From: a virus
Strand: one strand, 5' to 3'
DNA: 36,587 nucleotides
IMG/VR virus record: IMGVR_UViG_3300049846_000609
Location: 1 to 36,587 of that record
Both the position numbers and the translations under genes were made by a program. This document shows, in pieces, positions 1 to 36,587 of this stretch. Each line of letters begins with the position of its first letter. The stretch's first letter is position 1. The notes beneath the pieces are model-generated. The model did no database searches. It saw only the letters and a program-made list of their open reading frames with translations, and was not told the DNA's origin.

Positions 1-393
1 GTTCCCTTCGCTTAATTCTTTCCAGTTCTCTATTAAATAAGAAATACCTTCAGCAACTAGGAACACAGGGATGGCAGCCATAGCCGTACCGATACCTTTG
101 AATCCTGTCTTTATCTTATCAAAGTCAGCGTTCCTAAGACCCTCACCTAATAAGCCGAATGAATTAGAAACCTTCTCTACCCCCGAACCTTGAAGTGTTT
201 TAGTAGCATCTTTAAGGTCATCTAACTTATCGGTTAATTCAGCTACCCTTTTGGCTGCTGCTCCATCTCCGTTAAGGGCTGCTGACCTTGCAGCTTTCAG
301 CTCTTCTTTTAAAGACTTTAAAGACATGGTTGCAGATTCCGCACCCTTGCTATTAATGTCTATGTTTACGGCTATATTCTTATTTTCTGCCAT
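1..393 (-). CDS. Tail tape measure protein, N-terminal part
   Basis: The frame opens with ATG at 393 (MAENKNIAVNID...) and stays open for 131 codons to the left edge, so the C-terminal bulk lies outside the window. The visible part is Lys/Glu/Ala-rich and helical (about residues 20-75), followed by a hydrophobic stretch (about 98-122, with AAIPVFLVAEGISYLI). Tape measure proteins typically look like this: coiled-coil start, then membrane-like helices. They set tail length and help DNA entry. It lies last in a tail operon, as expected. The identification rests on context and composition, not on a unique motif. Confidence 0.6.
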   Translation of the reverse strand, partial: MAENKNIAVNIDINSKGAESATMSLKSLKEELKAARSAALNGDGAAAKRVAELTDKLDDLKDATKTLQGSGVEKVSNSFGLLGEGLRNADFDKIKTGFKGIGTAMAAIPVFLVAEGISYLIENWKELSEGN

Positions 394-469
394 TGTCTAG
401 TTTTGTTAATTCCATCAAAGCCAAAAGAGCCTCAAATCCCTCTGTTAATTGTTTTTCTAATTCTATCAT
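380..469 (-). CDS. Small 29-aa protein before the tape measure gene
   Basis: This short frame (MIELEKQLTEGFEALLALMELTK...) begins with an ATGA overlap on the stop of the fibre gene and ends inside the start of the tape measure gene. It is acidic and helical. It fills the only gap in a tightly packed operon, which argues that it is translated. Its position before a tape measure gene recalls tail-assembly chaperones, but it is far too short to claim that. Confidence 0.4.
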   Translation of the reverse strand: MIELEKQLTEGFEALLALMELTKLDNGRK

Positions 470-1431
470 ACTATTCTTATTGCTATTATGCTTGTTCCTT
501 TGTCTGAGTTATCCGTAGCATGGTTGGTTGTATTATATCCAGTTCCATCATATACTGTATATGTACTTGTATGGGTAGTTAATCCCCTTGCTGCCCTTAA
601 CTTGTAAGTTGTTGTTGACGCTGGTGTAACAATAGCCGACCAACTTACAGCAACAGGCGAGTTAAGTGATGCCGTCCCAGATGCTGGTCTTGAAAAAGCA
701 CTTGCAGCTATTACGTTATTACTTCCATCAGTTATAGCAACAAATCCCTGAATAATTAAGTTAGCAGCACCAGCTACAACATGACCGAAAATAATCCACG
801 TACCAGCAGCCAAAGAAACCGAGCAACCTGTAATATCTGCATAAGTCGCTGTGCTTATTGAAGTGGTTGCTGTTGCAAAAGCAGACGCATAAGACAAACT
901 AACAGCCTTAGTCGTAGTTCCAGTTAATCCGTACCCATTTGTAAGTGTTGCCTGTTTTCCATCTATCTGAGTTTGGATTGCGCTTGTAACTCCCTTAACA
1001 TAGCTTAATTCTGTCAGTGATGGGTATGTTGAGGTGTTCAATGACCCTATTGTACTTGTTCCAGTCATGTACGTAATCTCATTGCTTGTGCCTGTTCCTG
1101 TAACAGGGTTAGTCAATGCTGATTGCTTATTATTAAAAGTAGTCCAATCCGTAGATGTTAAATAACCATCTGTAGAAGTGGATGCTGTACCTAACTTTGT
1201 TTTAATTGTGGCTGTGTTTTCATCCCCCGTATTAGTTCCTGAGATAGCGTCTAACTTAGCTTCCTGTGCATCTGTCATGAACCTCTTATCGGTTGAATCG
1301 GTTTGATTGGCAGTTGTATTTAGTCCTAAGTTTGTACGGGCTGTTGATACGTTCGCCACATCGCTCAGGTTGTTTGAACTAAGCATATCGCCTGAACCTT
1401 GTCCGGCTGCGGGAGGATTATTTATAGGCAT
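466..1431 (-). CDS. Tail fibre / receptor-binding-type protein
   Basis: The 321-aa protein has a low-complexity Thr/Ser/Asn-rich N-terminal half with fibre-like phrases (LSDVANVSTARTNLGLN, DAQEAKLDAISGTNTGDE, TDWTTFNNKQ) common in phage tail fibres of Bacteroidota phages. From about residue 185 it becomes beta-rich (TYADITGCSVSLAAGTWIIFGHV, SWSAIVTPASTTTYKLRA), resembling a C-terminal jelly-roll tip domain. It overlaps the preceding stop by one base and is followed by the tape measure gene. A role in host recognition is inferred from this architecture. Confidence 0.6.
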   Translation of the reverse strand: MPINNPPAAGQGSGDMLSSNNLSDVANVSTARTNLGLNTTANQTDSTDKRFMTDAQEAKLDAISGTNTGDENTATIKTKLGTASTSTDGYLTSTDWTTFNNKQSALTNPVTGTGTSNEITYMTGTSTIGSLNTSTYPSLTELSYVKGVTSAIQTQIDGKQATLTNGYGLTGTTTKAVSLSYASAFATATTSISTATYADITGCSVSLAAGTWIIFGHVVAGAANLIIQGFVAITDGSNNVIAASAFSRPASGTASLNSPVAVSWSAIVTPASTTTYKLRAARGLTTHTSTYTVYDGTGYNTTNHATDNSDKGTSIIAIRIV

Positions 1432-1979
1432 TACTCAAATTCTTGAATTGAAACATTAGAACTTCCAGTTGTGGTTATTCCGTTAATTGCGACATTCGTA
1501 TAATTAAACTCATCCATGACCCATGATCCACCACTTGCTAAATAAATACCTTTGCTTACAACCGCACTTTCATTTAATCCTAAATAGATAGCATTGCTTC
1601 CTGTATTAGTTAGTATCAGTCCTTTTCTCTTTTGGTTTGCAGATACTAAGGCCGTTGTGGTCGCTCCGCATGAAACGTTGGCAGATGCCTTTGGGGTTTC
1701 AGATTCACTAATAGCGGAACACAGCAAATCATAAAGATTAGAATTACTTGATGGGGTTGCTCCGTTCACCGAATCAATTATAAAGCATCCACTTGTCGCT
1801 GTATACACAACAGGCCACTCTTTTTCTCCTTCAACTATGGCTACTACCCTGTCAGATAATAAATAAAATTTCACTTTTGTTTTAGGATAAAGTCCCTTTA
1901 CTTGGTCTAAGACAGAAGCGTAATCGTTAAACGTTACGTTAAAATGATGCCTTGTACTTGTTATTACTATGTTAGCCAT
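1431..1979 (-). CDS. Virion/tail-associated protein, uncharacterised
   Basis: This is a 182-aa protein, MANIVITSTRHHFNVTFNDY at the start. The N-terminal half is a compact mixed domain. The C-terminal half (about 95-180, ALVSANQKRKGLILTNTGSNAIYLGL) resembles small beta domains found at the ends of phage fibre proteins, where 'NTGSNAIYLG' type phrases recur. It overlaps both neighbours by one base in the tail operon. A minor tail or baseplate part is likely; no enzymatic motif is visible. Confidence 0.5.
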   Translation of the reverse strand: MANIVITSTRHHFNVTFNDYASVLDQVKGLYPKTKVKFYLLSDRVVAIVEGEKEWPVVYTATSGCFIIDSVNGATPSSNSNLYDLLCSAISESETPKASANVSCGATTTALVSANQKRKGLILTNTGSNAIYLGLNESAVVSKGIYLASGGSWVMDEFNYTNVAINGITTTGSSNVSIQEFE

Positions 1980-3187
1980 TATCTAATTTCCCTCCATGTT
2001 ATTGATGCAAGCGTCGCTGCGCTTGTGCTTGTGGTTCTTACCGCAGCAAGTAATAAGATTCCTGATTCAGTCCCCCTTCTATACCATAAAACATTTCTTC
2101 CCAAAATACCTTTATCGCTTTTCTGTGTATTCTTACTTGTAGCGATGTACTCTGAATGTACTATATGGCCGTTTGAATAAGAACTTGCTGATATATCGTA
2201 CTCCATTACCGATTGAGCAGTGTCAACGTTTGCCCAACTTGCGCCTGTTAAAGTGCAATCATGTATTAAAACTACTTTAATCGGATTGTCAGTCTGTATA
2301 CTAAATTCTATTGGAATAGCCAATGCCTGATTTTTTATTGAGTTAAATGTTGATCTCGGTCTAATGGCAATTAAAGGAATAATACTTGCAGCAACCGTCT
2401 TAGTAGTCACTCCCATATCAGCGGTCCGATTATATCCAGGAATATCAAATAATTCAGCACCGCCCTCACTCTTTACCGTTGCACAGATGGCAGTCATTGT
2501 AGCCGTTGCGTTCTTTGCAATCTTATAACGAATACCAATAGCATTATCAGTATTTCCGTACCCCATCTCCATATAAGTATAGGTCGCATCATTATAGATT
2601 CTCCAATATACAGGAAGGTTAGGAGTTTGCCAATAACCCGTTGATCTTACATTATCATTTTCAATATAATGCAGCGGACAAATTACTCCGCCTCTATTCA
2701 AATAAAATCTTATCCTTCCGACCTTCAAACTTTGGAAATCCATTTCTAAGATTTGTGAGAATGCCCAATCCACATCGTTATTTGGGAAATCCCATGAAGA
2801 TTGATCTGTAACGCTTTCCACAACTGAACCGCTAACCTTTGACCTTACAAAAATCTGTGCAGTTCCCCCTCCTATATCCGTTTTATCTAATACTCCTGTG
2901 ATTGCTATTAACTGAGAGTTACCCGGAGTATACGGAATATCGTAAGAATAAAGTCCTGCATAGTCCCCCGTTCCTGTTGCTACATTTGCCAAAGTCACAT
3001 GACGGGCATTAGCTGAGTGCGTTGCCGTTCCTGCTCCCCCTAAAACCTCATCAATGATTTCTTCCTGTAAGTCATAGTTAAATTCTACGTCTAAGCGATT
3101 ACCGGGTTCTGATGTTCTCCATCTGCTAAATGCGTCAATGCTCGGAGAATCCTGTGCTTTTATGTCAACGTTTCTTAAATAAGTCAT
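1979..3187 (-). CDS. Virion tail protein, uncharacterised
   Basis: This 402-aa beta-rich protein begins MTYLRNVDIKAQDSPSIDAFSRWRTSEPGNRLDVEFNYD. The phrase around DAFSRWRTSEP resembles the 'DAFGRLRVS' opening that recurs in phage virion proteins annotated as minor structural proteins. The rest is a Thr/Ser/Asn-rich surface-type protein without catalytic motifs. Its start overlaps the end of the upstream gene by four bases, so the two are translationally coupled. It is probably part of the tail tip or fibre. Confidence 0.5.
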   Translation of the reverse strand: MTYLRNVDIKAQDSPSIDAFSRWRTSEPGNRLDVEFNYDLQEEIIDEVLGGAGTATHSANARHVTLANVATGTGDYAGLYSYDIPYTPGNSQLIAITGVLDKTDIGGGTAQIFVRSKVSGSVVESVTDQSSWDFPNNDVDWAFSQILEMDFQSLKVGRIRFYLNRGGVICPLHYIENDNVRSTGYWQTPNLPVYWRIYNDATYTYMEMGYGNTDNAIGIRYKIAKNATATMTAICATVKSEGGAELFDIPGYNRTADMGVTTKTVAASIIPLIAIRPRSTFNSIKNQALAIPIEFSIQTDNPIKVVLIHDCTLTGASWANVDTAQSVMEYDISASSYSNGHIVHSEYIATSKNTQKSDKGILGRNVLWYRRGTESGILLLAAVRTTSTSAATLASITWREIR

Positions 3188-3639
3188 ATTATTTTAATGT
3201 TTCCGTCTTTAAATCCTAAAGTCAAACTTTCCCATTGAATAGGGGTGAATGTATACGGCAATGTCTCACCGATAAATGTTCCTGCGTTATCGGTTGTGGA
3301 TATGTATAGATTATTCCCTTCTGTTGGAAAATTCAACTCAACTATTTCACCCTCTAATGCCGTTGCATCAAATGTCATATAACAATCTCCCAAGCTTGTA
3401 TCTACTTCATAGTATCTTCCGTCCGACCCGTCAAGTGTAAAAGGAGCTAAAGCAGAAGCGTTTAAATAGTTTAATTCATTCCATTTATTACCTAATACCC
3501 TTCCATTCTCAATATAAGTACGGCCTGACATGGTAGAATTACCACTCACCCCTGTACAGCTTATCATTGTGATGTCATGGGCTGCACCGCTAATGATACA
3601 GTCCACACTTCCTAATAATTGTATTCTTTGCGCTGGCAT
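3184..3639 (-). CDS. Tail-region protein, uncharacterised
   Basis: This is a 151-aa protein (MPAQRIQLLGSVDCIISGAAHD...) with no domain I recognise. It is beta-rich, has Gly/Asn/Thr-rich turns and lacks membrane segments. It begins at the last base of the 805-aa tail gene's stop region and overlaps the next gene by four bases, so it belongs to the same tail operon. Small beta proteins here are often fibre attachment or baseplate parts; that is inference from position. Confidence 0.45.
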   Translation of the reverse strand: MPAQRIQLLGSVDCIISGAAHDITMISCTGVSGNSTMSGRTYIENGRVLGNKWNELNYLNASALAPFTLDGSDGRYYEVDTSLGDCYMTFDATALEGEIVELNFPTEGNNLYISTTDNAGTFIGETLPYTFTPIQWESLTLGFKDGNIKII

Positions 3640-6056
3640 TATCCTATAAAGTTTCCACTCCCTCCGATGATGTCTGAATTATTACCTAAGTTCTGATTAT
3701 TATTACCCGACACCGAGCCATCCCCGTTGCTAAAGTTGTAATTAGGATTACCAGATGGTAAAGCTATTCCAAAACTTATTCCACTACCACTCTCCCCATT
3801 TGCCCATATCTCAATTATCTCAGCTACTGGGTCATCAACAAATGCCAACCTTAAGAACTCCACCTTACAAAGACTTGTCTCCTGTGGGTTGTAGTCCATT
3901 ATCTTATTTACTATATAGTAAGAATCATGAATCCATATCCTTTTTCTAAAGCTGAAATTAGAGATATCTGAAGGGGTTAAGTACATCCACATAGTTACTA
4001 ACTTGCTGTTCTTGTCAGTAATCTGCTCGATATACTTCTGATAGTTTCTTAAATACAGTCCATTAGTTGTGTAAACTATACCAGGATAGGTATAAAACAA
4101 CATCTTAGGGTTATCGAATAATAAATCTATCGTAGGGTTATACGGGTCATCCAAATGTCCGGCATACCAATAGCTAGTTGTTACTGAATATCCAAACAAA
4201 GGGTAATACAAGTTATAAGGCTGGCAAGACTTAAGACCTCCCCAATAAAGACACCTAATAGCACATCCCAAAGGAGCAACACCGCTTCCGCTTTCCTTCG
4301 CTAATACAGGAGCTACAATATTATTGGCAGGATTCCCGGCTAAAGGAGTGGCAGCGAATATTAACTCGTTCTTTTTAACATTCTTGATAAAGTCATTTTC
4401 TACCCTTATCTGTTCCTGTCCGTATACCTCACCGAATGTGTTATAATAAATATTATTGAACTTATCCCCGTCTTTCTTGTAAGAGAATATATACTCCCTT
4501 GCATCCAGCTCTCCCATTGGGTTTATCTGTGTTTCGTTCTGATAATCCCATTTAGAAGTCCAGTCTAAAGTGTTTGAGGCATCCTCTAAGTAAAAGTCCT
4601 CCCTTTGTTCTATAATATAGTTGTTAGGATCCGAAGCGTCCAACTCCATGTATAGATTTTCCCTTTTCAATACAGACATTAAAAAGTCTATCTGTTTAAT
4701 GTTCTTAGGGATTGTCTGGTTCATTACTACATTATACCCTGCATTCATAGGGAGGGAATTATCCCCCGACGTGCCTGAGAACCATGAGGTAGAAAGTAAT
4801 CTAACATCTACAGACCATGACCCCGTTGGAGAACCCCCAAAAGAAGTAGCCATATAGTTGGAATCATCCACCTCCAATACCATGTAAAACTGTTGCCCAC
4901 CCAAAATATAAGAAGGGGGAAGGGATACCGTCACAGCAAAGTCAGTCCATCCCGAACTATTTGGAGTTACCGACACCGAACCCGTAGCCACATCGGCAAA
5001 TGAGGTTGCATCGTACAGATCGCATTTAAAAGTATAACTACCATTCAATATTGACATAGTAGTAGCCCCCGAAGGTAGGTTAACCCTAGCCTGAAAGTTA
5101 AGCTGTGCGGTCATCTTATAGCTTCCGGCTACAGGAGTAGTGAAGGTATAAGTACCTGCGTTATAGTTACCCCCACCGTCATAAAAAGGAGGGGTGATGT
5201 CATCGTTAAAGTTTAAAGGAGCAGCCACAGTAAAATTAGGGACTGAAGCCGTACCAATAGACCCAGACACCGTCAAGCCACTCACCGTATAAGTAGTAGT
5301 GGCACTCTTTCCGGCATAGAAAGATAAAGAGTTAATCTGACTGGCCGACATCTTTAACTGCCCCTCATTCACGTCTGGGATGATAATGTTAAGGTAGTAT
5401 TGAGATGTTAAGAAAGTAGAGGTATAGGTCTTTCCTGCTGCTGAAAAAATCCTGTCTATATATTCCTTCTCAAAGATGGCAGGCTTCATGTGTTCTAAGT
5501 ACCAATTAGTACTATTCCCACCCGTTACTCCGTAATCTATCCAGGGATAAACATACCCCACCCCCGTACCATTAGGATTATTGGCAAGGTTAGCCGTATT
5601 CAAGTAACTTACACTAAACGGATGGTCTAGGTCTGAAAAGTCTAAGTCGGTCAATAGAGAGTTACCCAATTCTAAGAAAACCTTAGCTAGTCTTCCAATG
5701 ATTGAACACTCGTAACTAATCTCTATGTTAGGGCTAATTCCCTTTTTATTTATCCTTAGTAGCTGTAAGTCTCCATCAAATATCTTTTCACTCCTTACAT
5801 AATACTCCACCCTAGTCTTTAGGTTGGGGTCGAAGTCTGATAGCTCGGTGGTTACATCGAATATATGTTCAAATAACCTGTTTACCTGCTGAGTGCCCGG
5901 TATGGTTATAGTCTTGCTAAAGCTCGAATTTCTCTTATCAGGCTCTCTTACATCAGCTATGGCAATAGTGATATTAATAGGAATGTTACTAATCATCCCT
6001 ACTGAAGTCATGCCCGATGAAACGGGGCTAAGTATTTTTAACTCTGAGCCTATCAC
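3639..6056 (-). CDS. Large tail/baseplate protein (805 aa)
   Basis: This is the longest complete tail protein in the window. The first 110 residues (MIGSELKILSPVSS..., DVREPDKRNSSFSKTITIPGTQQVNRLF) resemble the N-terminal part of distal tail proteins in Bacteroidota phages, where 'R.SSFSKTI.IPGT..N' is a recurring phrase. The middle (about 255-430) is Ser/Thr/Gly-rich and beta-sandwich-like, possibly carbohydrate binding. The C terminus is a Gly/Asn-rich tail (about 760-805). It overlaps the upstream gene by four bases. A baseplate or tail-tip role is likely. Confidence 0.6.
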   Translation of the reverse strand: MIGSELKILSPVSSGMTSVGMISNIPINITIAIADVREPDKRNSSFSKTITIPGTQQVNRLFEHIFDVTTELSDFDPNLKTRVEYYVRSEKIFDGDLQLLRINKKGISPNIEISYECSIIGRLAKVFLELGNSLLTDLDFSDLDHPFSVSYLNTANLANNPNGTGVGYVYPWIDYGVTGGNSTNWYLEHMKPAIFEKEYIDRIFSAAGKTYTSTFLTSQYYLNIIIPDVNEGQLKMSASQINSLSFYAGKSATTTYTVSGLTVSGSIGTASVPNFTVAAPLNFNDDITPPFYDGGGNYNAGTYTFTTPVAGSYKMTAQLNFQARVNLPSGATTMSILNGSYTFKCDLYDATSFADVATGSVSVTPNSSGWTDFAVTVSLPPSYILGGQQFYMVLEVDDSNYMATSFGGSPTGSWSVDVRLLSTSWFSGTSGDNSLPMNAGYNVVMNQTIPKNIKQIDFLMSVLKRENLYMELDASDPNNYIIEQREDFYLEDASNTLDWTSKWDYQNETQINPMGELDAREYIFSYKKDGDKFNNIYYNTFGEVYGQEQIRVENDFIKNVKKNELIFAATPLAGNPANNIVAPVLAKESGSGVAPLGCAIRCLYWGGLKSCQPYNLYYPLFGYSVTTSYWYAGHLDDPYNPTIDLLFDNPKMLFYTYPGIVYTTNGLYLRNYQKYIEQITDKNSKLVTMWMYLTPSDISNFSFRKRIWIHDSYYIVNKIMDYNPQETSLCKVEFLRLAFVDDPVAEIIEIWANGESGSGISFGIALPSGNPNYNFSNGDGSVSGNNNQNLGNNSDIIGGSGNFIG

Positions 6057-7339
6057 GTTTTTTGCCTTACATTAATATGTGCATATTCCAAATCAAAAGA
6101 AACAGACCTCAGTTGTGAGTTGTATTTCTTCTTTTCCTCATAAGTTGAGGTTATCATCTTAACAGCTATCAGTCCATTGGCATCACCTAAATCAGCGTAA
6201 ACAATAGGTGAACTAACCGCATCCTTTAACTTGGTTACCTCCCAATCCTCTAACCAATCTGTGTTAACTGTTAGTCTGTTCTTAGCCGTAGAGCTTAAGG
6301 TCTGTTCACTAGCAAAGGAATAATCGTACACTACGTTGTACCCACTCGTATAGTAAGGCAGTTTTGAGTAGAATTTCTTATCGTTATTCATCGTCCTTAA
6401 TGATAGTTTAGCGCACATCTGATTATCGAATTGCCCCTGTCTACCCAAGTAATGAACCCCTATAACGTCGTATCGTGGCTCACATTCTACATATATTCTT
6501 TTGATTAGAGCAGACTGAGCGCCACCCCCAACTCCGTTGTTAACGTCTCTTATGTCGTAATAAGCGAATGTCGAAACAGGTATAGGATAAGTACCACTAA
6601 CTACCTGCCATGCTGGCATTCCCTCTAATCCCTCATATCCTACGTCAATAAAGACATATTTGTTTATATAAGACCCTGCACCCGAAGCATAGGGATTCCC
6701 TATATTAGTAGTGCTTAAAGTATTTCCACTCTCATCGTAACCTACAATCTGTATCTCTTCAAAGTTATTATAAGTGCCTGGCTGAGCTGTTAAGGCATAG
6801 ATATAATTAGACCTGTCTTGATAGGTTTTGTCTTGTTTCATGTAGGCTGCTGCTGCTGCCGTACTTCCATAAGTGTAGCCACTAGAAGCACCCCCCATTA
6901 AGAATCTAAGGCGTGAACTCCCCCTATCATAGACGTAGTCTGTATAGTCGTAATCTTGGAACTCGAGGTCATCTAAAGCACCATTCCAGATATAATAGTC
7001 AGTATTAGACCCTGCGTAATAAGTAGGTGTTGAGCCGTACACCTCACCTATATTTACTCTAATCTTTCTTAAAGCACCCGTATTCTGTTGAAATCCAAAC
7101 AAGTTAGAAGGACATAATTGAGTGATATATTGCTCAGAGAATCCCCCGGCATCGAATTTACACCACCCATTCTCGTCCTGGTCTATGTCCTTAGTAACAG
7201 ATTCAGAGGTGAGGAGGTCAGTAAAAACTACCCTATATCTGAAGTTTGCTGAGCCTGTTTGGTTAGACGTAGCTGTAAACCATTGAGGGTTAAAAGCTGG
7301 TGTATATGCCTGTGGTGAAGTCCTAAGAGTTACCGCCAT
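6053..7339 (-). CDS. Tail protein, uncharacterised (428 aa)
   Basis: The protein starts MAVTLRTSPQAYTPAFNPQWFTATSNQTGSANFRYRV. This opening (proline-rich, then 'P.wf...S.q....nF.Y.v.i') is familiar from Bacteroidota phage tail proteins placed next to the distal tail protein. The C-terminal part contains TDWLEDWEVTKLKDAVSSPIVY and ends with a domain rich in Tyr and Lys. There are no transmembrane or catalytic motifs. It shares stop/start bases with both neighbours, which points to a stoichiometric tail part. Confidence 0.5.
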   Translation of the reverse strand: MAVTLRTSPQAYTPAFNPQWFTATSNQTGSANFRYRVVFTDLLTSESVTKDIDQDENGWCKFDAGGFSEQYITQLCPSNLFGFQQNTGALRKIRVNIGEVYGSTPTYYAGSNTDYYIWNGALDDLEFQDYDYTDYVYDRGSSRLRFLMGGASSGYTYGSTAAAAAYMKQDKTYQDRSNYIYALTAQPGTYNNFEEIQIVGYDESGNTLSTTNIGNPYASGAGSYINKYVFIDVGYEGLEGMPAWQVVSGTYPIPVSTFAYYDIRDVNNGVGGGAQSALIKRIYVECEPRYDVIGVHYLGRQGQFDNQMCAKLSLRTMNNDKKFYSKLPYYTSGYNVVYDYSFASEQTLSSTAKNRLTVNTDWLEDWEVTKLKDAVSSPIVYADLGDANGLIAVKMITSTYEEKKKYNSQLRSVSFDLEYAHINVRQKT

Positions 7340-7977
7340 TATAAACTAAGATTAATTTTTTCATCATTAAGGTTTAGGTCTATTGTTATAGAGTTCCCTA
7401 GTAAAGTAGCCATCCTTTTAGCAAATCCCCCTATGTCCATTCTCTTAAATGCGTTATCTATATATGGCTTAGGTTCTTGTCCATCCCTAGCTATTGTCTT
7501 AGCCCATATATTAGATAGGGTTTTTTTAGCATCAGCATACGAGAGTTGTTTCTTAACCTCGCTTAGTGTTTTCTTTGGAAGATCACTTAAAGCTCCCCTT
7601 CTTTTCATCCTCATCTCTAATACTATCTTCTGAGCATCAATGCTGTTCTTATCTATCCAATCAGCTATTGGTTTAACCTTTACTCCTGGTTTCTTATATG
7701 AGTATTTAGACCCGTATTTCTTCTTAGTTCCATCTACCCCCTTGTCTATAAAATCCCAATAGTTAGCAGGGTTTCCATATGAGTCAACGGCTACGATCTG
7801 AACAGTATAACCACCCTGTGTTAAAATGACATTAGACGTAAAGTGTAAGTCGGCATCCTGTGGATTCCCCGAACCCTTGCTCCCCTTCTCTAAAGCGATA
7901 TTAAGCTCCTGATTCATAAAGACAGCCAATGTCTTGGCGAACTTATCCACCTCTTTATCTATTTCCTCTTTTGCCAC
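7339..7977 (-). CDS. Tail-completion/neck-type protein
   Basis: This is a 212-aa, Lys-rich protein. The section YWDFIDKGVDGTKKKYGSKY (about 92-111), then a helical KPIADWIDKN stretch, resembles HK97 gp10-type neck or tail-completion proteins, which carry an 'F.E.GT' type motif in the same place. It starts with GTG at 7977; a stop codon lies four codons upstream in frame, so no ATG alternative exists. It sits between the terminase-side gene and the tail genes, where a neck protein would be expected. Confidence 0.45.
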   Translation of the reverse strand: MAKEEIDKEVDKFAKTLAVFMNQELNIALEKGSKGSGNPQDADLHFTSNVILTQGGYTVQIVAVDSYGNPANYWDFIDKGVDGTKKKYGSKYSYKKPGVKVKPIADWIDKNSIDAQKIVLEMRMKRRGALSDLPKKTLSEVKKQLSYADAKKTLSNIWAKTIARDGQEPKPYIDNAFKRMDIGGFAKRMATLLGNSITIDLNLNDEKINLSL

Positions 7978-8034
7978 GCTGACTGATTATAAAGTTCTTT
8001 TCCTTCATGTAAGCTATTCTATTTAAAAACCTGA

Positions 8035-8715
8035 TTACAGGCCATCCATATATTTCATCCTCTTTAAACGGGTCGCCTCCTGTGAGTTCGTCGATGACAC
8101 AGTACCATCCCCAATATCTTCTAAAATCTCCCTCAGGGTCTGCATTAAGGCCTCGTCCGCCTCCTTCATTTTCTCCGCCATGACCCTTCTCCCATATTCC
8201 TCCATACGCTTTATCGAGTTCCTGTAACTGTTGGCATAAAAAAAAACCATCGGGTAAACCTTGCTGACAGGGACGCTTAAAAACATCTTGGCTTTTTCGT
8301 CATGGTCTTTCTTCCCAAAAACAGGATGATAGATAGTAGCCAATAGATAGTGCATTTCACTAATAACATTCCCCCTGCCTAAAAAGGTCTTATATTCTAC
8401 GTATTGAGCTGTATTAAATTGCTTGGCCTCAGATGTGGCCTTATAAAGCATTCCGTTAATAAACAGATATTTACGTTTAGGATGGGGAAGGTGTTTGTCA
8501 TTAAGCCATGAAAGGGACTTAACTATCTTATTTACCTTTTCTAAGGATAAAGCCTCCACCTCTTCAGTCTGGCAGTCTGCTAGTATAGCTATGATATTAG
8601 CCCATAGACTAAGCCATTTAACAGAATCCTCTTCCGTCTGTACTTTCTTGTAAATGGGTAAAAGCTCCTGAAATTGAGCTACCGTAACCTGATGCCATCC
8701 TTTAGCTACCTTCAT
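8035..8715 (-). CDS. Uncharacterised protein downstream of terminase (226 aa)
   Basis: The protein begins MKVAKGWHQVTVAQFQELLPIYK and has an acidic helical body, then a Lys/Glu-rich coiled C-terminal helix (about 165-200). The opening 'W..vtv.qFqell.i' and the following helical domain are typical of a protein found between terminase and tail genes in Bacteroidota phages. A tail-assembly chaperone role would fit the size and helicity, but this cannot be shown here. It is separated from terL by 32 bases. Confidence 0.45.
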   Translation of the reverse strand: MKVAKGWHQVTVAQFQELLPIYKKVQTEEDSVKWLSLWANIIAILADCQTEEVEALSLEKVNKIVKSLSWLNDKHLPHPKRKYLFINGMLYKATSEAKQFNTAQYVEYKTFLGRGNVISEMHYLLATIYHPVFGKKDHDEKAKMFLSVPVSKVYPMVFFYANSYRNSIKRMEEYGRRVMAEKMKEADEALMQTLREILEDIGDGTVSSTNSQEATRLKRMKYMDGL

Positions 8716-8747
8716 ACCCTAATATATCAATTAGGGAAGGTTTGGGG

Positions 8748-9899
8748 TCACATAAAAGAATATTTGCCCCTATTCTTATTTAGTGCGTTCAATGCTATAT
8801 ATCTGACAGCATCTATGCCGTGATTCAAATAGTCAACTGGCTTGTCTGGGTGTTTCTCATCCCATTTATAGTTCCTAAACTCTTTTAACAGGTTAACAGA
8901 ATCCTTCGTTATATTGATCTTGTAAGCCTTTAACTTGTCTATTGATGCCCTTACACTATCCGGACCTTTCTCAGCTCCCTCTATCCTAAACCCCATCCGG
9001 CTCAAATCCTCTATGCTCTTTGGTTCGGCTGAATCGGCTACTATCTGCATCTGCCTGGTTACCCCCAATATATTTAGCTTAGAACTTATGTCTGAATTAG
9101 TTAGCCCCGTTTCATAGATCAGTTCCTTTAACCAAAGCTCCCCATCTGACATAAATACTTTGATGGCTGCGGTTGGGTCATTAGTAAACCCCCAGTCTAA
9201 GCCTATACCTAAAAAGTCAGCACCGACGGGGATATCGTCTACTATATGAAAGTTCCTAAATACTAATCCCTCTATCTTACCCGTTAACCCCCTGGCATAG
9301 ACTTTGAATAACTCCATGTCTTTAAACCTTAACCCCTCTATCTTATCCCTTATCTTTTGAGCCACAAATGGATTATGACGGTGATCGCTTATAAACAACT
9401 TAGACTTATAGCTTGGGTCTTTTAGTATTAGTTCATGCACCCAAAACTCAGCATTCGGGTTATAGTCAATATAAACCTGTTTACGGGTCCTCATGTATAG
9501 CTCGGTGAATACCTCGTATTTAATGCCCTGAGCCTCGTTAATAAAGAGGTAATCCCTTTTACCTGACTTAGCCCCCTGTGCCGTTTCATAGCTCTTAAAC
9601 TCCATTACAGACCCGTTACGAGCTGTGAATATCCTGTCCGTCCTGTTATAGTCTTCTATCTGAGATTTAAGGATATCGGAGTTGTTATAGATATCTAAGG
9701 CATCACGTAAAGCTCCGGCTTTTAAATTAGGGATTGACTCCCCCACTACCGTTATGACAGTATTAGGTTCACTTATTAATTTAGTGAATAGGACTTGAAG
9801 GATAGAATAGGTTTTGCCGGACGAAGAACCCCCCTGATGGACTATAATGTCATCATTAGAATTGAGGGTTTCCCGATATAAAGACGAGGTTTCAAACAC
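8748..9899 (-). CDS. terL: Terminase large subunit
   Basis: This is the 383-aa DNA-packaging motor. A Walker A motif GGSSSGKT lies at residues 23-30 and a Walker B-type YLFINEA at 117-123, with the catalytic Glu at 122. The C-terminal RNase H-fold nuclease shows acidic residues in GLDWGFT (Asp235), VADSAEPK (Asp289) and NHGIDAVRY (Asp363). Motif order and length fit the PBSX/T4-type terminase family. Its start overlaps the stop of the small subunit by one base. It docks on the portal and pumps and cuts DNA concatemers. Confidence 0.95.
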   Translation of the reverse strand: MFETSSLYRETLNSNDDIIVHQGGSSSGKTYSILQVLFTKLISEPNTVITVVGESIPNLKAGALRDALDIYNNSDILKSQIEDYNRTDRIFTARNGSVMEFKSYETAQGAKSGKRDYLFINEAQGIKYEVFTELYMRTRKQVYIDYNPNAEFWVHELILKDPSYKSKLFISDHRHNPFVAQKIRDKIEGLRFKDMELFKVYARGLTGKIEGLVFRNFHIVDDIPVGADFLGIGLDWGFTNDPTAAIKVFMSDGELWLKELIYETGLTNSDISSKLNILGVTRQMQIVADSAEPKSIEDLSRMGFRIEGAEKGPDSVRASIDKLKAYKINITKDSVNLLKEFRNYKWDEKHPDKPVDYLNHGIDAVRYIALNALNKNRGKYSFM

Positions 9900-10231
9900 T
9901 AATCCAATTTAATATCCTTCTCATTATTAGCCAACGGTACGCCAGTATCTTTCACCACTATCTCAATCTTACCCTCATGCTTATTCTCATTCTTATTCTC
10001 GGTCCTCTCGGTCCATCCAAACTTGTGCTTAATGTATGGAATCCCCTTTCCCTCGTTTGCAACCACATCTAACTGAACGGCATCGAATAATGAAGAAATC
10101 TCATCAACGGCCTTTTTCTTAAAAGAGTTCTCCCATTTTAACCACCGATAATAGGTACTCCTTGCTATTGTCCCCTTTTTACTATAATTCTTTGGAATCC
10201 AATACATTAAGAAATATTCTAAGACTGGCAT
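9899..10231 (-). CDS. terS: Terminase small subunit (start uncertain)
   Basis: It lies directly upstream of terL and overlaps it by one base. The visible ORF has 110 aa and a central DNA-binding-type helical stretch (ARSTYYRWLKWENSFKKKAVDEI), ending in an acidic tail. The coding frame continues upstream of the ATG at 10231 without a stop to 10441 and reads like protein (ETLKSYAWEYIDECEAKRKEQ), but holds no ATG, GTG or TTG. An ATG at 10392 in another frame (MSNDYEHIIF) overlaps the previous stop. The real gene may therefore begin at 10392 and shift by -1 near 10363, or use a rare start codon. Confidence 0.75.
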   Translation of the reverse strand: MPVLEYFLMYWIPKNYSKKGTIARSTYYRWLKWENSFKKKAVDEISSLFDAVQLDVVANEGKGIPYIKHKFGWTERTENKNENKHEGKIEIVVKDTGVPLANNEKDIKLD

Positions 10232-10388
10232 TTTACGCTCAGATATTTTGACAATATCCCCCTTATTTGATAGTTGCTCTTTCCTTTTGGCTTCGCACTC
10301 ATCAATGTATTCCCAAGCGTAGGATTTTAGGGTTTCTATAAACTTTCTATTTTTGATAATTAAAATATTATATGTTCGTAATCGTTGC

Positions 10389-10595
10389 TCATAAGTGATA
10401 GACTGGTAATCCGTTATGATAATAGTCTGGCTTCCTTTTAATTATTGTACCATCAATGTCTAGGTCTTTAATTATACGGTCAGCTATAACACTAGCTAAT
10501 GACTTGTATTGATCTTCCAGTAAATGGGATTGTTTAACCACCCCGCTCTTGGCCTTTGGCTTGGTGTCTTTCTTTTTAGGTGCTTTTGGTTTCAT
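10389..10595 (-). CDS. Small basic protein (68 aa)
   Basis: MKPKAPKKKDTKPKAKSG opens a strongly basic N-terminal tail, followed by a helical segment (HLLEDQYKSLASVIADRIIKDL). It sits between an AP2-like protein and the small terminase, and overlaps its upstream neighbour by four bases. A nucleic-acid-binding role is plausible from the charge. No family is recognised. Confidence 0.5.
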   Translation of the reverse strand: MKPKAPKKKDTKPKAKSGVVKQSHLLEDQYKSLASVIADRIIKDLDIDGTIIKRKPDYYHNGLPVYHL

Positions 10596-10774
10596 TTCCT
10601 TTTCAATATGTTAATAGGCTCTTTACCTGCTTTAATTAACTGAATGTCATACCATTTGGCTGCTGCCTCAGGCGTGGAATGATAAGACCTTCTACCCTTA
10701 TAGGTGGCCTGAAACTTAGGCTTTGAATTTGTAGATCGCCTCATCTTTATCTCACTTACACCTTTGTACTTCAT
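10592..10774 (-). CDS. AP2-like DNA-binding protein
   Basis: The 60-aa protein carries a short AP2/ERF-like segment: KPKFQATYKGRRSYHSTPEA then AAAKWYDIQLIKAGKEPINI (about residues 18-56). The pattern of a three-strand sheet followed by a helix with 'EAA..YD...i...g...iN' is the mark of this family. In phages such domains usually accompany HNH homing endonucleases; here it stands alone. It may be a stand-alone regulator or a remnant of an endonuclease. Confidence 0.6.
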   Translation of the reverse strand: MKYKGVSEIKMRRSTNSKPKFQATYKGRRSYHSTPEAAAKWYDIQLIKAGKEPINILKRK

Positions 10775-10775
10775 A

Positions 10776-10877
10776 CTAATTTAAGTATATTTCAAATAAA
10801 AGAGTGTCCTTTATTACATCAGTTGGAATGATGGTGTATTCATCAACCCTCCCAAAAATTATATATAAATCGTTCAT
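10776..10877 (-). CDS. Short leader ORF (33 aa)
   Basis: An ATG at 10877 opens MNDLYIIFGRVDEYTIIPTD and ends with TAG at 10776, one base before the next start codon at 10774. It is the first frame after a good promoter match at 10891-10921. The close spacing suggests it is translated as the first gene of the terminase operon, perhaps as a leader peptide. It could also be chance. Confidence 0.35.
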   Translation of the reverse strand: MNDLYIIFGRVDEYTIIPTDVIKDTLLFEIYLN

Positions 10878-10890
10878 AATCTTTATTTTG

Positions 10891-10921
10891 CAAATATAAA
10901 TCTTTTTCCTGTAATAACCAA
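10891..10921 (-). promoter_or_regulatory. Bacteroidota-type promoter for the terminase/tail operon
   Basis: Read on the minus strand there is TTG (10921-10919), a 20-base spacer, then TATATTTG (10898-10891). This fits the Bacteroidota -33/-7 pattern (TTG, about 19-21 bases, TAnnTTTG). The first start codon follows 14 bases after the -7 box. No competing promoter is visible before terS. Confidence 0.6.
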
Positions 10922-10955
10922 AAATCATTCAATAAAAGTGCGACTAACTCCCAAT

Positions 10956-11684
10956 TCATACTCCTAATATATCGTACATGAACTGAGCCTCTGTTGGGTT
11001 TTTAATCCCGTTATTATGAACGAACACAGGCTTAGTCCTTGTCAGGTTATTAACTAGTCTATTGTTGTAAACAGCGAACTCTTCAGGGCTTCCATGATTA
11101 GACCCCGAATGGCTTAAGGTTTGGAATAACTTACAATCAAAGTCTAATACTAATCTCCCCTGATTGTGAAGGGCGTAGTACTCATTCCCCCACCCCTGAT
11201 TATTACGGTGCTTAGGGGCGTTCTCATACCACCACATCAAAGCATCTACACTACCCCCATACTGACCACCGTTAACGTATCTCCATCTATGATCAGGGGT
11301 TAAGGCTTTAACTGCCGGAAGCTCATTAAAAGCCCTGTGTGCCTCCTCCCATCCTTGTTCATGCGGAAACCAATGTTTCTCTACTGAATAAACCATACGG
11401 TCTAAATCCTCCCCCAACACCTCAGTTAGTGCCTGTTCTGCATCCTTCTGATTACCTAGTGCTAAGGTGTCGAACCCATCCGTATAAATGATATGTGTAT
11501 ATCCTAATGTCTTGGCCTCATCCCTTAAAAATCTGTACATATTATCCCATCCTCCCCAATCCCAGCCGATTGATGGATTATGAAGTATCTTGTAATCGTA
11601 GTTAAAATGCTTCAGAGAGTATTCTAACTTCTTTAAACCTTCGTTCTCAATAGAAGATACGGTTGTAATTACTTTTAGTTTCAT
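10956..11684 (-). CDS. Glycosyltransferase, PLOD-like GT-A type
   Basis: This is a 242-aa protein starting MKLKVITTVSSIENEGLKKLEYSLK. The segment YTHIIYTDGFDTLALG (about 62-77) supplies a DxxD/DxD-like metal and sugar-nucleotide site (Asp69, Asp72). The overall pattern resembles the glycosyltransferase domain of procollagen-lysine hydroxylase type enzymes, also found in large phages. The C-terminal VFVHNNGIKNP is typical of that group. It overlaps the homing endonuclease gene by four bases. It probably transfers sugar to a phage or host surface molecule or to DNA; the acceptor is unknown. Confidence 0.7.
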   Translation of the reverse strand: MKLKVITTVSSIENEGLKKLEYSLKHFNYDYKILHNPSIGWDWGGWDNMYRFLRDEAKTLGYTHIIYTDGFDTLALGNQKDAEQALTEVLGEDLDRMVYSVEKHWFPHEQGWEEAHRAFNELPAVKALTPDHRWRYVNGGQYGGSVDALMWWYENAPKHRNNQGWGNEYYALHNQGRLVLDFDCKLFQTLSHSGSNHGSPEEFAVYNNRLVNNLTRTKPVFVHNNGIKNPTEAQFMYDILGV

Positions 11685-12469
11685 AGTTTATATTTCCAGA
11701 TAAAGCCTTTAGCAGATTTAGCATGACCATTTAATGCTGAACTTATTGTGGTCCTTTTTATTCCTGTTTCAGCAACTGCACTCACAATAGTTTCATATTC
11801 TTTAATGATATTCCCGTTTAGATCGCATTGATAAATTGCCCTTGCTCTGCCGTTTTTAGTGCCTAGCTTGTTAGTTTTACTTTTTTCAGCCATTAGCCTT
11901 TTAGTTTCGTCTGAGTGCTTTTTACCGTAAAAGTAATTCTTAGGACCAATTCTTTCTTCTCTGTATTTAGCTTTTATGTCATCAGGAAATACGTAAACGC
12001 CATTCTTTTTATATTTTAGAATCCTTTCCTTCTTAACTCTTGGGTTTAATTTATGCTGAAGTTTAGCTCTTTCACTCATGGCTTTTCTTTGCTCATCAGT
12101 ATAAACTCTAACATAAGGCTTTCTTTTAATTAACTTTCCAACCTCACTCATTCTCTTTTTAGTCTCTTCACTAGCTTTGCCTTTAGGTCCTGCACCTTTT
12201 AAATTCATTAATTCATACCCCATTGCTGAATACGCATCCATAAAGTACTGCTCCATTTGAGTAATAACTACGGGGTGAACATTATCATTCATTTCACATA
12301 CAATAGAGAAGTCATGATTATCAGGACCATGCTTTTTTAATGAGTTGTAAATTCTATATTGGTCCTTACAGTATAGTTTCTTATACTGATAAAATCTCTT
12401 TTCAATCAAATAGCTTTGACCTATATAAACCTTATCTGTAGGAGATGTTATTTTATAAATTCCTGTCAT
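11681..12469 (-). CDS. GIY-YIG homing endonuclease with NUMOD repeats
   Basis: This 262-aa protein has the GIY-YIG nuclease at its N terminus: GIY at residues 3-5, YIG at 15-17, a catalytic Arg near 25 and Glu73. Basic NUMOD3-type repeats follow (SEETKKRMSEVGKL about 99-112; HSDETKRLMAEKSK about 186-199), then a NUMOD1-like helix-turn-helix (about 205-262, ending GFIWKYKL). Such free-standing enzymes cut a cognate site and spread by repair. It lies between two glycosyltransferase genes, joined by four-base ATGA overlaps on both sides. Confidence 0.9.
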   Translation of the reverse strand: MTGIYKITSPTDKVYIGQSYLIEKRFYQYKKLYCKDQYRIYNSLKKHGPDNHDFSIVCEMNDNVHPVVITQMEQYFMDAYSAMGYELMNLKGAGPKGKASEETKKRMSEVGKLIKRKPYVRVYTDEQRKAMSERAKLQHKLNPRVKKERILKYKKNGVYVFPDDIKAKYREERIGPKNYFYGKKHSDETKRLMAEKSKTNKLGTKNGRARAIYQCDLNGNIIKEYETIVSAVAETGIKRTTISSALNGHAKSAKGFIWKYKL

Positions 12470-13251
12470 TCAAACGGGTTATAATAAACGCTTCTTTCAC
12501 CTCTAAGATACTGATGTACAATGTCCCTTACAATCAATCCTTGTGGACCTGAGATTCTTTCTTTCCAACCTTGATAAGGAGTATCACCCGGATCAATATG
12601 GTCTATCTCAATGTAAGGAATAAACACATTCTTAAATCCTGCCACATGACTTCTCCATGAGGCTAAAACGTCATCATGCCCGTATACCACGCCGTTCTGA
12701 AAAAGGTATCCTATCTTATCCAATAGAGCAGAATTATACATTTGAGAAGTCCCCATGATATGTCTGCATTGTTCAACTATGATGCATCTTTGACCTGCTA
12801 TCTGAGGGATATAAATTAAATCTGAGTGCTTATCTTCGTGTGTTTCATAAGGTCTTTCCCAACAATCTTTTCTTTTCAAACCTACTATTCCAATGGAAGG
12901 GAGTCTATTAATGGCTTCTTCCATTAGGTCCACCCATCCCTCTTGGGTAACTGTCCAATCATCGTCGCATTTGATACAATGCTGCCCCTCTTCCCTCTCC
13001 TTCCATACTAAGTTAATGGCCTCAGCTGTTCCTAAGTTGGTATCATTCCAAAACACCTTACTAATAATATCTCTATGATAGTGAAGTATCTCCTTAGTCT
13101 CCTGAGTGGAGGCATTAACAGATAACATTAACTTATGCTTAGTGAAGTCTACCGTTCTATCTAAAGATGCTAACGTCCTGCGTAAGCATTCGTCTTTCTT
13201 GTTTTCTTCTGTCGAGTAGACAGCCATTCCAATTAATACTCCTTTACTCAT
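12466..13251 (-). CDS. Glycosyltransferase, GT2-like
   Basis: The 261-aa protein opens with a nucleotide-binding strand (MSKGVLIGMAVYST) and carries HCIKCDDDWT (about 91-100), an Asp-Asp-Asp metal site for a nucleotide sugar. GTAEAINLVW before it is the usual GT-A family signature (GxAxAxN). The C-terminal half contains YGHDDVLASWRSHVAG, acceptor-side residues typical of GT2. It is preceded by a 120-base structured gap and overlaps the homing endonuclease gene. Acceptor unknown. Confidence 0.75.
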   Translation of the reverse strand: MSKGVLIGMAVYSTEENKKDECLRRTLASLDRTVDFTKHKLMLSVNASTQETKEILHYHRDIISKVFWNDTNLGTAEAINLVWKEREEGQHCIKCDDDWTVTQEGWVDLMEEAINRLPSIGIVGLKRKDCWERPYETHEDKHSDLIYIPQIAGQRCIIVEQCRHIMGTSQMYNSALLDKIGYLFQNGVVYGHDDVLASWRSHVAGFKNVFIPYIEIDHIDPGDTPYQGWKERISGPQGLIVRDIVHQYLRGERSVYYNPFE

Positions 13252-13263
13252 ATTATTTAATTA

Positions 13264-13373
13264 AGTGTACGCACCTGGGTTAACAGGGTGATGAACAAAC
13301 ACCCACGCTGAGGATTTACAGCCCTTCTTGGGATAAACTTCCCGCACCGACTTAATAAGTCAGGACGTACACT
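13264..13373 (-). other. Structured intergenic element (possible cis-RNA)
   Basis: A perfect 8-bp inverted repeat (AGTGTACG at 13264-13271, CGTACACT at 13366-13373) encloses four smaller hairpins: CACCTG/CAGGGTG (13272-13290), GCTG/CAGC (about 13308-13323), GGGA/TCCC (about 13330-13343) and GACTT/AAGTC (13349-13361). Read on the transcribed minus strand this forms a multibranched RNA just upstream of the GT2 start codon. It has no open frame of note. It is not a canonical tRNA: no T-arm is present. A riboswitch-like or processing element is possible. Confidence 0.45.
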
Positions 13374-14496
13374 ATTTCTTATATTTTTGATATAGTTCGT
13401 GTCTCTTTTTGTTTAAGTGTTTAAGGTCATATCGCTCCACATCTAATCTTAACTGTGCCTTTTTATCGGCTACTAAGTTAGGATTATTTATGATAAGTCG
13501 TGCTATTTCCCTAAAAGAATTTTTATTTAAATTAAAACTATTCCCATCATTCGCCAATAAAGTATAAGGTTCATTGTGATTTACTATAACCGCACAGTCC
13601 ATGAATCCGGCCTCCAACATTTTAAGCTCTGACTTACACCTATTAAACTCCCCATTTAATAGGGGGGCAACCAACACATCAAACTCATTATACACCTGTC
13701 CGAATAAATCCACATCTAAACTCCATATCCTTCTATAAGGCATATTAGTACCGTCTGGGTGTTCTAATCTAACCAGACTTAATAAGTAGTCTTTTTCGTG
13801 TTTAATGCACTTATGATTATTAGTTAGCATAAGTTCATAGGCCTGTTCGTAGGTCATTTTCTTCCATGTCTTATCCTCGGCATCGAACCCACATAAAACA
13901 ACCTGAGCCTTTTTATAGAATCCAATATCGTTAAAGGAATCCACTACACTCTTAGCGATACTTTTAATATCATGGTAGTGAGAATTTCCTTGTGTAAAGC
14001 CAAAGCGAACCCTATCACTAGGCACTTTATTGGGTGTCCAGATAGGGTCTTCGCTGTCGATGCCGTTCTCAATCACAAAAACATTAGAGTTTATTGGCTG
14101 AATCTTCTCGGCAAGTATAGGGGTGGTACAGATTATAAAATGAGCCTCGCGTATTGATCGTAGTGTGTGAGTGGGTATGTCGTGCTTCATATAATCCTCA
14201 TAGGCTATATGATTCTCAGGTAATATCCACCAATCGTCCAAGTCTAGGCCGAAAGGAATCCCCATCTCATTAAGAAGCTCCGCAGCACCCTCATGGATGG
14301 TACGGGAGAAAATCACTAAGTCGGTCTGCTTTAACTGTGGCAACTCATCACTCACACAGCTTGTCATTAACAAATCATACTCAGGGTAATGCCTTCTAAG
14401 GACTTGATTTGGTTTAGCCATTCGGTGATATTCCACCCCCCCGACCATTGCTTTCTCACCTGACTTCCAAAGATTATTTACTAATAGTATGTTCAT
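13372..14496 (-). CDS. Glycosyltransferase, GT-B (GT4-like)
   Basis: The 374-aa protein starts MNILLVNNLWKSG and has a two-domain layout: an N-terminal part with GLDLDDWWILPENH, and a C-terminal part with IDSEDPIWTPNKVPSDRVRFGFTQGNSHYHDIKSI and DVLVAPLLNGEFNRCKSELKMLEAG (about 286-310). The last matches the EX7E-like nucleotide-sugar region of family 4 enzymes (K.LE.ga...P). It is the first of three glycosyltransferases in the minus operon. It overlaps its upstream neighbour by four bases. Confidence 0.75.
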   Translation of the reverse strand: MNILLVNNLWKSGEKAMVGGVEYHRMAKPNQVLRRHYPEYDLLMTSCVSDELPQLKQTDLVIFSRTIHEGAAELLNEMGIPFGLDLDDWWILPENHIAYEDYMKHDIPTHTLRSIREAHFIICTTPILAEKIQPINSNVFVIENGIDSEDPIWTPNKVPSDRVRFGFTQGNSHYHDIKSIAKSVVDSFNDIGFYKKAQVVLCGFDAEDKTWKKMTYEQAYELMLTNNHKCIKHEKDYLLSLVRLEHPDGTNMPYRRIWSLDVDLFGQVYNEFDVLVAPLLNGEFNRCKSELKMLEAGFMDCAVIVNHNEPYTLLANDGNSFNLNKNSFREIARLIINNPNLVADKKAQLRLDVERYDLKHLNKKRHELYQKYKK

Positions 14497-14756
14497 AGAA
14501 TTGATCTTACAAAAAGCATTAAGCTAATTATAGCAGTAATACCCAACACAGTAAAAAAACAAACCATTGACATATCGCTAAACATATCTAAAAAGTACTT
14601 TTTTCTGATTCTGTTTATAAAATACAATACTGTACCTGGAAGTGATAATGATACAAAAACGATTAGCATTGATAATAAGTCTTTATTATCTAATCTTCCA
14701 TGATGAGAAGGATGTGTTATTACCGGAATAATTATATTAATTATATTATTTATCAT
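14493..14756 (-). CDS. Small membrane protein
   Basis: This 87-aa protein contains two clear hydrophobic spans, LLSMLIVFVSLSLPGTVLYF (about 27-47) and MVCFFTVLGITAIISLMLFV (about 64-83), with a basic loop RIRKKYF between. It overlaps both flanking genes by four bases. No family is recognised. Its placement directly before glycosyltransferases may mean it serves membrane-linked glycosylation, but that is inference. Confidence 0.55.
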   Translation of the reverse strand: MINNIINIIIPVITHPSHHGRLDNKDLLSMLIVFVSLSLPGTVLYFINRIRKKYFLDMFSDMSMVCFFTVLGITAIISLMLFVRSIL

Positions 14757-15013
14757 TGTTTAGGGAATTTATATTCTTTAGTCTCTTTATATGTTTCATT
14801 TAGTGATAACCTGATGGAGTTGGCATCCTCCATTAACCGCATCAAACAAGAACCGCAAGTCATGTCTATATTCCTATTAGGTTCGTAGTGTTTAACTACT
14901 GAGGCGATCTCATTAATGGCTGAATTAGCACTCGGTACTTCTCTGTTCTGTAAAGCAAAGTTAAACAGCAAGGCGTGTTTATTCAGTATATATTTAGCTT
15001 CTATGTCAGTCAT
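14753..15013 (-). CDS. Uncharacterised protein with a CxxC motif (86 aa)
   Basis: The protein is helical, with MTCGSCLMRLMEDAN (about 55-69) giving a Cys-x-x-Cys pair. It has no membrane span. It overlaps the upstream membrane gene by eight bases and the downstream one by four, so it is part of one translationally coupled operon. A similar 'CgsCl..l' segment is seen in small phage proteins of unknown role in Bacteroidota phages. Confidence 0.5.
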   Translation of the reverse strand: MTDIEAKYILNKHALLFNFALQNREVPSANSAINEIASVVKHYEPNRNIDMTCGSCLMRLMEDANSIRLSLNETYKETKEYKFPKQ

Positions 15014-15269
15014 TAATAGGGATGTTTAGTTTCTTAAATAGGACATATATTAAGTATCCGGCAAGACTTGACAGCGCACACCACATCAAAGAATAAGGAG
15101 TGAAGCCTATATAAATCTGATAGGCTAACATCATCCAAAAGGATAGACACTTAACACAGTCGAAAGGCTTTAATCCCCGTAGCTGAAAAGCCCTCCTGAA
15201 TGCTTGTGGTATTCCTGTTACGTTGGTAAACCAAAAGCTAACTATCGGTATTAGTATTAGTTCATTCAT
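15006..15269 (-). CDS. Small membrane protein with CVKC motif
   Basis: The 87-aa protein has hydrophobic spans at the N terminus (ELILIPIVSFWFTNVTG), in the middle (FWMMLAYQIYIGFTP) and near the C terminus (WCALSSLAGYLIYVLF). A GLKPFDCVKCLSFW stretch gives a cysteine pair next to a membrane helix, reminiscent of DUF1360-like proteins. It overlaps the sigma-like gene by eight bases. A holin or membrane-modifying role cannot be judged. Confidence 0.5.
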   Translation of the reverse strand: MNELILIPIVSFWFTNVTGIPQAFRRAFQLRGLKPFDCVKCLSFWMMLAYQIYIGFTPYSLMWCALSSLAGYLIYVLFKKLNIPIND

Positions 15270-15843
15270 CTTTTAAAAATTTAACTGCCCTTTCTTTAAA
15301 TTGTTTTATCGCCTTTCTAATAGCATAGTAATTAATGTCTGAAGCTTTGGCGAACTCTGAAACGTTCTTAGATTCACAAACAGCATATTTAAATATCCTG
15401 GCTTTATACATTCGGTTCTTATCATCGTGTTCACATTCACTGTCTATAAAGTCCTTAGCCCTTTTGTACTCGTAGTCAATCTTAATATCGTAGTCGGGTT
15501 CTGGTCGGCTGAAAATCTCCTCAAACACCCTACACTCCCCATCCTCAGTATATTGGACTGGTATCTCATAAGTCGATGAGTATTGAAATAAAGGGGAGGT
15601 ACGCCCATTCTCATATCTCTTATGCCTGTTTCGAGTGTTCCAAATGTTATGGATGATACCCACGCAATAAACATCGACAAACATATTATCCCGATATTCA
15701 ATAGGGTCTTTAGTTTCCAGTAAAGCCTTGATAAATTCGCTATGTAAGTCCTCTGCAAGTGCCTTGTTATTAGTTAATTTCAGGCATAATTGCATATACT
15801 TACCATTCCTAAAAACCTGCTCAGCTAGTCTATGATTGTCCAA
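15262..15843 (-). CDS. Sigma-70-like RNA polymerase sigma factor
   Basis: This 193-aa protein reads like a compact ECF sigma factor. A region 2-type helix NNKALAEDLHSEFIKALLET spans residues about 25-44, followed by the hydrophobic DNA-melting helix (VDVYCVGIIHNIWNTRN). A region 4-like helix-turn-helix (SEFAKASDINYYAIRKAIKQFKERAVKFL, about 162-190) ends the protein. It opens the minus operon. The start is TTG at 15843: an in-frame stop lies six codons upstream and no ATG is available before residue 17. It probably redirects host polymerase to phage promoters. Confidence 0.65.
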   Translation of the reverse strand: MDNHRLAEQVFRNGKYMQLCLKLTNNKALAEDLHSEFIKALLETKDPIEYRDNMFVDVYCVGIIHNIWNTRNRHKRYENGRTSPLFQYSSTYEIPVQYTEDGECRVFEEIFSRPEPDYDIKIDYEYKRAKDFIDSECEHDDKNRMYKARIFKYAVCESKNVSEFAKASDINYYAIRKAIKQFKERAVKFLKDE

Positions 15844-15859
15844 TCTGCCTTTGTTTTGT

Positions 15860-15867
15860 CAAATTTA
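15860..15867 (-). promoter_or_regulatory. -7 box of the sigma-factor operon
   Basis: On the minus strand TAAATTTG matches the Bacteroidota TAnnTTTG box and lies 16 bases before the TTG start. No TTG -33 element is found at the right distance, so the promoter may be weak or need a phage factor. Confidence 0.4.
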
Positions 15868-15935
15868 ACAATTTAACCCTATTTAATTGATTATAAACTA
15901 TTAACATATTATACTAACTATTTATGTTAATAACT

Positions 15936-15943
15936 TAATTTTG
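15936..15943 (+). promoter_or_regulatory. -7 box of the early plus-strand operon
   Basis: TAATTTTG matches TAnnTTTG and faces the early genes, opposite to the sigma promoter, in an AT-rich divergent region (15860-15960). No upstream TTG is found at about 20 bases. It would start a transcript near 15950. Confidence 0.4.
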
Positions 15944-15978
15944 TAGTCAGGAATTAATGTAGTTACTTTGATGCCAAG

Positions 15979-16311
15979 TTGAGCGAAATCTTGAAGAAGT
16001 TTAAAATAGTATTCCCCTTTGATTCAGATGCCTTTCGCTCGGCTATGAATCTTAGGGGTTTTTTATTTACAAATATTTTTCGGTGTTTCAACAGGTTGAC
16101 CGATTGCCTTAGTAAAGCAAAAAACCTCAACCTAACCACACAGTTAATAAGCCTCATTCCCGGCAATGTTTTCAAGGTTACAACCGGGCATTTAAACTCA
16201 TACTCAGACTTAACTGAGGGATTAAGTAAGGGGTGTTTTATGGTTGCTTTGAAGGTGAATAAAGAAAAGTCTTCCGAGCTTAAATTTAAGATTAAGTGTA
16301 TCTACTACTAA
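15979..16311 (+). CDS. Possible first early gene (110 aa, TTG start)
   Basis: An open frame begins at TTG 15979 and runs to TAA at 16311; the upstream stop is at 15955. It reads MSEILKKFKIVFPFDSDAFRSAMNLRGFLFT..., with a basic, helical composition and a Lys/Leu-rich C terminus. It lies just after a -7 box. There is no ATG start upstream, and I recognise no family, so it could be a genuine TTG gene or a decayed one. The following 150 bases (16312-16461) are AT-rich and hold no feature I can name. Confidence 0.35.
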   Translation: MSEILKKFKIVFPFDSDAFRSAMNLRGFLFTNIFRCFNRLTDCLSKAKNLNLTTQLISLIPGNVFKVTTGHLNSYSDLTEGLSKGCFMVALKVNKEKSSELKFKIKCIYY

Positions 16312-16461
16312 AGTAGTCTCTTATTTTGAAGGGGTAACATAAAACCATTAGCTGACTAAAACTATTCTACAGCCATAAATAGGGGTATGAGTAGTAATAA
16401 CCTTGTATTGTATTAATTATAAATAAAATAAATATATGGATAAAATAAAAATAGAAACAAA

Positions 16462-16740
16462 ATGACAGAACAAGAATTTAATGACTTAGCTAGTATTAAG
16501 CTAATAGGAGAGGATTCAGGAATGATTGAAGACTTTTGCCTATATTGGACGGAAAAGAGTATTAATGGCCGGAAGATGCGATTTGAGAAGGAAAAGGTGT
16601 TTGACATCAAAAGAAGGTTTAACACATGGAAAAGGAACGCTAATCGATTTAAGCCAGCCACATATACCAATCACATCTCAGGCACTATTAATGCGTATGA
16701 TAATGTGGTAAGAAGATTAAATAATGAAAACAACTCTTAA
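16462..16740 (+). CDS. Replication-initiator-like C-terminal domain protein
   Basis: The 92-aa protein contains FCLYWTEKSINGRKMRFEKEKVFDIKRRFNTWKRNANRF (about 25-63). The pattern 'f..YW.e....gkkMRFe.eK.fdi.rRl.tW..n' is the conserved C-terminal part of phage replication or primosome proteins in Bacteroidota; here the upstream DNA-binding part is missing. It is the first well-supported early gene. The leader is A-rich (AAATAGAAACAAAATG). Confidence 0.55.
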   Translation: MTEQEFNDLASIKLIGEDSGMIEDFCLYWTEKSINGRKMRFEKEKVFDIKRRFNTWKRNANRFKPATYTNHISGTINAYDNVVRRLNNENNS

Positions 16741-16752
16741 AGAAAGGAGAAT

Positions 16753-17637
16753 ATGAACCAACTACAAGTAAACCAACCATTAGAAAGGATGCCTGCTAAT
16801 CTGGCTGAGTTCGCACAGCTAAGAATAGGGCAGAAACAAATCAAAGACCTAGACCAAACCTATGTTAAATCTAAATGCACTGAAATAATCTCAAGGGCTT
16901 TTGTCTATACCTCTCCCAACTGGATGAAGGACTTTAAAGGCACTCCCGAACAGATACAGAAACAAGCCGATGACATACTGCATTTTCAGTCAATAGAGCT
17001 TTATAACACACTTAAAGGTAAACTAGCCACCTTAACCTTATCGGAGCTTCAGAAAGCCTTTAAGATAGGACTAGACGGTGGGACGGGGCAGTTCTTTGGG
17101 ATGTGTGGCAAAACCTACCATCAGTTCGTTAATCACTTTTATAATCTTCCCGAACGGAGTAAAGCATGGTTGGCGTACCTGGAAGAGGTTGAAAAGCCCG
17201 ACCCTGTTAAACATAAGTTTCTGCCGGAAAGAGAAGAGCGGACAGGTTGTGTTAATCTGTTCAAAAGATACAAAGAAAGTGGACAGATGGAACAATTAAG
17301 TTACGCATACTATGACACCTTTTGTAAGTATTGGGGGAGGGACTATAAGAACATGGAGGACAAAGTAATTAAGACTATCTGTTGGGATAAGGAAGCCCGT
17401 ATCAACATATTTAAGAGGTCAATGTCCGAGACTGTCAACGATCTTAAAAGACAGAAGGAAAAGCTAATTAACGTCGGTGACTTGGTACAGGCTGAATTAA
17501 TAGACCTTCAGTTTAAAAGGGGTCTTGATGACCTTGCTATAATGAAACACAAACAAAAGAAATACATGATACAATGGTTCTTTGAATCGCTTATTAAGGA
17601 AGGGGTGGAGTTAAACTCTAATACTGAAAATCAATAA
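16753..17637 (+). CDS. Early protein, probably replication-related (294 aa)
   Basis: A helical, Lys/Glu-rich protein with no family I can name. The centre holds LQKAFKIGLDGGTGQFFGMCGKTYHQFVNHFY (about 98-129), then a charged coiled C-terminal half (MSETVNDLKRQKEKLINVGDLVQAELID). It follows the replication-type gene by 12 bases and is preceded by an unusual purine-rich Shine-Dalgarno-like AAAGGAGA at 16743-16750. By position it may be a helicase loader or replisome accessory protein. Confidence 0.5.
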   Translation: MNQLQVNQPLERMPANLAEFAQLRIGQKQIKDLDQTYVKSKCTEIISRAFVYTSPNWMKDFKGTPEQIQKQADDILHFQSIELYNTLKGKLATLTLSELQKAFKIGLDGGTGQFFGMCGKTYHQFVNHFYNLPERSKAWLAYLEEVEKPDPVKHKFLPEREERTGCVNLFKRYKESGQMEQLSYAYYDTFCKYWGRDYKNMEDKVIKTICWDKEARINIFKRSMSETVNDLKRQKEKLINVGDLVQAELIDLQFKRGLDDLAIMKHKQKKYMIQWFFESLIKEGVELNSNTENQ

Positions 17638-17685
17638 GTTGTAATATTTAACAAATTTAATTATAATTTGAATTAAAAGTTTATG

Positions 17686-17693
17686 TAAGTTTG
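17686..17693 (+). promoter_or_regulatory. -7 box before the pentapeptide gene
   Basis: TAAGTTTG fits TAnnTTTG and ends 19 bases before the ATG at 17713. A TTG lies at 17668-17670, giving a 15-base spacer, shorter than usual. The gap 17638-17712 is strongly AT-rich. Confidence 0.4.
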
Positions 17694-17712
17694 TGCTATA
17701 AAATTAAACAAA

Positions 17713-18474
17713 ATGAGCAAAATTAAGATTAAAATAAAAAACAGATACACAGGAGGTATATTGTTTGAGTACGAGAAAGAAAACAACACCATTAAAGAAA
17801 CCATAGAAGAGGCTGTTAGGAATAAAGCTAACTTGAGGGGTGCTGACTTGATGGGTTCTAACTTGTGGGGTTCTAACTTGAGGGATGCTTATTTGAGGGA
17901 CGCTAACTTGATGGGTGCTAACTTGAGGGACGCTAACTTGATGGGTGCTAACTTGAGGGACGCTAACTTGAGGGGTGCTGACTTGATGGGTGCTAACTTG
18001 AGGGACGCTAACTTGAGGGGTGCTAACTTGAGGGACGCTAACTTGAGGGGTGCTGACTTGATGGGTGCTAACTTGAGGGACGCTAACTTGAGGGGTGCTG
18101 ACTTGATGGGTTCTAACTTGTGGGGTGCTAAAATAGATAAAGAAAAATTCCCGCTACATCTATTTAACATTTTGCCAGAAGGAGACATAATTGGATGGAA
18201 GAAAGTTCATGGTGTATTAATTAAGCTCTTAATACCATCAGATGCAAAGAGAGTACACGCCGTAGGTCATAGGAAATGCAGGGCTGAATTTGCTAAAGTG
18301 TTATGGATAGATGGTGAATATACAGAAATAGTAAATCAAAACTATGAAAATGCGATCACTACTTATAAAGTAGGCGAGATGGTTAAGCCGGATGCTTTTA
18401 ATGATTGTTTTCTCACTGAGTGTGGACAGGGTATAAATTTCTTTATTAACAAACAAGAGGCAATAGAATACTAA
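17713..18474 (+). CDS. Pentapeptide-repeat protein with DUF5758-like C terminus
   Basis: The N-terminal 38 residues are a small charged lead. Residues about 39-140 form about 20 tandem pentapeptides of the type A(D/N)L(R/M)(G/D), which fold as a right-handed beta helix. The remainder (about 141-253: GDIIGWKKVHGVLIKLLIPSDAKR, RKCRAEFAKVLWI, CGQGINFFINKQEA) matches the DUF5758 pattern found C-terminal to pentapeptide repeats in phages. Some pentapeptide proteins mimic DNA and inhibit gyrase; that role is not shown here. The leader AATTAAACAAAATG is Bacteroidota-like. Confidence 0.9.
   Translation: MSKIKIKIKNRYTGGILFEYEKENNTIKETIEEAVRNKANLRGADLMGSNLWGSNLRDAYLRDANLMGANLRDANLMGANLRDANLRGADLMGANLRDANLRGANLRDANLRGADLMGANLRDANLRGADLMGSNLWGAKIDKEKFPLHLFNILPEGDIIGWKKVHGVLIKLLIPSDAKRVHAVGHRKCRAEFAKVLWIDGEYTEIVNQNYENAITTYKVGEMVKPDAFNDCFLTECGQGINFFINKQEAIEY
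17827..18131 (+). repeat. 15-bp tandem repeats encoding pentapeptides
   Basis: About 20 units of 15 bases, such as GACGCTAACTTGAGG and GGTGCTGACTTGATG, repeat in frame. Units are nearly identical at synonymous sites, which points to recent expansion or gene conversion. Copy number is likely to vary between isolates. Confidence 0.9.
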
Positions 18475-18475
18475 C

Positions 18476-18715
18476 ATGAAAGCATTAATAAAGATAAACC
18501 CCGAAGAGGCGAAGCATTTAGAGAACTGTCTATCTGTATGGGGGAGTAAGAGAAAATTTGCCAAAATAATAGGCAAGTCAGAATCTCACATTACTACCAT
18601 GTTCAGACCTATTAAAGTCTACAACATAATGACCCGTGAATGGGACTATGAATACAGGATGTTAGAATCTGAGCATAAGGCATTAATTAAATTTATTGAG
18701 AAAGAAGTGAAGTGA
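18476..18715 (+). CDS. Small helix-turn-helix-like protein (79 aa)
   Basis: The segment CLSVWGSKRKFAKIIGKSESHITTMFRP (about 18-45) resembles a helix-turn-helix (helix, 'gkS.shit.m', helix) of the lambda-repressor or Cro type, and the C terminus is charged. It starts one base after the pentapeptide gene stop. It may be an early regulator. Confidence 0.45.
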   Translation: MKALIKINPEEAKHLENCLSVWGSKRKFAKIIGKSESHITTMFRPIKVYNIMTREWDYEYRMLESEHKALIKFIEKEVK

Positions 18716-18735
18716 TTAATTTAAAAACAAACAAA

Positions 18736-18927
18736 ATGGAAAATCTAAATAAAGAAGAAGCTAATAACAGGTCTTTGCCTCATATTAATATTACAATTAA
18801 CGGAAAGACAATTGAGATAAAATCATCAATAGAACATGATGATGTGGTTATGTTTTGGCTAATAGAATCAATATACGCCTTGAGGAATAAACAATACAAA
18901 CAATTCTTAGACGAAAATAACAATTAA
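18736..18927 (+). CDS. Small uncharacterised early protein (63 aa)
   Basis: I chose ATG 18736 over the longer frame from GTG 18712 because it follows the typical A-rich leader AAAAACAAACAAA. The protein is MENLNKEEANNRSLPHINI..., with an alternating-strand middle and acidic end. No family is recognised. Confidence 0.5.
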   Translation: MENLNKEEANNRSLPHINITINGKTIEIKSSIEHDDVVMFWLIESIYALRNKQYKQFLDENNN

Positions 18928-19200
18928 ATGAACCACCACAACACCACACAGGAATCAGGACAGCTATTAATGAGCTTTGAGGCTGTGGCCTGTTCACAAC
19001 AGGATAAGATTCTATCTATATTCAAAAGACTTAACGTTCCTATGACTTGGAGCGATGTATCTAAGATAGTCGGGTTTCCTGAGATTTCAGTAAAACGTTC
19101 TCTAACAAATCTAAAGACCTCCGGCATATTAGAAAAGACAGACATTAAAGGAACGTCTATGTACGGCAGACCATCATATTATTATAAACTAAAACAATGA
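18928..19200 (+). CDS. Winged-helix DNA-binding protein (90 aa)
   Basis: The protein reads as a winged helix-turn-helix: KILSIFKRLNVPMTWSDVSKI (helices 1-2), PEISVKRSLTNLKTSGILEK (recognition helix and wing start) and YGRPSYYYKL at the end. The spacing is that of MarR or phage replication-control folds. It starts directly after the previous stop and overlaps the next gene by four bases. It is probably an early transcription or replication regulator. Confidence 0.6.
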   Translation: MNHHNTTQESGQLLMSFEAVACSQQDKILSIFKRLNVPMTWSDVSKIVGFPEISVKRSLTNLKTSGILEKTDIKGTSMYGRPSYYYKLKQ

Positions 19201-19466
19201 AAACAATCGAAATCACCAGGTCTATGACCTTACCAGTATCGGAGATCGTTACTACTCCGGCTTACCTTAAAGATGAATATAATAATTACCTTATTGTTAA
19301 AGATAATAATTTAGGTATGTTTATTGATGAAAAGGAACAAAAGGTTAATCTAACAAATTGTCCATTAGTATTCATTACCACTCTTAATATGGAGTTATGC
19401 GATAAAGATGAAGCTCTTAAGTCATTTAATAATATTATGGATAAATTCTATAATTTCCTGACATGA
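19197..19466 (+). CDS. Small uncharacterised early protein (89 aa)
   Basis: MKTIEITRSMTLPVSEIVTTPAYLKDEYNNYLIVKDNN opens a small beta-rich protein with an acidic helical C terminus (DKDEALKSFNNIMDKFYNFLT). It is coupled to both neighbours by four-base overlaps. No function is visible. Confidence 0.45.
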   Translation: MKTIEITRSMTLPVSEIVTTPAYLKDEYNNYLIVKDNNLGMFIDEKEQKVNLTNCPLVFITTLNMELCDKDEALKSFNNIMDKFYNFLT

Positions 19467-19774
19467 AACATAAAGACTATACACAGCACCTAACAGAGGT
19501 AAGTAAGGGTAAACAGTCCAGCTTTGGAAAGTACCTAGAAGCTAAGTTAAATGAATTGGAAGCCTGTACACTTATCAAGGCTCAGGAGGTCGGCCATTGT
19601 GAACGGCTGCTAGATTCAGGAATAAAAGGACAGGAGCAATACGAGCTAATGAAACAGTTAGAACAGGCTAAAAGAGAATTGAGGGATTTAATGACAAGCA
19701 TGGAAACCACAACCTCTGACTTTCTGATAGCAACCAAAACACACGCATCATACACTAAACCATCAATAGACTAA
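19463..19774 (+). CDS. Coiled-coil early protein (103 aa)
   Basis: The body (about 20-75) is a heptad-like coiled coil: GKYLEAKLNELEACTLIKAQEVGHCERLL and ELMKQLEQAKRELRDLMTSME. It has no membrane span or catalytic motif. It overlaps the preceding gene by four bases and shares one base (TAATG) with the next. Its function is unknown. Confidence 0.45.
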   Translation: MKHKDYTQHLTEVSKGKQSSFGKYLEAKLNELEACTLIKAQEVGHCERLLDSGIKGQEQYELMKQLEQAKRELRDLMTSMETTTSDFLIATKTHASYTKPSID

Positions 19775-19917
19775 TGAAAGACGAATTGTTAAAAGTAATA
19801 GAAGACCAACAAAAAGAGATTGAAAAGTTAGACAGAGAAGTAATAAAGTTGTATATTTGGCTTTCAATAGTTGGACTAACAGCATCACTAAGTACATTAA
19901 TTTTAATCTATAAATAA
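19774..19917 (+). CDS. Small single-span membrane protein (47 aa)
   Basis: It starts with ATG at 19774 sharing one base with the previous stop (TAATG) and ends with TAA at 19917, two bases before the next ATG. The protein is MKDELLKVIEDQQKEIEKLD with an acidic coiled start, then a membrane span (LYIWLSIVGLTASLSTLILIY, about 26-46). The exact operon fit supports translation. Confidence 0.55.
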   Translation: MKDELLKVIEDQQKEIEKLDREVIKLYIWLSIVGLTASLSTLILIYK

Positions 19918-19919
19918 AC

Positions 19920-20363
19920 ATGAAAACAAGCAAAGTAAAAGAGATCAAGAAAGTATCTGAGTACAATGGACAGAACGGTTTAACCTACTACCACAATCTA
20001 ATCATGGATAACGGAGACAAGTTAAACATCGGGAAGAAGGCAAAACTAAACACCGGAGACGAACTAACCTATGAATTAACGGGTGGTTCTGATGACCAAC
20101 AGGAGTATAAAAAAGCCAAGTCCGTTAAGCCTCAGTTTAACCAAAGTGGATATACCCATAAATACGAGCCTAAAGACACGAACGTTATAACCATGCTGTC
20201 ATGTATCAGCTCTGCCTGTAACGCTGTTAGTGGGTCTTCTAAATGCTCCGATAAGGGCTTTATCTTAGACATGGCTGAAAGCTTCTATTCCGCTGCCATG
20301 AGTAAGAGTAAGAACGAACCTGTAAATAATGAGGATAAATCTAATGATGATCTCCCCTTTTGA
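19920..20363 (+). CDS. ssb: Single-stranded DNA-binding protein-like
   Basis: This is a 147-aa protein. The N-terminal half reads like an OB fold (KEIKKVSEYNGQNGLTYYHNLIMDNGDKLNIGKKAKLNTGDELTYELTGG, about 7-56). The last residues DDLPF (143-147), after an acidic linker, are the hallmark C-terminal peptide by which SSB proteins recruit partners. It lies in the early region beside replication genes. The OB fold is shorter than in classical SSB, so it may be a divergent phage type. Confidence 0.65.
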   Translation: MKTSKVKEIKKVSEYNGQNGLTYYHNLIMDNGDKLNIGKKAKLNTGDELTYELTGGSDDQQEYKKAKSVKPQFNQSGYTHKYEPKDTNVITMLSCISSACNAVSGSSKCSDKGFILDMAESFYSAAMSKSKNEPVNNEDKSNDDLPF

Positions 20364-20364
20364 T

Positions 20365-20538
20365 ATGAAACGAGTAGAAACGGTAGAGGAATTTGAGGCT
20401 ACTTTCCCAGAACTAGACATAGATACTAAGATAAAACTAGCTGTGTTTATAGGCTTACATATGCCCTTTAAAAGCTTCGATAAGGAAAGATGGCGTAAAA
20501 TCGAAAGACTGCTAATAGATAAGAAAAGAGGTGGGTAA
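20365..20538 (+). CDS. Small protein at the left edge of the cassette array (57 aa)
   Basis: ATG 20365 follows the previous TGA by one base, so I prefer it to the longer frame from 20329, which overlaps ssb. The protein is MKRVETVEEFEATFPELDID..., ending KIERLLIDKKRGG. Its TAA stop (20536-20538) is part of the first attC-like sequence, so the native C terminus and downstream gene were probably replaced by the array junction. Confidence 0.5.
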   Translation: MKRVETVEEFEATFPELDIDTKIKLAVFIGLHMPFKSFDKERWRKIERLLIDKKRGG

Positions 20539-20565
20539 CGACTAAGGCTATACGCAGTTGCGAAC
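20534..20565 (+). repeat. attC-like left half-site
   Basis: TAACGACTAAGGCTA at 20536-20550 resembles the left arm of the sites at 21119 and 21496 (TAACGGTTGAGGCTA), continuing with a shared GCAGTTGC (20554-20561) at the same distance. The right arm is missing; sequence moves straight into a gene leader (AAATTAAACAAAATG). It marks the junction of phage DNA and array. Confidence 0.55.
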
Positions 20566-20581
20566 TTAAAAATTAAACAAA

Positions 20582-20824
20582 ATGATAAATAAAGAGGATT
20601 ACTTAAAAGCAAAAGAAACCGTAAAAAAATACGAAGAGCAATTGCGCATAGCCGATGTCGTGCGTAGTGCTTGGGTAGTATATAACATAAACGGAAATGT
20701 TATTGGTGTTGCAGATTCATACGGTAAAGCACTATCTATTTACGAAGCAAGATATGGAGATACGCCAAAATACCCAGATGAAAGCATAAATAAGTTTGAG
20801 GTTAATCGTCTGCATTACGCATAA
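20582..20824 (+). CDS. Cassette 1 protein (80 aa)
   Basis: An uncharacterised protein with an alpha-helical start (MINKEDYLKAKETVKKYEEQLRIA), then beta strands (AWVVYNINGNVIGVADS, a domain familiar from small cassette proteins). The stop codon TAA at 20822-20824 lies within the attC core GCATAACGG. The leader is A-rich. No enzyme motif. Confidence 0.55.
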   Translation: MINKEDYLKAKETVKKYEEQLRIADVVRSAWVVYNINGNVIGVADSYGKALSIYEARYGDTPKYPDESINKFEVNRLHYA

Positions 20825-20905
20825 CGGTAAGTATTGGTTTAGTAAAGCCCATCCAATACTTCAAATAAAAAAAGGGCTTTATTGAACCAATACATTGTTA
20901 AACGC
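20819..20905 (+). repeat. attC-like site 1
   Basis: Core GCATAACGG at 20819-20827 and GTTAAACGC at 20897-20905 enclose long arms: 20831-20850 pairs with 20874-20893, 18 of 20 bases. A short AT-rich loop lies between. The near-perfect palindrome with few mismatches is the expected attC form. Confidence 0.75.
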
Positions 20906-20919
20906 AAATAAAAATTATT

Positions 20920-21105
20920 ATGGGGAAAATAGAAATATCGCAAGACTTTTTTAGAAAGATATTGCTTGAAAAATTAAAAATTGTGGATGAAAAACTACGA
21001 AGAGCAGATGATGCAACTTACTCGAAAGATGAATTGCATGATGTGTGGGATGATATAAGGCAGAGTAATTTAATTTTGGAAGAGATTATAGATGCACTTG
21101 AATAA
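20920..21105 (+). CDS. Cassette 2 protein (61 aa)
   Basis: MGKIEISQDFFRKILLEKLKIV then an acidic helical half (KDELHDVWDDIRQSNLILEEIIDALE). It is probably an all-helical small protein; no family is recognised. It sits between attC-like sites 1 and 2 with a 15-base leader after the core. Confidence 0.5.
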   Translation: MGKIEISQDFFRKILLEKLKIVDEKLRRADDATYSKDELHDVWDDIRQSNLILEEIIDALE

Positions 21106-21114
21106 TTTTTATTT

Positions 21115-21209
21115 GCCTATAACGGTTGAGGCTAAAAGCAGTTGCCTATTGACAAATACTGCTTAATAACACGCTTAGTGGCAATTGCTTTTTAGCCTTT
21201 GTTATAAGC
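21115..21209 (+). repeat. attC-like site 2
   Basis: GCCTATAACGG at 21115-21125 and GTTATAAGC at 21201-21209 bracket an inverted repeat: 21126-21146 (TTGAGGCTAAAAGCAGTTGC on) with 21180-21201. The central part (ATTGACAAATACTGCTTAATA) is a variable loop. Bases 21119-21211 recur exactly at 21496-21588. Confidence 0.8.
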
Positions 21210-21227
21210 TGATAAAACTTACAAGCG

Positions 21228-21482
21228 ATGAGCAAATTTGTAGATGAATTATTAAAACAGATTTACAACGAAAAAGATACTTGGAAAAAGTATGGCAACG
21301 GAAAAGGTATTGAAAAAGGCAATATTAAGATTTACAATTTTGGAAACACTAAACTTCTTTCTGTTGTAAGTATTGATATTGAAGGGCAAGATATGCCTTT
21401 GACTTACATGGATAGATACAAGCTTGAAAAAGCAATAGGCTGGTGGTATAAGAATATAAGTTTAGAACGTGCGTTGGTGTAA
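21228..21482 (+). CDS. Cassette 3 protein (84 aa)
   Basis: An uncharacterised protein, MSKFVDELLKQIYNEKDTWKKYGNG..., with a central beta hairpin (IKIYNFGNTKLLSVVSIDIEG) and a helical C terminus. Its leader after the core ends AAGCGATG. The bases before the ATG and after the stop are complementary (GATAAAACTTAC against GTAAGTTTTAT), giving long cassette-end repeats. Confidence 0.5.
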   Translation: MSKFVDELLKQIYNEKDTWKKYGNGKGIEKGNIKIYNFGNTKLLSVVSIDIEGQDMPLTYMDRYKLEKAIGWWYKNISLERALV

Positions 21483-21491
21483 GTTTTATTT

Positions 21492-21586
21492 GCTTATAAC
21501 GGTTGAGGCTAAAAGCAGTTGCCTATTGACAAATACTGCTTAATAACACGCTTAGTGGCAATTGCTTTTTAGCCTTTGTTATAAGC
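21492..21586 (+). repeat. attC-like site 3 (exact copy of site 2)
   Basis: Bases 21496-21588 are identical to 21119-21211 over 93 positions. Core sequences are GCTTATAAC (21492-21500) and GTTATAAGC (21578-21586). Identical sites in neighbours suggest recent capture from one source array, or duplication. Confidence 0.8.
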
Positions 21587-21604
21587 TGTAAAATAAAATT
21601 AGCA

Positions 21605-21769
21605 ATGGAATACACAAGAGAAATAAAAATAGTAATTGAAAAAGACACTAACAAGTCAACAACAAAAGTTGGGTTGATATTAGGTGAGTATGATGAAAAC
21701 GAAACTGTAAAGGAATTTATTGAACGAGTAAAAGAATACATGGAAGATATGTTAATTACTAGTGGGTAG
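21605..21769 (+). CDS. Cassette 4 protein (54 aa)
   Basis: This short frame runs from ATG 21605 to TAG 21767-21769: MEYTREIKIVIEKDTNKSTT... then a helical acidic end (EFIERVKEYMEDMLITSG). The layout (strand, strand, helix) resembles small ribbon or RHH-like proteins, but no family is clear. It occupies a full cassette with complementary ends (TAAAATAAAATT on the left, AATTTTATTTTA on the right). Confidence 0.55.
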   Translation: MEYTREIKIVIEKDTNKSTTKVGLILGEYDENETVKEFIERVKEYMEDMLITSG

Positions 21770-21785
21770 GCAATTTTATTTTATT

Positions 21786-21860
21786 GCTTATAACTGCCTA
21801 ACGGATGCTCAAAGTTCGCACAATGTTTATGGCAGCTTTTGCCAAACCGCTGTTATGTGC
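21786..21860 (+). repeat. attC-like site 4
   Basis: It contains GCTTATAAC (21786-21794), an adjacent second core GCCTAACGG (21796-21804) and GTTATGTGC (21852-21860). An internal hairpin GGCA/TGCC lies near the right core. The doubled left core suggests a composite of two sites. Confidence 0.55.
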
Positions 21861-21897
21861 TGGGCGGTTTATCAGCACTGAATTTAATTTGAAAACG

Positions 21898-22128
21898 ATG
21901 ACAAAAAAAGATTTAGAAAGTATAGGGGTAATTTATGTTGGTAATGCAGCTTACCCAAAGAAGTTTTTTGTTCCACATGTAGGTGAGGTAAATTTACATG
22001 AGCCTTATAGCTTTGAGGAAATATTTAGAATGGTTTATCATAGTGGATATGAAAGAGGAATAAAATATGGCGAGGATAAAAAAATTTCTGAAATCAAACG
22101 GGTTCTTCAAATCGAAGACGGTCGGTAG
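21898..22128 (+). CDS. Cassette 5 protein (76 aa)
   Basis: ATG 21898 lies inside the cassette (after GTTATGTGC) and gives MTKKDLESIGVIYVGNAAYPKKFFVPHVGEVNLHEPYSFEEIFRMV..., a small mixed alpha/beta protein of unknown family. The longer frame from 21805 would read the attC site and is not used. The cassette ends GCACATAACG, complementary to its left core. Confidence 0.5.
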   Translation: MTKKDLESIGVIYVGNAAYPKKFFVPHVGEVNLHEPYSFEEIFRMVYHSGYERGIKYGEDKKISEIKRVLQIEDGR

Positions 22129-22132
22129 CCTT

Positions 22133-22175
22133 GCACATAACGTGCCGATTATTTGCGTTCGGTGGGGCGTTACAC
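22133..22175 (+). repeat. attC-like site 5 (degenerate)
   Basis: GCACATAACG (22133-22142) is followed by GCCGA/TCGG arms and GGGGCGTTACAC (22164-22175). The right core GTTACAC is off consensus, and an alternative core lies near 22183. Boundaries are uncertain; this is the weakest site of array A. Confidence 0.45.
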
Positions 22176-22211
22176 CACCAAAGTTGATTTGAAACACTAA
22201 AATATAATTAT

Positions 22212-22454
22212 ATGCTAAACGATGATTTGAAAAACAACACCCCCACTGACGCAAATAATGTGTTAGCGGATAGTGATTTTTGGGTGGAATGTAACGTATG
22301 TAAAACTCAATTGAAAAACTGGACAGGTTCAACGCCTTGTTGCGGTTCAATTGCTTGGATGGTTGAGGATGGTAAACCAACGAAAAAACTATCTCTATTT
22401 GCTTCGGTTGGCGGTGAACCGATTAAACCTACTATTGTCGATGTGGGTGGGTAA
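22212..22454 (+). CDS. Cassette 6 zinc-ribbon-like protein (80 aa)
   Basis: FWVECNVCKTQLKNWTGSTPCCGSIAWMVEDG (about 23-54) holds a CxxC and a CC pair, suggestive of a small zinc ribbon. The C terminus (LFASVGGEPIKPTIVDVGG) is less structured. The stop lies eight bases before the next attC core. Function unknown. Confidence 0.55.
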   Translation: MLNDDLKNNTPTDANNVLADSDFWVECNVCKTQLKNWTGSTPCCGSIAWMVEDGKPTKKLSLFASVGGEPIKPTIVDVGG

Positions 22455-22462
22455 AATCATTT

Positions 22463-22558
22463 CCGATAACGTTTTCGGGCTTGGCGAAGGTGGGCAAGTA
22501 GGATGCTCAAATTTAGCAGAATGTTTCTGCCCACTTTTGCCAAACCCGTGTTAGCAGC
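22463..22558 (+). repeat. attC-like site 6
   Basis: CCGATAACG (22463-22471) and GTTAGCAGC (22550-22558) enclose arms 22476-22496 (CGGGCTTGGCGAAGGTGGGC on) and 22528-22548, 18 of 21 bases paired. One of the clearest sites. Confidence 0.8.
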
Positions 22559-22637
22559 AGTAGGGAATGTTTAGCACAAAAGTTCAATCAGGGAACGAAA
22601 GAAAATTTTAATAAAAACCGAAGGGAAGGCAAAAAAT

Positions 22638-23333
22638 ATGTTTAGTTATTACGGAAGCAAATCAAAAATAGTGGACTATTACCCACCGCCAAAGCATAAA
22701 AGGATAATTGAACCTTTTGCTGGAAGTGCAAGGTATAGTTTGAAATACTGGCAGAACGATGTTTTGCTCGTAGATAAATACCACATAATTGTAAGGACTT
22801 GGAAATGGTTACAACAATGTAGCGAAAACGATATTAGAAAACTGCCAATATTGAAACTTGGCGAAACGCTTGATAACTTTGATTTAAGTGAAGATGAAAA
22901 GATATTTTTAGGATTTATAGTGCAACAAGGAACGACTGGATTAAGAAAAACTGTAGGTAGCTATGCAGTAGATGGAATAGTTACACAATTGAACAATGTT
23001 GCAACACAACTGCACAAAATCAAACATTGGGAAATAAGGGAAGCAAGTTATGAATATTTGGAAAACGAAGAAGCAACTTGGTTTATAGACCCACCTTATC
23101 AATTTGGTGGACACGAATACAAGTGTAGTAATAAACATATTAACTTTACAAAACTTGCTGAATGGTGTAAAGATAGAAATGGACAAGTAATAGTATGTGA
23201 AAACACTAAAGCTGATTGGTTGCCATTTAAGCCAATGGTAGATATGCAAGGTGCAATGTTTAAAACAACGGAGGCAATATGGTCAAACCACAAAACTAAT
23301 TATGATGCAATACAACAAACATTACAGTTTTGA
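22638..23333 (+). CDS. Cassette 7: D12-class adenine-N6 DNA methyltransferase
   Basis: The 231-aa protein begins MFSYYGSKSKIVDYYPPPKH. The AdoMet-binding motif I (IIEPFAGSARYSL) lies at about 23-35 and the catalytic DPPY at 151-154 (WFIDPPYQF). The motif order, I before IV, and the opening YYGSKSK are those of the Dam/D12 class. It modifies adenine in a short recognition sequence, likely shielding DNA from restriction. It is a complete cassette; its ends (GTTAGCAGCAGTAGGG and CCCTATTGCTGCTAAC) pair. It lacks phage-like leader sequence. Confidence 0.85.
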   Translation: MFSYYGSKSKIVDYYPPPKHKRIIEPFAGSARYSLKYWQNDVLLVDKYHIIVRTWKWLQQCSENDIRKLPILKLGETLDNFDLSEDEKIFLGFIVQQGTTGLRKTVGSYAVDGIVTQLNNVATQLHKIKHWEIREASYEYLENEEATWFIDPPYQFGGHEYKCSNKHINFTKLAEWCKDRNGQVIVCENTKADWLPFKPMVDMQGAMFKTTEAIWSNHKTNYDAIQQTLQF

Positions 23334-23411
23334 AAAAACTGATGTGCGTGGGCGGTTTTTATTAAAATTTTCCTGCACAAATGTCAAATTGGAAACGGTC
23401 AGCCCTATTGC

Positions 23412-23536
23412 TGCTAACGGTATCGAGCTATGCGCTGTTTAATAGATAAAATAAAATTAGAACTAATAATGTTTATAATGAGATTAAACATTTTAGATGA
23501 CGATGACGAAAATAGCGCATAGGTTGTGTTAGGTAT
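23412..23536 (+). repeat. attC-like site 7 with a long loop
   Basis: TGCTAACGG (23412-23420) and GTTAGGTAT (23528-23536) enclose stems CTATGCGCT (23428-23436) and AGCGCATAG (23514-23522). The 77-base loop between them contains a 17-codon frame (23469-23522, MFIMRLNILDDDDENSA). Confidence 0.7.
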
Positions 23537-23557
23537 CAGTATTTTTAAACAGAAGCG

Positions 23558-23809
23558 ATGGCAATAGATAAAACAACAAAAGGATATACAAAAAATTTAA
23601 ACATGGGAAAAAATTATTTTCACGAAAAATGGGATATGTATATTGGCAGAAAAGTGCGAATACATAGAAATGGAAGGTATGAAGATTTAAAAGAAGGAGC
23701 TACGGGTATATGGCAATATAAAGATGTTGAGGCTGGAATGGTTTCAATACTGATAGATGGTGAAGAACGAAATAGAATTTTTCACATTTTTGAGTATAGT
23801 TTCATTTAG
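23558..23809 (+). CDS. Cassette 8 protein (83 aa)
   Basis: MAIDKTTKGYTKNLNMGKNYFHEKWDMYIGRKVRIH then GATGIWQYKDVEAGMVSILIDG. The middle reads like a small beta-barrel (SH3/KOW-like) domain with 'G..v.i......G.tG.w' spacing. It ends array A. Its leader ends AAGCGATG and its two ends pair over about 20 bases (GTTAGGTA... with ...TACCTAAC). Confidence 0.5.
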   Translation: MAIDKTTKGYTKNLNMGKNYFHEKWDMYIGRKVRIHRNGRYEDLKEGATGIWQYKDVEAGMVSILIDGEERNRIFHIFEYSFI

Positions 23810-23830
23810 GTGGGAAGGGTTTAAAAATAT

Positions 23831-23856
23831 TGTACCTAACTAGCATATAGGTACAC
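23831..23856 (+). repeat. Terminal hairpin of array A
   Basis: TGTACCTA and TAGGTACA pair perfectly over 8 bases around ACTAGCATA. The left half is the cassette 8 core (CCTAAC); the right half TAGCATATAGGTACA recurs at the end of array B. No normal attC right arm is present. Confidence 0.6.
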
Positions 23857-23875
23857 TTTAAAAAATTCAACCAAG

Positions 23876-24118
23876 ATGGATAAGGTTAAGATACAGGAGA
23901 ATACGGATAAATTAATAGACTTTGTTTGCAGGAAGTTTGAGGCCGGAGAGCTTGACAATGACAGTTTGGTTGAACTTTTTAAACTAAGCGGTGATTATCT
24001 TAACTTAAAAACAATATCTTTGTATGCAAAAGATAATAACATGAGTTATGAAGGGGTTAAGAAATGCCGAAAGATAGAAGAGATACATGGCGTTAAATAC
24101 GTTATAGATAATGACTGA
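23876..24118 (+). CDS. Small HTH-like phage protein (80 aa)
   Basis: The C-terminal half YLNLKTISLYAKDNNMSYEGVKKCRKIEEIHGVKYVIDND reads like a small DNA-binding unit ('t.s.yak..n.SY.GV.k.r'), similar to excisionase-like proteins. The N-terminal half is acidic and helical. It follows array A with a normal leader and overlaps the next gene by eight bases, so it belongs to the phage early operon. Confidence 0.5.
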   Translation: MDKVKIQENTDKLIDFVCRKFEAGELDNDSLVELFKLSGDYLNLKTISLYAKDNNMSYEGVKKCRKIEEIHGVKYVIDND

Positions 24119-24452
24119 CTTAGAAAAAGCTTTAGACCACATAGCCCAGAACATAAAGTCATACAGGGAGCTAAAACCGGATGATGGGAATGGGATGGTG
24201 GAATGTTTACAGCAAATAACCCCTACTCTTTATTATCTGGAAGGAGAGAGGGCAAAGGCACATGAGAAATACCAGGGTATAATCCAACGTCTCATCTTAG
24301 ATGGTAACTCAGTATCAAGGGCAGAGAATGAAGCCCACGTACAAGTACCAGAGATGTATATGTTAAGGAAGTTAATAGATTCAGCCTACACCACCACAGA
24401 GGCTATTAGATCGCATCTAAGTTGGATTAAACAGGGATTAAATGGACAATAA
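24111..24452 (+). CDS. Uncharacterised helical early protein (113 aa)
   Basis: A helical protein: MTDLEKALDHIAQNIKSYRELKPDD..., then YLEGERAKAHEKYQGIIQRLILDGNSVSRAENEA and YMLRKLIDSAYTTTEAIRSHLSWIKQ. Such proteins are found next to ninG in phages of this kind, but I do not know their function. It overlaps both neighbours. Confidence 0.5.
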   Translation: MTDLEKALDHIAQNIKSYRELKPDDGNGMVECLQQITPTLYYLEGERAKAHEKYQGIIQRLILDGNSVSRAENEAHVQVPEMYMLRKLIDSAYTTTEAIRSHLSWIKQGLNGQ

Positions 24453-24666
24453 CGAAGCACGTAAAATACTAGAAGATTGGATAAGTCATAGTATGAAATA
24501 TACTGATAAAATGACCCTTCCTGTAAAAGACGAGAATATTTACAATGGTGTAAGTTCAGTTAAAAAAAAGCAAAAAGATGGTATTAGCGCAGAAGGTGAT
24601 GTAGAGTTCTATTCCTATTCATTCAAACATTTATTAAAAATAGCATACGATTTAAAAGATGCCTAA
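24442..24666 (+). CDS. Small uncharacterised early protein (74 aa)
   Basis: MDNNEARKILEDWISHSMKYTDKMTLP..., with a polar middle and a C-terminal helix (FKHLLKIAYDLKDA). It overlaps the previous stop by 11 bases and the ninG start by eight, so it is part of the same operon. No family is recognised. Confidence 0.45.
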   Translation: MDNNEARKILEDWISHSMKYTDKMTLPVKDENIYNGVSSVKKKQKDGISAEGDVEFYSYSFKHLLKIAYDLKDA

Positions 24667-25177
24667 GCAAAAGAAGTGTAAAGTATGCGGTGAATCATTT
24701 AACCAGAAGAACTCACTTCAGACTATATGTTCATATCAATGTTATGTTAAATTTACATCTAAAAAAGAAGTAGATAAGCGCATAAAAGAGATGAAGAGAA
24801 ACCTTCAAAAGCTATCAGATATTGAGGCTATTGCTAAAAGGGTCTTTCAGAAGTGGGTACGATTAAGAGATGAAGGCAGGGGCTGTGTTTCATGTGGTGG
24901 TCAGATAAACGACGGTGGGCATTATTACGAAGCCGGAAAGTACTCAGGTCTTATATTCGATGAGGATAACGTACACGGTCAATGTAGGCACTGTAATCGC
25001 TTTCTTAGTGGTAATCTAATTGAATACAGAAAAGGACTAATAAAGAGGTATGGAATGGATTTTATTTTTAACTTAGAGGAAAAATCAGACAAGTTTAGAG
25101 ATAAGAAATACACCAGGGAAGAGCTGGAAGAGATAATAAAAGAATACAAAGAACGGATTAAATGCTTGACGAAATAG
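24659..25177 (+). CDS. ninG: NinG/Rap-like recombination protein
   Basis: The 172-aa protein opens with a zinc-finger-type CKVCGESFNQKNSLQTICSYQCYVK (about 5-29), a charged helix, then CVSCGGQINDGGHYYEAGKYSG (about 79-100) and HGQCRHCNRFLSGNLIEYRKGL (about 110-130). This is the order of NinG of lambdoid phages, which acts on branched recombination intermediates. It lies between the two cassette arrays and overlaps a small membrane gene. High confidence in the family; the junction-nuclease activity is from the family. Confidence 0.9.
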   Translation: MPKQKKCKVCGESFNQKNSLQTICSYQCYVKFTSKKEVDKRIKEMKRNLQKLSDIEAIAKRVFQKWVRLRDEGRGCVSCGGQINDGGHYYEAGKYSGLIFDEDNVHGQCRHCNRFLSGNLIEYRKGLIKRYGMDFIFNLEEKSDKFRDKKYTREELEEIIKEYKERIKCLTK

Positions 25178-25302
25178 ACTACGAAATGGGAGACTTTTTT
25201 AATGCAATAGCTGAGAATCCTGGCAAGGCCATAATGATCGGCATACTTATATTTTTAGTATCTTCGGTACGGATATATATAAACTTAGGTAATAAAGAGT
25301 GA
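25162..25302 (+). CDS. Small single-span membrane protein (46 aa)
   Basis: It starts ATG 25162 inside the end of ninG and ends TGA 25300-25302. The sequence MLDEIDYEMGDFFNAIAENPGKAIMIG leads into a membrane span (IMIGILIFLVSSVRIYI, about 24-40). It is the last gene before array B. Confidence 0.5.
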   Translation: MLDEIDYEMGDFFNAIAENPGKAIMIGILIFLVSSVRIYINLGNKE

Positions 25303-25312
25303 GTGGTTATGA

Positions 25313-25369
25313 ATATAACGGTTTGCAGATTGGCGGTCGTTTTAATGCCGCCAATGTGTTGTTATGTAT
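25313..25369 (+). repeat. attC-like site 8
   Basis: ATATAACGG (25313-25321) and GTTATGTAT (25361-25369) bracket a short stem ATTGGCGG/CCGCCAAT (25329-25336 and 25348-25355). No cassette gene precedes it, so it is the left edge of array B. Confidence 0.65.
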
Positions 25370-25393
25370 CAGTTTAATTTTTAAAAAATAGCG

Positions 25394-26059
25394 ATGGCAA
25401 GAATTTTAATAGCCTGTGAAGAAAGCCAGGCAACAACAAAAGAGTTTAGAAAATTAGGACACGAAGCTTTTTCGTGCGATTTATTACCTTGTAGCGGTGG
25501 GCATCCTGAATGGCATTACCAGTGCGATATTTTTGAGGTAATAAATAAAGGTTGGGATTTAATGGTTGCACATCCACCATGCACATTTTTAACAGGGAGT
25601 GGTGTTCAATGGTTATCACATCCCGAAGATAAGGCTTTACCGTTTGAGGAACGCAGACCGCACCCGAAATACCCGAATAGGAGAAACGATATGTTAGATA
25701 GTGTGGAGTTTGTAAAAGCCTTATACAATGCACCTATTGAACATATAGCCATTGAAAACCCTGTTGGATTGTTGAGCAGTAGATGGCGAAAACCTGACCA
25801 AATTGTGCAACCATATATGTTTGGGGATGAAGCAACGAAAACGACTTGCTTATGGCTTAAAAATTTGCCTTTGTTGTTGCCTACTGAAATTGTAGGTAAA
25901 GGAGAAAGGACTGTTTTTGCTTCGGGCAAATCTCATCCAAAATGGTATGCAGATGCTTTGGCACAAGCTAAAACAAAACAGGAACGACAAACGTTGAGAA
26001 GCAAAACATTTCCAGGAATGGCAGAGGCTTTTGCATTACAGTGGGGAGGGATTTTTTAA
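25394..26059 (+). CDS. Cassette 9: cytosine-5 methyltransferase-like protein
   Basis: The 221-aa protein starts MARILIACEESQATTKEFRKLGHEAFSCDLLPC, an AdoMet-binding fold start. The HPPCTFLTGSG segment (about 60-70) has the Pro-Cys catalytic pair of cytosine-5 enzymes and IENPVGLL (about 119-126) the ENP-like motif. It matches a compact phage family usually annotated as DNA cytosine methyltransferase; it lacks the long target-recognition domain, so activity is uncertain. Its leader ends AATAGCGATG, the cassette-type context, and its ends pair. Confidence 0.7.
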   Translation: MARILIACEESQATTKEFRKLGHEAFSCDLLPCSGGHPEWHYQCDIFEVINKGWDLMVAHPPCTFLTGSGVQWLSHPEDKALPFEERRPHPKYPNRRNDMLDSVEFVKALYNAPIEHIAIENPVGLLSSRWRKPDQIVQPYMFGDEATKTTCLWLKNLPLLLPTEIVGKGERTVFASGKSHPKWYADALAQAKTKQERQTLRSKTFPGMAEAFALQWGGIF

Positions 26060-26070
26060 AAATTAAATTG

Positions 26071-26204
26071 TACATAACGTTGACGGCTTGCCGCTGGTGG
26101 GGCAATCGGAGACGAAAAGTTCAAACCACCACTAAACTTTAATAGTAGCACAAATGATGAATATACCACTTCACCCCCACTTGCGGCAAACCGATGTTAG
26201 CAGC
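26071..26204 (+). repeat. attC-like site 9
   Basis: TACATAACG (26071-26079) and GTTAGCAGC (26196-26204) enclose arms 26084-26102 (CGGCTTGCCGCTGGTGGGG) and 26175-26193, with 16 of 19 bases paired. The loop is long (72 bases) and contains the start codon of the next gene. Confidence 0.75.
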
Positions 26205-26855
26205 AGCCCTTCTATTCGGTTGCTCAATGCCGACTGTGTGGAGGTAATGAAAACTTTTGAGGACAAACAATTTGATTTGGCAATAGTTGACCCACCTTAT
26301 GGATTGAACTTTGGGGCGTTTAACAGAACAAACAAGGATAGCAACGGAAACCGCTATAAAGCCAATAAATACCACAATGGAGATTGGGATAAAGAAACGC
26401 CCCAAGATGAATACTGGGAACAATTATTTAGGGTAAGCAAAAATCAAATTGTTTGGGGCGGCAACTATTTCCCGCTACCACCTACGCAATGCTTTATATT
26501 TTGGTATAAGCAGAACCCTGTTGCAAATTTTGCTGATGGTGAATTGGCGTGGACTTCATTTAAAAAACCTGCACTTTGTTTTGATTACCGCTATTATGGA
26601 GGGCTACAAGGCAATACAAGTGCAGAGACGAAAATACACCCAACACAGAAGCCTAAACAGCTTTACAAGTGGATTTTAAGCAAATTTGCAACAGAAGGGC
26701 AAACGATACTTGACACTCATTTAGGTAGCGGTAATAGTGCCGTTGCAGCGTGGGAAGAAAAGTTTTCATTTGTCGGAATAGAAATAAACGAAACTTATTA
26801 CAATAATGCAGTTAAACACTTTCAGGAACAGTCGGCACAGACGAGGCTCTTTTAG
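26154..26855 (+). CDS. Cassette 10: beta-class DNA methyltransferase (N6A/N4C)
   Basis: The protein has DPPY at 46-49 (LAIVDPPYGLNFG), a HPTQKP motif (162-167) and the AdoMet loop DTHLGSGNSAVAA (187-199). The order IV before I is the beta class; DPPY suggests adenine-N6, although N4-cytosine cannot be excluded. The ATG 26154 lies inside attC-like site 9, upstream of the predicted crossover; a TTG at 26220-26222 (residue 23) would start within the cassette. It likely modifies phage DNA. It is the last cassette of array B. Confidence 0.85.
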   Translation: MMNIPLHPHLRQTDVSSSPSIRLLNADCVEVMKTFEDKQFDLAIVDPPYGLNFGAFNRTNKDSNGNRYKANKYHNGDWDKETPQDEYWEQLFRVSKNQIVWGGNYFPLPPTQCFIFWYKQNPVANFADGELAWTSFKKPALCFDYRYYGGLQGNTSAETKIHPTQKPKQLYKWILSKFATEGQTILDTHLGSGNSAVAAWEEKFSFVGIEINETYYNNAVKHFQEQSAQTRLF

Positions 26856-26861
26856 GGTTGC

Positions 26862-26884
26862 TGCTAACTAGCATATAGGCACAT
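26862..26884 (+). repeat. Terminal motif of array B
   Basis: TGCTAAC followed by TAGCATATAGGCACA repeats the motif at 23837-23855 (one T/C change). A partial hairpin TGCTA/TAGGCA can form with one bulge. No attC right arm follows. Confidence 0.6.
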
Positions 26885-26895
26885 ATTTAACACGC

Positions 26896-27192
26896 CTATC
26901 CCTCCTTGAAATCATCTAGCTTCTTTTTAAGCTCTTCCGGCTTAAGATTACAGTATGTTACATTCCCACTTAAAAACACCACCTCACTAAAATGCTTCTT
27001 ATTTGTCCTTCCCTTTGGGATGATACATTTAGGCTCTATCCTGGCGATGGGGTCTTGGGTTAAGTCCCAATATCCAGTACCTATCATAAAGTCATCTTTT
27101 AACTCGTTTCTCATTCTGTCCACTTCATCCACTTCTTCATCTAATAGAGAAGAGGTAACGGGGTAAATAATTTCTACTTCAAAAAATATCAT
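26896..27192 (-). CDS. Uncharacterised protein (98 aa)
   Basis: It starts with ATG 27192, overlapping the exonuclease stop by four bases. The protein, MIFFEVEIIYPVTSSLLDEEVDEV..., is a beta-strand-rich acidic protein with PIARIEPKCIIPKGRTNKKHFSEVVFLSG in the middle. It converges on the end of array B. No family known. Confidence 0.5.
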   Translation of the reverse strand: MIFFEVEIIYPVTSSLLDEEVDEVDRMRNELKDDFMIGTGYWDLTQDPIARIEPKCIIPKGRTNKKHFSEVVFLSGNVTYCNLKPEELKKKLDDFKEG

Positions 27193-28196
27193 CTTGGTGT
27201 TGAGCTTAATAGTTTACCTGATCGCTTTGTGGCCTTTCTTTTCCTTCCAGTAGCCCCACATTTACACCTGAACATCTCATAGACATTCATAGTAGTGTGG
27301 TATAGTTTGCCCATCATTGTTAACTCTGAGCCTCCACAGGTAGGGCATCTTTCCTTATCATCTAAGATATGAAGTCCGATATTCGGGTGAGGTTTAATAA
27401 AAGGCCTCATGGTTAAATAGGTCTGTTCGTGTATTCTGACATCGTTAATGTTATATTTCTCCATCTTCTTTAAGGCTGATTCATCGCCATTAAAGCACCC
27501 CCTCCATAGCTCCATGTCGGTGTGGGTTTTTTGAGGTAATTTAAGAACCTTATTTATATAGTCTAGTTTGTTAGAAGTGAAGTTAAAATGCTTCTTAGCA
27601 CTCTTTAAGGTGTCTATTGATATATACGGAAGTGGAGGGTTTAAACCGTGTATTAAAGCCCTTGTATTGATTCTTGGAAGGTCGAACCTGTCCCCGTTGT
27701 GGGTTACGACTATATCAGCATCGTTGAGCATATCTAATAGTGATTTAACTATCCTTTTGTCATTATTAGACTGCGCTTCTTTAGGGGTAACTCTTGCTGA
27801 ATAAACCTTAGTATCGAACAGCCATTTAGCAGCCCATGTAAGAATAAACCAATCCGATCTAATATTCTCTGTGCTTATGTTCTGATTCCATATCCCCCAA
27901 ATATTAGCTAATAAAGGGGCTGTTTCAATGTCAAGAATTAGAATCCTGCCATAAACTTCTTCCTGTCTGTATTCGGCTTTTACCGTGTTGTAAGTTAGTT
28001 TCCTTAGATAGGTCTTATCCCTTAATTCTTTCCGGCTGGATTCTCCGTTGCTACCTGTGTAATACTTCACAGAGCCTCTTGCGGAGTTTAGGTTTTTAAA
28101 ATGCCCATCCTTTAAAAGGAGTTTAGCTATCTGTAATTTTGTTAGAGTATCTCCGTACTTTTCGAGATACTTTTTTGTAATTTCATTTTTTGCCAT
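27189..28196 (-). CDS. DEDD-type 3'-5' exonuclease with zinc ribbon
   Basis: The 335-aa protein has a helix-turn-helix-like N terminus (about 5-60: KKYLEKYGDTLTKLQIAKLL). The nuclease core follows: ILDIETAPL (Asp89, Glu91), VVTHNGDRFDLPRI (Asp172) and NINDVRIHEQTYL (Asp252), the DEDD residues of the RNase H-like YprB/RNase_H_2 group. The C terminus has CPTCGG (284-289) and CKCG (311-314), a zinc ribbon. It probably trims or degrades nucleic acid. It forms an operon with the 98-aa gene. Confidence 0.8.
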   Translation of the reverse strand: MAKNEITKKYLEKYGDTLTKLQIAKLLLKDGHFKNLNSARGSVKYYTGSNGESSRKELRDKTYLRKLTYNTVKAEYRQEEVYGRILILDIETAPLLANIWGIWNQNISTENIRSDWFILTWAAKWLFDTKVYSARVTPKEAQSNNDKRIVKSLLDMLNDADIVVTHNGDRFDLPRINTRALIHGLNPPLPYISIDTLKSAKKHFNFTSNKLDYINKVLKLPQKTHTDMELWRGCFNGDESALKKMEKYNINDVRIHEQTYLTMRPFIKPHPNIGLHILDDKERCPTCGGSELTMMGKLYHTTMNVYEMFRCKCGATGRKRKATKRSGKLLSSTPR

Positions 28197-28214
28197 GCCT
28201 TAAGGCAAATATAA

Positions 28215-28718
28215 CTATTTATCTAACATCTTCCTAATCGTTTCGCCATTAGCTTTAGAGCCAACAGAAGACCCACGATGGAAGTTGATAATAGTCATAG
28301 CCACCCCTGTAACGGCAGCGTAAAGGCCATAAATACCAGTTAAATCAACACTTGAAGTCTTTACTATCTTTAGGGCTGTGCCTATTAGATAAAGCGTTAA
28401 AACACCCCATAATAAGACTACAAACGCATCTATGCAATAAGCTATGTTCTTGGATAACCAACTAGCCTTGTCCGATTCTTGGATTTTAACATTTGCATCC
28501 CTAGCCCCCTGAACGTCCTTTAATTGGCTGTCTAGTTCACTCTGAGCAATGGAGGCCATTTTCTCCTCATGTTCGTTTTGAATCCTTATTAGATCGGTTT
28601 TAAACTGTTCCTTCTCTTCTTTGCTTAGTGTTAGATTATCCACTAGCTTGTCTACGTTTTTAACAAGCTCAGAAGCACCCCCACTAAATACGTTCTTTAT
28701 AAAATTTGGTAACGGCAT
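28215..28718 (-). CDS. Holin-like protein (3TM GTA-type)
   Basis: The 167-aa protein has an acidic N-terminal half with a coiled segment, then two hydrophobic spans (YCIDAFVVLLWGVLTLYLIG about 95-114; IYGLYAAVTGVAMTIINF about 128-146) ending with IINFHRGSSVGSKA, a signature of the phage/GTA holin-3TM family. It sits beside the endolysin gene. Holins open the inner membrane to release the endolysin. Confidence 0.75.
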   Translation of the reverse strand: MPLPNFIKNVFSGGASELVKNVDKLVDNLTLSKEEKEQFKTDLIRIQNEHEEKMASIAQSELDSQLKDVQGARDANVKIQESDKASWLSKNIAYCIDAFVVLLWGVLTLYLIGTALKIVKTSSVDLTGIYGLYAAVTGVAMTIINFHRGSSVGSKANGETIRKMLDK

Positions 28719-28736
28719 AATTATTGATTATATTTG

Positions 28737-28791
28737 AGTGTACGACATCCCCCCTTCCCATTAGAACAGGACGCTTAGGGGTGTCTTTTTA
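28737..28791. other. Hairpin element sharing a motif with 13264-13373
   Basis: AGTGTACG (28737-28744) occurs here as it does at both ends of the 13264 element. GACATCCCC (28744-28752) pairs with GGGGTGTC (28778-28785), one bulge, and is followed by TTTTTATTTT on the plus strand, the look of an intrinsic terminator for antisense transcripts. On the minus strand it sits between the endolysin stop and the holin start. CAGGACG also occurs in both elements. Confidence 0.4.
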
Positions 28792-29205
28792 TTTTATCCT
28801 TAATGTTTGGTTTCTATTTCCTGCTTTAGAGAATGAGATGTGAACCCAATCGGGGCCTGTATCATCTCCGTATTCGTAAATAAGTTGGTCAAAGATTAAA
28901 TTAGCTTTAGCCCACTCGTAAAGCTTTTTATTCTCTTCTTTACTCCCTGCTGACATATCAATAGCCTCCCCCTTACAATGCTGTGAGGTTAGTGAACCTT
29001 TAACAGCTTCGTTTAAAGCTTTACCCCTAAAGAAAGAATTAATCTTTATAGGCTTACCATACCACTCTCTTAAAGGCTCAAAGCATTTCTCAGCCACTAA
29101 ACGCATACTAGCTAACTCCGTTTCATTAGGTATATTCTCTATTCCTAGCCTTTTAGCTGTAGCCGAGAACGTAGCCTCGTATTCAGATATATGTTTACTT
29201 ATCAT
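28789..29205 (-). CDS. M15-type peptidase endolysin
   Basis: The 138-aa protein carries the peptidase M15A zinc ligands: SQHCKGEAID with His76 and Asp83, and WVHIS with His122. The NSFFRGKALN segment (about 56-65) is the family's lead motif. Such enzymes cut peptide stems of peptidoglycan. It lies between a small membrane protein and the holin, a classic lysis cassette. Confidence 0.9.
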   Translation of the reverse strand: MISKHISEYEATFSATAKRLGIENIPNETELASMRLVAEKCFEPLREWYGKPIKINSFFRGKALNEAVKGSLTSQHCKGEAIDMSAGSKEENKKLYEWAKANLIFDQLIYEYGDDTGPDWVHISFSKAGNRNQTLRIK

Positions 29206-29428
29206 CTCTTATCTTTGTTTCACTTGGTAATATAGCTAAATGCTGTTTTGGGACTTCTGCCACACCTGGATTCTCTAACTTCTTCATCCTCCACTCTAAC
29301 AGAGCGTGTTCGGCTATATGAACTTTCATATCTGACTTCAGGTCATACCACATTGAAGCTATGGTTAAAGTAAATCCGATTAGTTTAACCATGTCAGTTG
29401 TAGTAAAAGTTAAGCTATCTAGTTTCAT
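29195..29428 (-). CDS. Small membrane protein of the lysis region
   Basis: The 77-aa protein has one span (MVKLIGFTLTIASMWYDL, about 13-30), then a charged helical tail (SDMKVHIAEHALLEWRMKKLE). It overlaps the endolysin by 11 bases and the SGNH gene by four. It could be a second holin or spanin-like helper. Confidence 0.5.
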   Translation of the reverse strand: MKLDSLTFTTTDMVKLIGFTLTIASMWYDLKSDMKVHIAEHALLEWRMKKLENPGVAEVPKQHLAILPSETKIRDDK

Positions 29429-30597
29429 AAATAAGTAAGTATATTGTCCCTAATTTTATTTGAACCAGCTACACTAAAATGTATAGTATCAGCAGAACAA
29501 TCAGTACCGATTGTCCATCCTGAAGGTTCAGGTATTACCCTACTAGCATAAGTAGAACTAATCCATGTACTTAAAGCCGATTGATTAATAGGTGTTTCAC
29601 TTACAGGTAATTGATGCCATACCGTAATTCCTGCCCCCTGTAATTGACTTACTATACTAGCATAATTAGCCTGCCAAGTTCCTGAAGGAACCGAATACGC
29701 TAAGTCATTCCTTCCAATAAATATAATTACATTCTCAGGTCTTTTAGCTAATGTTTCAGGCAAAGCATTAAGTAAGTCCTGAGTAACGTTCCCAGAACCT
29801 GAAGATACCTGTACAATCTTATTTCTCGTTGAGGCTATTTGGTCAGCAAATCTATTTGCAAATGTGCTTACATAATAACCTTCACTCTTTGAATCTCCAA
29901 AGATTGTAAGCCATCCGTACTTATACTCGTTATCGGTTAGCTTAATAGAATTAAGAGTGTAATTCCCTTTGTAATTCCACATACACACCTGACTAACATT
30001 AGGGTAAATAGTTCCTACCGCACCTGGGTCAACAAGTCCAGTACTATTAGTATAAGTAGTGGTCATTGTTCCACCCTGTGTAAGATTGTTAGTAGTGAAC
30101 GTAATAGTATCTTCATTGAAAGTTATTAAACATTCAACCTGATCGCCATTTGATAAAGTCAATCTCCCAGCTCCACTATCAGCAACAGGAACACCGCTTG
30201 ATGGATCATTACAGTAAATCTCATGATATCCTTTATAAGAATCATTAGAAGTCCACAAGGCACAACTAAAAGAAGGCTTTGATGAGAACGTGGAAACACC
30301 CCTAACTCCTATTCCAAACAGAACATCATTGGCAGATACAGAAACCGTTACAACTGCCCTAATGGTGAAGTTCTCAGTTTGAAAAGTCCATTGGTTATAC
30401 CTTATAAGGCTTTCAAAACTTCCAGTTGCTCTATTGTACTGAATATTATTAGCGTTATAAGTTATCGTAGCTCCTGTTCCTTCTTCTGTCCAATTAGAGG
30501 AATTAAAGTCATCAGCAAACACCTGACCGTAAACAACAGGTGAATGATTTTTCCCACGCTTTAAACAAGGACTTATCCCTAAACCTATTCCCGGCAT
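29425..30597 (-). CDS. SGNH-hydrolase tail fibre/spike
   Basis: The 390-aa protein has a beta-rich N-terminal part (about 1-225) and an SGNH hydrolase domain at the C terminus. TIFGDSKSEGY holds nucleophile Ser236 in a GDS motif; GSGNV (about 267-271) and IGRND (Asn297) give the oxyanion-hole Gly and Asn; DTIHFS gives Asp370 and His373. Such domains remove acyl groups from surface polysaccharides. It is probably a receptor-processing spike. It shares a base with the upstream gene. Confidence 0.85.
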   Translation of the reverse strand: MPGIGLGISPCLKRGKNHSPVVYGQVFADDFNSSNWTEEGTGATITYNANNIQYNRATGSFESLIRYNQWTFQTENFTIRAVVTVSVSANDVLFGIGVRGVSTFSSKPSFSCALWTSNDSYKGYHEIYCNDPSSGVPVADSGAGRLTLSNGDQVECLITFNEDTITFTTNNLTQGGTMTTTYTNSTGLVDPGAVGTIYPNVSQVCMWNYKGNYTLNSIKLTDNEYKYGWLTIFGDSKSEGYYVSTFANRFADQIASTRNKIVQVSSGSGNVTQDLLNALPETLAKRPENVIIFIGRNDLAYSVPSGTWQANYASIVSQLQGAGITVWHQLPVSETPINQSALSTWISSTYASRVIPEPSGWTIGTDCSADTIHFSVAGSNKIRDNILTYL

Positions 30598-30887
30598 TAC
30601 AGTATATCGGCTTCTAATTTATAAGCAATCACAGACCCACTAGACGGGGTTATAGAGTTGAACAAATACCCTTCAGGGGCAAAAATCAATGTCCCTTGTT
30701 TTAGGGTTTTACCACTTAATCCAATAGTAGTTATAAAGTTAGTAGACGTTGCAGAGGGCGAAGTACCACCTGAAAGAGTGGTTAACACACAGTCTGAATT
30801 AACTACAAAACAATAAGCACCTACTGAAGTAGAGGCACTATCAATAAATTTACAACCTCCATCGGCTGTTATTCTGGCAGCTTCCAT
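30597..30887 (-). CDS. Small structural protein (96 aa)
   Basis: MEAARITADGGCKFIDSASTSVGAYCFVVNSDCVLTTLSG... is a compact Ser/Thr-rich beta protein common in phage structural operons. Similar proteins appear before fibres in Bacteroidota phages as decoration or fibre-linked parts. It overlaps the SGNH gene by one base. Function inferred from position. Confidence 0.5.
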   Translation of the reverse strand: MEAARITADGGCKFIDSASTSVGAYCFVVNSDCVLTTLSGGTSPSATSTNFITTIGLSGKTLKQGTLIFAPEGYLFNSITPSSGSVIAYKLEADIL

Positions 30888-30907
30888 ATTTTTATTTTTT
30901 ATTTAGT

Positions 30908-31342
30908 TTATTCACAAGTTGATCTATCGTAAAACTGTTCTATGTTTATATTCACCTCCACTCCGCTAACCTCATCATCAAACCTCTCAGTAAAAGGTGT
31001 TATACTTGATGTGGCATTAATTGTGGCTGTGTAGTTATCCTCTAATTCTTTTTTAAGCTCTGCATAAAATCTATATGAAGCCCGTGTCATGTCAGACAAT
31101 ACTTGGCTTTCGTTACTCTCATCCTTGTGGACTAAATCACAAAAGAATAGATTTAATGAAGTGGTCATTATCTTTCCGTTAATATTGGAAGAGATTAACC
31201 TACACCCAACAAAAGGGTATTGAATCCTGTTAGAAGCTCCGAACTCCCAGGGGTCACCAAAGTAGAAACTTCCGCTACTTAGCTGACTGCTCCCCGTTTG
31301 TAGGTCTTCCAGTATTGTTATTATCTTGCTTAGACTTAGCAC
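30908..31342 (-). CDS. Tail terminator/head-tail connector-like protein
   Basis: The 144-aa protein begins with GTG at 31342 (MLSLSKIITILEDLQTG). The phrase FYFGDPWEFGASNRIQYPFVGCRL and the following mixed alpha/beta pattern are typical of connector-type proteins in Bacteroidota phages. It follows the adaptor-like gene. A short alternative frame overlaps its start (31275-31400). Confidence 0.5.
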   Translation of the reverse strand: MLSLSKIITILEDLQTGSSQLSSGSFYFGDPWEFGASNRIQYPFVGCRLISSNINGKIMTTSLNLFFCDLVHKDESNESQVLSDMTRASYRFYAELKKELEDNYTATINATSSITPFTERFDDEVSGVEVNINIEQFYDRSTCE

Positions 31343-31400
31343 GTTTTTTCTCGAACTCTAATAGTTTTTTTAAATTCCCTTTATTTACTGAATTACTCAT
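31275..31400 (-). CDS. Short overlapping frame (41 aa)
   Basis: An ATG at 31400, overlapping the adaptor stop, opens a Lys/Asn-rich peptide (MSNSVNKGNLKKLLEFEKKR) ending TAG at 31275-31277. It bridges the gap between the adaptor and connector genes but overlaps the latter by 68 bases. It may be real; the evidence is only position. Confidence 0.3.
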   Translation of the reverse strand: MSNSVNKGNLKKLLEFEKKRAKSKQDNNNTGRPTNGEQSAK

Positions 31401-31941
31401 CTATATTATCTAAACTACAATCCCTATAATTCTCATTAAAGTATAATCCGTTGGTATAGTTATTCTTATTAGGCTGTGATTCATAACTCTCTGTATTGGC
31501 TGTATAAAGAGTATAAGTATTGGTATTAGCACATAGGTACTTAGTACACTTTTCCGCTAACTTCTCAGCCTGATTCTTCCACTTGTCCATTAAGAACTCG
31601 ATCTCTTCTAAACTGGCTGGCTGACTGTTCTCTGAACTCTTAACCATTACCCCCTTGTTCATGTATCTGTACTTAAACACAGGCGTACATTCACTTAAGA
31701 TATAATAGTGCATACAAGGGATTACGTAATTATCAAGTAAGGTCTGATTATTAGCACTCACCGTATTAGAGCTAATCTGACTTAGAATCTGATTATATAA
31801 TTGAGTGCCTAACAAATCCTCTATGTAAGCCTGTTGAACGTATTGTATGGTAGGGGTGATTACCTTCATGTCTGCATTATCATTGATAATAGAAACAGAC
31901 TTTAGATAATTCTCACCTACTATTAAATTAATTGTAGCCAT
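31393..31941 (-). CDS. Head-tail adaptor-like protein (DUF6712-like)
   Basis: The 182-aa protein is mostly helical: YVQQAYIEDLLGTQLYNQILSQI and YYILSECTPVFKYRYMNKGVMVKSSENSQPA, ending with a coiled stretch and a polar tail. The pattern matches a family of head-completion-type proteins in Bacteroidota phages (DUF6712). It overlaps the portal gene by one base, as expected for an adaptor. Confidence 0.6.
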   Translation of the reverse strand: MATINLIVGENYLKSVSIINDNADMKVITPTIQYVQQAYIEDLLGTQLYNQILSQISSNTVSANNQTLLDNYVIPCMHYYILSECTPVFKYRYMNKGVMVKSSENSQPASLEEIEFLMDKWKNQAEKLAEKCTKYLCANTNTYTLYTANTESYESQPNKNNYTNGLYFNENYRDCSLDNIDE

Positions 31942-34016
31942 TACTTTTTCTTCCTTCTAACTTTAGTAACTCTCTGAAATACGTGCCTGCAAAATTTAGT
32001 AGTTTCCCCATCGTCGGGATTGGTGTACCAACCACCTCTAAATGTCCAAACATCAAACCCAAACCCATTAGATAGATTATCAATAGCCTCCCTAGTCCAT
32101 CTCTTACCCTCGTTGGACATTCTTAGCATTTCCTTGCAAAAGTCCCTGCTTGACGTTTTAGTATCTGGCACATCATTACGGGTCACATATTTATAGACTG
32201 AATAAGTCTCTACCTGGTCGAGTGGTTCTGTTGGTTTGGCTATGGCTTTAGGGGTAAGTTCTATCAAAGCTCCCACTGCGGTTATTAATCCGGCAGTTGT
32301 TAGAGCGTTTAATATATTCTGTACCTCTTCGGGTGTCATGCCTGTTTGCTTAGCGATTTGCTCAGGAGTAGTTAATGGGTTTCCTTTTAGAATGTCTAAA
32401 ACTCCATTAGCCCCGTATGGAAGCTCTGCAAAGCCATGAGACACCATTTCTTCACTCACCGTCTCGTCTTCTGGGTCGTCATCTATTGCACAATTAGCAA
32501 ACGCTAGTAAAACGTCCTTAACTAGATTTTTCTCTATTGTGAATTTAGAGAAGTTCAAATTAGGCTTAAATAATACCTCGATGTCCTGATCGGTCAAAGC
32601 GTAGCCGTTCTTTAGCATCATACTAGCTACGTCCTTAGATGTCTTGCCGTTGCTAACCTCCCTTACTAATCGCTTAATGTGTTGCCAATCCCTACCGCTT
32701 AATTTCTTAAGATTCTCATTCACCACCGCAGGTACTGAAGGGTCAGCACTAACTTGCTCTTCTTCGATTACCTCAATACCGTATTTGGCAGCAAAGTATT
32801 TACGTTTAGTAGCATCATTGAAAAGAGCTAGTATATTAGGGTCTGATGGTAAGTCAAGACCCACAGGTGTAGTTTGTTTAATATAAAGACCCTCTAAATT
32901 GACCTGTTGAACAGTAGCTAGGTTCTGAATCTGTTTAACTAAATTAGCCTGTCTGTATTCGATATAGGTCTTAACGAACTTGTCCCATTCCTTTAAAATG
33001 GCCTGTCCTGATGTATCAGATAGAGAACCTTCTGTCTTTATACCAAACAACACGGGAGCTGTTAAATGGGCTGAAAATATCTTATCCTGACATTCTTTAC
33101 GGGTGTCCATAAACACCTTATCTAGGTCAGACTGTGTTAATGTGGTCAGGGTCGGGGCTGTGCCCCCTTTATCGTTAAAAGAGAATATAATAGACCCTGC
33201 ATTCTCAGAACCTCCATAGGTTCTATCGAACATCTTTTTAATGGCTTTCTTTTCCTTAGCATCCGGCTCACCATTGAAGAAACTTAAAAGCGACTGCGCA
33301 AACATCCCCCACTTAGCATAATTGTATCTAAGTTTGGAAATCTCAATATCCGTCTCAATCTGTAAGATAGCACTCTCATACTCTGGCAATGGGTACAAAT
33401 CCCCATTAGGGAGTACATTAGGTACATCGTCTATATAGTAGAATATTTGTGTTCCTGTCTTTACATTAGGATTAAAGATATTAAAACACTTATAAGAAGG
33501 GTCTTTTTCTGGATGAGGATTAGGCACGTACTTACCGTTCTCTTCAATCATCCACGCATCACAGTAATAAACTTTCCTTTTATCCTTGCTCCTTCTTAGC
33601 TTTCCAAATTCAATATGAAATACCTCAAAAGTCCTTTTGTCATTCCTCCATACTATTTGCCAAGCCCACCCATTATATAACTGATATTGTACTGTGGTCT
33701 TTTTTAAGACCTCGTCCCAGGTTTCGTATCTATTAGCACTTTCAAGGAATTTCTCTCCCTTAGCCCTGTCTAAAAATCCAGCATCCTCAGCTAAAGACAA
33801 ACCCTTACCAAAGACATACGCACTCTTTCCCCTAACTATTGCCCCGTGTTCAGGGTGTTTGTTCATTAGGTTAATTAGAAAGTACGGGTACTCGTTCCAC
33901 TTGCCGTAGCTTACCCAATCTTTATTTGAGTTATCTACGAACACAGGTGAAGTGTAACCGCTTAATTCTACCTTTAAAAACCTTGTATTGTTATTTTTTA
34001 TATCGTCTATATCCAT
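31941..34016 (-). CDS. Portal protein with C-terminal extension
   Basis: The 691-aa protein shows portal features: NEYPYFLINLMNKHPEHGAIVRGKSAYVFGKGL (about 41-73), a long mixed middle, and SAHLTAPVLFGIKTEGSLSDTSGQAILKEWDKF (about 311-343). After about 520 a winged-helix-like segment (NPLTTPEQIAKQTGMTPEEVQNILNAL) and a final domain (GFDVWTFRGGWYTNPDDGETTKFCRHVFQRVTKVRRK) extend the usual portal. The extra domains may join the head interior. It is separated from the capsid gene by two unknown genes. Confidence 0.8.
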   Translation of the reverse strand: MDIDDIKNNNTRFLKVELSGYTSPVFVDNSNKDWVSYGKWNEYPYFLINLMNKHPEHGAIVRGKSAYVFGKGLSLAEDAGFLDRAKGEKFLESANRYETWDEVLKKTTVQYQLYNGWAWQIVWRNDKRTFEVFHIEFGKLRRSKDKRKVYYCDAWMIEENGKYVPNPHPEKDPSYKCFNIFNPNVKTGTQIFYYIDDVPNVLPNGDLYPLPEYESAILQIETDIEISKLRYNYAKWGMFAQSLLSFFNGEPDAKEKKAIKKMFDRTYGGSENAGSIIFSFNDKGGTAPTLTTLTQSDLDKVFMDTRKECQDKIFSAHLTAPVLFGIKTEGSLSDTSGQAILKEWDKFVKTYIEYRQANLVKQIQNLATVQQVNLEGLYIKQTTPVGLDLPSDPNILALFNDATKRKYFAAKYGIEVIEEEQVSADPSVPAVVNENLKKLSGRDWQHIKRLVREVSNGKTSKDVASMMLKNGYALTDQDIEVLFKPNLNFSKFTIEKNLVKDVLLAFANCAIDDDPEDETVSEEMVSHGFAELPYGANGVLDILKGNPLTTPEQIAKQTGMTPEEVQNILNALTTAGLITAVGALIELTPKAIAKPTEPLDQVETYSVYKYVTRNDVPDTKTSSRDFCKEMLRMSNEGKRWTREAIDNLSNGFGFDVWTFRGGWYTNPDDGETTKFCRHVFQRVTKVRRKKK

Positions 34017-34459
34017 TAGTCTCCGTATGCTTTAACCGATGAAACGGTATTTTTGTATATGTTAAGTGTTGGCTGTGTGGCATCCTGATACTCCATTTTA
34101 CCACAGGCCACCTCGGAAGTAAAGTATGTCGGTACATAAGTGCTGATATCGGCAGCGATGATCGTGTTATAAACCAGACCCGTTAAATTAGCCCTTTCAT
34201 AAACGTAGTAATGATAGAACCCTAATTTACCTAAAGCTACTTGTCCACTTGTCCATGTGGCAGGGTCGGTTACCGTGATGGTGAATTGCTGTAACTCATC
34301 CTCTACTGTAGTGTAAGAAGTGGTACACATATACTTCTCTCCCGTGTTATCGTTAACAAAAAGGATAATATAGACAGGGCTTGTTAAAGTGGCTTTGTCT
34401 GCCAAAATCACCCGAACCGTATTAGCCCCATCTACTAGCTTCATACTATTATATATCAA
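34016..34459 (-). CDS. Structural protein, uncharacterised (147 aa)
   Basis: A beta-rich protein, MIYNSMKLVDGANTVRVILADKATLTSPVYIILFVNDN..., with a strand-rich middle and an acidic/aromatic C terminus. It follows a terminator and shares bases with the portal gene. Probably a head or tail decoration protein. Family not recognised. Confidence 0.5.
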   Translation of the reverse strand: MIYNSMKLVDGANTVRVILADKATLTSPVYIILFVNDNTGEKYMCTTSYTTVEDELQQFTITVTDPATWTSGQVALGKLGFYHYYVYERANLTGLVYNTIIAADISTYVPTYFTSEVACGKMEYQDATQPTLNIYKNTVSSVKAYGD

Positions 34460-34473
34460 TTCCTTAATGTTTT

Positions 34474-34508
34474 TAAATAAAAAAAGGGCAACCTTACGGG
34501 GTTACCCT
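34474..34508 (-). terminator. Rho-independent terminator after the capsid block
   Basis: On the minus strand AGGGTAACC (34508-34500) pairs with GGTTGCCCT (34493-34485) with one G-T pair, and is followed by a T-run of about seven (34485 to 34479) then ATTT. It lies after the 176-aa gene. Confidence 0.75.
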
Positions 34509-34532
34509 CTTTTAGCAGACATGGACTATTCC

Positions 34533-35063
34533 TTATGCAGGACTAGTTAGTGTAGCAATCAGGTTAGAAGGTACTTTAAGAGCGTACAAAGTCTCCATCC
34601 CTAAGAATGTAAGATTAAAGCCGTTCATATCGGCCATTGCAGTTCCAAAAGCCCCTGTAGAGCCGTCTTGCATTTTAAGACCGTTTGAGTGTCCTAGCAA
34701 CCAATAGTCTCCGTTTTGGTCTAAAACAATCGCCATTAAGTCGTTAACAGCTAAGGTCTTAATAAAGGTATTTATATTACCGCTTCTCTTTGGAATCATA
34801 AAGTTCAACGTATGCTCATAGTATAAAGAACCATTGGCAGCGTTTGGTTTAGGATTGTCAGAGGCCGTAGCGGTTGCCTGTTCCAATTCAACAGTCCAAA
34901 ACTTCTTACCTGAGTTAAGGGTAAAGCCGGTAATAACTCCTGAAGAATAAACCAATGTAGCTTGGTTATATAATTCAGTTAGATATACCGTCTTAATACC
35001 CCCGATTGAATCTCGGCAGTCTTTGGTGTATGATTGGTTTATGGCACAACTTGTTAAAGCCAT
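34533..35063 (-). CDS. Structural protein after the capsid gene (176 aa)
   Basis: The protein begins MALTSCAINQSYTKDCRDSIGGIKTVYL. The middle (YYEHTLNFMIPKRSGNINTFIKTLA) and 'DQNGDYWLLGHSNGL' phrase are typical of a protein that follows the capsid gene in Bacteroidota phages; it may be a tail-tube or decoration protein. It ends 25 bases before a terminator. Confidence 0.55.
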   Translation of the reverse strand: MALTSCAINQSYTKDCRDSIGGIKTVYLTELYNQATLVYSSGVITGFTLNSGKKFWTVELEQATATASDNPKPNAANGSLYYEHTLNFMIPKRSGNINTFIKTLAVNDLMAIVLDQNGDYWLLGHSNGLKMQDGSTGAFGTAMADMNGFNLTFLGMETLYALKVPSNLIATLTSPA

Positions 35064-35087
35064 TATTTAGTTTTTAAAAGGTTTATA

Positions 35088-35109
35088 AAGGGGGCTATTA
35101 CACCCCCTT
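35088..35109 (-). promoter_or_regulatory. Hairpin between capsid and downstream gene
   Basis: AAGGGGG (35088-35094) pairs with CCCCCTT (35103-35109) around an 8-base loop. No T-run follows on the minus strand, so it may stabilise or attenuate rather than end transcription. Confidence 0.45.
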
Positions 35110-35114
35110 AATTA

Positions 35115-36041
35115 TTATACTCCTAGATACTTGTAGATACGTGAAGGGAACGCAACTTGTACCCCACACTTCCACTTAGCAGAGAAACGAAGCTCTTGGT
35201 TATCATCAGAGAACCAAACTTTGTACTTCTCTTCTTCGTTAGCTAAGTCAGTACCGATAACGATGTTATCTCCTTCGATAGCATAGATGTAGTTAGTTCC
35301 GGCCAATCCTGGGTCAGCTACGATCTCAATGTTAGTACCTTCTACGAACAATTTAGCATCTTCAGCAGATGGGTTGTAGTGGTAAAGATTGTCAGATACT
35401 AATTTCCAGATGTAAGCTTGTTTAACAGCAGGAGCGCAGAAGAACTTAAGCTCTTTGTTGTTTCCACCCATCCAGACATCTTTATTAGCAACAACCAAAG
35501 CAGCAAGACCAGTCATTACAGTACGGCTGTTAGCTTGTGACCATGCAGTACCTGAGTAAGTACCACCGATAGAAGCAGCTCCGATAATCTTAACAAGACC
35601 GTCGAACTGTTTAAGGTTTTGATCTCCTGAAGCAGTATCACCCAACCACAAAGCCTCGTTAATTTGGGTCTTAACATGCTGCATAGTATCGTCAATGATT
35701 TGAGTGTTGTAAGTTAGAGAGGTGTAGTCTCCACCAGCCTTAAGAGCTTCAGAGGTGAATTTAGTCTCTAAATCATCTTCACACCACTTCATTTGTGCCC
35801 TACTCTTCCCTACCGTGATACTACGTTGGGTAAAGGTTGTGCTTCCAGAAGCATTGAATGAACAAGCCCAAGTTTGAATCTCTGGACGAGTTGATACAAT
35901 ATTGATTGTTTCGGCAGTCTTAATGCCTGTTTGTAACCCTGCATATTTATACAGAGGAATTTCTTTGAATAGTTTTTCAAAGATTACTTTTGATGCGTCT
36001 TGCTTGGTATAAGCTGGTAACGCTGATGCGTCGTATGCCAT
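35115..36041 (-). CDS. Major capsid protein (HK97-like)
   Basis: The 308-aa protein starts MAYDASALPAYTKQDASKVIFEKLFKEIPLYKYAGLQTG, with mixed beta/alpha content and the order expected of HK97-fold capsid proteins (N-arm, spine helix about 110-140 with IIDDTMQHVKTQINEALWLGD, P and A domains). It follows a scaffold/protease gene and precedes portal-side genes. The absence of a classical cut site is noted; its family is inferred from pattern and position. Confidence 0.75.
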   Translation of the reverse strand: MAYDASALPAYTKQDASKVIFEKLFKEIPLYKYAGLQTGIKTAETINIVSTRPEIQTWACSFNASGSTTFTQRSITVGKSRAQMKWCEDDLETKFTSEALKAGGDYTSLTYNTQIIDDTMQHVKTQINEALWLGDTASGDQNLKQFDGLVKIIGAASIGGTYSGTAWSQANSRTVMTGLAALVVANKDVWMGGNNKELKFFCAPAVKQAYIWKLVSDNLYHYNPSAEDAKLFVEGTNIEIVADPGLAGTNYIYAIEGDNIVIGTDLANEEEKYKVWFSDDNQELRFSAKWKCGVQVAFPSRIYKYLGV

Positions 36042-36061
36042 TTTTTACTTTATTTTTTTGG

Positions 36062-36587
36062 TTATTTTAATAGTGTTCCTGTTAGGTTGTAGTATGACCT
36101 TTCAGACTTGCTTAGTTTTGAAAAGTCAATGTTTTTAGGTTCTTCCTGTGGTTCTGCGGTTGGAGCTTCCATAGCTTCGCCAAGAATAGAGAACAACTGT
36201 TTCACAGTGCCTCTTAAATTTTCGATTTCTGCTTTTAGCTCACTTACTGAATCTTCCTTCTCTTTCTTAAGAGCTGAGAACTTAGCCTCTACTTCAGCAA
36301 ATTGTTTGCTCATGTCAGGCATAGCCGGAACTTCAGGCACAGCAGGGGTAACGGGTTTGATCTCTTTAATAGCTCCACCCTCAATCATGAGGACAGTTCC
36401 ATCTTCGAGAATCACCTCTCCATCAGGAGCGGGTAGGAATCCATTAGGATTGGCTGGGTCAATTACCATTAGCATAGTGCCAACGGCATAAGGCTGATCT
36501 CCCTCCCACTTAATAATAGTACCTTCCTTAGTTTTAACTTCGCCCATTTTAACAGGCTCAGGTGTAGGTGCTGGATTAGGGGTAGGG
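36062..36587 (-). CDS. Capsid protease/scaffold-like protein, C-terminal part
   Basis: The frame stays open past the ATG at 36547 to the right edge (a Pro/Thr/Ala-rich PTPNPAPTPEPVK), so this is the C-terminal part of a larger protein. It contains EGTIIKWEGDQPYAVGTMLMV and DGEVILEDGTVLMIEGG (repeated beta units found C-terminal to phage capsid proteases), then a scaffold-like coiled coil (KQFAEVEAKFSALKKEKEDSVSELKAEIENLRGTVKQL). It is adjacent to the capsid gene, as expected. Confidence 0.6.
   Translation of the reverse strand, partial: PTPNPAPTPEPVKMGEVKTKEGTIIKWEGDQPYAVGTMLMVIDPANPNGFLPAPDGEVILEDGTVLMIEGGAIKEIKPVTPAVPEVPAMPDMSKQFAEVEAKFSALKKEKEDSVSELKAEIENLRGTVKQLFSILGEAMEAPTAEPQEEPKNIDFSKLSKSERSYYNLTGTLLK

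Follow-up and report, generated by a model that had tools for sequence, protein, structure and literature searches.

The window, i.e. the whole 36,587-nt stretch of the virus record IMGVR_UViG_3300049846_000609, very likely carries two integron-type cassette arrays of a Bacteroidota phage, whose units appear to be exchanged site-specifically and to enter at an attI-like end. Both arrays, and all their features described below, are on the + strand, and the host of the virus is probably a bacterium of the Bacteroidota. Sequence comparison shows the sites with their polarity, the exchange boundaries, the sharing of cassettes whose ends are exact, the attI motif and an association of such arrays with one recombinase family.

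An array of hairpin sites and small genes

attC-like sites were sought with our own scanner, which looks for a TAAC-stem...stem-GTTA arrangement. Seven + strand sites of the window reach a score of at least 30, every one inside the arrays, and fifteen dinucleotide shuffles of the window gave 0-1 such sites each, which rules out chance palindromes. The ORF list and the sequence bear out the alternation of eight same-strand genes with attC-like hairpins that a sequence-only reading had described; it spans 20536-23856. That reading also held the palindromes to be mostly strong: six of the eight sites are indeed intact and fold as single-stranded DNA (z -2.9 to -4.8), but the R' box of one is mutated and another has lost an arm. 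Likewise, the cores are of the GTTA type as claimed, but follow NNNTAAC/GTTANNN and not a strict RYYYAAC.

The left edge of this first array overlaps the stop codon of a 69-aa phage gene (20329..20538). Site 1 (20536..20660), of the long type, is decayed: its left arm lies at 20547-20561 and its right arm (20640-20654) is inside the ORF 20582-20824, with an R' box reading GTCG instead of GTTA. The stretch immediately after its TAAC gave no fold, the right arm being further on, and an intact site that is 93% identical (L085:3365-3499) has kept the GTTA. The first cassette ORF (20582..20824, 80 aa), which has its start codon in the loop of site 1, matches no family above the cut-off. It is followed by site 2 (20822..20900; score 44, z -4.4), a 61-aa ORF (20920..21105), site 3 (21120..21204; score 42, z -3.1), an 84-aa ORF (21228..21482), site 4 (21497..21581; score 42, z -4.8) and a 54-aa ORF (21605..21769), sites 3 and 4 being near-copies within a 114-nt repeat (96%). 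Site 5 (21791..21855) is the one that has lost its left arm and has no stable fold (z 0); the homologous site in L004 retains this arm. The next ORF (21805..22128, 107 aa) more likely starts at a later in-frame ATG. Site 6 (22138..22265; score 42.5, z -2.9), again of the long type, contains in its loop the start of an 80-aa ORF (22212..22454), and site 7 (22467..22553; score 46.5, z -3.6) is 94% identical to a site in L106. None of these five ORFs downstream of site 2 has an assigned function, nor has the last one of the array (23558..23809, 83 aa). Between site 7 and site 8 (23415..23531; score 32.5, z -4.0) lies a gene for a D12-class DNA methyltransferase of 231 aa (22638..23333; PF02086, E 1.4e-6; phrog_56, E 3.8e-14) that is 59% identical to a cassette of the viral contig L156. 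A search for relatives of the SSB-like neighbour gene returned none, and an Rfam search of the record gave zero matches.

Cassette ends and start codons

As in integrons, the two ends of a same cassette are complementary: at positions 5-9, start and end match in 71-92% of cases among 171 viral cassettes versus 28-55% in mismatched pairs. Position 11 of the cassette end is an invariant A that is rarely matched. The sequence-only reading had named as evidence against itself a conserved gene order without end complementarity in all relatives; when both were checked, near-identical phages were found to differ in their genes and complementarity to be systematic.

In long hairpins, the start codon of the next gene is in frame in 121 of 206 cases versus 59.5 in re-paired controls, and the loops of long phage attC sites often supply this codon. 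The same count could be read as favouring RNA elements (terminators, processing sites or leaders), all the more since the hairpins lie between co-directional genes and similar ones recur across phages, differences in gene content then resulting from homologous recombination between similar hairpins. We give this explanation very little credence: RNA elements account neither for ends of one cassette that are complementary across the gene, with the rarely matched A at position 11, nor for tyrosine recombinase genes at one fixed end of the arrays, and the exchange boundaries described below fall at TAAC and not within homologous stems.

A second array and the attI-like ends

A second array, absent from the sequence-only reading, was found at 25302-26883 and has the same end sequence as the first. 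Its left edge (..GGTTATGAATATAA^C, 25302..25319) is identical in L001, a phage contig closely related to the window. It comprises a site of the short type (25316..25364; score 24.5, fold z -4.9) that is 96% identical to a site in L141, a gene for a 221-aa DNA methyltransferase (25394..26059; phrog_757, E 1.5e-62), a long-type site (26075..26199; score 40.5, z -2.9) and a gene for a second DNA methyltransferase, of 233 aa (26154..26855; phrog_67, E 2.1e-41), with its start codon in the loop of the site just before it. Among cassette products that can be recognised, DNA methyltransferases predominate.

Both arrays terminate in TAA^CTAGCATATAGGYACA, which matches attI-like sites that adjoin genes of one family of tyrosine recombinases, both in genomes of Flavobacteriales and in numerous viral contigs. 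The right end of the first array is TAACTAGCATATAGGTACA, with attI-like site 1 (TAA^CTAGCATATAGGTACA) at 23837..23856; its motif is shared with the second array, with L001 and with the recombinase-adjacent sites. AttI-like site 2 (TAA^CTAGCATATAGGCACA) closes the second array at 26865..26883. Judged by sequence, an attI-like site is present at one end of each array, as in integrons. The exact attI sequence of the window, when scanned in viral contigs, was found only in that of L001, but the looser motif is common: TAA^C-TATATGTA lies about 63 nt before many viral recombinase genes, and the recombinase of a cellular locus (L031) is followed by a motif resembling that of the phages. The attI-like sequences include TAACTACTATATGTATTT-type sites and the window's own TAACTAGCATATAGGCACA.

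In canonical integrons, cassette genes point away from attI. This also holds for all 19 cellular genes considered here, whereas 146 of 153 phage cassette genes point toward attI and seven away from it. These orientation classes are not a scanner artefact, since the A at position 11 follows the same polarity in both. With 146:7 in phages against 0:19 in cells, phage arrays are therefore not simple captures of host arrays.

As in a CALIN, two or more attC-like sites, by our own scanner, alternate with small ORFs of the window in a span of about 4 kb, and the element has no integron integrase. The CALIN-like reading proposed earlier stands as regards an attC cluster without integrase, but attC sites are not alone here, each array ending in an attI-like sequence. 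The first array is still best read as an integron-like row of cassettes, without integrase, in the early region of a phage.

Probable exchange of cassettes between phages

L001 is 98-99% identical to the window but has different genes at the second array. There, identity breaks exactly at TAAC on both sides, and resumes exactly at attI-like site 2. Differences between two other phage contigs that are about 99% identical (L002 and L003) obey the same TAAC boundary rule, and these two have one cassette in common, at different positions. A cut at the R' box (G^TT) is rejected for both pairs because identity breaks at TAAC on both sides. These near-identical phages are metagenome contigs and may include chimeric assemblies, yet the same boundary rule recurs.

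Furthermore, the window cassette 25361-26078 and L156:2584-3301, in an otherwise unrelated contig, are 94% identical over their full length. The match runs exactly from GTTA to TAAC and the hairpins differ on both sides. The gene is shared without either flanking hairpin. A simple model with a single cut does not account for this: either both hairpin ends must be used, or some other process must be at work. Gain or loss of cassettes at recombination boxes, as in integrons, is seen in all three comparisons. More generally, when viral arrays are aligned with each other, 35% of the 568 alignment ends fall no more than 8 nt from an R box versus 4% for random positions, and these near-box ends are mostly left ends at R''.

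These data bear on the possibility that the window holds an ordinary integrase-less attC cluster, acquired from a bacterial integron through illegitimate recombination and no longer active. The record has no recombinase, two of the eight sites of the first array are decayed and similar phage clusters have been described by Qi et al. (PMC9892861). An inert cluster is nevertheless unlikely given gene turnover with exact TAAC boundaries among phages that are 98-99% identical, an attI-like end on each array and a gene orientation unlike that of cellular arrays.

A recombinase family associated with the arrays

At least 515 viral stretches carry a recombinase of the family mentioned above. In 57 of 63 viral loci, it sits at the attI end of an array, with attC sites upstream; around these 63 loci, 189 attC sites have + polarity versus eight with -, and only one attC was found in 361 kb downstream. 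In cellular loci, all 17 downstream attC sites share one polarity. Phage and cellular recombinases form one clade relative to XerA, XerD and IntI4 (support 98/94). From its alignments, the family is XerA/IntI-like and lacks the insert that characterises canonical IntI: the alignment with IntI4 is in two pieces, an insert of about 40 residues being missing, and these recombinases score under the cut-off of TIGR02249. They would probably escape screens that depend on the IntI-specific domain.

The recombinase is short in phages and long in Flavobacteriales, where about 100 aa at the N-terminus form an additional domain. When the long form was modelled with AlphaFold (pLDDT 78, pTM 0.47), the PDB matches listed for the model were all tyrosine recombinases, and the N-terminal domain had no separate match among them. 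XerA/XerC-like recombinases (PDB 5hxy, 4a8e) are the closest solved relatives by sequence and fold, but the present family is linked to attC arrays and its cellular members add the N-terminal domain.

The window and L001 were searched for this family and have no member of it; a search of the record with TIGR02249 was also empty, in agreement with the earlier remark that no integrase is visible. A recombinase adjacent to attI, as in complete integrons, is therefore absent from the window but present in many relatives.

Another hairpin-acting enzyme (an HUH/Y1-type transposase or a host IntI) might instead move the genes, the linked tyrosine recombinase only integrating the phage. In a published assay, canonical IntI1 recombined an attC of Polaribacter phage P12002L; our own scan finds two sites of the present type in the ninG region of this phage, although the assayed attC may be others. 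The position of the recombinase at the attI end in most viral loci, and the related long form adjoining attI and arrays in cellular genomes, make this explanation distinctly improbable.

Comparison with known systems

Phage attC clusters were reported in 2023 by Qi et al. (PMC9892861), who found 17 CALINs in 10,705 genomes, against the hundreds of recombinase-bearing viral stretches counted here; the phage setting alone is therefore not new. Their clusters share with ours the lack of integrase, attC sites in virulent phages and methyltransferase cargo. Published recombination of phage attC sites by an integron integrase concerns sites other than those of the window. In the text available for that study, no attI is described for virulent-phage clusters, although a Shewanella prophage CALIN has one, and there is no description of a phage recombinase of the XerA/IntI-like family, of exchange between near-identical phages or of inverted gene orientation.

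With canonical integrons, the arrays share hairpin attC sites with R and L boxes, a G^TT-type cut, an attI beside the recombinase, and small cassettes with complementary ends. They differ from them by a recombinase without the IntI-specific insert, by genes pointing toward attI, by an attC that is 5' of the gene and often gives its start codon, and by longer end complementarity. Treponema-type chromosomal integrons (PMC3607928) appear to have a different recombinase, and phage arrays are inverted relative to attI.

Proposed mechanism and biological significance

The mobile unit would be an attC hairpin with its gene, limited by AA^C in the R'' boxes. Such units would be exchanged via site-specific recombination, new ones entering at the attI-like site at the promoter-distal end of each array. 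The XerA/IntI-like family, in its short phage or long Flavobacteriales form, may catalyse this exchange, and a phage without its own recombinase would use one in trans from the host or a co-infecting phage. Cassette genes would be expressed by read-through from the early operon and may serve the phage against host defences.

It seems reasonably probable that Bacteroidota phages have an integron class of their own, with a short XerA/IntI-like recombinase without IntI insert, an orientation inverted to attC/attI so that transcription of the phage operon extends through the arrays, and an attC hairpin acting as a 5' start-codon module. A sister class, in Flavobacteriales chromosomes, would have the long recombinase and keep the canonical orientation. 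The window would belong to the phage class but have no recombinase, its two attI-like docking sites being served by an enzyme in trans.

Integrons are usually seen as bacterial tools and phages as rare carriers of them. Our data suggest that the phages of one phylum commonly carry a type of integron that often brings its own recombinase, transfers genes among near-identical phages and is rich in genes for DNA methyltransferases. If true, it would be a cassette system in which each gene has its attC on the 5' side, in-trans mobilisation of integrase-less arrays would become testable, and phages would have a routine route to trade counter-defence genes.

Layout of the arrays and their hairpin sites

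The layout described by the sequence-only reading, eight small same-strand genes alternating with palindromic sites between an SSB-like gene and the ninG operon, was recovered in the virus record of 36,587 bases. In array 1 (20536-23856), hairpin sites separate eight small ORFs of the + strand; on one side is an ORF (19920-20363) whose C-terminal tip is SSB-like, and on the other is ninG (24659-25177, phrog_171). Sites were sought with a home-made attC scanner requiring TAAC (R'' box), a stem beginning 3-8 nt later and GTTA (R' box) 0-6 nt past the stem. Seven + strand sites score at least 30, every one inside the arrays, versus 0-1 in each of 15 dinucleotide shuffles of the window at the same threshold. 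Furthermore, of nine sites first submitted to single-strand folding, seven have z values from -2.9 to -4.9, and one additional site has -2.9. The + strand fold, in which the TAAC and GTTA boxes are usually paired, is at least slightly more stable than the - strand fold in 7/8 sites compared. Two of the eight array 1 sites are decayed: (i) site 1 (20536-20660, +), whose right arm lies within ORF 20582-20824 and whose R' box is GTCG, has an intact copy, 93% identical, in locus L085; (ii) site 5 (21791-21855, +) no longer has the left arm that the copy in huge phage L004 retains. Array 2 (25302-26883) comprises two sites and two methyltransferase genes; array 1 ends with TAACTAGCATATAGGTACA, the same sequence as the array 2 end.

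Cassette turnover between related phages

Along long stretches of 24099-32854, the window shares 98-99% identity with the viral contig L001 (IMGVR_UViG_3300049893_000422), whose genes and sites differ in the array 2 region, identity stopping on the left at GGTTATGAATATAAC and restarting on the right at TAACTAGCATATAGGCACA. Likewise, the phage contigs L002 and L003, whose array flanks match at 99.2% on one side and 98.5% on the other, carry different cassettes, with difference boundaries at TAAC on both sides as in the window and L001; a 685-nt piece, 99.7% identical in both, opens one array but lies further along in the other. Two other differences separate the window from L001. One (29425-30894, - strand, without attC sites) has ORFs of 348 and 155 aa in place of a 390-aa ORF and looks like a swapped structural gene. 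The other is about 178 nt at 24476-24654, missing in L001, which contain most of a 74-aa ORF and no attC boxes.

The window cassette 25361-26078 (718 nt from GTTA to TAAC) is 94% identical to positions 2584-3301 of the otherwise unrelated contig L156; identity halts exactly at these boxes, and no further match between the two was found outside the arrays. Since this pair has the gene in common without either hairpin, hairpins and genes can also separate. Of 568 alignment ends between viral arrays, 35% fall no more than 8 nt from an R box, versus 4% expected, and left ends at R'' predominate (141 of the 183 ends close in both sequences). This clustering points to a mobile unit, cut at AA^C, made of an attC and the gene after it. 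The start matches the reverse complement of the end in 71-92% of 171 viral cassettes at positions 5-9 and in 67-74% at positions 12-15, versus 28-55% and 26-40% for re-paired ends; the end invariably has A at position 11, which is matched in only 11%. Cellular cassettes (n=19) are likewise complementary at positions 5-9, with little past that.

Gene orientation and start codons

With attC polarity as the reference, 146/153 viral cassette ORFs of 60 aa or more point toward attI, and several of the other seven resemble spurious ORFs; all 19 cellular cassette ORFs, from seven loci, point away from it. Among 206 long viral attC (100 nt or more), 121 have a loop start codon opening an ORF that extends 45 codons or more into the cassette, versus 59.5 (sd 5.6) after re-pairing of attC with cassettes. 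Since long loops supply start codons above this control, the phage attC seems to double as a 5' expression module. Three window cassettes start inside an attC loop (20582, 22212 and 26154).

Recombinases linked to the arrays

A short tyrosine recombinase (267-289 aa), lacking the extra N-terminal part of the cellular long form, is encoded by 6/50 array-bearing viral records, and a scan begun from these proteins matched at least 515 viral stretches. The phage loci were first gathered with one attC sub-pattern, of which the recombinase-based set is independent. An attC lies upstream of the recombinase gene in 57 of the 63 viral loci having enough upstream DNA, with 189 upstream sites in the expected polarity versus 8 in the other; downstream, 361 kb contain a single attC (several of the 80 loci are on near-identical contigs, and the counts are therefore not all independent). 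Many of these genes are preceded, about 63 nt ahead, by the motif TTGNNNNTAA^CTACTATATGTATTT. Both right ends in the window fit this motif, genes other than a recombinase coming next; no member of the phage/cellular family was found in the window, L001, L002 or the two huge phages checked. Judged from these comparisons, the window appears to carry an integron-type cassette platform without recombinase, with two arrays and attI-like ends, and to belong to a phage type that commonly has a dedicated one. The sequences show the sites, their exchange boundaries, cassette turnover, linkage to the recombinase and gene orientation; we infer catalysis by this family, supply in trans, a probable Bacteroidota host and a benefit to the phage.

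Scanning bacterial and archaeal genomes with an attC consensus gave 14 stretches; the records naming a group are Bacteroidota, mainly Flavobacteriales. One cellular locus (L031) reads array, attI-like TATAACTAGCTTATAGGGATGA, tyrosine recombinase, enolase. The cellular family (375-399 aa) has an extra N-terminal part, roughly 100 aa long. Its best-scoring model is XerA-like (NF040815), and it stays under the cut-off of the integron-integrase model; it aligns to IntI4 in two pieces, the IntI-specific insert being absent. Within one order, 172/399 sampled genomes have this long form. The cellular and phage recombinases group in a single clade versus XerA, XerD and IntI4 (support 98/94), with long forms monophyletic (98/91) and long outgroup branches. 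Moreover, 20 further cellular loci have 17 attC-like sites downstream of the recombinase, all of a single polarity and none of the opposite one. In cellular loci L066, L067, L072 and L080, the stretch from the recombinase stop to the first cassette has, in place of the TATATA-type attI, a near-perfect palindrome (e.g. GTGCACTAGTGCAC), perhaps another type of attI or else a terminator. The contig L008, whose array has seven attC sites and phage-type gene orientation, belongs to a 0.7-Mb bin labelled uncultured bacterium and may be a mis-binned large phage.

Cargo and known systems

Among 130 phage cassette proteins, Pfam identifies 13 N6/N4 and 3 C5 DNA methylases, 2 MT-A70, 2 D12 methylases, one Mom and one Acb2/Tad1 hairpin domain (anti-CBASS/anti-Thoeris type). 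PHROGs concur: methyltransferases are the main share of recognisable cassette proteins, most cassettes not being recognisable. Three huge phages (634-735 kb) match window array sequences: LR756502 (L004) and LR745206 (L005) bear attC-like sites of the window type with cassettes, and LR756501 (L006) a homologue of the methyltransferase at 22638-23333.

According to IntegronFinder 2.0, the sole complete integron reported in Bacteroidetes proper is that of Salinibacter. In Treponema integrons (PMC3607928), the recombinase has the same direction as in our cellular loci. Searches of the open-access literature turned up no description of phage integrons of the window kind. Qi et al. 2023 (PMC9892861) report 17 CALINs (attC clusters lacking an integron integrase) and a few complete integrons among 10,705 phage genomes, and recombination by IntI1 of 5/6 phage attC sites, one from Polaribacter phage P12002L. 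In the ninG region of this phage (record positions 38035-38936), a methyltransferase and a Mom-like gene occur with sites of the window type. Two such sites of P12002L flank a methyltransferase cassette near ninG; it is an isolated phage and a culturable model for such arrays.
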